A stretch of 41,834 nucleotides of DNA from positions 1 to 41,834 of IMG/VR virus record IMGVR_UViG_3300029309_000092, one strand, 5' to 3'. Shown piece by piece: positions 1-41,834 of this stretch. Origin of the DNA: a virus. The first letter of the stretch is position 1, and each line of letters opens with the position of its first letter. The position numbers and the translations under genes were made by a program. Under the pieces are notes generated by a model. It was not told the DNA's origin, did no database searches, and saw only the letters and a list, made by a program, of their open reading frames with translations.

Positions 1-77
1 ACATAAGAATTAAGAATACAAGCAATACAGGAACAGATGCTAATACTGGAAGTTCAGTCCACGGAGACCTCGCATAA
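1..77 (+). CDS. Tail-fibre-family paralogue, 3' end only
   Basis: This is the C-terminal end of a gene cut by the left edge of the window. Frame 3 is open from base 3 to a TAA at 75-77, and its last residues are SSVHGDLA. The ending matches the (H/M)GDLA terminus of five complete proteins downstream, so it is very probably a sixth member of that tail-fibre family. Its stop overlaps the ATG of the next gene (TAATG). The upstream part, where the conserved DSFNV core would lie, is missing from the window. Confidence 0.7.
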   Translation, partial: IRIKNTSNTGTDANTGSSVHGDLA

Positions 78-454
78 TGACTAGCTTCGGAACACTCAAA
101 GCAGATACCCTGACGCACTCGACTGCGGGTTCGCTGGCTACGAATTTTGTTGTTGAGGGCAGTGCGAAAAGTTGGATTAAATATAACGGAACTGGAACAA
201 TAGCTATTTCTGACAGCTTCAATGTTGCAAGCATCACAGACGAAACAACTGGAACAACAACAGTCACATTCACCGGAGCAATGGGTAATGCTAATTATTC
301 CATAAAAGGCCAGAACTCAGATGGCTCTTTGTCTCTTCAGGTAGTTGATACGAACCAAGCCACTTCTGCCTATAGACAAAGAACTTTAGACGGCAGCGCA
401 CAGCTTGCTGACGATAACGCAGTTTATGGTGACATACACGGAGACCTCGCATGA
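77..454 (+). CDS. Tail-fibre-family paralogue 1 (GDLA family)
   Basis: A 125-residue protein starting MTSFGTLKADT. It carries the array's shared core: K-x-W, then NGTGTIA near residue 38, DSFNVASITD near 46-55, a short beta-rich segment, a variable half, and the ending IHGDLA. Marine phage tail fibres often have modules of this type, with an M-(A/T)-S-x-L-x-V-(D/N)-T start, so a structural or receptor-contacting role is inferred. The gene overlaps its neighbours by 1 and 4 bases. The codons for GDLA (GGA GAC CTC GCA) also hold the GGAG ribosome binding site of the next gene. Substrate and partner are unknown. Confidence 0.85.
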   Translation: MTSFGTLKADTLTHSTAGSLATNFVVEGSAKSWIKYNGTGTIAISDSFNVASITDETTGTTTVTFTGAMGNANYSIKGQNSDGSLSLQVVDTNQATSAYRQRTLDGSAQLADDNAVYGDIHGDLA

Positions 455-930
455 CAGTGACCCCTGAGTTTCAAGGCACACATCTATGGGACAGGCTTTG
501 CTGGGCCAAAGAAAACCTTGATGGTGTGCAGTCAGACTACCGTGTCGTGTACGAGGACAGCGTGGACGAGTGCGCTAAGATACTGGTGCCTGACCCTAAT
601 TGGATGGCGTGTGCATTGCAGGGCGGTATCCTGCCACCCGTAGAAGTATACTGGGAGTTGGCAAAGGACGAAGCCGAAGAGGGCTTTACCAAGCACACTC
701 GTGGTTATTTGCTCCACAACACCAAACCTGTCGAGGCGATGACCGAAGAGCAAGCCATTGAATATCTTATAATGAAGGATGTGCCACAGTCTGTGTGGCT
801 CGACTACAATAGCGGAAATAAGCCAAAGATGGTAATATGCCGCAAGGAACAACTTCCGGCGACTCGTGAGTGGCGCAATGCTTGGAAGATAAGTGAAGAC
901 CTAGCCACTGATGAAACTGTAGCCGCATAG
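451..930 (+). CDS. Conserved marine-phage protein of the tail-fibre region, function unknown
   Basis: A 159-residue soluble, acidic protein beginning MTVTPEFQGTHLWDRLCWAK. It has no signal peptide or membrane segment. It includes the segment VDECAKILVPDPNWM (residues 38-52) and a Pro-rich LPPVEVYWEL. I recall similar proteins encoded beside tail-fibre genes of marine phages but know no activity for them. Its ATG overlaps the stop of the preceding fibre gene (ATGA), and it is followed by a chaperone-like gene after ten bases. Its place between fibre paralogues suggests a role in fibre assembly or as a minor tail component, but this is inference only. Confidence 0.8.
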   Translation: MTVTPEFQGTHLWDRLCWAKENLDGVQSDYRVVYEDSVDECAKILVPDPNWMACALQGGILPPVEVYWELAKDEAEEGFTKHTRGYLLHNTKPVEAMTEEQAIEYLIMKDVPQSVWLDYNSGNKPKMVICRKEQLPATREWRNAWKISEDLATDETVAA

Positions 931-940
931 GAGAAACCTG

Positions 941-1312
941 ATGGCAACAACATATATCGTAGACAAGGACGGTAACCAGATTGATGCGTCAACCGCTACC
1001 GTTCCATCAGACCGTCACTTTCGTGGTGCGTGGTCGCTTTCTGGCACAGTCATTTCCGAGGACATGACAGCAGCCAAAGTAATCTTCAAGGACAAGATCC
1101 GTGAAGTACGCACACCACTGCTTGCAGCAGAGGACGTTGTGTACATGAAGGCTTTGGAAGCCGCTGATAGCACAGCACAGGCTGCGTCTGTAGCCAAGAA
1201 AAAGGCACTGCGTGATGCACCTGCTGCTTCTGCAATCGGTAGCGCAGACACGATTACCAAGCTCAAGGCAGCTTGGGATACAAGCGTACTTGGCGACAGC
1301 CCATACGCATAG
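941..1312 (+). CDS. Probable tail-fibre assembly chaperone-like protein
   Basis: A 123-residue protein. The N-terminal 45 residues resemble short beta-rich tail-associated modules (YIVDKDGNQID, then FRGAWSLSG). The C-terminal half is helical and charged, with KDKIREVRTPLLAAED and KKKALRDAPAA. A helical R-x-x-R-x-x-L-L-A pattern followed by LRD-(A/V)-P is typical of phage tail-fibre assembly chaperones and DUF4376-like proteins, so a chaperone for the neighbouring fibres is the best guess. A GGAG lies just before the ATG. The family assignment is from pattern memory and is not certain. Confidence 0.75.
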   Translation: MATTYIVDKDGNQIDASTATVPSDRHFRGAWSLSGTVISEDMTAAKVIFKDKIREVRTPLLAAEDVVYMKALEAADSTAQAASVAKKKALRDAPAASAIGSADTITKLKAAWDTSVLGDSPYA

Positions 1313-1323
1313 GGAGATAAGTC

Positions 1324-1722
1324 GTGGCACTGACTCAAGTAATAGGCGCAGGTATTGGTGCTGGTAACACTGTTACTGGTGAAGGTAGTGCCACGACATC
1401 TTTGCAGCAGGGGCTGGGAAAAGCATGGATAAATTTTCAACAGAAATCTAGTAATGTTGTGCGTGATTCCTTCAACCACTCCAGTTTCACAGATGGTGGG
1501 ACTGGAACCATGACTTTTACAATAACATCACTTATGAACAATATTAATTATTGTCATAGCGGAATGGCGGGAGAAGGTGGCAATAGTCAAGAATGTTTAA
1601 GTCAGTCTTACACCCAGACTGTGCCAACCACCGCTGCCGCAGAATATGTAAATGCTTATGCAAATACTGCATTAGAAGACCCTTCTTATGCTGGTAGGGT
1701 ATTACACGGAGACCTCGCATAA
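1324..1722 (+). CDS. Tail-fibre-family paralogue 2 (GDLA family), GTG start
   Basis: A 132-residue protein starting at GTG, with GGGAGATAAG just upstream. The shared core is visible as KAWINF, then RDSFNHSSFTDGGTG near residues 45-59, LMNNINY, and the ending LHGDLA. The N-terminus (MALTQVIGAGIGAGNTVTGEG) differs from the other members, but the segment GEGSATTSLQQGLGKAWINF closely matches GEGNSTTTNLQQGLCKVWINF in the 2581 gene. Such a mosaic of shared and divergent blocks suggests recombination between members. A fibre or receptor-contact role is inferred. Confidence 0.85.
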   Translation: MALTQVIGAGIGAGNTVTGEGSATTSLQQGLGKAWINFQQKSSNVVRDSFNHSSFTDGGTGTMTFTITSLMNNINYCHSGMAGEGGNSQECLSQSYTQTVPTTAAAEYVNAYANTALEDPSYAGRVLHGDLA

Positions 1723-2180
1723 TGCCATACATAGGTAAATCCCCAGAGTTCGGTGTTCGCAACCGCTTCCAGTATCAAGCTACGGCTGGTCAAACCAGCT
1801 TCAGCGGATCTGACGCTAATTCTCTGACGCTTACCTATAACGACAGCTTGTACATGGACGTATATCAAAACGGCGTTCTGTTGGTTCCGGGAACCGATTA
1901 TACGGCTACGACAGGCACAACCGTGGTGCTGGTTACAGGAGCCTCGCTCAACGACATCGTTGAGATGGTGGTCTACGATGTCTTTACCGTGGCTAACAGC
2001 TACACCAAGACGGACTCCGACACTCGTTACCCCTTCAAGGGCAACAACTCTATTATCCGTCTGAACGGTCAGACCATCAGCGCAGACATTACGATTGACA
2101 GCGATGAGAACGGTGTGTCGGCAGGGCCGATTACACAGAGTGCCACCGTCACTGTTAACGGATATTGGAGCATCGTATGA
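1722..2180 (+). CDS. Tail-fibre protein of the MPYIGKSP type
   Basis: A 152-residue beta-rich protein beginning MPYIGKSPEFGVRNRF, then a module with FSGSDANSLTLTY, MDVYQNGVLLVPGTDY and DIVEMVVYDVFTV. This N-terminal module is frequent in marine phage tail fibres, usually joined to long variable C-termini. Here the C-terminal part is short and ends in a small beta segment (NGQTISADITIDSDENG). It is probably a fibre or fibre-attachment subunit. It lies between two GDLA-family genes, with a TAATG junction at its start and an ATGA overlap at its end. Confidence 0.8.
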   Translation: MPYIGKSPEFGVRNRFQYQATAGQTSFSGSDANSLTLTYNDSLYMDVYQNGVLLVPGTDYTATTGTTVVLVTGASLNDIVEMVVYDVFTVANSYTKTDSDTRYPFKGNNSIIRLNGQTISADITIDSDENGVSAGPITQSATVTVNGYWSIV

Positions 2181-2581
2181 CTAGCGTGTTGAATGTAGAT
2201 ACGATTGCTGATAAGGCAGGCACGGGGCCGGTTGCGCTGACGAAGCAACAGGCGGCAAAGATATGGTCTAACTTTGACGGCACCACTAGCGGCATTACTG
2301 CTCGGGACAGCTTTAACGTATCAAGCATTGGAGACACAAATACTGGCACTTACACAATCAATCATACAAACGCTATGTCAAATAACGATTATTGCTGTGC
2401 TGTGATGGGACGAATGCAAAGAGGCACAAGCAATAGTGGTGCTGCAAACGGCATTGACTCATCTGACGGTGATTCAACAGTTTTAACAACTAGCCACATA
2501 ATAGCTTACATCAATGTTGCAACTACCGGCGATGCTGATGTGCCTATTGCTGGGTCTATGGTAATGGGAGACCTCGCATAA
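2177..2581 (+). CDS. Tail-fibre-family paralogue 3 (GDLA family)
   Basis: A 134-residue protein. I chose the ATG at 2177 because it overlaps the upstream stop (ATGA), has GGAG six bases before it, and gives MTSVLNVDTI, matching the MTS/MAS starts of its relatives. An in-frame TTG at 2165 is less likely. The core is present: KIWSNFDG, RDSFNVSSIGD, TGTYTINHTNAM, then a variable serine/asparagine-rich half and the ending VMGDLA. A role in the tail fibre is inferred from family and position. Confidence 0.85.
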   Translation: MTSVLNVDTIADKAGTGPVALTKQQAAKIWSNFDGTTSGITARDSFNVSSIGDTNTGTYTINHTNAMSNNDYCCAVMGRMQRGTSNSGAANGIDSSDGDSTVLTTSHIIAYINVATTGDADVPIAGSMVMGDLA

Positions 2582-2988
2582 TGGCAAGCATACTCAAAGT
2601 AGATACAATCACAGGGGTAGCCACGGCTGGGTCTATTGCAGTTACCGGCGAGGGCAACTCGACCACAACGAATTTGCAGCAGGGGTTGTGTAAGGTGTGG
2701 ATTAACTTTAATGGCACAGGCACAATAGCAACTCGTGACTCATTCAATGTTGCATCAATAACAGACGGTGGCACGGGTCTTTATACGGTCACTATTACTA
2801 ATGACTTTAATAACGATGATTACTCAACCGCAGGTGCAGCCGGAGAAGAAGATGACAGTGGGGGTAATCGCAGTCTTGGTTTGAGAGCAAGGGCTGCTGG
2901 TTCACAAAATCTTCGTGGTTTTAGGGATGGTGTTTCTGCTGACGACATGGCTGAGATGCAAATTCACATCATGGGAGACCTCGCATAA
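2581..2988 (+). CDS. Tail-fibre-family paralogue 4 (GDLA family)
   Basis: A 135-residue protein starting MASILKVDTI. It carries the clearest form of the array core: KVWINFNGTGTIATRDSFNV (about residues 38-57), ITDGGTGLYTVTIT, FNNDDY, and the ending IMGDLA. The second half (residues 80-120) is rich in charged residues and glycine and does not align with the relatives, as expected for a variable or receptor-facing region. Both junctions are TAATG or the equivalent, so translation is probably coupled along the array. Confidence 0.85.
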   Translation: MASILKVDTITGVATAGSIAVTGEGNSTTTNLQQGLCKVWINFNGTGTIATRDSFNVASITDGGTGLYTVTITNDFNNDDYSTAGAAGEEDDSGGNRSLGLRARAAGSQNLRGFRDGVSADDMAEMQIHIMGDLA

Positions 2989-3371
2989 TGGCTAGTGAAC
3001 TGAGAGTAAACACCCTGAAGGATGCTAGCGGGAACAACAGCGTGGCTACGTCAATTGTGTTTGGTGGCACGGCGAAGGCGTGGGCATCTATAAATGCTGG
3101 TGCAGAAAAAGACAGCTTTGGAGTTTCTAGTTTCGACGACAACGGAACAGGAAATCACGATATCAATTTTACTAACGCATTTAATAATGCCCTTTATAGT
3201 TGCTTACTCACTGCCAGTGATAATCCCGGCACAGCTAACGACTATGTAGCTGTCACAGTTAGTGGTTCTGTAGCGCCTGGTTCTTATAGGTATTACACAT
3301 ATCGTGCTTCCAACGCTACGCAAACAGACTTGCCTTACGTTAGCAGCGCATTTCACGGAGACCTCGCATGA
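2988..3371 (+). CDS. Tail-fibre-family paralogue 5 (GDLA family)
   Basis: A 127-residue protein beginning MASELRVNTLKDASGNNSVA, a start common in marine phage fibre proteins. The core is shortened: KAWASI, then KDSFGVSSFDDNGTGNHDI, FTNAFNNALY, and the ending FHGDLA. The NGTGT segment seen in the 2581 gene is missing. The following fibre gene overlaps the stop by four bases. The role is inferred as for the other members. Confidence 0.85.
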   Translation: MASELRVNTLKDASGNNSVATSIVFGGTAKAWASINAGAEKDSFGVSSFDDNGTGNHDINFTNAFNNALYSCLLTASDNPGTANDYVAVTVSGSVAPGSYRYYTYRASNATQTDLPYVSSAFHGDLA

Positions 3372-4441
3372 GTAAGGCAGCAGAACTCGCCGCACTGATT
3401 GGTTCGCAGTCGGCGTTGTCAGACAGGAACTTGATTATCAACGGTGCGATGCAGGTGGCACAGCGAGGCACAAGCAGCACTGGTCAGGGTGCATCTGACT
3501 TATTTCTTGTTGACCGCTTTCATCTAAATACCAACGGCAACTCTGCTGGCAGGTTTACTGTCACACAGGAATCTAATGGCCCAAGCGACATCCCTAATTC
3601 CTTAAAGCTGGCTTGCACCACAGCAGACACATCTATTGCGGCCAGTGAAAGGCTTTTCATTGAACAAAGGCTAGAGGGACAAAACCTCCAACGTATGAAA
3701 AAAGGCACCAGCGATGCACAGGCAATCACCGTGTCTTTTTATGTGAAAGGAAATGCAGCAGCCACATATGTGGTGGGTATCTTCGACAGTGACAACAGTC
3801 GTCAGATTGGCGCACAGTTTTCTGTGACGACAGACTGGAATAGAGTGTCTGTTACGTTTCCCGGTGATACAGGCGGCAGTCCACTAGATGATGACAATGC
3901 CGAAAGCCTGTCGCTTCGTTTTTATTTACATGCTGGCTCGACTTATACCGGCGGCACATTACAGACAACGTGGGATGCTACTGTAAATAACGAGCAAGTA
4001 GGTAGCGGCACTACTTCTTTCTTTGACAGCACTAGCCGCACGTTTTTCCTGACAGGAGTGCAGATGGAACTTGGCGAACAGGCCACGCCGTTCGAGCATC
4101 GGTCGTTTGGCGATGAGTTTATTAGGTGTCAACGCTACCATCAAAGATTTACGGGTGTAACCAATGGCCGTGTGGGGTTCGGCACAAAAACTAGTGCTAC
4201 TAATGCAAGATGTATTCTTCCCTTTAATACACCAATGAGAGCCACACCATCTCAAAGTGTTACTGGAACCCCTCGTTTTGAGACGGGTGCTGCTGCACAG
4301 AACGTATCAAGCATTAATACTTCGGGTGCAAATACTCTGTGCGGGAGTTTTGATGCAACCACAGCATCTGGCGGTTCGCAAAACAACCCCGGAGTCCTTG
4401 ACTTAGGTGACGGCGGCTACATTTTTGATGCGGAGTTGTAA
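3368..4441 (+). CDS. Tail fibre / receptor-binding-type protein
   Basis: A 357-residue protein with the N-terminal hallmark NLIINGAMQVAQRGTS (about residues 21-36), which introduces a jelly-roll-like carbohydrate-binding module in many phage fibres. That module runs to about residue 245, with a beta-rich body and the typical closing phrase GVQMELGEQATPFEHRS. The last 110 residues are a separate beta-rich, Ser/Thr/Asn-rich domain that is probably the variable tip. There is no signal peptide or membrane segment. It is the largest fibre protein in the cluster and may be the main receptor-binding subunit. Recognition is by pattern, not by search. Confidence 0.85.
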   Translation: MSKAAELAALIGSQSALSDRNLIINGAMQVAQRGTSSTGQGASDLFLVDRFHLNTNGNSAGRFTVTQESNGPSDIPNSLKLACTTADTSIAASERLFIEQRLEGQNLQRMKKGTSDAQAITVSFYVKGNAAATYVVGIFDSDNSRQIGAQFSVTTDWNRVSVTFPGDTGGSPLDDDNAESLSLRFYLHAGSTYTGGTLQTTWDATVNNEQVGSGTTSFFDSTSRTFFLTGVQMELGEQATPFEHRSFGDEFIRCQRYHQRFTGVTNGRVGFGTKTSATNARCILPFNTPMRATPSQSVTGTPRFETGAAAQNVSSINTSGANTLCGSFDATTASGGSQNNPGVLDLGDGGYIFDAEL

Positions 4442-4443
4442 AT

Positions 4444-4614
4444 ATGGATATTACATCAGCAAAGTATTATGCAAAAGATGGACAAAACCAAAGCATCAAA
4501 GCCACGATTGATGGCGTCGTTTGGTCTGTGCCTCTTGACTCAGCAAACACACACTACGCAGAAATCATGCGCCAAGTAGATGCTGGCGAGTTAACTATAA
4601 AAGATGCGGATTGA
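4444..4614 (+). CDS. Small conserved tail-region protein
   Basis: A 56-residue ORF with an ATG two bases after the upstream stop; it ends at TGA 4612-4614, three bases before the next ATG. The protein reads MDITSAKYYAKDGQNQ, then IDGVVWSVPLD, NTHYAEI and a final AGELTIKDAD. Small proteins with this VPLD-x-x-N-x-x-Y-x-E pattern are common next to tail-fibre genes in phages of marine and soil bacteria. Their function is not known to me. The tight spacing on both sides supports it as a real gene. Confidence 0.75.
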   Translation: MDITSAKYYAKDGQNQSIKATIDGVVWSVPLDSANTHYAEIMRQVDAGELTIKDAD

Positions 4615-4617
4615 TGA

Positions 4618-6486
4618 ATGCCACTAAGCAAACTGCAATTCAGACCAGGCATCAACAGAGAGGGCACAAACTACTCTAATGAAGGTGGCTGGTTTAACGG
4701 TGACAAGATTCGTTATCGTAACGGCTATGTTGAGCGCATAGGCGGTTGGGTTCGTGTATCCAATAACAAGTTCACCGGCATAGCTCGTAAGATATTTGAT
4801 TTTGTTACTTTGGCCTCTGCCAATTTGCTGTTCATAGGCACAGAGCAAAAGGTCTTTCTTGAAGATTCCGGTACGTTTAACGACATCACTCCGATTCGAT
4901 CTACCGTCACGCTTGGGACAAACCCGATCACCACCACGGGCGGCGCTGGTAGCGGCGTGGTCACCGTTACCACACAAGCTGCACATGGCGCGATCACCGG
5001 CGACTTTGTCACGCTTGCGAGTCTCACAGCCACTGACGGCATTACCGCCGCGCAACTAAACACAGAGCACAAGATTACTGCCGTGCCTAGTGACACGACG
5101 TTTACGATTACCACCGCAGGATCTGCTTCTTCTGGTAGCACCGCTGGTGGTGGGTCATCTGGCACTGCCGCATTTCAAATCAACATTGGTATTACAACCA
5201 CGGTTCTTGGCACCGGTTGGGGCGCAGGCACATGGGGTCGCTTTGAGTGGGGTTCCGCATCTGGAGCGTTATCAGGCATAACATTACGATTATGGGCGGC
5301 AGATAATTTTGGCGAAGATCTCATCTTCAATGTCATGAACGGGTCAATCTACTATTGGGACGCTACCGGCGGCACAAGCACTCGAGCCGTAGAACTGTCG
5401 TCATTGACCGGCGCCAGCGACACACCAACCATTGCTCGTAAGGTTTTGGTCTCGGATGTTGACCGTCACATCATTGCTTTTGGCGCCAACATAATTGGCA
5501 CTGACACACAAGACCCATTACTCATACGTTTTGGTAGTCAAGAATCCCTGACTGACTTCACACCCACGGCAACCAACACGGCTGGTGATCTTCGCTTGTC
5601 GAAGGGCAGTGAGATCATCACGGCAGTGCAGACTAGCCGTCAGATACTGGTGTTTACCGATCAGTCGCTATACTCAATGCAGTTTTTAGGACCACCGTTT
5701 ACTTTTGGCGTGTCCATGCTTGCAGACAACATCCGTATCGCTGGTCCTAACACAGCCATTGCCGTGAATGATGTTGTCTTCTGGATGGGGCAAGAGAACT
5801 TCTATCTTTATGACGGACGCACGCAGGCCATACCGTGTAGCGTGCGAGATTATGTTTTCAACGACATGAATAACCAGCAGTCGTTCAAGTTTCATGCTGG
5901 ATCTATCGGCAGTCAGACTGAGATCTGGTGGTTTTATTGTTCCTCTTCTGCCACTGAGATTGACCGTTATGTGGTGTACAATTACGGTCAACAAGTTTGG
6001 TATTACGGGACTCTAGTTCGCACGACTTGGAATGACAGAGCGTCCGGCCTGCGTAGTTTTCCACAGGCTACTGGCACAGATTTTTACCTGTATAATCACG
6101 AAAACGGTCTTGATGATTTTAGTACAGGAAGCCGAGTAGCCATAAATGCCTTTGTTGAGTCATCTGACTTTGACATTGGCGATGGGCAACAGTTCATGTT
6201 GCTCAATCGTATCTTGCCTGACTTGAGCTTCAACGGATCTACGGCGGCGAATCCAGCGGCCTTGTTCACGATTCGTAGTAGAGACTTTGGTGGCGACAAT
6301 TTCACAGAGTCGCCTTCGGACTCGGCAGTCCGCACAGCCACATCGCCAGTAGAGCAATACACCGACAAGATTGACTTGCGTGCTCGAGGCAGACAGATGT
6401 CAATTCGCGTCGAGAATACTGCGACAGAGGTAAAGTGGCGTCTTGGTGCACCTAGAATAGATGTGAGACCGGATGGCAGAAGATGA
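4618..6486 (+). CDS. Packaged-DNA / tail stabilisation protein (P22 gp10-like)
   Basis: A 622-residue protein with an N-terminus typical of the stabilisation proteins of marine podoviruses: FRPGINREGTNYSNEGGW (residues 8-25), then GDKIRYRNGYVERIGGW. Residues 85-185 form a Thr/Ala/Gly-rich insert that looks like a surface beta domain. The rest is beta-propeller-like, with repeated aromatic segments. Such proteins sit between the portal and tail tip and keep packaged DNA inside. It is the first gene of the tail and ejection block, and its stop overlaps the next ATG. The P22 gp10 relation is inferred from family memory. Confidence 0.8.
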   Translation: MPLSKLQFRPGINREGTNYSNEGGWFNGDKIRYRNGYVERIGGWVRVSNNKFTGIARKIFDFVTLASANLLFIGTEQKVFLEDSGTFNDITPIRSTVTLGTNPITTTGGAGSGVVTVTTQAAHGAITGDFVTLASLTATDGITAAQLNTEHKITAVPSDTTFTITTAGSASSGSTAGGGSSGTAAFQINIGITTTVLGTGWGAGTWGRFEWGSASGALSGITLRLWAADNFGEDLIFNVMNGSIYYWDATGGTSTRAVELSSLTGASDTPTIARKVLVSDVDRHIIAFGANIIGTDTQDPLLIRFGSQESLTDFTPTATNTAGDLRLSKGSEIITAVQTSRQILVFTDQSLYSMQFLGPPFTFGVSMLADNIRIAGPNTAIAVNDVVFWMGQENFYLYDGRTQAIPCSVRDYVFNDMNNQQSFKFHAGSIGSQTEIWWFYCSSSATEIDRYVVYNYGQQVWYYGTLVRTTWNDRASGLRSFPQATGTDFYLYNHENGLDDFSTGSRVAINAFVESSDFDIGDGQQFMLLNRILPDLSFNGSTAANPAALFTIRSRDFGGDNFTESPSDSAVRTATSPVEQYTDKIDLRARGRQMSIRVENTATEVKWRLGAPRIDVRPDGRR

Positions 6487-6770
6487 CAAAGAAGGTTGTG
6501 CGCCCGATCCTGCCGATTGCGCCAGATCAATACGATCCGGTGTACATCAATCAACTGGCACGGGCATTAGAGACTTTGATTGATGAGGTCAGGGACGCTG
6601 ATGTGAACTTCCAAGGAATTGGTGAGATGGGTAGCGCGACATCTCTGGATGTGGGAGACATGTATATAGCTGACGCAGGGTTCTTAAAGATCGTAAGAGC
6701 GGGAGAGGTGTTCGCTCCGACTAATGTAGCGACAATATCCTTGGGTTCTGTTACAGTGTCAGTGTCTTAA
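6483..6770 (+). CDS. Small virion-region protein, function unknown
   Basis: A 95-residue protein with an N-terminal helical part (DPVYINQLARALETLIDEV, residues 18-36) and a C-terminal beta-rich part ending ISLGSVTVSVS. It overlaps the stabilisation protein gene by four bases and precedes a putative ejection protein by nine. The helix plus beta C-terminus is common in small tail or head-tail connector proteins, but nothing fixes a function. Confidence 0.75.
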   Translation: MTKKVVRPILPIAPDQYDPVYINQLARALETLIDEVRDADVNFQGIGEMGSATSLDVGDMYIADAGFLKIVRAGEVFAPTNVATISLGSVTVSVS

Positions 6771-6779
6771 AGGTGTATT

Positions 6780-7577
6780 ATGGGTCTTAGTTTAAAATCA
6801 TTACTACCAGTTATAGGCGGGATAGCCGGTGCTTACTTTGGCCCCGCTGGTAGTGCTGCCCTAAACTCGGCTCTTGGATCTGGAATCGGCACGCTTGTGG
6901 CAGGTGGCGATGCCAAAGACGCAATCAAGAACGCGATTATCGGCGGCGGCGCAACTGCCGGTCTTGGTGCTATGGGTGTGGGTCCAGGCGCCGCACAGTC
7001 TGCGGCTGGTAAAGCGGCCACTGAAGCGGCAGCACAGCAAGCCATAACCGAAGAGGCAACCAAACAAGCCGTTGCTAGTGAGGCGGCAAAGAGCGGGATC
7101 CTTGGCTCTGGCATCTCGGTTGGTGATGTTGTTGTTGGCAGTAGCTTGCTTGGAATGTTGGGCGTCGGTGACGAGGACATCACAGATGATGGCCCTCGTG
7201 AACTTGAGTCTCGTCCAGATTACAAAGGTACACCGATTAAGGGAATTTTTAGAGATACAGTAACCGATATCTCGTATGACACGGCAGAAGAGCTGGAAGA
7301 GGCGATCAAAAAGCGTCAGCAACAAGTTACTGCCATGGCTTTGGGCGGCATTGTGTCACTAAACGCTGGTGGTTTGATTGAAGGACCGGGCACCGGCACA
7401 TCAGATAGCATCAAAGCTGGCATATATCAGAATGGTAAAAAGGTTCAGGAGGCTAGGCTTTCGGACGAAGAGTTTGTTATGACGAGAAAAGCCGTCGCGG
7501 GTGCGGGTAATGGCGACACCAATTTGGGCGCCAAACGCATGTATGCCATGATGGATAAGTTTGAGGGGATGGCGTAA
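6780..7577 (+). CDS. Putative internal or ejection virion protein
   Basis: A 265-residue protein. Residues 1-75 are Gly/Ala-rich and hydrophobic (LLPVIGGIAGAYFGPAGSAA, then IIGGGATAGLGAMGVG), resembling membrane-active segments of ejected phage proteins. Residues 76-110 are Ala/Gln-rich and helical. The C-terminal part has two GG motifs (LGGIVSL, NAGGLIEGPGTGTSD) followed by LSDEEFVMTRKAVAGAG, a phrase seen in many phage virion proteins. It is joined by TAATG to the next gene. An ejection role is inferred from composition and from its place between tail and lysis genes. Confidence 0.75.
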   Translation: MGLSLKSLLPVIGGIAGAYFGPAGSAALNSALGSGIGTLVAGGDAKDAIKNAIIGGGATAGLGAMGVGPGAAQSAAGKAATEAAAQQAITEEATKQAVASEAAKSGILGSGISVGDVVVGSSLLGMLGVGDEDITDDGPRELESRPDYKGTPIKGIFRDTVTDISYDTAEELEEAIKKRQQQVTAMALGGIVSLNAGGLIEGPGTGTSDSIKAGIYQNGKKVQEARLSDEEFVMTRKAVAGAGNGDTNLGAKRMYAMMDKFEGMA

Positions 7578-8470
7578 TGGTCGATACAGTCCGCACCGAA
7601 CAGTTACAGGTTCTGCCAGAGTATCAAGAAACCTTCCTCAAGGATCTTCTTGCTAGCACCTCAACTCTTGCCAATCGAGCCGCTGCCATTCCTGAGTATC
7701 AAGTCGCTGGTTTGACACCAGCACAACAGCAGGCGATCCAGCTTGGCATCTCTGGTGTGGGTGCCTATCAACCGATGATGCAAGCTGGTGCTACGACTCT
7801 GGGTCAAGGCGTAGCGGCACTGCAACCTGGTGCCTTTCAGCAATACATGTCGCCGTTTACAGATCAAGTCATTGATCAGAGCCTTGCCGATCTTCAGCGT
7901 CAAGCAGACATGGAGCGGCAGCGTATCGGTTCTGCGGCTGTGCAAGCTGGAGCCTTCGGCGGATCCCGTCAGGCCATAGCCGAACAAGAGTTACAGCGTA
8001 ACACGGCGGACGCCTTTGCTAGACAGTCAGCACAGCTTCGTGCACAAGCCTTTGAGTCGGCGCAAGATCGAGCACAACAGGGGGCAGAACTGTTTGGCAA
8101 GCTGGGTCTACAGCAAGCGGCCATGGGCGAGTCGGCACAAGCGGCACAAGCACGAGACGTTGGAATCCTGTCACAGCTTGGCGGTCAGGAACAAGCGCAA
8201 CAGCAAGCCGAGCTTGAAGCGCAACGAGCCACGAGTCTTGAACGGCAGTTTGAACCATATCAACGCATTGGTTTCATGTCTGACATTTTCCGTGGCGTAC
8301 CGACCACAACCAGTACGTTGACCAGTCGCACGGCTCCTTCACCTAGCACCTTGTCTCAAATCGCTGGTTTGGGCATGGGTGTGGCTGGACTTCAGCAAGC
8401 TGGCGCCTTTGGTGAGGGCGGAATCTTTGGCGGGTTGGGTAGCTTCCTTGGTATGGGTGGTCAGAAATAA
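7577..8470 (+). CDS. Putative ejection / internal virion protein, Gln/Ala-rich
   Basis: A 297-residue, mostly helical protein. It starts with EYQETFLKDLLASTSTLA, then PEYQVAGLTPAQQQAIQLG, and has long Ala/Gln-rich amphipathic stretches (residues 95-225) likely to form coiled coils. The C-terminus (residues 255-297) is Gly/Phe-rich. Similar proteins lie beside the stabilisation protein in marine podoviruses and are thought to be virion components ejected with DNA. No enzymatic motif is visible. Confidence 0.75.
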   Translation: MVDTVRTEQLQVLPEYQETFLKDLLASTSTLANRAAAIPEYQVAGLTPAQQQAIQLGISGVGAYQPMMQAGATTLGQGVAALQPGAFQQYMSPFTDQVIDQSLADLQRQADMERQRIGSAAVQAGAFGGSRQAIAEQELQRNTADAFARQSAQLRAQAFESAQDRAQQGAELFGKLGLQQAAMGESAQAAQARDVGILSQLGGQEQAQQQAELEAQRATSLERQFEPYQRIGFMSDIFRGVPTTTSTLTSRTAPSPSTLSQIAGLGMGVAGLQQAGAFGEGGIFGGLGSFLGMGGQK

Positions 8471-10788
8471 TGAGCGTATACAACCGCAAAATGTTCAAGC
8501 CGCGTAACGCCCGTAACGCCCTGAATCAGTCGGCGGGTATACCTAGCGTGCAGAAGTTCCAGACCGGTGGCGCAGTCTCATCTAATCCTATTATGAGTGT
8601 GTTACGGGGGATGTTTACTCCCACTCCTGCTTTTAGACAATTACAGAATGCTGCATCCTCCGGTCAAGCAACGGCACCAACACCACAGGTTAAGATTCCG
8701 ACAACAGGACCGGCTTTCACAGGACCGCCAGCCAGTAGACGCGCACAATACAGGTTTACGCCTGGGGTTGCATCTGGAGTTGCTAGGGACATTCAACCAG
8801 ACGCATTAAGAAGAGCGCAAGTTGACGCTACCAAAGGAAGAATTTTTGGCAGTGAAGGAATTTTAGACGCGCTTTCTTTGAAAGGTGGTTTAAGTGGCAC
8901 TGTTGATCGAAGCACTCCGCAGACAGAGGCTGAACGTATTGCTCAACTTGCTAAATTAGGAGGAGCACAAGCGTATGATGCCGGCGCAGCAGCGTTGCAG
9001 GCACCTATGATGCTTGGTTATGATTTAGGCGCTGGACTCGCCGCAAGTGCAGATCAAATTACGCCAGAGTTTGCTCGTGAAGTTGCAAGCGGCAAATCAC
9101 AACTCTCCCCAGACCTGATTAAAGGCATCAACGCTGGATTGGTACAAGTTCCTCCCGTTCTCGCTAAAGCGATTGATGACGGCGACATCGTTGTACCTGG
9201 ACTGGATATCACTCGTGTTCAAGCTAAACCACTGCCCCCCGCAGTACAGGTTATGAAAGAACTCCCCGGCGCGCAGACTATCCGTGTTGGCGAAGAGGGT
9301 GCAGTCAGTAAAGGTCTGCCTGAAACAGCCGCAGAAAGAATGGCTAGAATTGCAATTGCTGATGCTGGTATGCAAACAGACATGGGGCCAGAAACAGTGG
9401 CGATGCTTGAAGAGCAGCGCCGGATGCAGGAAGCGCAACGCAACCTGCCAGAGGACGATTCAAAGAAGTCTGATGCTGTTACACCCCCCACTTCAAAACC
9501 CTCTGACGAAGAGAGGGAACAGGATAGAACTGATGAAATACTTGATAGTGAAACTCGTAGACAACAAAGTCAGACAGATACGATTGTTCCTAGAACACCG
9601 GAAGAAATAGAAACTATTATCAATAACGGCACTGAAGAAGAGCAGCAATCTGAGTTAAAACAACTGATGAACGAGTTTACTCAAAATGCTCCTCAATATG
9701 AAGGTGTCGACACGGGTTTAGCCATTGCAAAAATAGGTTTTGCTATGGCGGCTGGTAAAAGCCCAGACGCAATTCAAAACATTGCTACTGCTTTAAGTGA
9801 TGGAGCAGACATGTTGATAAAAGATAAAAGTAAAAGAGATGCCTTTAATCGTCAGGTTAAACTCTCTGCACTACAGTATGGTTTAAGTGAGATATCTAAA
9901 GATAAAGCTGCTAGACGTTCTTTAGAAAGTGAGTTTGTTGATTACGTTACAACAGAAAAAGTAACGTATAACGGTAAAACATATGCTCCTGACACTACCA
10001 TAACAGTCAGCAAAGCAGATATGAAGGACGGTAAATTACCTGAAGGACTTCAAAATGTCACAGTGTACAACGCTCAAATTGCAGCAACTGCTAGGCGTGA
10101 AATAGCTCACGCAAAGTCAATTAAAGATGCAATTGAAAAAGGCCGCATGAGCGTTGAGGCCGGCAACAAACTTCAGAATGAATACACTCAACTCGTTGAT
10201 AAAGCCATTGAATCTGAAGCTGCTAGAGCAATTTTTCAAAACGCTATACTTCGTGTCAACAAAACCGGAGAGGTTGTTGGACTTGGCCCTGCGTTAAAAT
10301 TAACAGGACAACAAGCCTTATCTTTATTCGGCATGAGTAGCGGTCATCAATCAACACTATCTGAATTTAAAACGGATTTGCGTGCAGGTTTGCAGCGTTT
10401 GGTTCCTGTTACACTTGGTAAGGATCAAGCAGCTAATTCAATATCTAACCGAGATGTAGACTTACTTGTTGAAGGATTTATCGCTGACGGAATATTAAAA
10501 GACGCTGGAGGCGGTAATTTTAGTTTGATTTTTAAAACAGAAGCAGAGTTAACAAAGTCTCTTCAAAATGGTTTAGGTAAGATTGAGGATTCTCAAGCCG
10601 GTTATTTAAGTCAGCTTCGAGATAAAGAAATATTACTTAGAAGTTCATACGCTCCTGGTGTAGGACAAGAATCTGGTCTATCTCTTGTTGGGAGTGCTTT
10701 AGCCAGAAAGCAAGAGGTGTTCGGCGGCGGCTTTGCTCCTCAAAAATATCAACAAGGTGATGACGGCATCTATAGACGAGTGAGCTAA
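8470..10788 (+). CDS. Large putative virion protein, function unknown; AT-richer than neighbours
   Basis: A 772-residue protein. The N-terminus is basic (MSVYNRKMFKPRNARNA) with a QKFQTGGAV motif (residues 27-35) like those in other late proteins here. Residues 35-280 are Pro/Ala/Gly-rich. Residues 310-400 are very acidic and hydrophilic and look disordered. Residues 400-700 are helical. No catalytic motif is evident. By eye, the DNA from about 8.6 to 10.8 kb is richer in A and T, with more A/T-ending codons, than the genes on either side, which suggests a different origin for this segment. An ejection or internal protein is likely from position. Confidence 0.75.
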   Translation: MSVYNRKMFKPRNARNALNQSAGIPSVQKFQTGGAVSSNPIMSVLRGMFTPTPAFRQLQNAASSGQATAPTPQVKIPTTGPAFTGPPASRRAQYRFTPGVASGVARDIQPDALRRAQVDATKGRIFGSEGILDALSLKGGLSGTVDRSTPQTEAERIAQLAKLGGAQAYDAGAAALQAPMMLGYDLGAGLAASADQITPEFAREVASGKSQLSPDLIKGINAGLVQVPPVLAKAIDDGDIVVPGLDITRVQAKPLPPAVQVMKELPGAQTIRVGEEGAVSKGLPETAAERMARIAIADAGMQTDMGPETVAMLEEQRRMQEAQRNLPEDDSKKSDAVTPPTSKPSDEEREQDRTDEILDSETRRQQSQTDTIVPRTPEEIETIINNGTEEEQQSELKQLMNEFTQNAPQYEGVDTGLAIAKIGFAMAAGKSPDAIQNIATALSDGADMLIKDKSKRDAFNRQVKLSALQYGLSEISKDKAARRSLESEFVDYVTTEKVTYNGKTYAPDTTITVSKADMKDGKLPEGLQNVTVYNAQIAATARREIAHAKSIKDAIEKGRMSVEAGNKLQNEYTQLVDKAIESEAARAIFQNAILRVNKTGEVVGLGPALKLTGQQALSLFGMSSGHQSTLSEFKTDLRAGLQRLVPVTLGKDQAANSISNRDVDLLVEGFIADGILKDAGGGNFSLIFKTEAELTKSLQNGLGKIEDSQAGYLSQLRDKEILLRSSYAPGVGQESGLSLVGSALARKQEVFGGGFAPQKYQQGDDGIYRRVS

Positions 10789-13700
10789 TGGGAATCATTA
10801 AGGTTGAAACTCCTGAAGGCATCGTTCAAGTAGAGATAGAGGGTGATAAGCCAACCCCTCAAGAACTCCAAGAGATAGATAGTCAATTCTTTGGTTCTAC
10901 GCAAAGTGTTGGCCGTCCTCGCACACCTGAACTTAGTCTAGCTACTGCAACTCCCGAAGAAATTAAAGATTTCATTCGTCAAAAAGAAGCAGCAACGGGC
11001 GCAGATGTGGTAACTGGAGTTCCCTTGGTTGGAAGCCGGCTTAAAGACCCCGGCGTTGACTACACCTCCGGCCTTCAAGACTTTGGCTTGCGTGCTGGCT
11101 TTGGTGCACGCGAAACAGCCGAAGAAAAAGCGGCATACTTGACAGACAAGGTCGGTGCAGATGGATTCCGGCAGGACAAGGGTGGCAGGTTCATTCTAAC
11201 ACAAGCTGGGCGCACGGCTCTTGGGTTGGGTGAAGGTAGCGAACTTGCGATCGATGAAGAAGGTCTGTCTCGATATGACGTTGCGGACTTCGCGGGTGAG
11301 GCTGGCGTACCGTTGGCCGCAGGTATTGGTGCAGGTCTTCTGCTTTCCGGCACAGGATTCTTGGTCGCCGCTCCAGTAGTTGGCGTGACCATGGGTTTGG
11401 CAAAGCTGGCGGATGAGGCATATGAAACCTCTCAAGGTTATCAAAGACAGACTTCGGATGAAATCTTGCGTGATGCGGCGATTGAGGGAGCGTTTGGTGC
11501 TTCTGGTGAACTTTTAGGTCGTGGCATCTCTAGTGTCTTCGGCAGGATTCTAAAAGGCTCTGGTAGTGCGGAGGCCGAAGCGGCTCGAGCACAGGGTCGT
11601 GAGCTTGTGAAGCAAGGATTCCGGCCAACCGTAGAAGGCGCCGCACCTGGGGTTCGTCCTGTTCTCAATCGTCTGCAAGCTATTTATGAGGGTGTGTTCC
11701 CGAATCAGAAAGCGGCGGATGACAACTTACGTCTTCTGCTACAAGAGATGAAGAGTCTTGGTACGGCGGATAACGCAGCCATTGACTCGCTTGAACAGGT
11801 TGTTCGTCAAGACATCAACAAGATGTATGGCACGGCAGAAAGCGTCGTAAGAGAGGCGCAACGCGCGTTAGGTAAGGAGATTGAAACTGATATCAAGGCT
11901 GTGATTGAACCGCTCCGTCGCGGTGAAAAACTTAGCAACGAATCCATTCAGTCATTGATCAATGCTAAGACGGTGTTTGATGAACAGTCAGACTCACTAT
12001 TCGGCGCAGCGTCAAAGGCGTTAGGCGAAAACAATAAAATCATCCCTGTTGCTGACATAAAAAAGGTTTTGGATCGCATCGCTCGTACCAGCCCCGAAGT
12101 CGATCAGCTAAACAACACTCAACTATATCGCATCATTAACAATTCCATTGACGACGTAATGGCGCGTGCTTCTCGCGCTGGTCAACCGATGACACGAGAT
12201 GAAGCAATAGCATACGCTTACATTTCTCCCGAAGACGGTCATATCATTAGGCAGATTGTACGGAATCTTGGATATAGTGATGAGTTCAAAGCGACTGTTG
12301 CTGCCGGCAATCAAGCAGCGTTGAAGACGGCAATTGATGACGCTTTCTTTGCTGGTGAACAAAAATTGAATCTAGTTCTTTCACACTTTGGTAAAGCACA
12401 TCCGAAGAGTGTAACGGGCAGAGAATTGACTGAACAGTTGAATGAAGCCGAAACACAAAAACTTAGAACACTGTTGAATCAAAGCGGTATGGAATTTAGT
12501 TCCGCTCCGACCACAGGCACGCTTACACAACTTCGCGAGGGTCTAAACCTCATGCAACGCTCTCGTAAATACTATGAGAAAGGTATGCGTAGGTTTGGAG
12601 ATCCCGTAGTTGAGAAGCTCTATAAGGAAACGCAGGCTGGTCGCATCAACATTGATGCAACCAAGTTCATGGATGAGTTGATTGATCCTAACTCACCGGA
12701 GAAGTTGCGGCGTTACTTCCGTGCGATCCGTGGCACTGGAATTGTAGAAGGTCTTGAAGCTGGCGAAGCAACTTTGGCAAGAGCCTCTGTCACTCTTCCT
12801 AACGGTCAAAAAGGAACAATCGCGCAAGCGAGAGCCGCCTTGGATAACATGCCAGAAAACTCTACCAAGCGAGATTTTCTTAAACGGATTCAAGCGGCTG
12901 AAGCTAGGGCAGAGAGAACTGCGAGTGCTCGAGGACAGGGTGTAGCGGCTCAAGAAGCCGCACGCCAGCAGTTGGCTCGTGCTTGGTTGGATCGTGAACT
13001 CACTGACCCAACTAACATGACTACCAAAAATGGTGTGGAAGTTATTAGTGGCACTAAAATAGCAAGTAAAATTGAGGCACTTGGTTCCACCGCTAACGTC
13101 CTGTTCAAGGGTGAGATCAAGGAGATCAACCGCCTAACACAGCTTTTGAAGCAGACAGGTGAAGAGTTTGATCCAAATGTCTTAAACAGATTTGCGGACG
13201 ACAACATTGCCAACAGCATACGCGGCGTTAATGAGGCACTCGCTACTAGAGCCGGTTTCAACGAGAACAGTTTCTTGCAGGCTCTGTCCCGCAATGATTC
13301 CGAAGGGATTGTAAGTTCCATCTTCCAACGCGGTAACGCGGAGAAGATCCGGCAGTTTAAAACGGGCAGGATCAAGGTTCGTGTCGCTGGGGCAGATGGC
13401 GAACCTGTATTGGCAAGTCAGTTTGGCGAGATCACTCCGCAGGCCGTTGAAGCTGTAGAGCAAGCGGCTATGGGACGGATCCTTCGTTCCCTTGGTGATG
13501 TAGACTCACCTGCATTCAGGGAATCTTTTGTGTCAGGTAGGCTAGGAACAAAGTTGCAAAGCGCGCTAGAAGGTTATGGACGAGAGTCCATAGAGGCGAT
13601 GTTTGGCAAGCAGGTATCAGACGACTTGTTCAAGCTGGCAGACAATATGGTGGCCGTGTCCAACGCACCCATTGCCGGTAAGGGTGGCCTTGCTGCGCCG

Positions 13701-14147
13701 CAGATTGCGATTGGCCTTGGCATTTATGGTATGCTTACTGCGCCACTTGCCACACTTCCCGCCGCCGCTTTTTACCTTGCGATGTCAAACGCTCTCAGGC
13801 GCCCGTCTGTTTTAAAGGTTTTATTAGCAAGTCGAGAGCCTGGTGCGGACAAAATAGGTCAAGCATTGCAGGTTATACAAACCAGTGGTCAACAAGCTAT
13901 GCAACAGCTTGGCCGTGCAGACGAAGGACCAACCAAGTTACCTCCAGAGGCACGGCAACTTGCTAGTCAAGCTATGACGCAGATGGCTCCTGTTGCTAAT
14001 CAAGCGTTGCAAACAGCACAGACCATAACTCAAGTACCGCAGGTCGCCCCCGCCGCAACAGGCACGGCTGGGCAAGTTTCACCAATTCTGCTGCCGGATC
14101 CTGCAACTCAGGCTCTGGCGCAATCTCTTGGAAGGACTACTCCATGA
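10788..14147 (+). CDS. Very large putative ejection protein with two membrane-like segments
   Basis: A 1119-residue protein, the largest in the window. It begins IIKVETPEGIVQVEIEGD, a short N-terminal beta module seen at the start of several phage internal proteins. Hydrophobic Gly/Ala-rich stretches near residues 172-206 and 975-1010 could insert into membranes. The middle is long helical, charged sequence. The C-terminus is Gln/Ala/Pro-rich. No lysozyme-type transglycosylase motif was found by eye. Large ejection proteins of podoviruses form the channel for DNA entry; that role is inferred here. The lysozyme gene overlaps its stop by four bases. Confidence 0.75.
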   Translation: MGIIKVETPEGIVQVEIEGDKPTPQELQEIDSQFFGSTQSVGRPRTPELSLATATPEEIKDFIRQKEAATGADVVTGVPLVGSRLKDPGVDYTSGLQDFGLRAGFGARETAEEKAAYLTDKVGADGFRQDKGGRFILTQAGRTALGLGEGSELAIDEEGLSRYDVADFAGEAGVPLAAGIGAGLLLSGTGFLVAAPVVGVTMGLAKLADEAYETSQGYQRQTSDEILRDAAIEGAFGASGELLGRGISSVFGRILKGSGSAEAEAARAQGRELVKQGFRPTVEGAAPGVRPVLNRLQAIYEGVFPNQKAADDNLRLLLQEMKSLGTADNAAIDSLEQVVRQDINKMYGTAESVVREAQRALGKEIETDIKAVIEPLRRGEKLSNESIQSLINAKTVFDEQSDSLFGAASKALGENNKIIPVADIKKVLDRIARTSPEVDQLNNTQLYRIINNSIDDVMARASRAGQPMTRDEAIAYAYISPEDGHIIRQIVRNLGYSDEFKATVAAGNQAALKTAIDDAFFAGEQKLNLVLSHFGKAHPKSVTGRELTEQLNEAETQKLRTLLNQSGMEFSSAPTTGTLTQLREGLNLMQRSRKYYEKGMRRFGDPVVEKLYKETQAGRINIDATKFMDELIDPNSPEKLRRYFRAIRGTGIVEGLEAGEATLARASVTLPNGQKGTIAQARAALDNMPENSTKRDFLKRIQAAEARAERTASARGQGVAAQEAARQQLARAWLDRELTDPTNMTTKNGVEVISGTKIASKIEALGSTANVLFKGEIKEINRLTQLLKQTGEEFDPNVLNRFADDNIANSIRGVNEALATRAGFNENSFLQALSRNDSEGIVSSIFQRGNAEKIRQFKTGRIKVRVAGADGEPVLASQFGEITPQAVEAVEQAAMGRILRSLGDVDSPAFRESFVSGRLGTKLQSALEGYGRESIEAMFGKQVSDDLFKLADNMVAVSNAPIAGKGGLAAPQIAIGLGIYGMLTAPLATLPAAAFYLAMSNALRRPSVLKVLLASREPGADKIGQALQVIQTSGQQAMQQLGRADEGPTKLPPEARQLASQAMTQMAPVANQALQTAQTITQVPQVAPAATGTAGQVSPILLPDPATQALAQSLGRTTP

Positions 14148-14590
14148 ACAAAGATCAGCTTCGTGAAGAGCTTGCAGAGGACGAAGGCTGCAAGTTTGAA
14201 ATCTACCTAGATCACCTCGGCCTACCTACATACGGGATTGGACATCTTGTGGTAGAGGATGATCCAGAACACGGTCAGGCCGTTGGCACGCCCGTCGATG
14301 AAGAGCGCGTGCGTCAGGTGTTCAGCCTAGATATCGCGTCCACGCTGGACGAGTGCAAAGTCTTGTACCCAGACTTTGACGATCTGCCAGAGGAATGTCA
14401 GTTGATCATCGCAAACATGATGTTCAACATGGGGCGTCCGCGTCTGTCAAAATTCAAGGGTATGAAGGCTGGCGTTGATGCACGGGACTGGAATCGTGCA
14501 GCTGACGAGATGGTAGACAGCCGCTGGTATGACCAGGTCACCAACCGCGCCAAGCGTTTGGTAGCGCGTATGAGAGCGTTGGCGGACTAG
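14144..14590 (+). CDS. T4-type lysozyme (glycoside hydrolase family 24)
   Basis: A 148-residue endolysin that should cleave the glycan strands of peptidoglycan. The catalytic triad has T4 lysozyme spacing: Glu14 in AEDEG, Asp23 in IYLD, and Thr29 in PTYGIGH (T4: 11, 20, 26). Further family marks are ANMMFNMG and the C-terminal WYDQVTNRAKRLVARM. Length is close to T4 lysozyme (164). There is no signal peptide, so it needs a holin for release; a holin-like gene lies at 41.0 kb. It is the last gene of the rightward block, and its stop shares CTAG with the polymerase stop on the other strand. Confidence 0.92.
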   Translation: MNKDQLREELAEDEGCKFEIYLDHLGLPTYGIGHLVVEDDPEHGQAVGTPVDEERVRQVFSLDIASTLDECKVLYPDFDDLPEECQLIIANMMFNMGRPRLSKFKGMKAGVDARDWNRAADEMVDSRWYDQVTNRAKRLVARMRALAD

Positions 14591-16485
14591 CCAACCTCAC
14601 CCCAGTTGTCACCTAGTTCCTGATCAACCTTACTGGGCACCTTCAGCGGTGTGCTGGTCTCCATGATCTCCGTGATTCTTGCGGCTTGCTTCTCGGACTC
14701 AACATTGAAACACAGTTCGTCATGCACGGTTAGGAGTGGCACCAGACCCTCCTTGTAGCACTCTGCCATAGCAACCTTGGTTTGATCCGCCGCAGAGCCT
14801 TGTATAAGCCTGTTGAGCGCCTTGTAAGTAAACGCGCGTCTCAGTATAGGCCCGTACTCCTTCTGCGCCTGCTCGAGCTTCATAGGCTTGCTATAGCCGA
14901 ATGTCTTTGGCTCCCACATGTCAAACCGGCACAGACGCCCTGACATAGTACGGATCTTGCCGTGAGCACTTGCTTGTGCCGACACTAGGTCTGCCAAGCC
15001 TTTCACAAACGGCACCTTCTCGTGATACTGCGCCAACAGTGCCTTGGCCTCGTCCTTGGATATGTCCATGGTGTGGGACAGCTTGCCTACGCCCATGCCA
15101 TACATGATGCCCAGATTCACGGTCTTGGCCTGCTTGCGACTGATGTTCGCCATATCGGCTACCATCTGGTGGAAGTCGGCATCACCCTTGTGATACTCGT
15201 CCACGACGCTGTCGATCATCGGACTCTTGTACTTGGCGCCCATGCTTGCACAGTAGTGGACAAGGAGCCTTGGCTCTTGGCTTGAGTAGTCAAAGCTACC
15301 CCACTTACAGTCGTCGTCAGGAATGAACAGACCACGGATCATGGCCTTGATCTCTGGATCCCGCGCCGGAATCTGTTGAAGATTGGGGTTGCTTGAGGAG
15401 AACCGCCCAGTGACAGTGCCGCCATCATCAGACCGTAGCTGATGAAACTCGCAGTGGATGCGCCCCTTGTGGGCGAACTTCAGAATGTTATCAATGAATG
15501 TATTGCTGGCCTTATCTAGTTCACGAAGCCTAAGTATCTTTGCCGCAACTGGATGCGAACAGGCTTGCAGGAATGCCTTGGTAAAGGATGGCTGTCCGTT
15601 GTTCTCTGTCCGCTCATAGTACAGGTTGTGATGATCAAAGACGGACGCCACGCTCTTGGCTACCCACGGTTCTACGCTCACGCCCGTCTCATGCTTGATG
15701 TCTGCAATCAGATCCTGCTTGAGACCAATTAGCTTTTTCTTTGCCGCCTCGGCACCATCAATGTTTACCTTTACGCCCTTCTCACGCATGTCCAACAGGA
15801 CGGGCAACAGCGAAGTCTCCAGATTGAACACATCCATAAGAGTCTGTTCTTTGAGTCCGACATGCATCATGTTCCACAGCTTGAGCGTCAGCTCTGCATC
15901 CTTCTCGGCATACGCCCCCACGAATCGTGAGTTGAGCCGCCACATCTCCCCCTTGGGATCGAAGCCATGATCCGCCGCCGCAGCGCGGAGTGTTCTCTCA
16001 TCCTTGCGCTCGTCTAGATAATCTTTAGCCAGACTGTTGAGGCTGTAGCTGAACCGGTTCTCGTTCAGTAGTGGCGCCGCTACCATCGTGTCAATGATCG
16101 TGCCTTGGATCTTGACCCCTGCCCACCGAAGCCAGCCAGCATCATAGGTGGCGTTGTGCATAACCTTGGGGATGTCAGGCGTAGCAAGCTGGTCAGCCAG
16201 CCACTTCATGACCTTGTTCTGCGGGATGTTGCCCCCGCCCTCGTGAGCAATGGGGTAGTAGCCTACGAAGTCACCAGCCGCTACCGCTACACCTACGATG
16301 AAGCCGTCATCACGCGCCCACCCTGGTCCCAAGGACATCAGGTTCGGATCGTTGGTCTCAAGGTCGATGGCAATGAACTTGCTGTTTCGCAGATCAGGAA
16401 ACACCTCCGGCGGCACCCAGTCCTTCTCGATGGTGTCCAAGTCCATACGGTGCAGAAAGCTGATCTGACTACTTTCCTTTGCCAT
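14587..16485 (-). CDS. polA: Family A DNA polymerase with 3'-5' exonuclease
   Basis: A 632-residue replicative DNA polymerase. The exonuclease domain has AIDLETND (Asp41/Glu43), HNATYDAGWL and YAEKDAELTLKL. The polymerase domain has motif A FDYSSQEPRLLVHY, motif B RKQAKTVNLGIMYGMG and motif C LLTVHDELCF. There is no 5'-3' exonuclease domain, as usual for phage PolA. The motif B residue aligning with E. coli Phe762 is leucine; in viral PolA this site varies between Phe, Tyr and Leu and has been linked to polymerase behaviour and phage lifestyle. It is the last gene of the replication operon, and its ATG lies inside the end of the DUF6378-like gene. Confidence 0.95.
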   Translation of the reverse strand: MAKESSQISFLHRMDLDTIEKDWVPPEVFPDLRNSKFIAIDLETNDPNLMSLGPGWARDDGFIVGVAVAAGDFVGYYPIAHEGGGNIPQNKVMKWLADQLATPDIPKVMHNATYDAGWLRWAGVKIQGTIIDTMVAAPLLNENRFSYSLNSLAKDYLDERKDERTLRAAAADHGFDPKGEMWRLNSRFVGAYAEKDAELTLKLWNMMHVGLKEQTLMDVFNLETSLLPVLLDMREKGVKVNIDGAEAAKKKLIGLKQDLIADIKHETGVSVEPWVAKSVASVFDHHNLYYERTENNGQPSFTKAFLQACSHPVAAKILRLRELDKASNTFIDNILKFAHKGRIHCEFHQLRSDDGGTVTGRFSSSNPNLQQIPARDPEIKAMIRGLFIPDDDCKWGSFDYSSQEPRLLVHYCASMGAKYKSPMIDSVVDEYHKGDADFHQMVADMANISRKQAKTVNLGIMYGMGVGKLSHTMDISKDEAKALLAQYHEKVPFVKGLADLVSAQASAHGKIRTMSGRLCRFDMWEPKTFGYSKPMKLEQAQKEYGPILRRAFTYKALNRLIQGSAADQTKVAMAECYKEGLVPLLTVHDELCFNVESEKQAARITEIMETSTPLKVPSKVDQELGDNWGEVG

Positions 16486-16738
16486 CTATCTCTCCTCCGA
16501 GACTCGCGTATCCAGCAATGTCGATCCACGAATCCTGATGCGTTGGCGTAACAATTAGTCTAGCAAGTTTTAGCGCCGTAAGACACTGATAAACTTGAGA
16601 AACCGTAACGTCTTTCTCTAGTATGACAGACCAGAGTTGCGCCACGCGTTCATGGTTCTCGTATGCATCGCCATAATCTCTGGCTCTCGGTCCATTGACC
16701 AAGTCCTTGGCGGTGTCGAGTAGCTTGTCACGTTTCAT
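16469..16738 (-). CDS. DUF6378-like protein
   Basis: An 89-residue protein. The ATG at 16738 is chosen because GAGGAGG lies before it and it overlaps the SET gene stop (ATGA). It reads KRDKLLDTAKDLV, then GPRARDYGDAYENHERVAQLW, and ends near DSWIDIAGYASLGGE. This arrangement (RARDYGD, NH-x-R-x-A-x-L-W, D-x-W-x-D-x-A-G-Y) matches DUF6378 proteins, common in phage replication regions. Their activity is not established; an all-helical nucleotide-related fold is possible. It sits between the SET-domain and polymerase genes. Confidence 0.8.
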   Translation of the reverse strand: MKRDKLLDTAKDLVNGPRARDYGDAYENHERVAQLWSVILEKDVTVSQVYQCLTALKLARLIVTPTHQDSWIDIAGYASLGGEIDGKGK

Positions 16739-17097
16739 TTTTGTTCCTCCTCGCGAGTATCCCAATAGTCCTCGCCGTAATGGTGAACAATCTCTTCGCC
16801 TGCGGCTATGTCCCGCAAAGCGACGAACTCTAGAAACCTGTTATCTGTTTCGGATATCTGCCATTCAGCGTTTGGATCTGATCCGTGGTTGTAGATCATC
16901 CCAGCGCCCAGCACGCAGTAGTAGTCCTCATCATTGTCTGGACTTTGAAAAAGATAATCATCAAGGCGGCTATTCTTTTTGATATCGTCGTTGTCTATGA
17001 CGACGTAGAAACAGGACTCAATCACCTCATCCTTTAGAATGTTGCGATCAGCAAAAACACCAACGCCCTCGATGCTTGAATCTTGAATCTTAATCAT
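16735..17097 (-). CDS. SET-domain protein, putative lysine methyltransferase
   Basis: A 120-residue protein that is essentially one minimal SET domain. It has GVGVFADRNI (residues 11-20), GAGMIYNHGSDPNAEW (the NH(S)-x-x-PN core) and FVALRDIAAGEEIVHHYGED (the GEE-(I/L)-x-x-x-YG core). SET proteins transfer methyl groups from S-adenosylmethionine to protein lysines. Here the core is NHGSDPN rather than the more usual NHSCxPN. It has four-base overlaps with the UvrD-like helicase gene and the DUF6378-like gene, so it is expressed with the replisome. The target is unknown; a replication or chromatin protein of phage or host is possible. Confidence 0.85.
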   Translation of the reverse strand: MIKIQDSSIEGVGVFADRNILKDEVIESCFYVVIDNDDIKKNSRLDDYLFQSPDNDEDYYCVLGAGMIYNHGSDPNAEWQISETDNRFLEFVALRDIAAGEEIVHHYGEDYWDTREEEQK

Positions 17098-18614
17098 ATC
17101 GAATACCTGTATTGTGATCGTGAATCCACGACATGCAGATTCTCCCTTGCCCTAGTAACGGCGGTGTAGAAGACGCGGTGCTCATCGTCCTGATCCGGTG
17201 CGTTGACCGCAGGGTATGACGAGTCCGTTAGCAACAGAACATTGTCATCCTCGCCGCCCTTCATGCGGTGGATGGTAGACAGGCTGATTCTTGGCTTGGT
17301 TAGATCCTCGCCCCTACGTCGCACAGCCGCCATGTACCGACGATCTTCGCGGGACATATTGACCACGACTTCTGGCCTCATCTCTTGAGGCGCTAACAAC
17401 CCATGCTCTGCCACCAGATTGTCATAGTTGTGGAAACCTTGCGGATCCACCGCGTCAAAGGTCTTGGTCGCTGCACGCTTCAACAGCGCCTTGTCGCCTT
17501 GCTTTGGCATGTAGCCGTAGAGCTTCTTGATCTCACCGACACTAGCGGTCTCGCCCTTGGCTAACCGTTCCCAGATGTTCATGGCCTCAAGTAGTTCAAG
17601 CGAGATCATGGAATTACCAAAACGCTCAAACAAATACCCGTCGTCCCGTAAAGTTTGGTGAATATGGTTCAAGGCTTTGTTGGTACGCGCCATAATTGTC
17701 CACGAACCTTCATCAATATTCACATCGTACCAATTCATGTGAAAGTTGACAGAACCCTCGGCGTCACGCGGACTCCAGTCCTTCTCTTGCCTAACATGAA
17801 TACGGTTAACCAATTCGTTTGCCAGACCAAACACTTCCCCCGGCACACGGTAACTTTTGTTCAAGATAACCTTGTTGTCACAAGCGTTCATGAAGCTATG
17901 CAGATCCACGCCGTTCCAGCGGTGGATGCACTGGTCATCATCTCCGGCGTACCAGACCTTTGCCGCCCTCTCCTTGAGTATGGCAACTTGCTTCCACTGT
18001 AGCGGTGTCAGATCCTGCGCCTCATCGACGATCAGAATCTCCAAGGCAGGACCGGTGCCTTGCTGAACGAACAGATCCACCATGTCCGTGAAGTCATACT
18101 TGCCCATGTCTGACTTGTACTTTGCGTAGATCTGATCCACGCGCTTGACCATGCTCCAATGCAAGTCGTAGTCAGCTCGATCATTGTACTCATACTCAAG
18201 ACTCACACAGCGCATCTTGGCACGGTTGATAACCTCCAGATAGCGGTTGCCTTCTTTCATGGATAACGGCACCAGTCCTTCCTCCATGACCTGTGCAGTG
18301 CTACGGTCAAAGGGCATACCCAAGATATCACCCAGCTTGTGAAAGTCGGACGGCTGTACCGTCTCGGACTTGTCCATGCCCAACCAGTTGAAGCCGATTG
18401 AATGTAGCGTCTTGAACCACGGCACATCCTTTTCGGTAAGCTGTAGTGCGGTGCTCACTCGCTCTCTCGCTTCTTGAATAGACTTGCGAGAGAAAGACAC
18501 GAATCCGATACGATCAGGGGGCGTACCGTTGGCAAGTTCCTGACGCACGATCTCAATCATCGTGTGTGTTTTACCGCACCCTGGTGGCCCGAAGATGAGT
18601 GTCTCCTCAGTCAT
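17094..18614 (-). CDS. UvrD/Rep-like superfamily 1 DNA helicase
   Basis: A 506-residue helicase. It has Walker A GPPGCGKT (residues 9-16), FVSFSRKSIQEAR (motif Ia), Walker B LIVDEAQD (residues 194-201), WYAGDDDQCIHRWNG (motif III), NKSYRVPGEVFGLA (motif IV), and STIHRMKGGEDDNVLLL with FYTAVTRARENLHVV (motifs V-VI). It is smaller than E. coli UvrD (720), with reduced 1B/2B insertions. It should unwind DNA ahead of the phage polymerase or in repair. It is part of the leftward replication operon with overlaps on both sides. Confidence 0.93.
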   Translation of the reverse strand: MTEETLIFGPPGCGKTHTMIEIVRQELANGTPPDRIGFVSFSRKSIQEARERVSTALQLTEKDVPWFKTLHSIGFNWLGMDKSETVQPSDFHKLGDILGMPFDRSTAQVMEEGLVPLSMKEGNRYLEVINRAKMRCVSLEYEYNDRADYDLHWSMVKRVDQIYAKYKSDMGKYDFTDMVDLFVQQGTGPALEILIVDEAQDLTPLQWKQVAILKERAAKVWYAGDDDQCIHRWNGVDLHSFMNACDNKVILNKSYRVPGEVFGLANELVNRIHVRQEKDWSPRDAEGSVNFHMNWYDVNIDEGSWTIMARTNKALNHIHQTLRDDGYLFERFGNSMISLELLEAMNIWERLAKGETASVGEIKKLYGYMPKQGDKALLKRAATKTFDAVDPQGFHNYDNLVAEHGLLAPQEMRPEVVVNMSREDRRYMAAVRRRGEDLTKPRISLSTIHRMKGGEDDNVLLLTDSSYPAVNAPDQDDEHRVFYTAVTRARENLHVVDSRSQYRYSI

Positions 18615-18829
18615 CCGTCTTCTCTGTCGCGTGGACGAGACTCAAGCCAATGCTCTACCTCTGTCCGTAGCCAGCGGGTTGTGCTGTTCTTCTCGTTCTC
18701 AGGGCCGAGCACGACTGGTTTGGGGAAATGTCCTTCGTCTACCCACCGGTAGATCGTTGAACGCGCCACACCAAGCCATTCGACTACATCGCCCACTTTG
18801 AGATACCGTTCATCAGAAGGGTATGTCAT
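18611..18829 (-). CDS. AlpA/MerR-type helix-turn-helix protein
   Basis: A 72-residue DNA-binding protein: YLKVGDVVEWLGVARSTIYR (helix-turn-helix, about residues 9-28), then WVDEGHFPKPVVLG and RWLRTEVEHWLESR. This is the AlpA / excisionase-family winged-helix pattern. AlpA-like proteins regulate transcription or help recombination. With no integrase in the window, a regulator or replication accessory role is more likely than excision. It overlaps the primase gene by 17 bases and the helicase gene by four. Confidence 0.85.
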   Translation of the reverse strand: MTYPSDERYLKVGDVVEWLGVARSTIYRWVDEGHFPKPVVLGPENEKNSTTRWLRTEVEHWLESRPRDREDG

Positions 18830-20345
18830 TTTCTATCTCCTCTGTTGGTAGGTCGATTTCGGTGTTGTCAAACTCTGGTACAAACCAGACGCGAAGATTC
18901 TTCCATTGACCAGTATCTTCGTCTTTAAACTTGTAGGTGGTGTTGCAGTCATGCCCACCATTCATGTCCTTGAGGCGCTGCTGGATTTGTGGACGCTTCA
19001 GTTCGCGGAATCCGCGATTGCGTAGAAACTCCATCAGTCCCTTAATCGTGAACATCGTCATGTCATTCTCTGTCCACGGCTTGCCAATCGTCATCTCTTG
19101 CGGTGATCGCGCCCGAATCCTGCCAGTGCAGTAAACCTCAACCAGTTCTTCAAACTGACCTTTGATCGTTAATTCTTTGGGCACCTCAATGTGTGTGGCC
19201 GTCTCAAGCATCCGGTTCACATACTCCTGCCAATCCGGCGCCTTCATGATTGGCGGCATGACATCAAGCTGCTCCATACATGCACGTTGGAACTGCAAAG
19301 GCATTTGTAACTGTTCGGTGGACAACTCCAGCCGCTTGCCATCAACATCCAGAAAGTACAGGCGCGGCTCTGACTTTTGTATCGTGAGTCCGGTAATACC
19401 AGGCATCGAGCCGTTCTTGCCTATGCCATACTTGGCTTGCCGACAGGCCGTCTTATCACAATGACTGCCCATGGGTTCGTCCTTGCAGAGATACCCATAG
19501 TCCTTCTTCTTGTGCTGGTTCTGGATTGTGACGATCTCACTGGCAGGCAATGATGGTTTGCAATACTTTTGATTCCACGATTCAAGGGTACGTTCCCACG
19601 AATCTGGATTCATCATCTTCGCGGCCACCGCCGCATGAAACATGACTTTGTTTCTTGTGCCGTCTGGCACAGAGGTTGCGAACATGATCCGCAAGCATGG
19701 CGGCATTTCGCGAAGTTCGTCATCATCGGTCGAAAAATCTAGCTTGCGAAGATCCTCTAACGTGACCTTTTTACGCTCAACCTCTTTAAGAAACGACTCA
19801 AGTGATAACTCATCCCCCTTCTGATTTATCGCATAACGTAATGTATTATCTGCCGCGAAGTACGGCAGGTTAATGAAGTTGCCGACATCACCACGCTCGG
19901 CAAGAATCTTGTTTTGTTTTGGAAACACCTCACAGCCGCCGTAACCGAGTACGGCAGCGAACTCCATCAGGTGGTCACGCATATCTGTTGCACTAATCCA
20001 GTCTCGCATAAACAAGAACAGATGTGCCCCGCCTGACTTAGAACGGCAAACAACGAGTGGTAGCTTAAAACGGCGGCACTTCTTCAAGATGGCTAGGTGG
20101 TCAACCGGATATGTATCAATGTCTAATGCACCAAACTTGCACATGTTCTGACTATTGATCGGAATCGAACCAACCCCATGTTCGCCCTGCAAATGGCTGT
20201 CGATCAAATGCTTGGTCAACGGTTCACGGACGATGAAACTCTTTGCCTCTGTCTTACCGTTCTTCCTAACGTCACCTACTGTTGTTTGACCATGTGCAAC
20301 GCTGGAGCCTTCAAAGACCGCAGCGAACCGGTCAACTAATGTCAT
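18813..20345 (-). CDS. Archaeo-eukaryotic-type primase (TOTE/AEP family) with SSB-like DIPF tail
   Basis: A 510-residue primase. I chose ATG 20345, six bases after GGAG; an in-frame GTG just before it is too close to that site. The AEP domain has FGALDIDTY (Asp75/Asp77 metal site) and SKSGGAHLFLF (residues 102-112), matching the archaeo-eukaryotic primase of TOTE-type elements. A Cys cluster (CKDEPMGSHCDKTACRQAKYG, about residue 295) may bind metal. The C-terminus ends EIENDIPF, resembling the acidic DIPF tip of bacterial SSB. It should make primers for the phage polymerase. A terminator lies between it and the upstream SSB-like gene. Confidence 0.9.
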   Translation of the reverse strand: MTLVDRFAAVFEGSSVAHGQTTVGDVRKNGKTEAKSFIVREPLTKHLIDSHLQGEHGVGSIPINSQNMCKFGALDIDTYPVDHLAILKKCRRFKLPLVVCRSKSGGAHLFLFMRDWISATDMRDHLMEFAAVLGYGGCEVFPKQNKILAERGDVGNFINLPYFAADNTLRYAINQKGDELSLESFLKEVERKKVTLEDLRKLDFSTDDDELREMPPCLRIMFATSVPDGTRNKVMFHAAVAAKMMNPDSWERTLESWNQKYCKPSLPASEIVTIQNQHKKKDYGYLCKDEPMGSHCDKTACRQAKYGIGKNGSMPGITGLTIQKSEPRLYFLDVDGKRLELSTEQLQMPLQFQRACMEQLDVMPPIMKAPDWQEYVNRMLETATHIEVPKELTIKGQFEELVEVYCTGRIRARSPQEMTIGKPWTENDMTMFTIKGLMEFLRNRGFRELKRPQIQQRLKDMNGGHDCNTTYKFKDEDTGQWKNLRVWFVPEFDNTEIDLPTEEIENDIPF

Positions 20346-20357
20346 CACTTACTCCGC

Positions 20358-20391
20358 AAAAAAGGGCGACAGGCCGTGCTACCTGCCGCCC
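20358..20391 (-). terminator. Rho-independent terminator between SSB-like and primase genes
   Basis: The arms GGGCG-A-CAGG (20364-20373) and CCTG-C-CGCCC (20382-20391) flank an eight-base loop, next to six A on the plus strand. Read leftward, the A/C mismatch becomes a G-U wobble and the stem is followed by TTTTTT, so it acts on leftward transcripts. It probably lowers read-through from the SSB-like gene into the primase operon. Confidence 0.75.
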
Positions 20392-20397
20392 CAACGA

Positions 20398-21213
20398 TTA
20401 GAAGGGGATATCTTCGTCCGTTGGCATCTGCGCCCCAGGAGCGGAGTCACTGACTGGTGCCTCTTCCTGCTGGGCCTTTGCCTCACCCTTCATAACCGAT
20501 TCGCGGAACGCCTTGGCTTCCATGAACAGGCTCTTGTCCTGCACCAAACCGACCTTTTCGACGGCCCAGTTGTACCAAGTACGCATCTCACCCTCGACGG
20601 TCTTAGACTCCTCAACCACCGTGAGCTTCCACATGGTGGCGAACAGAGCCGGTGTTCTCATGACACCCTTGCCGTCTTTGATTTTCTGCATAGCAATCTG
20701 GGTCTTCCAGCGGCGACTGACCTTCAACCCCGTAGACTTGAAGTCCACGATGGCTGGCTCATACATGCCGTCCTCACCAAGGATCAGACAGAAATGCTGA
20801 TCGCTCTTAATGACCTCATTGCCGTTTGACAGAAACTCTTTGGCCCCTTGCCTTGTCGTTTGCGACAGATCTGGATCGTCGGGAGACCGCAGACCTATGA
20901 ACCCACCTCCTTGTTCACCTGGTGTGAACTCTGGATAGGTAGTGACTTGATAGCAAGGAATAACAGTGATGCCTTCCTCACCGTCCCAGATCTGACCCGA
21001 CACCGTGTTGAACACATCCCCTTGTCGTAAGTCAGGGATGTATTTCATGTCGCTTTTCTTGAGTTGCGGGGAAGTGCCCTGCGCTACGCGAACAAACGGA
21101 ATCTGTAGTTCGTCTGCCTCGTAGCTCGTGCCCTCACCGGCAGTCTCCAAGATGTCGTCCATCAGTTCGGCTGGTACGCCAGCCTCTTCTTTCTTCGCAA
21201 GTTTTGTACTCAT
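20398..21213 (-). CDS. Putative single-stranded-DNA-binding protein with DIPF tail
   Basis: A 271-residue protein. After a disordered N-terminus it has LQIPFVRVAQGTSPQLKKSD, DVFNTVSGQIWDGEEGITVI and a beta-rich middle. A Gln/Ala-rich linker (residues 235-262) leads to the ending PTDEDIPF. The acidic DIPF tip is the protein-docking tail of bacterial SSB. Proteins of this pattern sit in phage replication modules and I take it as an SSB substitute, though OB-fold residues cannot be confirmed by eye. It overlaps the following coiled-coil gene start by four bases. Confidence 0.75.
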   Translation of the reverse strand: MSTKLAKKEEAGVPAELMDDILETAGEGTSYEADELQIPFVRVAQGTSPQLKKSDMKYIPDLRQGDVFNTVSGQIWDGEEGITVIPCYQVTTYPEFTPGEQGGGFIGLRSPDDPDLSQTTRQGAKEFLSNGNEVIKSDQHFCLILGEDGMYEPAIVDFKSTGLKVSRRWKTQIAMQKIKDGKGVMRTPALFATMWKLTVVEESKTVEGEMRTWYNWAVEKVGLVQDKSLFMEAKAFRESVMKGEAKAQQEEAPVSDSAPGAQMPTDEDIPF

Positions 21214-21785
21214 TTTGAGTTCCTCTTCACTTCAGCAGTTCTTCCAACAAACGCTCCAAACAGATCCAAGTCGATGTTGTTACCCTTTTCGACCTGCTCC
21301 CGAATGAAACCTTTCAAGGTCATCGAATGGATGTGCGTCTTCTGTTCTGGGTGAAAACCCTTCTCTTCAAGCTGGTACATGACATCGCCTGCGACGTTGT
21401 CCTCGCCCTTGCCAAAAGACACAACAATTTCATTCTTGATGATTCCCTCATGACCATGTTCTCGGAGCCAGTTGAAAGCCTCCTGCTTCCGGTCAGCAGG
21501 GATAGACGCAGACACAAACGACTTGAGTTTGACGATTGCACCGTCAACATCAATGCGCTCAATCCCCATCTCATCCATGAGCATGGGGATTTGTTCAAAC
21601 GCTATCCTCTGTTTTTCTTCTTTCAGTCCTTTGAGGTAATTTTCAGTTTCCTCAATTTGTTGTTGTTTCTCATTATACCGGCGGACCAAACCGGATAATT
21701 TTTTGCCGCCATCTGCATCAACGTCATTTAACGTATCAGCGTCAACGAACATCTCTTCGTCAAAGATTGCTTCTTTCTGCTGCAT
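21210..21785 (-). CDS. Conserved replication-module protein with coiled coil
   Basis: A 191-residue protein and the first gene of the leftward replication operon. Residues 28-60 (RRYNEKQQQIEETENYLKGL and on) form a clear coiled coil. Residues 70-130 contain IERIDVDGAIVKLKSFVSAS and REHGHEGIIKNEIVVSF. No catalytic motif is seen. Proteins like this commonly precede SSB-like genes in phage replication modules and may act in single-strand binding or recombination; that is inference. It is divergent from the SNF2 helicase gene, with 81 bases between the two starts. Confidence 0.75.
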   Translation of the reverse strand: MQQKEAIFDEEMFVDADTLNDVDADGGKKLSGLVRRYNEKQQQIEETENYLKGLKEEKQRIAFEQIPMLMDEMGIERIDVDGAIVKLKSFVSASIPADRKQEAFNWLREHGHEGIIKNEIVVSFGKGEDNVAGDVMYQLEEKGFHPEQKTHIHSMTLKGFIREQVEKGNNIDLDLFGAFVGRTAEVKRNSK

Positions 21786-21815
21786 AGCAAGTACATCCTC
21801 TTCAGGTTTGATGGC

Positions 21816-21844
21816 TTGACGGAACTAAACCGTGAGCCTATGTT
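21816..21844 (+). promoter_or_regulatory. Candidate sigma70-type promoter for the SNF2 helicase gene
   Basis: TTGACG at 21816-21821 and TATGTT at 21839-21844 are separated by exactly 17 bases. It lies in the 81-base divergent spacer between two operons and is followed by GGGAGG and the ATG at 21867. No equally clear promoter is visible for the leftward side of the spacer. Confidence 0.6.
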
Positions 21845-21866
21845 TAGACCATATGGGAGGACATGG

Positions 21867-23354
21867 ATGAAAGTCAACTACAAATTCAAAACGAAACCAT
21901 ATGCACACCAGGTCGAGGCGTTGGATCGTAGCGTTGACAAGGAATCCTTCGGGTTCTTTATGGAGATGGGTACTGGTAAATCAAAGGTCTTGATTGACAC
22001 CATCGCCTACCTTGGATCGCAGGCAATCAACCCGCTGGATCGGGTTGAGTTCGCTTTGATCATTGCACCCAAGGGCGTCTACCGCAACTGGATCAACAAA
22101 GAAATCCCAGAACATTTCTCAGATGAGATCGCGCACACCGTGTGCCATTGGCAAGCAAATCATACCAAGACGTATCGCGATAAAGTTCGGGCGTTCTTCA
22201 ACAGCCGAGACCTTGGCGTAAAGATATTCGTCATGAATGTGGAAGCGTTTTCGTCAGCCAAAGGTAAGAAGGCGGGGGAGTGGATGGCTGAGAAGTTCGG
22301 GCGCTTTGGCCTTATAGCCATTGATGAATCTACAACCATTAAGAACCATAAAGCCAAGCGCACCAAGTCCTTACTCAAGATTGCGGAGAAGTTCAAGTAC
22401 AGAAGACTATTGACAGGGTCGCCTGTCACAAAGTCACCCATGGATCTGTATTCACAATTTCAGTTTCTTGACCCCAGCATCTTGGGCTTCGACTCCTACT
22501 ATGCGTTCCAAGGACATTTTGCTGTTCTGCAAAAGCGCACCATGGGCGCACACAGCTTTCAACAAATCCTTGGCTACAAAAATCTGGAGGAGCTGACTAT
22601 GCGTATTGACCCACACACATATCGAGTCTTGAAGAAAGACTGTCTGGACCTGCCGGAAAAGACCTACACCGTGCGTCATGTGACCCTGACCACGGAACAA
22701 GTCCGCATGTATAAAGAGTTGCAGGAGTTTGCCATTACACTGCTAAAAGACGACAAGCTGGTTAGTACACCGCAGATGATCACGCAGATGCTGCGCCTAC
22801 AACAGGTGCTGTCGGGTCATGTCAAAACAGATGATGGTGAACTGCTTCAGTTACCCACTCAACGTCTGGCCGCGCTTATGGATTGCATTGAAGAAGTGTC
22901 TGGTAAGATCATCATCTGGTCGCGGTTCCGGTATGACATCGTCAACATCCGTAATGAACTGGCTAGCGTGTACGGCTCGGACTCGGTGGTCTCTTACTAC
23001 GGCGACACATCTGAACAAGACCGCCAGACCGCCATCGACAGATTCCAAGATGGCAACGCAAGATTCTTTGTAGCGAATCCAGCCACGGCTGGTTATGGCC
23101 TCACGCTGACCGAGGCCAACACAGTGATCTACTATGCTAATGACTTTAACCTTGAAACTCGGATCCAGTCCGAGGATCGCTGTCATCGTATTGGTCAGAA
23201 AAACCCTGTCACCTACATTGACCTAATCGCAGTCGGGACGATTGACGAGAAGATCGTCAAAGCTCTTCGTGATAAGATTGATATAGGTGCACGAGTATTA
23301 GGAGAGGAGGCTAGGGAATGGCTGAAGCTGACCCCAAAATCGCAGGCAGTATAG
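21867..23354 (+). CDS. SNF2-family / superfamily 2 helicase
   Basis: A 495-residue helicase. The ATG at 21867 is chosen because GGGAGG lies seven bases upstream; an earlier in-frame TTG falls inside the promoter. Motifs: MEMGTGKSK (Walker A, about 32-40), LIIAPKGVYRNW (Ia), AIDESTTIKN (motif II), LTGSPVTKSPMDLYSQ (III), FVANPATAGYGLTL (V) and QSEDRCHRIGQKNPVTYIDL (VI), the SNF2 signature. Such proteins translocate on DNA and occur in many marine phages with PolA. It begins a short rightward operon divergent from the other replication genes. Confidence 0.93.
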   Translation: MKVNYKFKTKPYAHQVEALDRSVDKESFGFFMEMGTGKSKVLIDTIAYLGSQAINPLDRVEFALIIAPKGVYRNWINKEIPEHFSDEIAHTVCHWQANHTKTYRDKVRAFFNSRDLGVKIFVMNVEAFSSAKGKKAGEWMAEKFGRFGLIAIDESTTIKNHKAKRTKSLLKIAEKFKYRRLLTGSPVTKSPMDLYSQFQFLDPSILGFDSYYAFQGHFAVLQKRTMGAHSFQQILGYKNLEELTMRIDPHTYRVLKKDCLDLPEKTYTVRHVTLTTEQVRMYKELQEFAITLLKDDKLVSTPQMITQMLRLQQVLSGHVKTDDGELLQLPTQRLAALMDCIEEVSGKIIIWSRFRYDIVNIRNELASVYGSDSVVSYYGDTSEQDRQTAIDRFQDGNARFFVANPATAGYGLTLTEANTVIYYANDFNLETRIQSEDRCHRIGQKNPVTYIDLIAVGTIDEKIVKALRDKIDIGARVLGEEAREWLKLTPKSQAV

Positions 23355-23536
23355 ACGTTTTGATCGACTACAAGAAAGGTGGCCTGACATTAGAACAGGC
23401 CGTTGACCGTTTCAGGAAACTGACCGGCTTGACACCAGACATCGCTGAAAAGTTTTTACGGGGGTTAGGTAGAGACAATGTCGTTTCGCTTTCGGCAAAG
23501 AAATCAGTTCTTGAGTCAGAGTCGGCGGCGGAATGA
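23318..23536 (+). CDS. Small helical protein, function unknown
   Basis: A 72-residue protein with SIDVLIDYKKGGLTLEQAVDRFRKLTGL followed by PDIAEKFLRGL, predicted to form three or four short helices, like a UBA or small docking domain. It starts inside the SNF2 gene (37-base overlap) with GGAGG upstream. Translational coupling suggests a SNF2 partner, but I do not recognise the family. Confidence 0.7.
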   Translation: MAEADPKIAGSIDVLIDYKKGGLTLEQAVDRFRKLTGLTPDIAEKFLRGLGRDNVVSLSAKKSVLESESAAE

Positions 23537-23715
23537 TCTGGCTCCTCGTCCTAGTGATCGCTGTGGAGACCGACAAGATCGAGACAAAGATTCTATCGGG
23601 GTTCCCAACGATAGAGGATTGCCATCTGGCAGCTTACACGATTCTTTGGGACAAAATGCCGATGAATCAGGAGGCGCTGTGCATCAGGACGGAGACGAAA
23701 CGTGATGAAAGATGA
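23533..23715 (+). CDS. Small exported protein with two cysteines
   Basis: A 60-residue protein with a hydrophobic N-terminus (MIWLLVLVIAVETD), resembling a signal peptide or anchor, then FPTIEDCHLAAYTIL and ALCIRTETK. The F-x-x-I-x-x-C plus later C-(I/V) layout is shared with the proteins at 24999-25202 and 40776-41003. A periplasmic or envelope location with a disulfide is inferred. ATGA overlap with the preceding gene. Confidence 0.65.
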   Translation: MIWLLVLVIAVETDKIETKILSGFPTIEDCHLAAYTILWDKMPMNQEALCIRTETKRDER

Positions 23716-23890
23716 CGACATCATACAAAGGCGGCTGGACGCAGGCATGTGTCCACGCTGCTCGTCTCATACTTTAGAAGAACGCCGGTTTGGTTCTAAG
23801 TGTCGTATGTGTGGTCTTGTTATCGGGGAATCACGCGACAAAGAAGACTACGACTTTGACACCACCAACGAGACGGGGTCGTTGTCGTGA
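23705..23890 (+). CDS. Small zinc-ribbon protein
   Basis: A 61-residue protein with two Cys pairs, CPRC and CRMC, 15 residues apart (MCPRCSSHTLEERRFGSKCRM), a classic zinc ribbon, followed by an acidic tail. A GTG three bases earlier (23702) has better spacing from GGAG and may also be used. Zinc ribbons of this size usually bind DNA, RNA or RNA polymerase. It overlaps the previous gene and is followed directly by the mini-ORF. Confidence 0.7.
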   Translation: MKDDDIIQRRLDAGMCPRCSSHTLEERRFGSKCRMCGLVIGESRDKEDYDFDTTNETGSLS

Positions 23891-23940
23891 TCATTGACGA
23901 GATCATGCGTGAACCGGAGCAGCTGAGTTTGTTCCAATGA
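23887..23940 (+). CDS. 17-codon mini-ORF with a beta-clamp-binding motif
   Basis: GTG 23887 overlaps the upstream TGA (GTGA), as do many start-stop junctions in this genome. The product is (M)IIDEIMREPEQLSLFQ. QLSLF fits the bacterial beta-sliding-clamp-binding consensus QL(S/D)LF exactly and lies at the C-terminus. No GGAGG is visible upstream, so expression would depend on coupling. It is the last ORF before a terminator. It could be a peptide that binds or blocks the host clamp, or a chance short ORF. Confidence 0.45.
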   Translation: MIIDEIMREPEQLSLFQ

Positions 23941-23943
23941 AAA

Positions 23944-23961
23944 GGGCGGCTCACGCCGCCC
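23944..23961 (-). terminator. Terminator between convergent operons
   Basis: GGGCGGC (23944-23950), loop TCAC, GCCGCCC (23955-23961). Four A precede it on the plus strand, giving a TTTT tail for leftward transcripts ending at 23967. The plus side (GATTCTTATT) is less U-rich but could also act. It separates the rightward SNF2 operon from the leftward accessory operon. Confidence 0.8.
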
Positions 23962-23966
23962 GATTC

Positions 23967-24188
23967 TTATTCCGAAAAGTTAGGTCCGGTAAATTCAAAC
24001 CCAAAGTCATCAACACTATCAATATGCTCAATGACCTTCTTGCGAACCTCCTCCCTTAATGCATCCTTCCAGTGCATATTAGCCTCGGAAAAATCCACAA
24101 CTACTTTGAGTGGAATCGAAACATCGTATTCAAATGTTCCGCCATACGCTTGCAGTTCTTCTTCCTTGGTGAAACTAGCGTCACTCAT
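23967..24188 (-). CDS. Small protein, function unknown
   Basis: A 73-residue acidic protein: ASFTKEEELQAYGGTFEYDV then LKVVVDFSEANMHWKDALRE, probably one beta-alpha domain. It overlaps the AT-hook gene upstream by four bases and is the last gene of the long leftward operon before the terminator. No family recognised. Confidence 0.7.
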   Translation of the reverse strand: MSDASFTKEEELQAYGGTFEYDVSIPLKVVVDFSEANMHWKDALREEVRKKVIEHIDSVDDFGFEFTGPNFSE

Positions 24189-24424
24189 TTCTTGCTCCTT
24201 GTTGGTTTGTTCTTACTGCCCTTCGGCCTGCCCCGCTTCTTTGGTGCGGGTTTCTTGGGTGCCGTCTTCTTGGGTGCCGGTGCTTGACCCCCGACCCACG
24301 CTTCATTGAACGTCGGAGTCTTCTTGTCGTCGCCGACCAGCCGCCCTCGATCATCTCGCGCGCGCTCCGGTTTGGATTCGGTGTAGAACATCGGAAAGAA
24401 TGTTTTCAGAAACCTCTTCATCAT
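24185..24424 (-). CDS. AT-hook, lysine/proline-rich DNA-binding protein
   Basis: A 79-residue protein. The C-terminal 30 residues are a PAPKK repeat (APAPKKTAPKKPAPKK) leading to KRGRPKGSKNK, an AT-hook (RGRP core) on a histone H1-like basic tail. AT-hooks bind the minor groove of A/T-rich DNA. The N-terminus (MKRFLKTFFPMFYTE) is short and aromatic. It is one of three neighbouring proteins with RGRP, and overlaps its neighbours by four bases each way. Confidence 0.75.
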   Translation of the reverse strand: MMKRFLKTFFPMFYTESKPERARDDRGRLVGDDKKTPTFNEAWVGGQAPAPKKTAPKKPAPKKRGRPKGSKNKPTRSKK

Positions 24425-24603
24425 GCAGACTTCTCCCTTGTCTGTTGGTATGCGTCCTTGATCAGGACGGCTAGTTGCCTTGCGATTGTCCGGTCTTCAG
24501 CCTTCGACAGCTCGCGGATCATCTCATAGATTTCCATCGGCACGGCTACGTTGCGAAACGCCGCCTTTTTTTCGACTGTTGGTCTTCCGCGTTTTGCTGC
24601 CAT
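24421..24603 (-). CDS. Ribbon-helix-helix-like protein with N-terminal AT-hook
   Basis: A 60-residue protein starting MAAKRGRPTVEKK, an AT-hook, followed by FRNVAVPMEIYEMIRELSKA and TIARQLAVLIKDAYQQ, the strand-helix-helix layout of Arc/CopG-type repressors. Such proteins bind operators as dimers, and the AT-hook would add minor-groove contacts. It starts immediately after the stop of the next AT-hook gene. It is a candidate transcriptional regulator of the operon. Confidence 0.75.
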   Translation of the reverse strand: MAAKRGRPTVEKKAAFRNVAVPMEIYEMIRELSKAEDRTIARQLAVLIKDAYQQTREKSA

Positions 24604-25009
24604 CTACTTGCCTCCGTTCTTTGGGCGTCCGCGCTTTCGGGCGGCCTTTGATTCGCGATACACCATCGACTCCCCGTCGTACTCCAGCCCCAGTTCGTCC
24701 ACCACCGCCACTAGGTTTGCGATCATCCTTAGATCGTTGTCCTCCAGCATGAACCGAATTGACTTTCCGCGAATCAGATTTAGCTGGTCGTTTACCAGCG
24801 ATACCATAGACATGCTTATGCCTCCTTACCTCTACCTCAATGTAGTAACCATGGTGACCGTCTCCCCTTCTGGGGATGCTGGCTTGTTCGTCCAGTTCGT
24901 CAATCACCGCCTCAAGTTCGGTGGGTTTGCACACCACCTCTTTCACAATCTTTAACCTATTAGAATATAGGGTAATTGTGAAATCTAAGATTTTATTATC
25001 ATTCTTCAT
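24524..25009 (-). CDS. Small protein with long out-of-frame overlap; 3' limit uncertain
   Basis: The first 62 residues (MKNDNKILDFTITLYSNRLK, then LEAVIDELDEQASIP and HHGYYIEVEV) look like normal coding sequence. The frame then stays open for 99 more residues, running in another frame over the AT-hook gene at 24604-24813 and into the next. That tail is basic, Arg/Lys/Gly-rich and low in complexity, like a shadow reading of AT-hook DNA. The two other frames both meet stops near 24820, so the gene may really overlap, or an indel may have removed its stop. The first part is probable, the tail doubtful. Confidence 0.5.
   Translation of the reverse strand: MKNDNKILDFTITLYSNRLKIVKEVVCKPTELEAVIDELDEQASIPRRGDGHHGYYIEVEVRRHKHVYGIAGKRPAKSDSRKVNSVHAGGQRSKDDRKPSGGGGRTGAGVRRGVDGVSRIKGRPKARTPKERRQVDGSKTRKTNSRKKGGVSQRSRADGNL
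24604..24813 (-). CDS. Small protein with C-terminal AT-hook
   Basis: A 69-residue protein: VNDQLNLIRGKSIRFMLEDN, then LVAVVDELGLEYDGESMVYR, ending KAARKRGRPKNGGK, an AT-hook at the very C-terminus. AAGGAGG lies seven bases before the ATG, which supports this start, even though another ORF on the same strand runs through in a different frame. It is the third RGRP protein in a row. Confidence 0.7.
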   Translation of the reverse strand: MSMVSLVNDQLNLIRGKSIRFMLEDNDLRMIANLVAVVDELGLEYDGESMVYRESKAARKRGRPKNGGK

Positions 25010-25202
25010 GTTTATAGCTTGTTATCACGCAATCATCCAGAACAATCTTCTTGTTCCGAGGCAGTTCATAAAACCGCCATTGAGTCAGCTGCACCGTACA
25101 AGCCTGCATATTGTCGAATGTTCGGTGATAAAACTCAGTCTCGCATTTGCTCTCACCGCCTGCGAATACCGTGCACACCAGTGCCATTGCCTTAACCACC
25201 AT
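24999..25202 (-). CDS. Small exported protein with two or more cysteines
   Basis: A 67-residue protein. ATG 25202 gives MVVKAMALVCTVFAGGESK, a short signal-peptide-like start; an alternative ATG at 25217 adds five residues. The mature part has FYHRTFDNMQACTVQL and VLDDCVITSYK. The F-x-x-(M/I)-x-x-C ... C-(V/I) layout matches 23533-23715 and 40776-41003, so it is probably a related periplasmic protein. It overlaps its neighbours. Confidence 0.6.
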   Translation of the reverse strand: MVVKAMALVCTVFAGGESKCETEFYHRTFDNMQACTVQLTQWRFYELPRNKKIVLDDCVITSYKHEE

Positions 25203-25359
25203 CCTTTTTGCCCCCATGAAAATCACCGCGCTTCTGATTCTTGTACGCACGATCTTGGCGCGTACCTACGACGGTTTTTATGTGCCAAGCCTTTTGCCGG
25301 ATTCGGGCAAGCTCGGCGGCGAACTCCTCAACCGTCATGTCCACAGCACTCTTCCACAT
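25192..25359 (-). CDS. Small protein with DMTVEE N-terminal motif
   Basis: A 55-residue protein. ATG 25359 is chosen because GGAGAAGGCT precedes it; the longer open frame upstream overlaps a cysteine-rich gene in another frame. It begins MWKSAVDMTVEEFAAELARI and ends in a basic, glycine-rich tail. The phrase (A)VDMTVEEF echoes IDMTVEEW in the product of 25855-26034, suggesting a duplicated module. Function unknown. Confidence 0.6.
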   Translation of the reverse strand: MWKSAVDMTVEEFAAELARIRQKAWHIKTVVGTRQDRAYKNQKRGDFHGGKKDGG

Positions 25360-25585
25360 AGCCTTCTCCTTCACATTCTTGGCACGCGGCCTGGTAACCC
25401 TCGAGGTAGCCGCCATGGTTCCAATCCACGACGGCTCGCTCGTACTCACATTCACCCTGACCACCGCACTCAGGACACAACACATATCCCTTGTCCAACA
25501 TGGACTGGTGATACCGCTGCGCCATCTTGCGTTGCATCTCCAAGATGGGCGCCACCGCCTCAATGTGCTTTTTCACGGCATCCAT
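25328..25585 (-). CDS. DnaJ-type zinc-finger protein
   Basis: An 85-residue protein. ATG 25585 follows GAGGAGG, giving MDAVKKHIEAVAPILEMQRK. It then has CPECGGQGECEYE and CQECEGEGYVEECCG, the C-x-x-C-x-G-x-G pattern of the DnaJ central zinc domain, here as a stand-alone protein without a J domain. Such modules bind zinc and can bind unfolded protein. It overlaps its neighbours by 26 and 32 bases. Confidence 0.75.
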   Translation of the reverse strand: MDAVKKHIEAVAPILEMQRKMAQRYHQSMLDKGYVLCPECGGQGECEYERAVVDWNHGGYLEGYQAACQECEGEGYVEECCGHDG

Positions 25586-25862
25586 CACAATCCTCCTCTG
25601 GCAGGCTCTCGTCCACCTCACATTGAATGCCATGGTACTCGCAGTATCCAATCACAGAATACAATTGCGGATGCGGAGCAATGAATGACACAATCCTCAC
25701 ACCCTGTTTTCCGTTGTCATCCACGATGTAAAACAACCAATAATTCGCCGTTTCCGGAGATGCCCACGCGAACAAACGTGTCGTGCTGCCCTCACCTGAT
25801 GACGTTGTGATCTGGCCTGCCACCTCCGACAGATAACTTAGCGTCCAGTCCATATCACTCAT
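25560..25862 (-). CDS. Small protein, function unknown
   Basis: A 100-residue protein. ATG 25862 has GGAGG six bases upstream and overlaps the previous stop; upstream extension is not supported. It contains MDWTLSYLSEVAGQIT, RLFAWASPETANYWLF and GVRIVSFIAPHPQLYSVIGY, a mixed alpha/beta domain, with an acidic Cys-containing C-terminus (EEDCDGC). No family recognised. Confidence 0.65.
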   Translation of the reverse strand: MSDMDWTLSYLSEVAGQITTSSGEGSTTRLFAWASPETANYWLFYIVDDNGKQGVRIVSFIAPHPQLYSVIGYCEYHGIQCEVDESLPEEDCDGCREKAH

Positions 25863-26034
25863 CGTAACCCTCCGGTGGCCCATCTGGATCGCCGTCTGCT
25901 TCGCCCGAAAACTTGCGCCGCGCCTCATGGTAAACGTCAATCAGGCTTTCGCCATGCTTCTCGCACCACTCCTCCACGGTCATGTCTATGGCATCCTCCT
26001 CCATATCCATGATCCATGCTTTTACTTTTCCCAT
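25855..26034 (-). CDS. Small acidic protein with DMTVEE motif
   Basis: A 59-residue protein. ATG 26034 has GGAGG five bases before it. It reads GKVKAWIMDMEEDAIDMTVE then WCEKHGESLIDVYHEARRKF and ends in an acidic, Gly/Pro-rich tail. It shares IDMTVEEW with VDMTVEEF at 25192-25359. Function unknown. It lies inside the out-of-frame 3' part of the zinc-ribbon gene upstream. Confidence 0.65.
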   Translation of the reverse strand: MGKVKAWIMDMEEDAIDMTVEEWCEKHGESLIDVYHEARRKFSGEADGDPDGPPEGYDE

Positions 26035-26140
26035 TTCTACCTCCGTAAATTTTAAACCAACAATCTGTGCAAAGCAGGTCGTTACCGTCCTTTGCATCAG
26101 CCTTCTTGCCACACTTGTGGCATCTACTGATGGGCAACAT
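25937..26140 (-). CDS. Small zinc-ribbon protein with long overlap
   Basis: A 67-residue ORF. The first 40 residues are a clear zinc ribbon (CHKCGKKADAKDGNDLLCTD: C-x-x-C, 15 residues, C-x-x-C). The remaining His/Gly-rich tail overlaps the 25855-26034 gene in another frame for nearly 100 bases and may not be functional. Its start lies within the last codons of the methyltransferase gene. Confidence 0.6.
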   Translation of the reverse strand: MLPISRCHKCGKKADAKDGNDLLCTDCWFKIYGGRNGKSKSMDHGYGGGCHRHDRGGVVREAWRKPD

Positions 26141-27302
26141 CCTTCATGCCCTTCAGCAAATGACAAATCACATCAACGGTCCAGCCGTTGCCTAACATCC
26201 GATAACGCTGGGTGTTCGACACATGATCCGTGTACCCATCCGGCACGGTCTGCAATCGCTCACACTCAATGGGCGTCAACTTGCGCCATGTCATACCGTC
26301 CGTGACAAAATTATTGTGCTCCCATGACGAACCGCTCAACGTGGGAACCTTACCGTCCTCGCCCTTGACGCCGCCTTTGTTATTGCCCCTTGGCACTTGA
26401 AGAATCTTCGGCACATTGCTGGCGCGTTGTCCTGTAAGCGTGGGACTCTTGCCCTCTGGACTGACAACCTTGCGATCTTGGTAAAAGCCACTGCCTTCGG
26501 CCTCGCCGACTACCAAAATCTTCGGCTCAAGATTCCCGCCGGAATTGGCGCACAATGTCGGCGCCTTGCCGTCAGGATGATAGACGCGCCGGTTGTAGCC
26601 GTGGCCTTTCAGATCAGCCTCACCTGCCAGCAGCAAATCGTTATCGTCGGCAAAATCAAACACAAGCTGGCGCCGATTCTTCTGAAAGTAGGATTTCAGA
26701 TTCCCACCTTTGAAGTAGTTCGCGTCAATGCAATGTGACTTGTCCCGATCCGTAAAACCGTTCTCCAAGATGTCCTTCAGATAGACGCGCTTGTTTTCCG
26801 GCATGGAACGAACTGGAATGTTCGTCCAATACAGACGATCACGATTCTGCGCCGACACCAAGTTGGAGTTGATGCGAACCGGCTTCACGCCCAGATGCTC
26901 AGTGATAACGTCCTGATGCTCTTGCTTCATGTTCACGTTCTCCAACAGAAACCATGTCGGCTTCAACTCGCGGAACAAACGTACATACTCAAAGAACAGC
27001 GCCGAGCGCGGATCGTCAAAGTTCAACCGCTTGCCGGCCCACGAGAATCCCTGACAGGGTGAGCCGCCGATCAACAGGTCAATCTTGTGCCCCCGATCCA
27101 GAGGCACAAATAGATCACCATTCTTGTGCGTCTTGACGCCGGTCACATCACCTAAATGCACCGTGTCAGGATAGTTGGCCCTCGCCACCTCAATCGCATA
27201 CTTGTCGATTTCGCTGGCAAAGTAGTTGGAGATAGGAAAGCCTGCCCTCTCAAGAGCAAGCCTCCCACATGACATTCCGTCAAACAGCGACAGCACGTTC
27301 AC
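26124..27302 (-). CDS. C5-cytosine DNA methyltransferase
   Basis: A 392-residue Dcm-type methyltransferase that transfers a methyl group from S-adenosylmethionine to cytosine C5. Motif I SLFDGMSCG (5-13), motif IV SPCQGF with catalytic Cys83, motif VI LLENVN (about 119-124), motif VIII QNRDR (152-156), and motif IX/X regions RKLTPIECERLQ and RYRMLGNGW. The target-recognition region (about 190-330) contains two similar phrases, APTLCANSGG and SPTLTGQR. No partner restriction enzyme is seen, so it is an orphan phage enzyme, probably for protection from host restriction. The target sequence cannot be read from the protein. Confidence 0.95.
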   Translation of the reverse strand: MNVLSLFDGMSCGRLALERAGFPISNYFASEIDKYAIEVARANYPDTVHLGDVTGVKTHKNGDLFVPLDRGHKIDLLIGGSPCQGFSWAGKRLNFDDPRSALFFEYVRLFRELKPTWFLLENVNMKQEHQDVITEHLGVKPVRINSNLVSAQNRDRLYWTNIPVRSMPENKRVYLKDILENGFTDRDKSHCIDANYFKGGNLKSYFQKNRRQLVFDFADDNDLLLAGEADLKGHGYNRRVYHPDGKAPTLCANSGGNLEPKILVVGEAEGSGFYQDRKVVSPEGKSPTLTGQRASNVPKILQVPRGNNKGGVKGEDGKVPTLSGSSWEHNNFVTDGMTWRKLTPIECERLQTVPDGYTDHVSNTQRYRMLGNGWTVDVICHLLKGMKDVAHQ

Positions 27303-27702
27303 AATACTTCTCCTTCATTTCAGTATGCGTAAGCTCATCAATCAGAACCCAAGTCGTGCCGTTCGTCTTGTCAGGACGGCTTTCCCAAATCTCAATCCAC
27401 AAATCTTGGCTGTTATGCTTTGAGATCACATAATGATAGTCGCACCAATCATTGGCCTCCAACATCTCATCACGATCCTTGAACCGCGCATTTACCAAAC
27501 GAACCTCACCGCCCTTGCGATTCTTGTTCGCCGCAACAAACGCCGCCGCAAACTCGTCCGCCTCAAACCGAGGAAGTGGCCACGCATACGCCTTGGCATC
27601 TTCAATAAAATGCACCGCACCCTGCGGATAGTTGTCATAGTGCTTGTAGACATGAACCTCTTCATGCTCGTCCTCAAAAATGTAAATCGCTCTAGTTCCC
27701 AT
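27280..27702 (-). CDS. Conserved phage protein with MGTRA start, function unknown
   Basis: A 140-residue protein beginning MGTRAIYIFEDEHEEVHVYK then HYDNYPQGAVHF. An MGTRA start followed by YKHYD-(G/N)-YP is found in a family of phage and bacterial proteins of unknown function. The rest has FEADEFAAAFVAANKN and DWCDYHYVISKH, alpha/beta in character. It overlaps the methyltransferase start by 23 bases. Confidence 0.75.
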   Translation of the reverse strand: MGTRAIYIFEDEHEEVHVYKHYDNYPQGAVHFIEDAKAYAWPLPRFEADEFAAAFVAANKNRKGGEVRLVNARFKDRDEMLEANDWCDYHYVISKHNSQDLWIEIWESRPDKTNGTTWVLIDELTHTEMKEKYCERAVAV

Positions 27703-27871
27703 TGTCTTCCTCCATTACATGACGAAACTTTACACATGTGCCCTGACACTTGTCGCAATCTACAACATCACCATAAGGCGTTGGCTCGTACCCATGACCG
27801 GCGCACCAGTCACAGTATACAAGGTATTCGATCCGTGAACCTTGGACCTCAATTCTTTGCTGTATTTCCAT
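27692..27871 (-). CDS. Small DnaJ-like cysteine-rich zinc protein
   Basis: A 59-residue protein and the first gene of the leftward operon. ATG 27871 follows TGGAGGACGTT; an ATG at 27883 lies upstream of that site. CDWCAGHGYEPTP and CDKCQGTCVKF form a two-pair zinc site with the C-x-x-C-x-G spacing of DnaJ-type fingers. Probable small regulatory or chaperone-like protein. Confidence 0.7.
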   Translation of the reverse strand: MEIQQRIEVQGSRIEYLVYCDWCAGHGYEPTPYGDVVDCDKCQGTCVKFRHVMEEDNGN

Positions 27872-28209
27872 AACGTCCTCCAAGACTGATATTTAATTGT
27901 TATTATACACAGAGCGAGACAGTATGCAACAACATAAGAATCGTGTCTCGTTTGTCACGTTTGTTACACTAATTTTGCTGAAAAAAAGTTTTTAAAATTT
28001 TTTCAAATGGGGTGTGACAAGTGTGACAAGTGTGACAAGAACTCCGCAACACGAGGCGGAGCAAGGGTTTTTCTTTGGCACACTTCTAAGCATTTTTGGC
28101 ACACTTGTCACACTTTGGAGACTCTATAGGACAACATCTCAAAAACCTGGTAAAAGGCTTGGATTCAAAAAGACTTCAAAACAACATTTTTATGGGGTAC
28201 TAGTGTGAC
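27872..28209. repeat. Ten copies of a 9-bp motif in the divergent spacer (iteron-like)
   Basis: The consensus GTGTGACAA or its reverse occurs in phased groups: reverse copies at 27951-27959 and 27960-27968; three exact direct copies at 28012-28038; reverse copies at 28076-28084, 28096-28104 and 28105-28113; direct copies at 28203-28211 and 28212-28220. The last pair covers the start codon of the small terminase gene. Between the first groups is an A/T-rich stretch (27972-28007). Such a layout suits a pac/cosB-type site, a replication origin or an operator. The stretch holds no convincing gene. Confidence 0.8.
27902..27929 (-). promoter_or_regulatory. Candidate promoter for the long leftward operon
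   Basis: On the minus strand TTGCAT (27924-27929) and a perfect TATAAT (27902-27907) are 16 bases apart. The first gene starts at 27871 with the leader AGTCTTGGAGGAC. The promoter borders the 9-bp repeat array, so the array could control it. Confidence 0.55.
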
Positions 28210-28767
28210 ATGTGTAACAAGAAGACAGACATTCTTGCAGATGACATTGAGGCCGAGACTGGACGCAAATTGACTCAGCGTCAGCGTGAGTTTGCTCGGC
28301 ACTATGTTGAAGGCATATATTCCAACGCTGAATGTGCCCGAAAGGCAGGCTATGCATCCAACTCAGCAGCCTCTATTGCTGGGCATCTGTTAGCCGGCAA
28401 AAAGTTTCCCCACCTCACCGATTACATACAAGAACTTCGTGAAGAACGAGAACGTCGTTATGGCGTGACTGTCATGGGTCAGCTCAAACGTCTTCATGAA
28501 TTATCAACCGGCGCCGAGGAGGCAGGTCAATTCTCAGCCGCAATCAACGCCGAAAAGATACGATCTGCACTTGGTGGCTTGACCGTAGATAGGCGAGAAA
28601 ACATTCATCAGTTAGACGATCTGTCGCGTGAAGAAATCACTTCTCGTTTGGATCAACTCCGTCGCGAGTATCCGCAGGCGTTCATTGAGGGTGAGTATAC
28701 GGAGGTAGTTGATGCCGACACCGGAGGCGAACTTTTGGAACACCATCCGCAGGAACCTGCCGAGTAA
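28210..28767 (+). CDS. terS: Terminase small subunit
   Basis: A 185-residue protein. The N-terminal DNA-binding domain has LTQRQREFARHYVEGIYSNA and ECARKAGYASNSAASIAGHL (about residues 20-60), the Terminase_2-type helix-turn-helix, then RYGVTVMGQLKRL and GGLTVDRRENIHQLDDLSRE. It recognises phage DNA to start packaging. The ATG has only a weak ribosome binding site and lies inside the 9-bp repeat array, a plausible binding site for this protein. The nuclease gene overlaps its 3' end by 59 bases. Confidence 0.85.
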   Translation: MCNKKTDILADDIEAETGRKLTQRQREFARHYVEGIYSNAECARKAGYASNSAASIAGHLLAGKKFPHLTDYIQELREERERRYGVTVMGQLKRLHELSTGAEEAGQFSAAINAEKIRSALGGLTVDRRENIHQLDDLSREEITSRLDQLRREYPQAFIEGEYTEVVDADTGGELLEHHPQEPAE

Positions 28768-29251
28768 CTGCTATACAACCCGAATCGAAAATCGCCATGG
28801 CGGCGGCGTGCCTGACGTACATGTAGCATGGTCAGGGCTTGTATTTTGGTTGGAATTAAAAACAACAAAAAACAACACTGTCAGAATATCTCCACAGCAA
28901 ATAGCGTGGAATACTGCGTATTCGCGAAATGGGGGCTTGTCATTCATCTTGGTTAAGCACCTCTCTTCGGGCGACCTATTTTTGTTTCGGGGCGCGAGAG
29001 CCTTGGACATAGCCAAGTCGGGACTGGCAGCTGGGGCCGAGTTTCGGGGTTCGGGGTTCGGGGATTTATGGGACGCGGTTCGGGAGTCGGGGGTCCGGCA
29101 CTTAGAGTCAGTGCTATCGGGGCTTCGGGGTTCGGGCTTCGGGGATTCGGGTTCGGGATTCGGGGTTCTTGCCCTGGGCCACCCAGGGACTGGGGCGCCA
29201 GTACCAGGGTCACAGCAACCTGGGCTCGAGGCGAAAGAAGAGGAGGCCTAG
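28709..29251 (+). CDS. VRR-NUC-like nuclease with a repeat-encoded C-terminal tail
   Basis: A 180-residue protein. Residues 6-105 form a PD-(D/E)XK nuclease of VRR-NUC type: Glu27, VPD (Asp36), LELK (Glu49, Lys51), and ISPQQIAW (Gln63). Such enzymes cut branched DNA or trim ends. Residues from about 112 on are encoded by TTCGGG-type repeats (RGSGFGD, DSGSGFG) and a Gly/Pro/Ala-rich segment, with no domain character. Its last codons share a palindrome with the convergent gene. A role in DNA processing near packaging is inferred. Confidence 0.85.
   Translation: MMPTPEANFWNTIRRNLPSNCYTTRIENRHGGGVPDVHVAWSGLVFWLELKTTKNNTVRISPQQIAWNTAYSRNGGLSFILVKHLSSGDLFLFRGARALDIAKSGLAAGAEFRGSGFGDLWDAVRESGVRHLESVLSGLRGSGFGDSGSGFGVLALGHPGTGAPVPGSQQPGLEAKEEEA
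29044..29165 (+). repeat. TTCGGG repeat cluster 1 (within nuclease gene)
   Basis: About a dozen degenerate TTCGGG / TTCGGGG units on the plus strand, all in the same orientation, encode the tail of the nuclease. It is followed at 29172-29188 by an inverted repeat CCCTGGG-CCA-CCCAGGG, the same organisation as cluster 2. G-rich runs like these could form G-quadruplexes. Confidence 0.8.
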
Positions 29252-29263
29252 GCCTCCTCCTCT
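29236..29263. terminator. Palindrome encoding both convergent gene ends
   Basis: GAGGAGGCCTAGGCCTCCTC (29240-29259) is a perfect palindrome, extending to 28 bp with one mismatched pair. On each strand it reads Glu-Glu-Ala-stop, so it encodes the C-termini and stop codons of both the nuclease gene and the leftward 46-residue gene. It may also work as a two-way terminator, though U-tracts are weak. Confidence 0.7.
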
Positions 29264-29388
29264 ATGCTGTCTTCGATCTTGTCGATTAGGGCGCCGAAGG
29301 CTGCGAACCAATCCCGATCTTCTGGTTCCTTATCGCATTGTTCGACAACAATGTGCTTTATGTGCATAACTATATCTTCTTTGGTCAT
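29248..29388 (-). CDS. Small 46-residue acidic protein
   Basis: ATG 29388 overlaps the stop of the upstream leftward gene (ATGA). The product reads MTKEDIVMHIKHIVVEQCDK, then DRDWFAAFGALIDKIED, ending EEEA. It is acidic and probably helical. No family recognised. It is the last gene of its transcript and ends in the palindrome at 29240-29259. Confidence 0.65.
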   Translation of the reverse strand: MTKEDIVMHIKHIVVEQCDKEPEDRDWFAAFGALIDKIEDSIEEEA

Positions 29389-29984
29389 TTCACTGCCTCC
29401 ACAATTTGAGTCACGCCATTACCTGCCTTGTAACATAGCAAGCAATCACGACATTTTTGTCCGGTGCAATTTTGTGCAACGTCACTGCCCTTTGATACAT
29501 TGTTAAACGTTCGATCAAAAAACTTTGGTGGATGATTCATTACCGCGTCAATGCGCGGGTTGCTGTAAATCAGAATCAGATTGGCCGGCTTTTCATTCTG
29601 GCTGTAAAACTTGTGGATGAAATTCTTGCGCTTTGTCCACAAGGCAAAAGAGCAATGCGGATTGTGCAACGTGATGTTGTGGAAATTTTCCAACATGGTC
29701 ATGTTGATCAGCTCACCATGAGATGAGAAGCGGAAAAACGCATCTAAGATTGTCGGCAACATGTGTGGCGGAATCAAACCACCGGAAAGAATGTCGCTGT
29801 TTTCCTGCCATGACGGAGCGCAATTCTTGCGGAGTCCGTTCAACATATTCATGGAATAGCATTTCCGGCAGATGATATCATCCGCGCTTGAGTTATACAT
29901 GGCTTTGCAAAACTCATTGGTTAACGTGTTCGTGTTTAATGAGCGGATGTCTTGCAGTTTTCCGCTCCCGTTTGATATACGCAT
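29385..29984 (-). CDS. GP88-like cysteine-rich protein
   Basis: A 199-residue protein. ATG 29984 has GGAGG seven bases upstream; the longer open frame runs through a repeat cluster and is rejected. It contains LNTNTLTNEFCKAMYN, ICRKCYSMNML, HNPHCSFALWTKRKNF, NLILIYSNPRID and, at the C-terminus, NCTGQKCRDCLLCYKAGNGV. The pattern of N- and C-terminal cysteines around an FALWTK segment resembles GP88-type phage proteins, for which an Fe-S or zinc site is plausible. Activity is not known. Confidence 0.7.
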   Translation of the reverse strand: MRISNGSGKLQDIRSLNTNTLTNEFCKAMYNSSADDIICRKCYSMNMLNGLRKNCAPSWQENSDILSGGLIPPHMLPTILDAFFRFSSHGELINMTMLENFHNITLHNPHCSFALWTKRKNFIHKFYSQNEKPANLILIYSNPRIDAVMNHPPKFFDRTFNNVSKGSDVAQNCTGQKCRDCLLCYKAGNGVTQIVEAVK

Positions 29985-30048
29985 GATTAATCCTCCATAT
30001 GAACAATTAAATTGTACACCAGGAACAAGCAAAAAACAAACGTATATA

Positions 30049-30117
30049 TTCGGGTTCGGGACTAGGCAGGCGACCAGGGTTCGGGGCGCAGCCTTTCGGG
30101 TTCGGGATTCGGGACTA
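30049..30117 (+). repeat. TTCGGG repeat cluster 2
   Basis: At least six TTCGGG units in the same orientation as clusters 1 and 3, in the spacer upstream of the GP88-like gene. Next to it at 30126-30148 is a GC-rich hairpin. The 29985-30250 spacer also holds a perfect inverted repeat at 30198-30212 (GACTGGT-C-ACCAGTC) and no convincing gene. Confidence 0.8.
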
Positions 30118-30119
30118 AT

Positions 30120-30148
30120 AAAAAACGCCCTGGGCATGGCCCAGGGCG
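30120..30148 (-). terminator. Strong leftward terminator hairpin
   Basis: Ten-base arms CGCCCTGGGC (30126-30135) and GCCCAGGGCG (30139-30148) with loop ATG. Six A on its plus-strand left side give a TTTTTT tail for leftward transcripts. It lies between the Api92-like and GP88-like genes. Confidence 0.75.
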
Positions 30149-30220
30149 CCGTCCGTAGCTGGAGGACTACGACTAATAACTAATGGAAGGGTCTCGAGAC
30201 TGGTCACCAGTCAGAAGGAA

Positions 30221-30244
30221 GGAGCGCGACACCTGCCGCGCTCC
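30221..30244 (-). terminator. Hairpin after the Api92-like gene
   Basis: Arms GGAGCGCG (30221-30228) and CGCGCTCC (30237-30244) with an eight-base loop, seven bases past the stop of the leftward gene ending at 30251. The leftward tail TTCCTTC is only moderately U-rich, so termination is plausible but not certain. Confidence 0.5.
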
Positions 30245-30250
30245 CCATCA

Positions 30251-30814
30251 TTAGGCGTATTCAGATTGAAGATGCTCGTCAATCTCATCCCCATCCTGTA
30301 TTTCGTTGTGATAGTAATGCCCATCTTTGGAATACTCGCCATGGTATCCGCAACCATATTCCACATAATGGGCGACCAGATTGAATCCTTGTTTGATCAT
30401 CTCGTCATATACAGGGATTGGTGGCGACCATGCGGTATCAAATTTGAACACATATGTGCCTTTACCATCGTCCGCATCATAGATTTCATCTGAATCCCAT
30501 GGCTGACAGACATCCCATTTCGTCCCCCAATTATCACAGCACCAATCATACCAAGATGCCGTGCCGTAATCGACGCGGAGCTGGTCTAACTCCTTTTGGG
30601 GGATGGCGATGGCTTTACCGTCCTCATTATTGCGCCACAAACGATGGCTTTCCCCATCAATGGTAGTCGCGCCAGACGTAATGCCCTTCAGCGCATCCGG
30701 CATGGGTTTGATGTGGGCGCACATCTCGCCATTGAGGATGGCGTCTTTCAACGCCACCATCTTGTTTTTGTCTGCATGAGACACATAGATTACATTCTGA
30801 CACCAATTAGGCAT
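30251..30814 (-). CDS. Api92-like / DUF1281-type ferredoxin-fold protein
   Basis: A 187-residue protein. ATG 30814 (after GGAGG) gives MPNWCQNVIYVSHADKNKM, the hallmark start of Api92-like proteins. Later segments are WYDWCCDNWGTKWDVCQPWD, TYVFKFDTAWSPPIPVYDEM and LVAHYVEYGCGYHGEYS, also typical. These proteins are frequent in phages and integrative elements. Their function is not established, although a ferredoxin-like fold is assigned. It overlaps its upstream neighbour. Confidence 0.8.
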   Translation of the reverse strand: MPNWCQNVIYVSHADKNKMVALKDAILNGEMCAHIKPMPDALKGITSGATTIDGESHRLWRNNEDGKAIAIPQKELDQLRVDYGTASWYDWCCDNWGTKWDVCQPWDSDEIYDADDGKGTYVFKFDTAWSPPIPVYDEMIKQGFNLVAHYVEYGCGYHGEYSKDGHYYHNEIQDGDEIDEHLQSEYA

Positions 30815-31031
30815 GTTTCTTGTCCTCCTCTGGATGATAGTAGTCCGCGAAACCAGCACCATTGCCTTCTGGGTCACACAAGATGACCATTTCCAATGGT
30901 GCAAATTTTGGTTTGGTAAGAGTGAAAATGGGCATTGGGTCTCCCCCAAACTCATCTTCCTCTTCGCGATAGGCTGTGATTGTCCAGCCTACCAACTGCT
31001 TGTAGTAGTCTTCAAAAGAGCCATTGCTCAT
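30807..31031 (-). CDS. Small acidic protein, function unknown
   Basis: A 74-residue protein: FEDYYKQLVGWTITAYREEE, PMPIFTLTKPKFAPLEMVIL then DPEGNGAGFADYYHPEED. Single beta-rich domain, probably cytoplasmic. It has its own leader and promoter-like TATAAT (31066-31071, minus strand) and is followed by the overlapping Api92-like gene. Confidence 0.7.
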   Translation of the reverse strand: MSNGSFEDYYKQLVGWTITAYREEEDEFGGDPMPIFTLTKPKFAPLEMVILCDPEGNGAGFADYYHPEEDKKHA

Positions 31032-31034
31032 TTT

Positions 31035-31050
31035 AGTCCTCCATTAGACT
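31035..31050 (-). promoter_or_regulatory. SD-in-loop leader hairpin for the gene at 31031
   Basis: Plus-strand AGTC (31035-31038) and GACT (31047-31050) flank an eight-base loop that, on the minus strand, contains the GGAG ribosome binding site. A TATAAT lies further upstream. Similar structures precede the genes at 31409 and 32696. Confidence 0.45.
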
Positions 31051-31097
31051 GTTATTGATGTCCTCATTATATCGAATAACAAACTAAACACAAACAA

Positions 31098-31123
31098 AAA
31101 GGGCGACATCTCTGCCGCCCTTT
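31098..31123. terminator. Bidirectional terminator
   Basis: Stem GGGCG-A-CA (31101-31108) and TG-C-CGCCC (31113-31120) with loop TCTC, flanked by AAA and TTT. Read leftward, the mismatch becomes a G-U wobble and the tail is TTTTTG. The stem sequence is almost the same as in the 20358-20391 terminator. Confidence 0.75.
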
Positions 31124-31139
31124 CCGTCCTATGGAGGAA

Positions 31140-31409
31140 CTATCTAATCCTAGGCCATGTCCTAGGATTATCTGGATGATCCTCATCTGGAATGTAATTG
31201 TCACGAAGACTAAATGTCGTGCCCATACTTTCCAATTTGTTTAGATACTTTGGAAGATCGCAATCTTCCTCCAATGCTAGTATCTCACCATTAGGCGTCT
31301 TGTATGAGAAATCGCTAATGTCATCAATAGACAGGCGCGCTGCCTTGAGCTGTTCTACTGATACGATGCCCCATGCGTGTCCGTTATCTGCGATTATTGT
31401 TACTTCCAT
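31140..31409 (-). CDS. Small protein, function unknown
   Basis: An 89-residue protein: MEVTIIADNGHAWGIVSVEQ, then LSIDDISDFSYKTPNGEI and YLNKLESMGTTFSLRDNYIP. Alpha/beta and acidic, with a Pro/Arg-rich C-terminus. It starts after GGAGGACAAAA and has its own leader hairpin and terminator, so it is a one-gene transcript. No family recognised. Confidence 0.7.
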   Translation of the reverse strand: MEVTIIADNGHAWGIVSVEQLKAARLSIDDISDFSYKTPNGEILALEEDCDLPKYLNKLESMGTTFSLRDNYIPDEDHPDNPRTWPRIR

Positions 31410-31412
31410 TTT

Positions 31413-31427
31413 TGTCCTCCATAGACA
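31413..31427 (-). promoter_or_regulatory. SD-in-loop leader hairpin for the gene at 31409
   Basis: Plus-strand TGTC (31413-31416) and GACA (31424-31427) flank a seven-base loop with the ribosome binding site on the minus strand. The outer pair differs from the 31035 copy (T-A in place of A-T), a compensatory change that keeps the stem. Confidence 0.45.
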
Positions 31428-31716
31428 GGTTAAGAAATGTGGAGTGCTGTTCGCATCACTGGTCGGCGGTCATCGCGACTCCACAATCTGAGTATACACA
31501 CATGCCCTTCGGGCACAAGAAAAAAACAAACGAAATCCTAGTCGGGTCGGGACTGGGAATGGTTTTCGGGTCGGGTTCGGGTCGGGTTCGGGTTTCGGGT
31601 TCGGGTTTTGGGATCGGTGATGGCAGAGGCTAGGCCGGCGCCGCCTCTGCTATAGGCGTAAGACTATAGCATCCAAAATCTAGGCAAAAAAGAAGCCGGC
31701 TTGCGCCGGCTTCCCT
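31428..31716. repeat. TTCGGG repeat cluster 3 and associated hairpins
   Basis: About eight TCGGG/TTCGGG units lie at 31538-31612, in the same orientation as clusters 1 and 2. They are followed by an inverted repeat GCAGAGGC/GCCTCTGC (31623-31630 and 31643-31650) and by GCTATAG/CTATAGC (31649-31655 and 31664-31670). The spacer contains no convincing gene; the remaining sequence is the leader of the 31409 gene and a terminator described separately. Confidence 0.75.
31686..31713 (-). terminator. Leftward terminator after the gene at 31717
   Basis: Nine-base arms GAAGCCGGC (31692-31700) and GCCGGCTTC (31705-31713) with loop TTGC. Six A (31686-31691) on the left give a T-run for leftward transcripts. 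It starts four bases after the stop of the gene. Confidence 0.85.
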
Positions 31717-31932
31717 TTACTTTTGGTCGTTCAACATGGCGATGACTTCGTCGTAGCTTTCCATGACGGCATAGCCATTAACCGCCGCCGCGTAATACGC
31801 TTCCGGCTTTTCAATGTCGCCTAGCGTCTTAACGTGACGCTTTCGTTCTTCGACATGAACAACGAATTGATGGTCTCTGATGAAAATGTCCATGCCATTC
31901 ATCAGCGTTAGTCGCAATTCAAAATATTGCAT
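31717..31932 (-). CDS. Small protein, function unknown
   Basis: A 71-residue protein: MQYFELRLTLMNGMDIFIRD, HQFVVHVEERKRHVKTL and YYAAAVNGYAVMESYDEVIA. Two-domain-like alpha/beta layout with a basic middle. It overlaps the membrane-protein gene upstream by one base (TAATG) and is followed by a strong terminator. Confidence 0.7.
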   Translation of the reverse strand: MQYFELRLTLMNGMDIFIRDHQFVVHVEERKRHVKTLGDIEKPEAYYAAAVNGYAVMESYDEVIAMLNDQK

Positions 31933-32120
31933 TACCGTTTCCTTCTCATGATGTGAAGTAAGATGGCGCAGTAGAAGGCTGCGCCAGCATGTAGGATCAT
32001 GGCTAGTCGCATGACCTGATGGCCTAGATCATCGAGCGGCGTCGCCAGTCCGAAGATCATATGGGCGGAGACTAGCAGGAATAATCCTGCTAGCCCCATG
32101 CCATATTTGACACTACGCAT
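31932..32120 (-). CDS. Small membrane protein with two transmembrane segments
   Basis: A 62-residue protein. ATG 32120 overlaps the previous stop. YGMGLAGLFLLVSAHMIFGL and MRLAMILHAGAAFYCAILL are two membrane segments joined by a short acidic loop; both ends are basic. No Sec signal cleavage site is evident. Function unknown; holin or superinfection-exclusion roles are possible but unsupported. Confidence 0.65.
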   Translation of the reverse strand: MRSVKYGMGLAGLFLLVSAHMIFGLATPLDDLGHQVMRLAMILHAGAAFYCAILLHIMRRKR

Positions 32121-32418
32121 GATATGCCGCTTTCCATTCTGGCGTGCACTCAATCAGCATGAAATTATTGGTGATCATATCAGCGTATTGATCGCCATAA
32201 TCCCATGACCCGTAGGTGGCATCTGATTTTGAAGCCGTAAACCAGCGTGAATACTGATCCTTTTTGCAGTTATCTGGCTTCTTGTATGTCTTCAAAATGG
32301 CGACAGTGATGACGCCTAGATCATACGATGATGCCTGATAAACGGCATATGGCTGTTGATCTCCTACCAGAAATTTTTCGATAGAGACCGATTTACCAAA
32401 AGGGTTTTTTCTAGTCAT
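32113..32418 (-). CDS. Small basic protein, function unknown
   Basis: A 101-residue protein; ATG 32418 follows TGGAGGACTACAAA. It reads TRKNPFGKSVSIEKFLVGDQ, YDLGVITVAILKTYKKPDNC and SDATYGSWDYGDQYADMITN. It is alpha/beta, rich in Lys and Tyr. No family recognised. It lies after a GC-rich hairpin and before the membrane protein. Confidence 0.7.
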   Translation of the reverse strand: MTRKNPFGKSVSIEKFLVGDQQPYAVYQASSYDLGVITVAILKTYKKPDNCKKDQYSRWFTASKSDATYGSWDYGDQYADMITNNFMLIECTPEWKAAYHA

Positions 32419-32431
32419 TTTGTAGTCCTCC

Positions 32432-32461
32432 AAAAAGCGCCGCCGGCACGATGCCGGCGGC
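32432..32461 (-). terminator. Terminator / leader hairpin between 32475 and 32418 genes
   Basis: Ten-base arms GCCGCCGGCA (32439-32448) and TGCCGGCGGC (32452-32461), loop CGA. On the minus strand it is followed by TTTTT that runs directly into TGGAGGAC, the ribosome binding site of the next gene, so it may act as an attenuator as well as a terminator. Confidence 0.75.
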
Positions 32462-32474
32462 TAGGTTGTGACGA

Positions 32475-32696
32475 TTAAGCTAAATCGCCGTGCCATTCTT
32501 CCTCGTACTTCCTTCTGGTGAAGGCTTTGACGAGGGTTTCACCAACGACGTGTCGCGTGACGTGGCCGTCACGCTCTGCGTCTTTCAACGTGTCGTTGGC
32601 AATCTTTGACCACGCATTGCGCATTTCCTTTGCGAACTCGTATTGTTCGCGGATGTTCAACTCGTGGAACTTATGCTTTCTAGGAAACAAAGTCAT
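32475..32696 (-). CDS. Small basic protein ending HGDLA
   Basis: A 73-residue protein: MTLFPRKHKFHELNIREQYE, FAKEMRNAWSKIANDTLKDA, and a C-terminus FTRRKYEEEWHGDLA. It is helical and charged. Its HGDLA end matches the fibre array, but with different codons (CAC GGC GAT TTA GCT), so DNA homology is not the cause. It is the first gene of the leftward block and has an SD-in-loop leader. Function unknown. Confidence 0.7.
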   Translation of the reverse strand: MTLFPRKHKFHELNIREQYEFAKEMRNAWSKIANDTLKDAERDGHVTRHVVGETLVKAFTRRKYEEEWHGDLA

Positions 32697-33044
32697 AATA
32701 GTCCTCCAATAGACTAGGTTAGTTTAACGATGAGAAACAACGAACGGCAGGTATTGGTTGCCGTTAATGTCCTTAGACATTAATTAAATATGGGACTACA
32801 TGCAACACTTAATAACAAATAAAATACATATTATTTGTCAATAATATGACGGGTTACTTGGGACAATATCGGGCAACATGTCAAATTACTGACGCCCCAA
32901 CCCCCTTGACAAGACGGGGCGCTGCGCGCGCCCACCCACCCACCCTAGATGGGTAGATTCATTCTCATGTTTTTCTGTTCGACCTAGGCACCGGTTGCAA
33001 GATCCACAAATTAATTGTACGAATACCTAAAGGAGTCCCTGGGC
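32697..33044. promoter_or_regulatory. Divergent regulatory spacer with operator-like palindrome
   Basis: The spacer separates the leftward block from the rightward packaging block. ATATTATT-TGTC-AATAATAT (32828-32847) is a perfect inverted repeat; on the minus strand its centre includes TTGACA, with TGTTAT 18 bases downstream, so it may be a promoter with an overlapping operator. GGGCGC-TGCGC-GCGCCC is near 32919-32936, next to a CCCA repeat. For the rightward gene, TTGCAA (32995) and TACGAA (33018) are only a weak promoter candidate. No gene is seen in the rest. Confidence 0.55.
32699..32716 (-). promoter_or_regulatory. SD-in-loop leader hairpin for the gene at 32696
   Basis: Plus-strand TAGTC (32699-32703) and GACTA (32712-32716) are five-base arms around an eight-base loop that, on the minus strand, contains TGGAG. 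It is the strongest of three similar structures in the block. Confidence 0.5.
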
Positions 33045-33461
33045 GTGGAAAAAAATTCTGATGTAAATTCATTTGAGATGTTTGGTCGAATGTGTGTGTT
33101 GTTGGACAGTGCGCCTTGGTACAGGGACCAGCGAATCAGGGATCTTGGCTTTCGGTTCATTCCTGCCATCGAGCATGGCAAAGTGCGCTATTACATGCGT
33201 GAGGGGTTTTTGGTTGGGTTTTGCACTTGGTGTTACATGACTTTTGAGGAGGCGGAGACGCGGAAGTACAGTGGTCGTGATGTGTTTGCACGGGCTGGTG
33301 GCGATCAGTTGTGGGTCATGGACATGGTTGCGGTGGATAGTGTATTGTATATTGCGAGAGACATGCGCCGATTCTTGAGTGATGTCACGGATCACGATGT
33401 GGCGTATTGGAAACGTCCTGACGGTAGGCAGGGCAATGCGTGGAGATTGAAGCATGGGTGA
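33045..33461 (+). CDS. HlyC-like lysine acyltransferase family protein
   Basis: A 138-residue protein. GTG 33045 is chosen because AAGGAG lies nine bases upstream; a TTG at 33015 has no such site. It resembles HlyC-type toxin-activating acyltransferases: SAPWYRDQRIR (residues 22-32), FIPAIEHGKVRYYMREG (38-54), VGFCTWCYMTFEEAE (57-71) and GGDQLWVMDMVAV (85-97). HlyC acylates lysines using acyl-ACP, with a catalytic His and Asp. Asp93 is kept here, but the His position appears to be Tyr26. It heads the packaging block, so a target among virion or host envelope proteins is possible. Activity is uncertain. Confidence 0.75.
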   Translation: MEKNSDVNSFEMFGRMCVLLDSAPWYRDQRIRDLGFRFIPAIEHGKVRYYMREGFLVGFCTWCYMTFEEAETRKYSGRDVFARAGGDQLWVMDMVAVDSVLYIARDMRRFLSDVTDHDVAYWKRPDGRQGNAWRLKHG

Positions 33462-35286
33462 AAGCACTGGCGGCGGCGGCAACGAATCAGACAACGAACC
33501 GCAGGGCACCATATTTGGTGTAGACGGTGTATCGAAGACTGGCAGTACGTCCAAGGACCAGCAGATTGGTTTCACGGATGGGCAAGGTGGTAGGGGCGCG
33601 AACTTTGACGCGCTTCAGGGTGCCACGAGCCAGCAAACCACGGCTGCGGTAGCGGCGGCTGATGCGGCGCGGAATGCTGGTGGCGGCGGCACGGCGGCAC
33701 AGCAAGCTGTAAGAGGCATTTTAGACAGTTACGATCCGAGTGCCGTGAATCGTCAGGGCAACCTGACGGATAGTGGACGCAACCTTGTCAATGAGGCGGC
33801 GCAGGACGCGCTTGAGTTTGAGCGCATAACTCAGGATCAACAGCGTGCACAGTTTGCGTCTGATCTTATTGGCGGGTTTACCACGGATCTTGGTGCTGGT
33901 GCGGCACCGCAAGTTGCTCCACCAAACTTTGATTCTCAGCTTCTAGATTTTCTTAACGCGCAAGACGCGCAAGCGGCAGAGGATTTTCGTGCGGCGGAGG
34001 TAGCTGGAGTTCGTGCTCCACCGGTCATGGGTCCAGAGATGCAACTCATGACTTTGCCGTCGCCGAATCCTCGTGACGCGATTGCAGAAGCGTTACGGAC
34101 CTCGCCATACAGCGGTACGAATAACACACTTCTAACAAATAAAATGTTATCTGCGCGCACTTCGCAAGAAGAGCGGCAGAGCATATTACAGGAGCTTCGT
34201 AATCGCGCCACGTTAGGCGACGAAGGTGCTCGTCAGGATTTAGCGGATGTAGAAGCGCGTGAAGAACTTGGTTTGGCTGGTGCGGGGCGCGTGGACATGA
34301 CTGCGCCGAATCCGTTTGCGGCACCTGCTCGTCAGGCGCTTGTGCCGGTAGGCATTCAATCCTTGCCCGAAGCCGCCACTGCGGCGGCTGTTTTGCGCGG
34401 TCCTGACGATGTGATTCAGGAACAGCGTGCAGCGCAGGCGGTTGCACAGCCGCCCATTGGTGGTTCTGGGACCACGACTCCTGCTTCACAGTCAGCCATA
34501 GTTGATCCAAGAGCGGACGTTTTGTCCGTTACTCCAATGGAACAATTTGCCTTGGATCAGGAAGCTAGAGCACGGGGAACTGATCCTCTACTTCAAACAG
34601 GCACGGCGCCTATGCCTACAGGCGATCCGATGCAGCGGGTAGATCCTACACAAGTTGGTGGCATCTCGGTTCCCACACCTCCGCCAGATCGTTTCAAGAC
34701 AAACGCACAACGTGACTTTTTTGAGAATCTTTCTTCGTTGCCTGGAGGGCAGGCTCAGTTTGATGCTGAGTTGGCGAATCTTGCGAATCGCGGTTTTACA
34801 GGTCGCCGGATTGCCAGTGTCATCGGTGAGGGTGGGGTGCCCAACTATGATCCATCTGCACCGGAGGGTTTCCGTATTCGCGGTGCCACGGGCACGAACT
34901 TCGTTGATTTGCCGTTTTTGGGCACGACGCCGATCTCGACCTACACGGGGCTGGACAATCCCAACGCACCGGCGGACACCAGTAGCGATGAACCGGTGAC
35001 TGCAAAAGCGCCGAATGATCCGTGTCCTGCTGGGTATCAGCTTGTTAATGGTGTGTGTCAGCCTGTAGATGATTTGACTCAACCGCCTGATCCTCCAGGC
35101 TCTGATTTCCAGATCAATCCGACCACGGGACTGCCTACGGTGTTCCAACCGACGACGGTGGCGACACCCGTTGGTCCGATCAATCCGTTTGTGCTTCAAC
35201 CGTCACCGCCGGTTGGGATCAATCCACCGGCACAAGGCATTCAGGCACTGTCTCCAACGGGGGCGGCACTTGGCAGGCAGGTTTGA
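33454..35286 (+). CDS. Proline/alanine-rich late protein, function unknown
   Basis: A 610-residue protein, Gly/Ala/Gln/Pro-rich and largely low-complexity. Notable segments are QQAVRGILDSYDPSAVNRQG (about residue 83), a helical region around 120-260, NLSSLPGGQAQFDAELANLA near residue 425, and DPCPAGYQLVNGVCQPVDD (about residue 524), a C-P-x-G-Y-x(5)-G-x-C motif seen in some phage structural proteins. It overlaps the acyltransferase-like gene by eight bases and the terminase start by 17. A virion or scaffold-type role is likely by position only. Confidence 0.75.
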   Translation: MGESTGGGGNESDNEPQGTIFGVDGVSKTGSTSKDQQIGFTDGQGGRGANFDALQGATSQQTTAAVAAADAARNAGGGGTAAQQAVRGILDSYDPSAVNRQGNLTDSGRNLVNEAAQDALEFERITQDQQRAQFASDLIGGFTTDLGAGAAPQVAPPNFDSQLLDFLNAQDAQAAEDFRAAEVAGVRAPPVMGPEMQLMTLPSPNPRDAIAEALRTSPYSGTNNTLLTNKMLSARTSQEERQSILQELRNRATLGDEGARQDLADVEAREELGLAGAGRVDMTAPNPFAAPARQALVPVGIQSLPEAATAAAVLRGPDDVIQEQRAAQAVAQPPIGGSGTTTPASQSAIVDPRADVLSVTPMEQFALDQEARARGTDPLLQTGTAPMPTGDPMQRVDPTQVGGISVPTPPPDRFKTNAQRDFFENLSSLPGGQAQFDAELANLANRGFTGRRIASVIGEGGVPNYDPSAPEGFRIRGATGTNFVDLPFLGTTPISTYTGLDNPNAPADTSSDEPVTAKAPNDPCPAGYQLVNGVCQPVDDLTQPPDPPGSDFQINPTTGLPTVFQPTTVATPVGPINPFVLQPSPPVGINPPAQGIQALSPTGAALGRQV

Positions 35287-36736
35287 TACAGTACCTGAAG
35301 AGGTTCTCAAGGAGATATATGCCCTTCAGAATCAACAAGTACGGCTTTCGATCCGCGAAAAGGCGCGTGATCAGTTCATGCCGTTTGTTCATCATGTCTA
35401 TGACGGCTTCATTGAGGGCCGTCATCACCGAATTATCGCGGAAAAACTGGAGAAAGTAGCGCGTGGTGAGCTAAAAAGGCTCATTGTGAACATGCCCCCG
35501 CGTCATTCTAAGTCAGAATTTGCTTCATATTTGATGCCAGCGTGGTTTTTGGGGCGAAATCCGAAGCTAAAGATCATTCAGGCTACTCATAACACCGAAT
35601 TGGCGGTCAGATTCGGCAGAAAAGTGCGTGATTTGATCGACACACCCGATTTTCACACCATTTTTCCCGATACGGGCCTAAAAGCGGACGATAAAGCCGC
35701 CGGAAGGTGGGGAACTTCGGCTGGAGGCGAGTATTTTGCCGCCGGAGTGGGCGCAGCGATGACCGGACGCGGTGCAGACTTGTTAATTATTGACGATCCG
35801 CACTCTGAACAAGACGCATTGTCCAGTACGGCCTTCGATCACGCCTTTGAGTGGTATACATCCGGTCCAAGACAGCGTTTGCAGCCTGGTGGGGCGATAA
35901 TTATCGTCATGACGCGCTGGGGCATGAAGGATTTGACCGGCCAAGTCATAAAAATGCAGGGTTCTGATCAAATGGCGGACGAATGGGAGGTTGTGGAGTT
36001 CCCGGCCATACTTCCGTCCGACAAACCGCTCTGGCCGGAGTTTTGGAACAAGGATGACCTTGTTAAGGTCAAGGCATCACTGCCTTTAGCCAAGTGGAAC
36101 GCGCAGTGGCAGCAAAACCCGACTGCCGAAGAGGGCGCCATCGTCAAGAAGGAGTGGTGGCAGATGTGGGAAAAGAAGAACATCCCACCTGTGAAGTACA
36201 TCATTCAGGCGTATGACACGGCGTTCAGCAAGAAGGAGAGTGCCGACTACTCTGCCATAACAACGTGGGGGATCTTTACCAATGAAGATACCGGTGCCGA
36301 TAATATCCTTCTTATGGATGCTCGTCGTGGTCGTTGGAACTTCCCTGAACTTAAAGAGGTGGCAGGAGAAGAGTATGAGTATTGGGAACCTGATATGGTC
36401 ATTATTGAGGCGAAGGCGTCGGGCCAGCCATTGACGGACGAGCTACGCGCCGCTGGCATTCCGGTCATGAACTATACACCAAGCAAGGGTCGTGATAAGA
36501 TCACCCGTATGCACACGGTAGCACCGCTGTTTGAGGCGGGGATGGTGTGGGCGCCGGAACAAAAGTTCTCGGAGGAAGTTATTGAGGAGTGTCTTGCGTT
36601 CCCACACGGGGAGCATGACGACTTTGTCGATAGCATGACGATGGCTTTGATTCGTTTCCGGCAGGGTGGGTTCATCGAGCTTGAGGGTGAGAACGATAAC
36701 TCTGATTGGTATCCAAAGAAACGGGAGTATTACTAA
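35270..36736 (+). CDS. terL: Terminase large subunit
   Basis: A 488-residue packaging motor and nuclease. No ATG is available near the start; TTG 35270 is the likeliest start because it keeps only a short overlap with the previous gene and is preceded by GGGGGCGG. The ATPase has VNMPPRHSKSE (Walker A-like, about 73-83) and ADLLIIDDPH (Walker B), and VMTRWGMKD (motif III). The RuvC-like nuclease has QAYDTAFSKK, VIIEAKASG and HDDFVDSMTMAL. It lies 7 kb from the small subunit. The next gene overlaps its stop (TAATG). Confidence 0.92.
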   Translation: MAGRFDTVPEEVLKEIYALQNQQVRLSIREKARDQFMPFVHHVYDGFIEGRHHRIIAEKLEKVARGELKRLIVNMPPRHSKSEFASYLMPAWFLGRNPKLKIIQATHNTELAVRFGRKVRDLIDTPDFHTIFPDTGLKADDKAAGRWGTSAGGEYFAAGVGAAMTGRGADLLIIDDPHSEQDALSSTAFDHAFEWYTSGPRQRLQPGGAIIIVMTRWGMKDLTGQVIKMQGSDQMADEWEVVEFPAILPSDKPLWPEFWNKDDLVKVKASLPLAKWNAQWQQNPTAEEGAIVKKEWWQMWEKKNIPPVKYIIQAYDTAFSKKESADYSAITTWGIFTNEDTGADNILLMDARRGRWNFPELKEVAGEEYEYWEPDMVIIEAKASGQPLTDELRAAGIPVMNYTPSKGRDKITRMHTVAPLFEAGMVWAPEQKFSEEVIEECLAFPHGEHDDFVDSMTMALIRFRQGGFIELEGENDNSDWYPKKREYY

Positions 36737-37005
36737 TGGGCGCAGGCAAAGCTATAAGAGAAAACATGGATGCTCTACGTTACAAACGCTCAGAGCAAGG
36801 CAAAGCAGAAAAGAAAGCTCGTAAAGAACACAACGAGAAGTTTGGACCCACGGATAAAAAAACAAAACGTGCTCTTAAAAAGGCCGCTAAAAAATCTGAC
36901 GCTGCAAAAGGTGCGACTATGCGTGAAAGAGGTGCATACGAGTATAGAGAGGAGTTCCGCAACGGCGGTCAAGTTTCTCTGGGTAACTTCAAAGGTAGCT
37001 TTTAG
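36736..37005 (+). CDS. Small lysine-rich late protein with C-terminal FRNGGxV motif
   Basis: An 89-residue protein: a strongly basic N-terminal half (EQGKAEKKARKEHNEKFG, KKTKRALKKAAKKSDAAKG) and a C-terminus FRNGGQVSLGNFKGSF. The same C-terminal signature is found in the next gene. ATG 36736 overlaps the terminase stop. The charge suggests contact with DNA or capsid. Function unknown. Confidence 0.75.
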   Translation: MGAGKAIRENMDALRYKRSEQGKAEKKARKEHNEKFGPTDKKTKRALKKAAKKSDAAKGATMRERGAYEYREEFRNGGQVSLGNFKGSF

Positions 37006-37292
37006 TGACAAAGAAGTATCACGGTTCCAAGTTTCTGACGCCGAAGGCGAAGTCTAATCGCAAGCGGCAGCTTGAGCGTTCTGGATACGACGACGATACG
37101 GTTGCCGATATCATTGATTTTGAGTTTGATTTAGGACTTGGTCGCTATCCTGGGACACCGTTACCGGGCAAGAGTTACGCCGAGGGTGGCAAGGTTGAGT
37201 CACTCAATGAGGCAATAGACCGAGTTAAGAAGGAACAAGGCTTCCGAAATGGTGGCAGGGTTTTGACAAGTAATTTTAAGGGGCATTTCTAA
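37005..37292 (+). CDS. Small late protein with C-terminal FRNGGxV motif, GTG start
   Basis: A 95-residue protein: basic N-terminus (MTKKYHGSKFLTPKAKSNRK), an acidic middle (YDDDTVADIIDFEFDLGLG), YAEGGKVESL, and a C-terminus FRNGGRVLTSNFKGHF nearly the same as in the preceding gene. The GTG overlaps the upstream TAG and the stop overlaps the portal ATG. It is probably a head-associated protein made in step with the portal. Confidence 0.75.
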   Translation: MTKKYHGSKFLTPKAKSNRKRQLERSGYDDDTVADIIDFEFDLGLGRYPGTPLPGKSYAEGGKVESLNEAIDRVKKEQGFRNGGRVLTSNFKGHF

Positions 37293-39769
37293 TGGCGTTA
37301 CCTCCGAGACCCATGGGCAGTTTGACCGACTCTGGCATCGAGGCGCCGGAAGGCATTGAAGTAGATGTACCTCAGGTAGAAGATTTTGCCGGTGGTGCCG
37401 AGATTCTACAAGATGTTGACGGTGGTGCTATCGTTCAGGCGCTCATGGGTGGGGTGGAGGAAGGCATTGAAGTAGAGGCGGCGGTGTATGATCACAACGC
37501 CAACCTCGCTGAAATCTTGGATGAGTCTACGCTGGGAGAGATATCCAGTGAACTTCGTGAGATGTATGAAGAGGATATGGACTCAAGGCAAGATTGGGAG
37601 CAATCTTACACCAAGGGTCTTGATCTTCTGGGCATCAAGTATGAGGAACGCACTCAGCCGTTTGATGGCGCTACTGGTGTAACGCATCCGCTGATTGCCG
37701 AGTCCGTAACGCAGTTTCAAGCACAAGCGTACAAAGAACTTCTGCCTGCCGGTGGTCCGGTCAAGACGCAAGTCTTGGGTTCCAAGACCATGGAGAAGGA
37801 GGCACAGGCTAGTCGCGTCAAGAACTTCATGAACTATCAGGTCACTGAGGTCATGGAGGAGTTTGATCCTGACACGGATCAGATGCTGTTCTATCTGCCG
37901 CTATCTGGATCCACGTTCAAAAAGGTATACTTTGACCCCACCAAAAACCGTGCGGTATCGGCGTTTGTGCCGTCAGAGGATCTGGTGGTGCCATACTCGG
38001 CCACCGATCTGAACACAGCTCCACGAGTGACGCATGTTTTGCGGATGGACGCCAATCAGGTCCGCAAGATGCAAGTCGCTGGTATCTATCGCGATGTAGA
38101 GGTGTCTACAAGTGATGAGAGTGACGATCCGGTTCGTGAAAAGGTGAATCAGATTGAGGGCGTCAGTAAAGGATATACAGACGATGTGCATACCATTTTG
38201 GAGATGCACGTTGAGATGGACCTTGAAGGCTTTGAAGACATGGGTCCGTCAGGAGAGCCAACGGGGATCAAGCTACCGTACATCGTAACGCTTGATCATG
38301 GATCTGGGGAGATCTTGTCCGTAACGCGCAACTACGATCAGCAAGATCCGTTGAAGCGCAAGCGGCAGTATTTTGTGCACTACAAGTTCTTGCCCGGTCT
38401 GGGTTTCTATGGCTTCGGCCTGATTCATATGATCGGCGGCCTTGGCCGTGCAGCTACGAGCATACTTCGTCAGTTGATCGACTCTGGTACGCTGGCGAAC
38501 TTGCCATCTGGTTTCAAGGCACGAGGCATACGCATCCGTAACGATGATGAGCCTTTGTCGCCGGGTGAGTTCAGGGACATTGATGCACCTGGTGGTGACA
38601 TCCGTAACTCGATCATCCCGCTTCCGTTCAAAGAGCCGTCCGGCACGCTAGCGCAGTTATTGGCATCTTTGATTGAAGGTGGGCGCCGCTTTGTATCTAT
38701 CGCTGATCAACAACTCAGCGATGGTGCAACGAGCGGTGACATGCCTGTGGGCACAACTGTGGCGTTGCTTGAGCGTGGTATGAAGGTCATGTCGGCCATC
38801 CACAAACGCTTGCACTACGCGCAGAAAACAGAGTTCCGGCTCCTCGCTAGAATCTTCGCGGAAAATCTCCCTTCAAGTTATCCGTATGAGGTAGCCGGAG
38901 CACCCTCAGAGATAAAGTCACAGGACTTTGATGGGCGCGTAGATGTCATCCCAGTGTCGGACCCGAACATCTTTTCGATGGCACAGCGCGTCACACTGGC
39001 GCAAACACAGCTACAGTTGGCGCAGTCCAATCCGCAGATTCACAATTTGCATGAGGCATACAAGCGTATGTATCAGGCTCTTGAGGTGCAGAACATTGAT
39101 GAGATTCTGCCTGCCAAGAAAGAGCCGCAACCCACGAGTCCCAGCATTGAGAATGCAAAGGGGATGCAGGGCGAACTACTAACGGCGTTCCAGCAACAGG
39201 ACCATGATGCACACATCATGACTCATATTGCGTTCATGAAACTGCCGTTGGTCTCCACTTCTCCTAATATTTATGCTATATTCATGGGGCATCTTCAGGA
39301 TCATATATCCATGAAGGCACGTTTGACTGTGATGGCTCAAGTCCAAGAACAGCAAGCGCAGGCGCAGCAAATGGCATTGGCCGCTCAAATGGGTGCAGTA
39401 GACCCGATGATGGCGCAACAACAAATGCAAGCAGCATCTGCGATGACTGAAGAGATGGTTGAAGCCGAAGTCGCAAGACTAGAAGCACAGTTTACTCAGG
39501 AAATCATTCAGATGCTTGCACCGGCAGAAGGTGGAGAAGATCCGCTTGTTGCAATCCGGCAGCAAGAACTTGCTATCAAGGCAGCTGAGTCTCAGCGCAG
39601 AGCGCAACAAGACGCGGCAGAACTTGATTTGGAACGCCAGAAGCTCCAGCAGAGAGCCACTACTGACGCAGCGCGAATCGAACTCCAAGAGGAGATCGCA
39701 GAAGACAGGGCAGATGTGAATAGGGAACGCATCCAGACCCAGCGTGAGTTGGCGATGCGTAGAGGGTAA
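37292..39769 (+). CDS. Portal protein
   Basis: An 825-residue protein typical of large podovirus-type portals. It has MYEEDMDSRQDWEQSYTKGL (about 90-109), PFDGATGVTHPLIAESVTQF, FYLPLSGSTFKKVYFDPTKN, VPSEDLVVPYSATDLN, and RQLIDSGTLANLPSGFKARG near the middle. Residues from about 680 on are Gln/Ala-rich and helical, a long coiled-coil barrel-like tail. The portal forms the dodecameric DNA gateway of the capsid and binds the terminase, which fits its location after terL. Confidence 0.9.
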   Translation: MALPPRPMGSLTDSGIEAPEGIEVDVPQVEDFAGGAEILQDVDGGAIVQALMGGVEEGIEVEAAVYDHNANLAEILDESTLGEISSELREMYEEDMDSRQDWEQSYTKGLDLLGIKYEERTQPFDGATGVTHPLIAESVTQFQAQAYKELLPAGGPVKTQVLGSKTMEKEAQASRVKNFMNYQVTEVMEEFDPDTDQMLFYLPLSGSTFKKVYFDPTKNRAVSAFVPSEDLVVPYSATDLNTAPRVTHVLRMDANQVRKMQVAGIYRDVEVSTSDESDDPVREKVNQIEGVSKGYTDDVHTILEMHVEMDLEGFEDMGPSGEPTGIKLPYIVTLDHGSGEILSVTRNYDQQDPLKRKRQYFVHYKFLPGLGFYGFGLIHMIGGLGRAATSILRQLIDSGTLANLPSGFKARGIRIRNDDEPLSPGEFRDIDAPGGDIRNSIIPLPFKEPSGTLAQLLASLIEGGRRFVSIADQQLSDGATSGDMPVGTTVALLERGMKVMSAIHKRLHYAQKTEFRLLARIFAENLPSSYPYEVAGAPSEIKSQDFDGRVDVIPVSDPNIFSMAQRVTLAQTQLQLAQSNPQIHNLHEAYKRMYQALEVQNIDEILPAKKEPQPTSPSIENAKGMQGELLTAFQQQDHDAHIMTHIAFMKLPLVSTSPNIYAIFMGHLQDHISMKARLTVMAQVQEQQAQAQQMALAAQMGAVDPMMAQQQMQAASAMTEEMVEAEVARLEAQFTQEIIQMLAPAEGGEDPLVAIRQQELAIKAAESQRRAQQDAAELDLERQKLQQRATTDAARIELQEEIAEDRADVNRERIQTQRELAMRRG

Positions 39770-40465
39770 TTGGATCCAGTAAGTGCTATGGCTACCGCTA
39801 CGGCGGCATTTGGAGCCATCAAAAAAGGATTTGCGATAGGACGGGACATCGAGTCGATGGTATCCGACCTTTCGCGTTGGATGGGTGCGTTATCCGACCT
39901 AGACCAAGCCGAAAAAGAAGCCAAGAATCCTCCCATATTTAAGAAGCTGTTCGCAGGTAAGACTGTCGAACAAGAAGCTATGGAAGCCTTTGCGGCGAAA
40001 CGAAAGGCTGCAGCACAGCGTGACGAGCTTAAACAGTGGATCGGCCTGACACTAGGCAAGTCTGCTTGGGATGATTTGGTTCGCATGGAAGGCCAAATTC
40101 GTAAAAGGCGCCAAGACGCGATCTATGCACAGCGTGAAAAGCGTCAAAAGTTTATAGAGATCATGGCATGGATTATCATGATCAGCGTTGGCATTGCCGT
40201 GTTGACTGCATTTGTCTTACTTCTCAAAGCTCACACAGCACAAGCGGCAGAACAAATGACAGTCTGCCGTAAGGTCAAGTGTGAGAAACTTGAAGACAAA
40301 CAGATGGTCTGTGTTTTCAAAGGTCAGAATAACACGATTGAATCTATGTTTTTTTCTTATGGAGAGTTCATTCCTAATGAATATCAATGCAAGTACGATC
40401 CCAACGCTCGTAGAGACCGGACAATACAAGAAACTCTCAAGGAGATACGGGAGAGTCAGAAGTGA
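39770..40465 (+). CDS. Membrane-anchored late protein of the MDPVSA family, TTG start
   Basis: A 231-residue protein. TTG 39770 follows the portal stop directly and gives MDPVSAMATATAAFGAIKKG, a start I recall in marine phage relatives; an internal ATG at 39788 is the alternative. The N-terminal 120 residues are helical (GRDIESMVSDLSRWMGALSD and on). A transmembrane segment (MAWIIMISVGIAVLTAFVLL) is near residue 130. The following domain has four Cys (CRKVKCEKLEDKQMVC, EYQCKYD), probably disulfide-bonded outside the cytoplasm. Its exact role is unknown; a spanin or entry role is speculative. Confidence 0.75.
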   Translation: MDPVSAMATATAAFGAIKKGFAIGRDIESMVSDLSRWMGALSDLDQAEKEAKNPPIFKKLFAGKTVEQEAMEAFAAKRKAAAQRDELKQWIGLTLGKSAWDDLVRMEGQIRKRRQDAIYAQREKRQKFIEIMAWIIMISVGIAVLTAFVLLLKAHTAQAAEQMTVCRKVKCEKLEDKQMVCVFKGQNNTIESMFFSYGEFIPNEYQCKYDPNARRDRTIQETLKEIRESQK

Positions 40466-40779
40466 GCAAGAAGTTTCAAGAAGACACTGAATATGCCAAG
40501 TATGATCTAGACGGTGACGGTGAAATAACTGACGAAGAACTCGAACACGCTAAAGAGATACGAGAAACAGAACGTGACCTGCGTAAGAGTTTGGCACAGC
40601 TTCGTATGGCTAGGTACACACTGATAGGCATGGGAGTGTTCACCGCTGCTATGTTCACACCGTGGGTTTCAGTTGAACGAATTGAAGCGTTAAGTGAAAT
40701 AAGTAATTTGTTTTATATTAGTGGTGCCGGTATCGTCGGCGCATATATGGGCACTACCGCTTGGATGAGCCGGAAATGA
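40462..40779 (+). CDS. Membrane protein with an EF-hand calcium-binding loop
   Basis: A 105-residue protein; the GTG overlaps the previous stop (GTGA). Residues 15-26 are DLDGDGEITDEE, a canonical EF-hand loop (Asp at 1, 3, 5; Gly at 6; Ile at 8; Glu at 12), followed by a charged helix and two membrane segments (YTLIGMGVFTAAMFTP and LFYISGAGIVGAYMG). Calcium binding is predicted from the loop. It lies in the membrane and holin group and may regulate lysis or entry, which is inference. Confidence 0.75.
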   Translation: MSKKFQEDTEYAKYDLDGDGEITDEELEHAKEIRETERDLRKSLAQLRMARYTLIGMGVFTAAMFTPWVSVERIEALSEISNLFYISGAGIVGAYMGTTAWMSRK

Positions 40780-41003
40780 TCGACGCCTTCTTGCTCTTGG
40801 TCTACTTGGGCACGGGTGATTTACGCAAGCTGGAGAGTGGCAATATGTATTTCTATTCGATCACAGAGTGCAATCATTTTGCAAAACAAGTGTCCAAAAG
40901 GTACGGCAACTACGGGTATGCAGATTACATGGACCCCAAAGATCGAGTCACGGCATACTGTGTTCCTAGACAAGTGAATCCAGATCAAGTAAAGGTGTAT
41001 TGA
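40776..41003 (+). CDS. Small exported protein with two cysteines
   Basis: A 75-residue protein; ATG 40776 overlaps the previous stop (ATGA). It starts MIDAFLLLVYLGTGDLRKLE (signal or anchor), then FYSITECNHFAKQVSKRYG and VTAYCVPRQVNPDQVKVY. The C...YCVPR layout is frequent in small marine phage late proteins. Related in layout to 23533-23715 and 24999-25202. Function unknown. Confidence 0.7.
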   Translation: MIDAFLLLVYLGTGDLRKLESGNMYFYSITECNHFAKQVSKRYGNYGYADYMDPKDRVTAYCVPRQVNPDQVKVY

Positions 41004-41389
41004 TGTTACAAGCACTTATCGGACCTGTCTCTGGCCTTATTGGGTCATGGATGGACTCAAAAACAGAAGAGCAACGCGGCAAGTCAGCAGTCGCCAAGGC
41101 AAAGGCTGAAGCCGAAGCCAAGGTGATGGTATCTGCCGCAACGTCAACGGCTGATTGGGAAAAGCTGATGGCGAAGGGCAGTCAGTCGTCTTGGAAGGAC
41201 GAGTGGCTAACGATTTTGTTCTCAATTCCGCTGATACTAGCTTTTGCTGGGGAGTGGGGCAGAACCATTGTTGCAGAGGGTTTTGCAGCTTTGGAGGTGA
41301 TGCCGGACTGGTATCAATACACACTGGGTGTCATTGTAGCGGCCAGCTTTGGCGTTAGATCAGCAACGAAGTTCTTTGGAAAGAAGTAG
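41003..41389 (+). CDS. GTA-type three-transmembrane holin
   Basis: A 128-residue protein; ATG 41003 overlaps the previous stop (TGATG). It begins MLQALIGPVSGLIGSWMDSK, has a charged Ala/Lys/Glu helix, then WKDEWLTILFSIPLILAFAG and WYQYTLGVIVAASFGVRS as membrane segments. This matches the GTA_holin_3TM family. It would release the lysozyme, though the lysozyme gene is far away (14.1 kb). Confidence 0.8.
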   Translation: MLQALIGPVSGLIGSWMDSKTEEQRGKSAVAKAKAEAEAKVMVSAATSTADWEKLMAKGSQSSWKDEWLTILFSIPLILAFAGEWGRTIVAEGFAALEVMPDWYQYTLGVIVAASFGVRSATKFFGKK

Positions 41390-41398
41390 GAGGGCGCC

Positions 41399-41752
41399 AT
41401 GCCACTGACAGAAAAGCAGATGAAGATTGCCCGTGTGGCAGAGCCTCGTGACAAGATCACCGGAGAAGATTTCAAAGAGCTTCGTAAAGGCGATGGCGGC
41501 ATAGTTAAGTTCAATGACGGTGGCGAGGTTACATCCACAGAGCCAAGGATCATTGAGTTAGAAGAACTAGCAGAGTTTGGCGATGAAGACGCAGCCGAGA
41601 TTGCAAAATCTGATCTGTTTAAGGAGCGCGACACCAAACGGCTAGACAAGTCTGTTAAGAAGTTCAAGGCTGGTATGACCGTCAACGCACCTAGCATGGG
41701 TCGTGGTTGTGGCGCGGCACTGACAGGCAAGAAGTTCAGCGGCACATATTAA
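41399..41752 (+). CDS. Small late protein with C-terminal RGCGxAxxGKKFSG motif
   Basis: A 117-residue protein; ATG 41399 follows GGAGGGCGCC. It begins MPLTEKQMKIARVAEPRDKI, includes GGIVKFNDGGEV (residues 33-44), and ends GRGCGAALTGKKFSGTY. An MPLT-x-K-Q start and RGCG-x-A-x-x-G-x-K-F ending characterise a family of small marine phage proteins near the head genes. Function not known; a virion role is likely. Confidence 0.75.
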   Translation: MPLTEKQMKIARVAEPRDKITGEDFKELRKGDGGIVKFNDGGEVTSTEPRIIELEELAEFGDEDAAEIAKSDLFKERDTKRLDKSVKKFKAGMTVNAPSMGRGCGAALTGKKFSGTY

Positions 41753-41759
41753 TTGTCCG

Positions 41760-41834
41760 ATGGATGTTGCAGACTTCGCAAAATATGTTTATAGGTTGTT
41801 GGAACAGCGAGAGGAGCAAATCGCTGACATTCTG
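41760..41834 (+). CDS. Late gene, 5' end only
   Basis: ATG 41760 opens a frame that runs to the window end: MDVADFAKYVYRLLEQREEQ, then IADIL. Small helical proteins with this kind of start precede head genes in other marine phages. It is truncated by the window, so length and function are unknown. Confidence 0.6.
   Translation, partial: MDVADFAKYVYRLLEQREEQIADIL

Follow-up and report, generated by a model that had tools for sequence, protein, structure and literature searches.

The beta-clamp-binding motif QL[SD]LF is known from Pol II, Pol IV and Hda (PMC11139829). In motifs of this type, position 1 is occupied by Q, position 2 by an aliphatic residue, position 4 by L or M, and position 5 or 6 by F, L or I; variation at position 3 and a terminal I or L are tolerated (PMC11139829). 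A phage enzyme has also been found associated with a sliding clamp. The alpha-glucosyltransferase of T4 co-purifies with the gp45 clamp (PMC13216743, confirming Sommer et al. 2004), and clamp binding is not the main cause of the dominance of this enzyme or of its share in glucosylation (PMC13216743).

We analysed a stretch of viral DNA of 41,834 nucleotides (IMG/VR virus record IMGVR_UViG_3300029309_000092), called the window hereafter, in which an ORF of 17 codons contains the pentapeptide QLSLF. This pentapeptide satisfies the clamp-binding rules (PMC11139829) and, when compared with the known motifs, matches the consensus exactly and, like those of Pol II and Pol IV, lies at the C-terminus or beside it. 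It differs from them by an extra Q and by its parent protein, which is neither a polymerase nor a repair factor. The window segment corresponds to the C-terminal end of a member of the PAPS-reductase-like family (PHROG 424 / PF01507), of which a full-length member in the related contig L003 matches both profiles. The gene that would have been deleted upstream of this segment is a member of the Mom-like family (PF25680; PHROG 1384), and the window reuses its start codon alone. If the tail of the parent enzyme does bind a clamp, the principle would be the same as for the T4 alpha-glucosyltransferase and gp45, namely a DNA-modifying enzyme of the phage that travels on a sliding clamp. The two cases would differ, however, in that gp45 is T4's own clamp, whereas here the partner would be the host DnaN, and in that the enzymes are unrelated.

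The 17-codon ORF and the corresponding locus in relatives

Translation of the ORF (Table 1) gave VIIDEIMREPEQLSLFQ followed by a stop codon, confirming that the ORF and its QLSLF consensus, reported in a preliminary description of this DNA, are real. According to that description, the ORF ends with QLSLF; the motif is indeed present, and its position has to be corrected, since a CAA codon (Q) precedes the TGA and the motif is therefore penultimate, one residue before the C-terminus. The GTG start does overlap the upstream stop, sharing bases with the TGA of the zinc-ribbon-like ORF, and the 17-codon ORF is also, as had been described, the last one before a terminator-like hairpin (7 G-C pairs, -18.4 kcal/mol, z = -5.2). 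It is located on the same strand as the SNF2-type helicase gene, downstream of overlapping small ORFs. The PP-loop domain (PF01507 / PHROG 424) is absent from it.

Table 1. Features of the window around the 17-codon ORF (positions numbered from the first nucleotide of the window).
Feature	Position	Strand	Remark
SNF2-type helicase gene, head of gene series	21816..23354	+	phrog_62, E = 3.7e-124
Zinc-ribbon-like 62-aa ORF, left border of the variable slot	23702..23890	+	Weak zinc-ribbon matches, below Pfam cut-offs
17-codon ORF, probable remnant: start codon of the deleted Mom-like gene and last 14 PAPS-like codons	23887..23940	+	
GTG start overlapping the upstream TGA	23887..23889	+	Same GTG in L003 (8075) opens a 150-aa Mom-like gene
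Residual PAPS-like C-terminal coding sequence, IDEIMREPEQLSLF	23892..23934	+	Identical tail on intact proteins of relatives
QLSLF, match to beta-clamp-binding consensus QL[SD]LF	23920..23934	+	Consensus per PMC11139829
CAA TGA, probably from ancestral TAA TGA tandem stops, with gain of the terminal Q	23935..23940	+	TAATGA in L003, L004, L083, L088
Intrinsic terminator-like hairpin, scored on the minus strand too	23944..23961	+	Identical sequence after the PAPS-like stop in L003, L004, L083, L088

The helicase and the zinc-ribbon protein each served as query in a scan of IMG/VR, which yielded close relatives. When the window was aligned with L003, positions 23301-23890 were 91% identical to L003 7486-8078, and positions 23892-24603 were 95% identical to L003 9261-9972. 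The 1,182 bp found between these two segments in L003 (8079-9260), with the Mom-like and PAPS-like genes, are missing from the window, where a single extra base (23891) is present instead. In L003, the PAPS-like gene (8524-9306) scored 27.7 bits with PF01507 (PAPS_reduct; cut-off 22.5) and 162.8 bits with phrog_424. The 150-residue protein encoded directly 5' of it scored 31.7 bits with PF25680 (Mom) and 138.8 bits with phrog_1384, and its gene begins at the GTG overlapping the zinc-ribbon stop. Thus, 14 of the 260 codons of the PAPS-like gene are kept in the window, and only the start codon of the Mom-like gene.

In relatives, an intact PAPS-like protein of 260 residues, ending ...CGNFCDIEFTEIMHKDIDEIMREPEQLSLF, has IDEIMREPEQLSLF as its C-terminus, and IDEIMREPEQLS/NLF terminates such intact 260-aa proteins in numerous contigs, including L003, L004, L083 and L088. 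The identity of IDEIMREPEQLSLF, the colinear DNA and the terminator in common all point to the homology of the retained segment with the C-terminus of the family. Given the matching flanks and the gap between them, the ORF is the start of one lost gene set on the end of the next. We estimate at about 0.88 the probability that it is a deletion scar, in which the Mom-like start became the in-frame start of the final 14 PAPS-like codons. As judged from the alignment, the ORF is what is left of a member of the PAPS-reductase-like family and is itself no member.

In an ancestor, the order was the zinc-ribbon ORF, the Mom-like gene, the PAPS-reductase-like PP-loop gene and the terminator. Comparison with the relatives shows that about 1.18 kb was deleted, which brought the Mom-like start codon in frame with the final 14 PAPS-like codons, and that a TAA-to-CAA change added the Q to the tail. 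An origin by two deletions would look the same as one by a single deletion, as GTGATCATT of the window resembles the PAPS-like start ATGATCATT too.

Relatives differ in the genes that fill the slot bounded by the zinc-ribbon ORF on the left and by the terminator on the right. L002 and L003 contain the Mom-like and PAPS-like genes, L006 a C5 cytosine methylase, and L016 VUT, QueC and a DpdA-like gene; in L004, YhhQ/VUT, a DpdA-like transglycosylase (PHROG 887), a Mom-like and a PAPS-like gene are found together. From these annotations, the slot is a place for genes of DNA-modification type. For the DpdA-like proteins, an action on DNA is only presumed, because the annotation of PHROG 887 is queuine tRNA-ribosyltransferase. 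Pantoea phage MED16 encodes a distant member of PHROG 887 (35% identity), and its DNA is reported to carry 2'-deoxy-7-amido-7-deazaguanosine (PMC8306585).

C-terminal tails of the PAPS-like and DpdA-like proteins

In most lineages, the PAPS-like proteins end with QLSLF, QLNLF, QLRLF, QLQLI, QLKLL and similar sequences; some lineages end otherwise (PELMRGI, PNKLMEIA). Among the DpdA-like proteins, the tails include QMELAI, QLSLI, QLSLL, QQDLF, QTEMF and QLGLSF. Tails were counted when Q..[LM].?[FLI] occurred within the last 11 residues, the PAPS-like set being non-redundant at 85%. The pattern comes from the review of clamp-binding motifs but was applied once the tails were already known, and members of one family are related to each other, so that the counts are descriptive: the motif was present in 15 of 21 PAPS-like phage proteins (1.4 for shuffled tails, 0.15 expected from internal 11-mers) and in 20 of 44 non-redundant DpdA-like proteins (2.6 and 1.2, respectively). 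The formal motif is missing in about 30% of the non-redundant PAPS-like tails and in more than half of the DpdA-like tails. The strict form QL[SD]LF was found in 10 of the 2,061 distinct ORF C-termini of the related loci, all of PAPS or DpdA type, and never in internal 9-mers. A chance match of the motif was ruled out by homology, since in relatives the full-length protein has a conserved C-terminus to which QLSLF corresponds.

The QLxL[FLI] tail belongs to a marine PAPS-like clade and is absent from the prokaryote-genome homologues: about 75 bacterial and archaeal PAPS-like homologues with readable C-termini included none with a clamp-like tail. The motif was also absent from the distant PAPS-like proteins of Nitrincola, Verrucomicrobia, Rhizobium and Pseudoalteromonas phages, the tails of which differ, and no C-terminal clamp motif was detected in the other likely window genes that were checked.

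Two further observations were made on sequences of this kind. In the window, a 69-aa ORF of the minus strand (24604-24813) contains an internal QLNLI at residue 10. Varied clamp-binding-like tails (Q, L/M/F, then F/L/I/V) are carried by the DpdA-like (PHROG 887) proteins of many phages, as in L004 (6535-7221) and L293-L372, and PHROG 887 tails are worth study across the whole family.

The parent enzyme keeps a Q-L-x-L-[FLI] C-terminus across divergent phages, and the earlier reading of QLSLF as a clamp motif is, on these sequences, plausibly right when applied to this enzyme. We lean slightly towards the view that the preserved tail served the parent enzyme as a C-terminal beta-clamp-binding peptide. 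Through it, the enzyme would attach to the sliding clamp of the host and work on newly made phage DNA at the fork.

The tail could instead be a structural C-terminal element of which the likeness to a clamp motif is coincidental, an explanation that competes with the docking mechanism and not with the remnant origin. The AlphaFold2 model of the PAPS-like protein (39 sequences) had a mean pLDDT of 85.7, and its tail was predicted fairly confidently as a short helix (mean pLDDT about 80), which may pack on the enzyme and not act as a free peptide. Such a moderate confidence for the helix is in favour of a structural element, and so is the conservation of QLxL within the family, with K, R or Q often at position 3 and I or L often at the end. 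However, the known clamp motifs tolerate variation at position 3 and a final I or L, and related enzymes built on the same core lack the tail or have another sequence in its place. Moreover, a similar tail is found in the unrelated DpdA-like family, which uses the same slot; it is disordered in the model of this family (60 sequences), where the sole segment of at least 3 residues with a pLDDT below 50 is 223-228, QMELAI. A purely structural tail is, in our opinion, possible but somewhat less likely than not. With the PAPS-like model, Foldseek returned weak matches only, to CysH, TrmU and LarE (TM about 0.4-0.5).

Docking on the host clamp as a wider proposal

Beyond the parent enzyme, modification enzymes of unrelated folds that swap in this slot (PAPS-like and DpdA-like) might each have gained tails docking on the host clamp. 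New DNA would then be modified at the fork, some viral 'cysH' genes would encode such enzymes, and the window would hold a bare tail. We put this wider proposal forward tentatively and do not quite give it even odds. The phage itself encodes a family A DNA polymerase (phrog_17), which counts against assuming that the host clamp is present at phage forks. If the docking tails were real, they would suggest how modification enzymes reach new DNA ahead of restriction enzymes, they would extend the case of the T4 alpha-glucosyltransferase and gp45 to the host clamp, and they would be relevant to the question of whether viral 'cysH' genes concern sulfur metabolism.

In a literature search, no paper linking PAPS reductase, phage and sliding clamp was found. 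For DpdA, clamp and phage, the titles and abstracts of the matches were judged irrelevant, and in a Nature Communications paper on phage 7-deazaguanines the word clamp is absent from the main text. The remnant appears to be a product of ordinary decay, and clamp-like tails on two families of phage modification enzymes were without match in the literature searched.

The family A DNA polymerase is encoded on the minus strand (14587-16485) and starts with MAKESSQISFL. The pattern SQ[IL][ST][FYW][LI] at its start is kept in close relatives; it is similar to a clamp motif without being a match, position 4 being aromatic. The left end of the window in part resembles the tail-fibre genes of phage HMO-2011, and the polymerase of HMO-2011-type phages is atypical (PMC9038755).

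The short form as a possible gene of its own

The preliminary description had proposed an independent gene for a clamp-targeting micropeptide, with the GTG overlap as a sign of a real gene. Comparison with relatives did not bear this out. The overlap exists because the start codon of the deleted Mom-like gene was inherited, and relatives carry the full-length enzyme or other cassette genes in place of what is, in the window, a deletion remnant. Nor was the expected conservation observed, as in related phages the region is present without this ORF: in the viral contigs scanned, the exact 17-codon form had no second instance and the junction of the window was seen in one contig only. The tail was also searched as a DNA pattern in viral contigs, in a way that is insensitive to the upstream frame. 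The 34 stretches obtained were intact PAPS-like genes, genes cut by a contig edge and one different short form, in L098, with no clade of short forms among them. An independent conserved small gene was rejected, as no relative has the 17-codon ORF.

The other short form (L007, the same as contig L098) results from a different in-frame internal deletion. The Mom-like gene is kept there, and MIISWWSAG is joined to EFTEIMHKDIDEIMREPEQLSLF in an ORF of 32 residues with the same tail as in the window. A functional micropeptide, in which the short form would be kept as a useful stand-alone clamp binder, for example slowing the host replisome or occupying clamps, could draw support from this pair: the two deletions differ, yet each keeps an in-frame start and the complete tail, and both starts overlap the upstream gene, which makes translation plausible. 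In addition, peptides of the QLSLF type have a low micromolar affinity for the clamp (PMC11139829). However, two in-frame deletions out of two have about 1 chance in 9 of occurring anyway, so that this agreement is suggestive only; each short form comes from a single contig, the 34 tail-pattern matches contain no short-form clade, and the copy in the window has lost its own stop. We consider a selected micropeptide very unlikely. That the 17-residue remnant matters in any way is also unlikely; at most, it would be a short, weak clamp ligand made through translational coupling. An assembly artefact, in which the short ORF would join two strains, is hardly credible: the junction is indeed confined to one contig, but the parental sequences share too few bases at this point for a join by k-mer overlap, and the relatives matched by one flank are also those matched by the other, with comparable identity. 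Read as a deletion scar, the 17-codon ORF shows that a decay remnant can pass for a designed micropeptide.

The DIPF tails with which the ORF had been associated do exist on two neighbouring proteins, but nothing in this analysis links them to the 17-codon ORF. Both proteins are encoded on the minus strand and have C-termini like the C-terminal tips of SSB, ENDIPF for the primase (phrog_21866, 18813-20348) and DEDIPF for a phrog_2402 protein (20398-21213).

Finally, recurrent gene ends were observed in the tail-fibre-like region (1-3500), where at least five genes end with nearly identical DNA, CGGAGACCTCGCATAATG, giving a C-terminal (H/M)GDLA. This DNA includes GGAG, a possible ribosome-binding site for the next gene. 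The ORF at 32475-32696 on the minus strand, distant from the tail-fibre cluster, has an HGDLA end too, encoded by different DNA (GGCGATTTAGCTTAA).

Follow-up and report, generated by a model that had tools for sequence, protein, structure and literature searches.

A 9-bp repeat array at the terS start of a phage genome as a probable iteron-type replication origin whose word tracks the wing of a PrimPol-type primase

What is the function of a dense array of 9-bp repeats that runs into the start of a small terminase gene, and which protein reads its word? The question is raised by a phage, represented by a 41,834-base virus record (G000) that was analysed over its whole length and is called the window here, in which terS is present together with genes for TerL, the portal protein, PolA, and a PrimPol-type primase; among annotated phages, those with the TerL closest to its own, at about 61% identity or less, are 023Pt_psg01, the Pelagibacter phages HTVC027P and HTVC023P, and DSL-LC04. 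The original prediction offered three functions for the array, among which an iteron-type replication origin is now the best supported, an operator is retained as a possible side role, and a packaging site recognised by TerS is not supported. The array has no match in Rfam or in a DNA search of a phage collection, and a literature search for the repeat itself found no description of it; papers on HTVC023P-type marine phages (PMC9599517, PMC12753301) describe no origin, iterons, or such repeats.

The array sits between divergent genes and comprises ten 9-mers at 27952-28220, the number first claimed for it, in four groups with the orientation order <<, >>>, <<<, >>. Group 1, on the minus strand, is formed by the copy at 27952-27960 (ACGTGACAA, read on its own strand) and, in tandem with it, the copy at 27961-27969 (GTGTAACAA); group 2, on the plus strand, by three exact tandem copies of GTGTGACAA at 28012-28020, 28021-28029, and 28030-28038; group 3, on the minus strand, by a lone copy at 28075-28083 (GTGTGCCAA) and a tandem pair at 28096-28104 (GTGTGCCAA) and 28105-28113 (GTGTGACAA); and group 4, on the plus strand, by the tandem pair at 28203-28211 (GTGTGACAT) and 28212-28220 (GTGTAACAA), which spans the terS start as predicted, with the terS ATG at 28210 inside it. 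Tandem 9-mers inside the groups follow each other at exactly 9 bp, and AAGTGT occurs at most junctions; the predicted alternation of groups and frequent 9-bp tandem period were confirmed, except that in group 3 the step from the lone copy to the pair is 21 bp, a distance kept in relatives. The gap of 90 bp between groups 3 and 4 contains zero copies. The peak density of matches with at most one mismatch is 9 per 300 bp in the window; 40 second-order Markov sequences of equal length gave a peak of 1-2, and no second cluster of the word was found elsewhere in the 41,834 bases.

Between groups 1 and 2 lies the A/T-rich stretch that had been noticed from the letters, at 27970-28007 (no strand; 87% A+T), a candidate unwinding element. 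It is among the two most A/T-rich 40-bp places of the window, and an A/T-rich run at the same position is also present in the relatives whose sequence was inspected; a comparable A+T content over 40 bp recurs just once in the window, at 32804-32850, where no repeats of the array word occur. Two features of an iteron origin, multiple short direct repeats and an adjacent A/T-rich region, are both found here. The GC skew of the window also turns at the array, which is weak evidence because the divergent gene orientation changes at the same place.

A similar layout is found upstream of terS in about 100 IMG/VR loci, for example with >>> at -198/-189/-180, < at -135, << at -114/-105, and >> at -7/+2 relative to terS; the conservation of spacing that the original prediction expected was therefore observed, with the same offsets kept to the base pair, while the word changes in concert across all copies. 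Words among relatives include GTGTGACAA, GTGTAACAA, GTGTTACAA, GTGTCCTAA, GTGTCTTAA, and GTGTCGAAA, and further GCGTGACAA, GTGGGACAA, GTGTTACGA, GTGTAACGA, GTGTAACCA, GTGTACTAA, GTGTCTCAA, GTGTGAGAA, GTGTAAACA, and GTGTAATCA; word positions 1-4 and 9 are nearly constant, and the variation lies at positions 5-8. For instance, the contigs L012 (CGTGACAAA/GTGTGACAA), L127 (GTGTCTTAA/GTGTCTGAA), L130 (GTGTCGAAA/GTGTCGGAA), and L132 (GTGTCGAGA) have closely similar flanks adjoining the array despite their differing words.

Related repeats were also observed outside these loci. GTGTxxxxA triplets with inverted copies occur in at least seven more viral contigs (L323, L346, L358, L378, L381, L385, and L391), with the words GTGTAATGA, GTGTGGCAA, GTGTCATAA, GTGTTCAAA, GTGTCGGAA, GTGTGATGA, and GTGTCAACA; these contigs, which come from a scan for AGTGTNNNNA triplets with coding repeats mixed into its matches, suggest a wider class of AGTGT-core iterons. 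Arrays of GTGTGACAA also occur in phage groups with unrelated replication proteins (L004, L034, L006, L017, and L069), where they adjoin D5-type primase-helicase or SNF2/VRR-NUC genes; in unrelated phage groups whose primases are D5-type or of other kinds, such arrays are found next to primase or terminase genes. Three relatives also have, on the terS side, clustered copies of another, GC-rich repeat (CTGCGGCC/AGGGCCGC), at L295:7431-7569, L296:1260-1465, and L307:132-328.

Several proteins of these phages could be considered as readers of the word. The terS gene (28210-28767, plus strand) encodes a member of PHROG 51 and starts inside group 4, and the array adjoins terS in most relatives; pac sites are often in or near terS, which would fit the proposal that TerS recognises the array as a pac or cosB packaging site. 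However, TerS was excluded as the reader because identical TerS proteins accompany different words, L012 and L127 sharing all 188 of 188 residues, and because in G015 the array is at 21.0 kb and terS at about 45.6 kb, about 24 kb away; in L298 the two are more than 4 kb apart, and the word changes follow residues of the primase, not of TerS. A packaging site is accordingly very unlikely.

The AlpA-like winged-helix protein (18611-18829) was initially a plausible reader, given what is reported for BldC: its protomers each bind one 9-bp direct repeat (PMC5859096), so that the array could be an operator on which the AlpA-like protein, of similar size and fold class, assembles head to tail. The head-to-tail 9-bp repeats and the winged helix are indeed common to BldC/AlpA-type MerR-like systems and the window (PMC5859096), but the AlpA-like protein of the window phage does not track the word. 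It is 100% identical in the contigs L310 and L246, with the words GTGTGACAA and GTGTCCTAA, and again in L247 and L238, with GTGTAACAA and GTGTGAGAA; one AlpA sequence is common to L130, L132, and L135, yet two words occur among them, and GTGTGACAA is found with very different AlpA sequences. Such an operator is the least probable reading of the array and can hardly be maintained. Two other candidates were rejected: the DNA-reading strand of the ribbon-helix-helix (RHH) protein is identical in L127, L012, and L130, whose words differ, and the C5-methyltransferases of the L127 and L012 contigs share 95% identity, with only three genomes of the C class behind the association of this enzyme with word position 5.

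The proposed reader is the primase of PrimPol/AEP-TOTE type, encoded at 18813-20348 on the minus strand as a 511-aa ORF, or as 510 aa from the ATG at 20345, so that residues 471 and 473 of the ORF are 470 and 472 of the shorter form. Between L310 (the G052 contig, also labelled L047) and L246, 13 of 512 primase positions differ and 8 of these fall within a 23-residue C-terminal hairpin (p=5e-9), while most other replication proteins are 94-99% identical; between L247 and L238, the hairpin contains 8 of the 20 primase differences (p=4e-7), and the gp34-like protein is 100% identical. The 27 primase differences between L171 and L173 show no hairpin excess, nor do those between L173 and L174; residue 473 changes in both of these pairs: it is R with GTGTCTTAA, S with GTGTCGAGA, and N with GTGTCGAAA.

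When all 511 primase columns were scanned in 27 genomes, residue 473 was the sole perfect separator of CA at word positions 7-8 (K in 18/18 genomes with CA, non-K in 9/9 others), and residue 471 was the sole perfect separator of C at word position 5 (K in 5/5, another residue in 22/22). The window phage has T471 and K473, and the L246 type has K471 and N473. When 11 further proteins from these genomes were examined likewise, none had a perfect column for positions 7-8, and columns perfect for position 5 occurred in the RHH protein and the methyltransferase only, each with 3 genomes of the C class. On a tree built from the N-terminal 390 residues of the primase only, word positions 7-8 and residue 473 each change six times, and position 5 to or from C and residue 471 to or from K each change three times. 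The rule was first formulated on about twelve genomes, with residue 473 assigned to word position 7 alone. In nine later genomes (L291-L296, L298, L302, and L307), the residue-471 rule holds unchanged throughout; the initial residue-473 form was broken by L295, L296, and L302, in which C is kept at position 7 and position 8 is changed, and its form for positions 7-8 is a post hoc refinement made after these three. The arrays of L182, L188, and L292 mix the words GTGTTACAA and GTGGGACAA, and all three have Q at residue 471. A second primase search gave no more arrays of this group because the contigs are truncated early or fall into a second primase clade related to this one (L461:12509-13018; L499-L510), in which the wing is nearly constant, EQFRIKGRTVRCWSIP; L461 carries an array of GTGGGACAG just upstream of terS.

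The fold of the primase was also considered. Its N-terminus has an AEP-TOTE Pfam match and matches solved PrimPol structures (Foldseek to CAPP PrimPol, E=2.5e-9), and no Walker A motif was found in the protein. The C-terminal domain alone gave no Pfam match and no significant fold-search match; AlphaFold2 secondary structure places a putative winged helix at residues 394-490 of the 510-aa form (18876-19166, minus strand), with a pLDDT of about 70-87 and a fitting helix-helix-strand-strand order (helices 434-443 and 451-461; wing strands 468-474 and 481-490). The predicted beta-hairpin wing comprises residues 467-486 in this numbering (18888-18947, minus strand) and contains the word-tracking residues 470 and 472, which alternate along the first wing strand in the model, as well as 482-483. 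Across 75 primases, residue 470 (471 of the ORF) varies more than any other position of the domain, with the near-invariant neighbours K474, W481, R485, and W487. The match between word and wing residues, like the array itself, its conserved layout, and the concerted change of its word, is read directly from the sequences; that the word tracks the C-terminal wing points to the primase as the protein reading it.

Similar pairs of array and primase were found in annotated phages. A protein search found related primases in 25 annotated phages, several of which have been cultured, and in all 15 inspected upstream of the primase gene a short-repeat array, without annotation in the inspected regions, lies directly upstream of that gene. 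The array words group with the wing sequences: GAGCAACC with HGALKVNK in the Acinetobacter phages DMU1 and SH-Ab 15497 and also in AbaSI_2 and 2AB-P; GAG[A/T]AACC with HGAIKVNK in pB23 and phage 53; GAG[T/G]AACC with HGSIKVNK in Bhz9 and Bhz20; GGGTAAC with HSVIRVNK in JeffCo (Acinetobacter) and Barton; TGGAACGG-type words with HTKLRVNK in PSA28, K21lambda1 (Klebsiella), VLCpiS6a, and PMBT28; and TGGAACC with HTKLKINK in Kokobel2 (Providencia). As in the window, tandem and inverted short repeats change with the wing of a homologous primase; unlike in the window, the period in these Acinetobacter, Klebsiella, and Providencia arrays is mostly 8 bp, and the arrays are beside the primase gene, not terS. 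A second cluster of the same repeat lies away from the primase gene at L514:43112-43317 in DMU1, where it is just before terS, and at L513:31252-31482 in PSA28.

If the primase binds the array, it may do so at an origin or at an operator. The array could be mainly an operator, used by the primase to repress terS and/or the divergent leftward early genes, with replication starting elsewhere, and the last pair over the terS start, the position between divergent genes, and the covariation of word and wing, which fits equally, are consistent with this. A scan with promoter consensus sequences, however, gave only one weak promoter-like site, within chance, and the origin is preferred over the operator because inverted groups flank the A/T-rich stretch and because the arrays of annotated relatives are directly upstream of the primase gene. 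A mainly regulatory array is therefore considered unlikely, and the array is probably an iteron-type replication origin in which each 9-mer would be a site for the C-terminal winged helix of the primase.

From the sequences we infer physical binding, strand opening, origin activity, and an effect on terS, which may be combined as follows. The winged-helix domain would contact the near-fixed half of the word (AGTGT...A) with its conserved part and the variable positions 5-8 with its beta-hairpin wing, where residues 471 and 473 of the 511-aa ORF would do the reading, assisted by 483-484. Primases would load cooperatively on the oppositely oriented groups, coating them through their wings, and the loaded primases would mark the A/T-rich stretch that separates groups 1 and 2 and help to open it, which would place the primase at the start of the fork to begin synthesis. 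The occupied last pair may repress terS until late and so delay the packaging genes.

In SaPI Rep and SCCmec Cch2, a C-terminal domain is reported to bind the iterons, and Cch2 requires the iteron sequence AAGTG (PMC7581432). The window resembles these systems in its short direct repeats and in having, as their predicted binder, the C-terminal domain of a replication protein that the element itself encodes, and the AAGTG needed by Cch2 is contained in the AAGTGT of the array junctions. The SCCmec Cch2/SaPI binder is a self-loading helicase (D5/Primase_Cterm-type or DUF927), whereas the putative binder of the window is a PrimPol without Walker A, and, unlike SCCmec Cch2 and SaPI Rep, the window primase seems to read a variable half-word via its wing. 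Lambdoid O proteins and plasmid iterons also have multiple sites beside an A/T-rich region, and initiator and site change together between relatives. The window shares with them the several sites beside an A/T-rich region and the co-change of sites and initiator, here a putative one, but differs in the protein, in the four alternating groups, and in changes traceable to single wing residues.

From sequence alone, a likely origin is named here together with its probable reader and the specificity residues; the code is directly testable, and cultured phages with related arrays make bench tests practical. The many natural changes of the word against near-constant flanks constitute a natural experiment in the co-change of a protein and its site. 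There is an even chance that a broad phage group has its origins recognised by a PrimPol-type primase that lacks a helicase domain of its own, in which case a fast-evolving beta-wing would read 8-9 bp iterons by a simple residue-to-base code and give rise to lineage-specific origins. The results suggest that origin words are perhaps predictable from the primase gene in metagenomic phages, and, if true, lineage-specific origin words may allow replication exclusion between co-infecting relatives.
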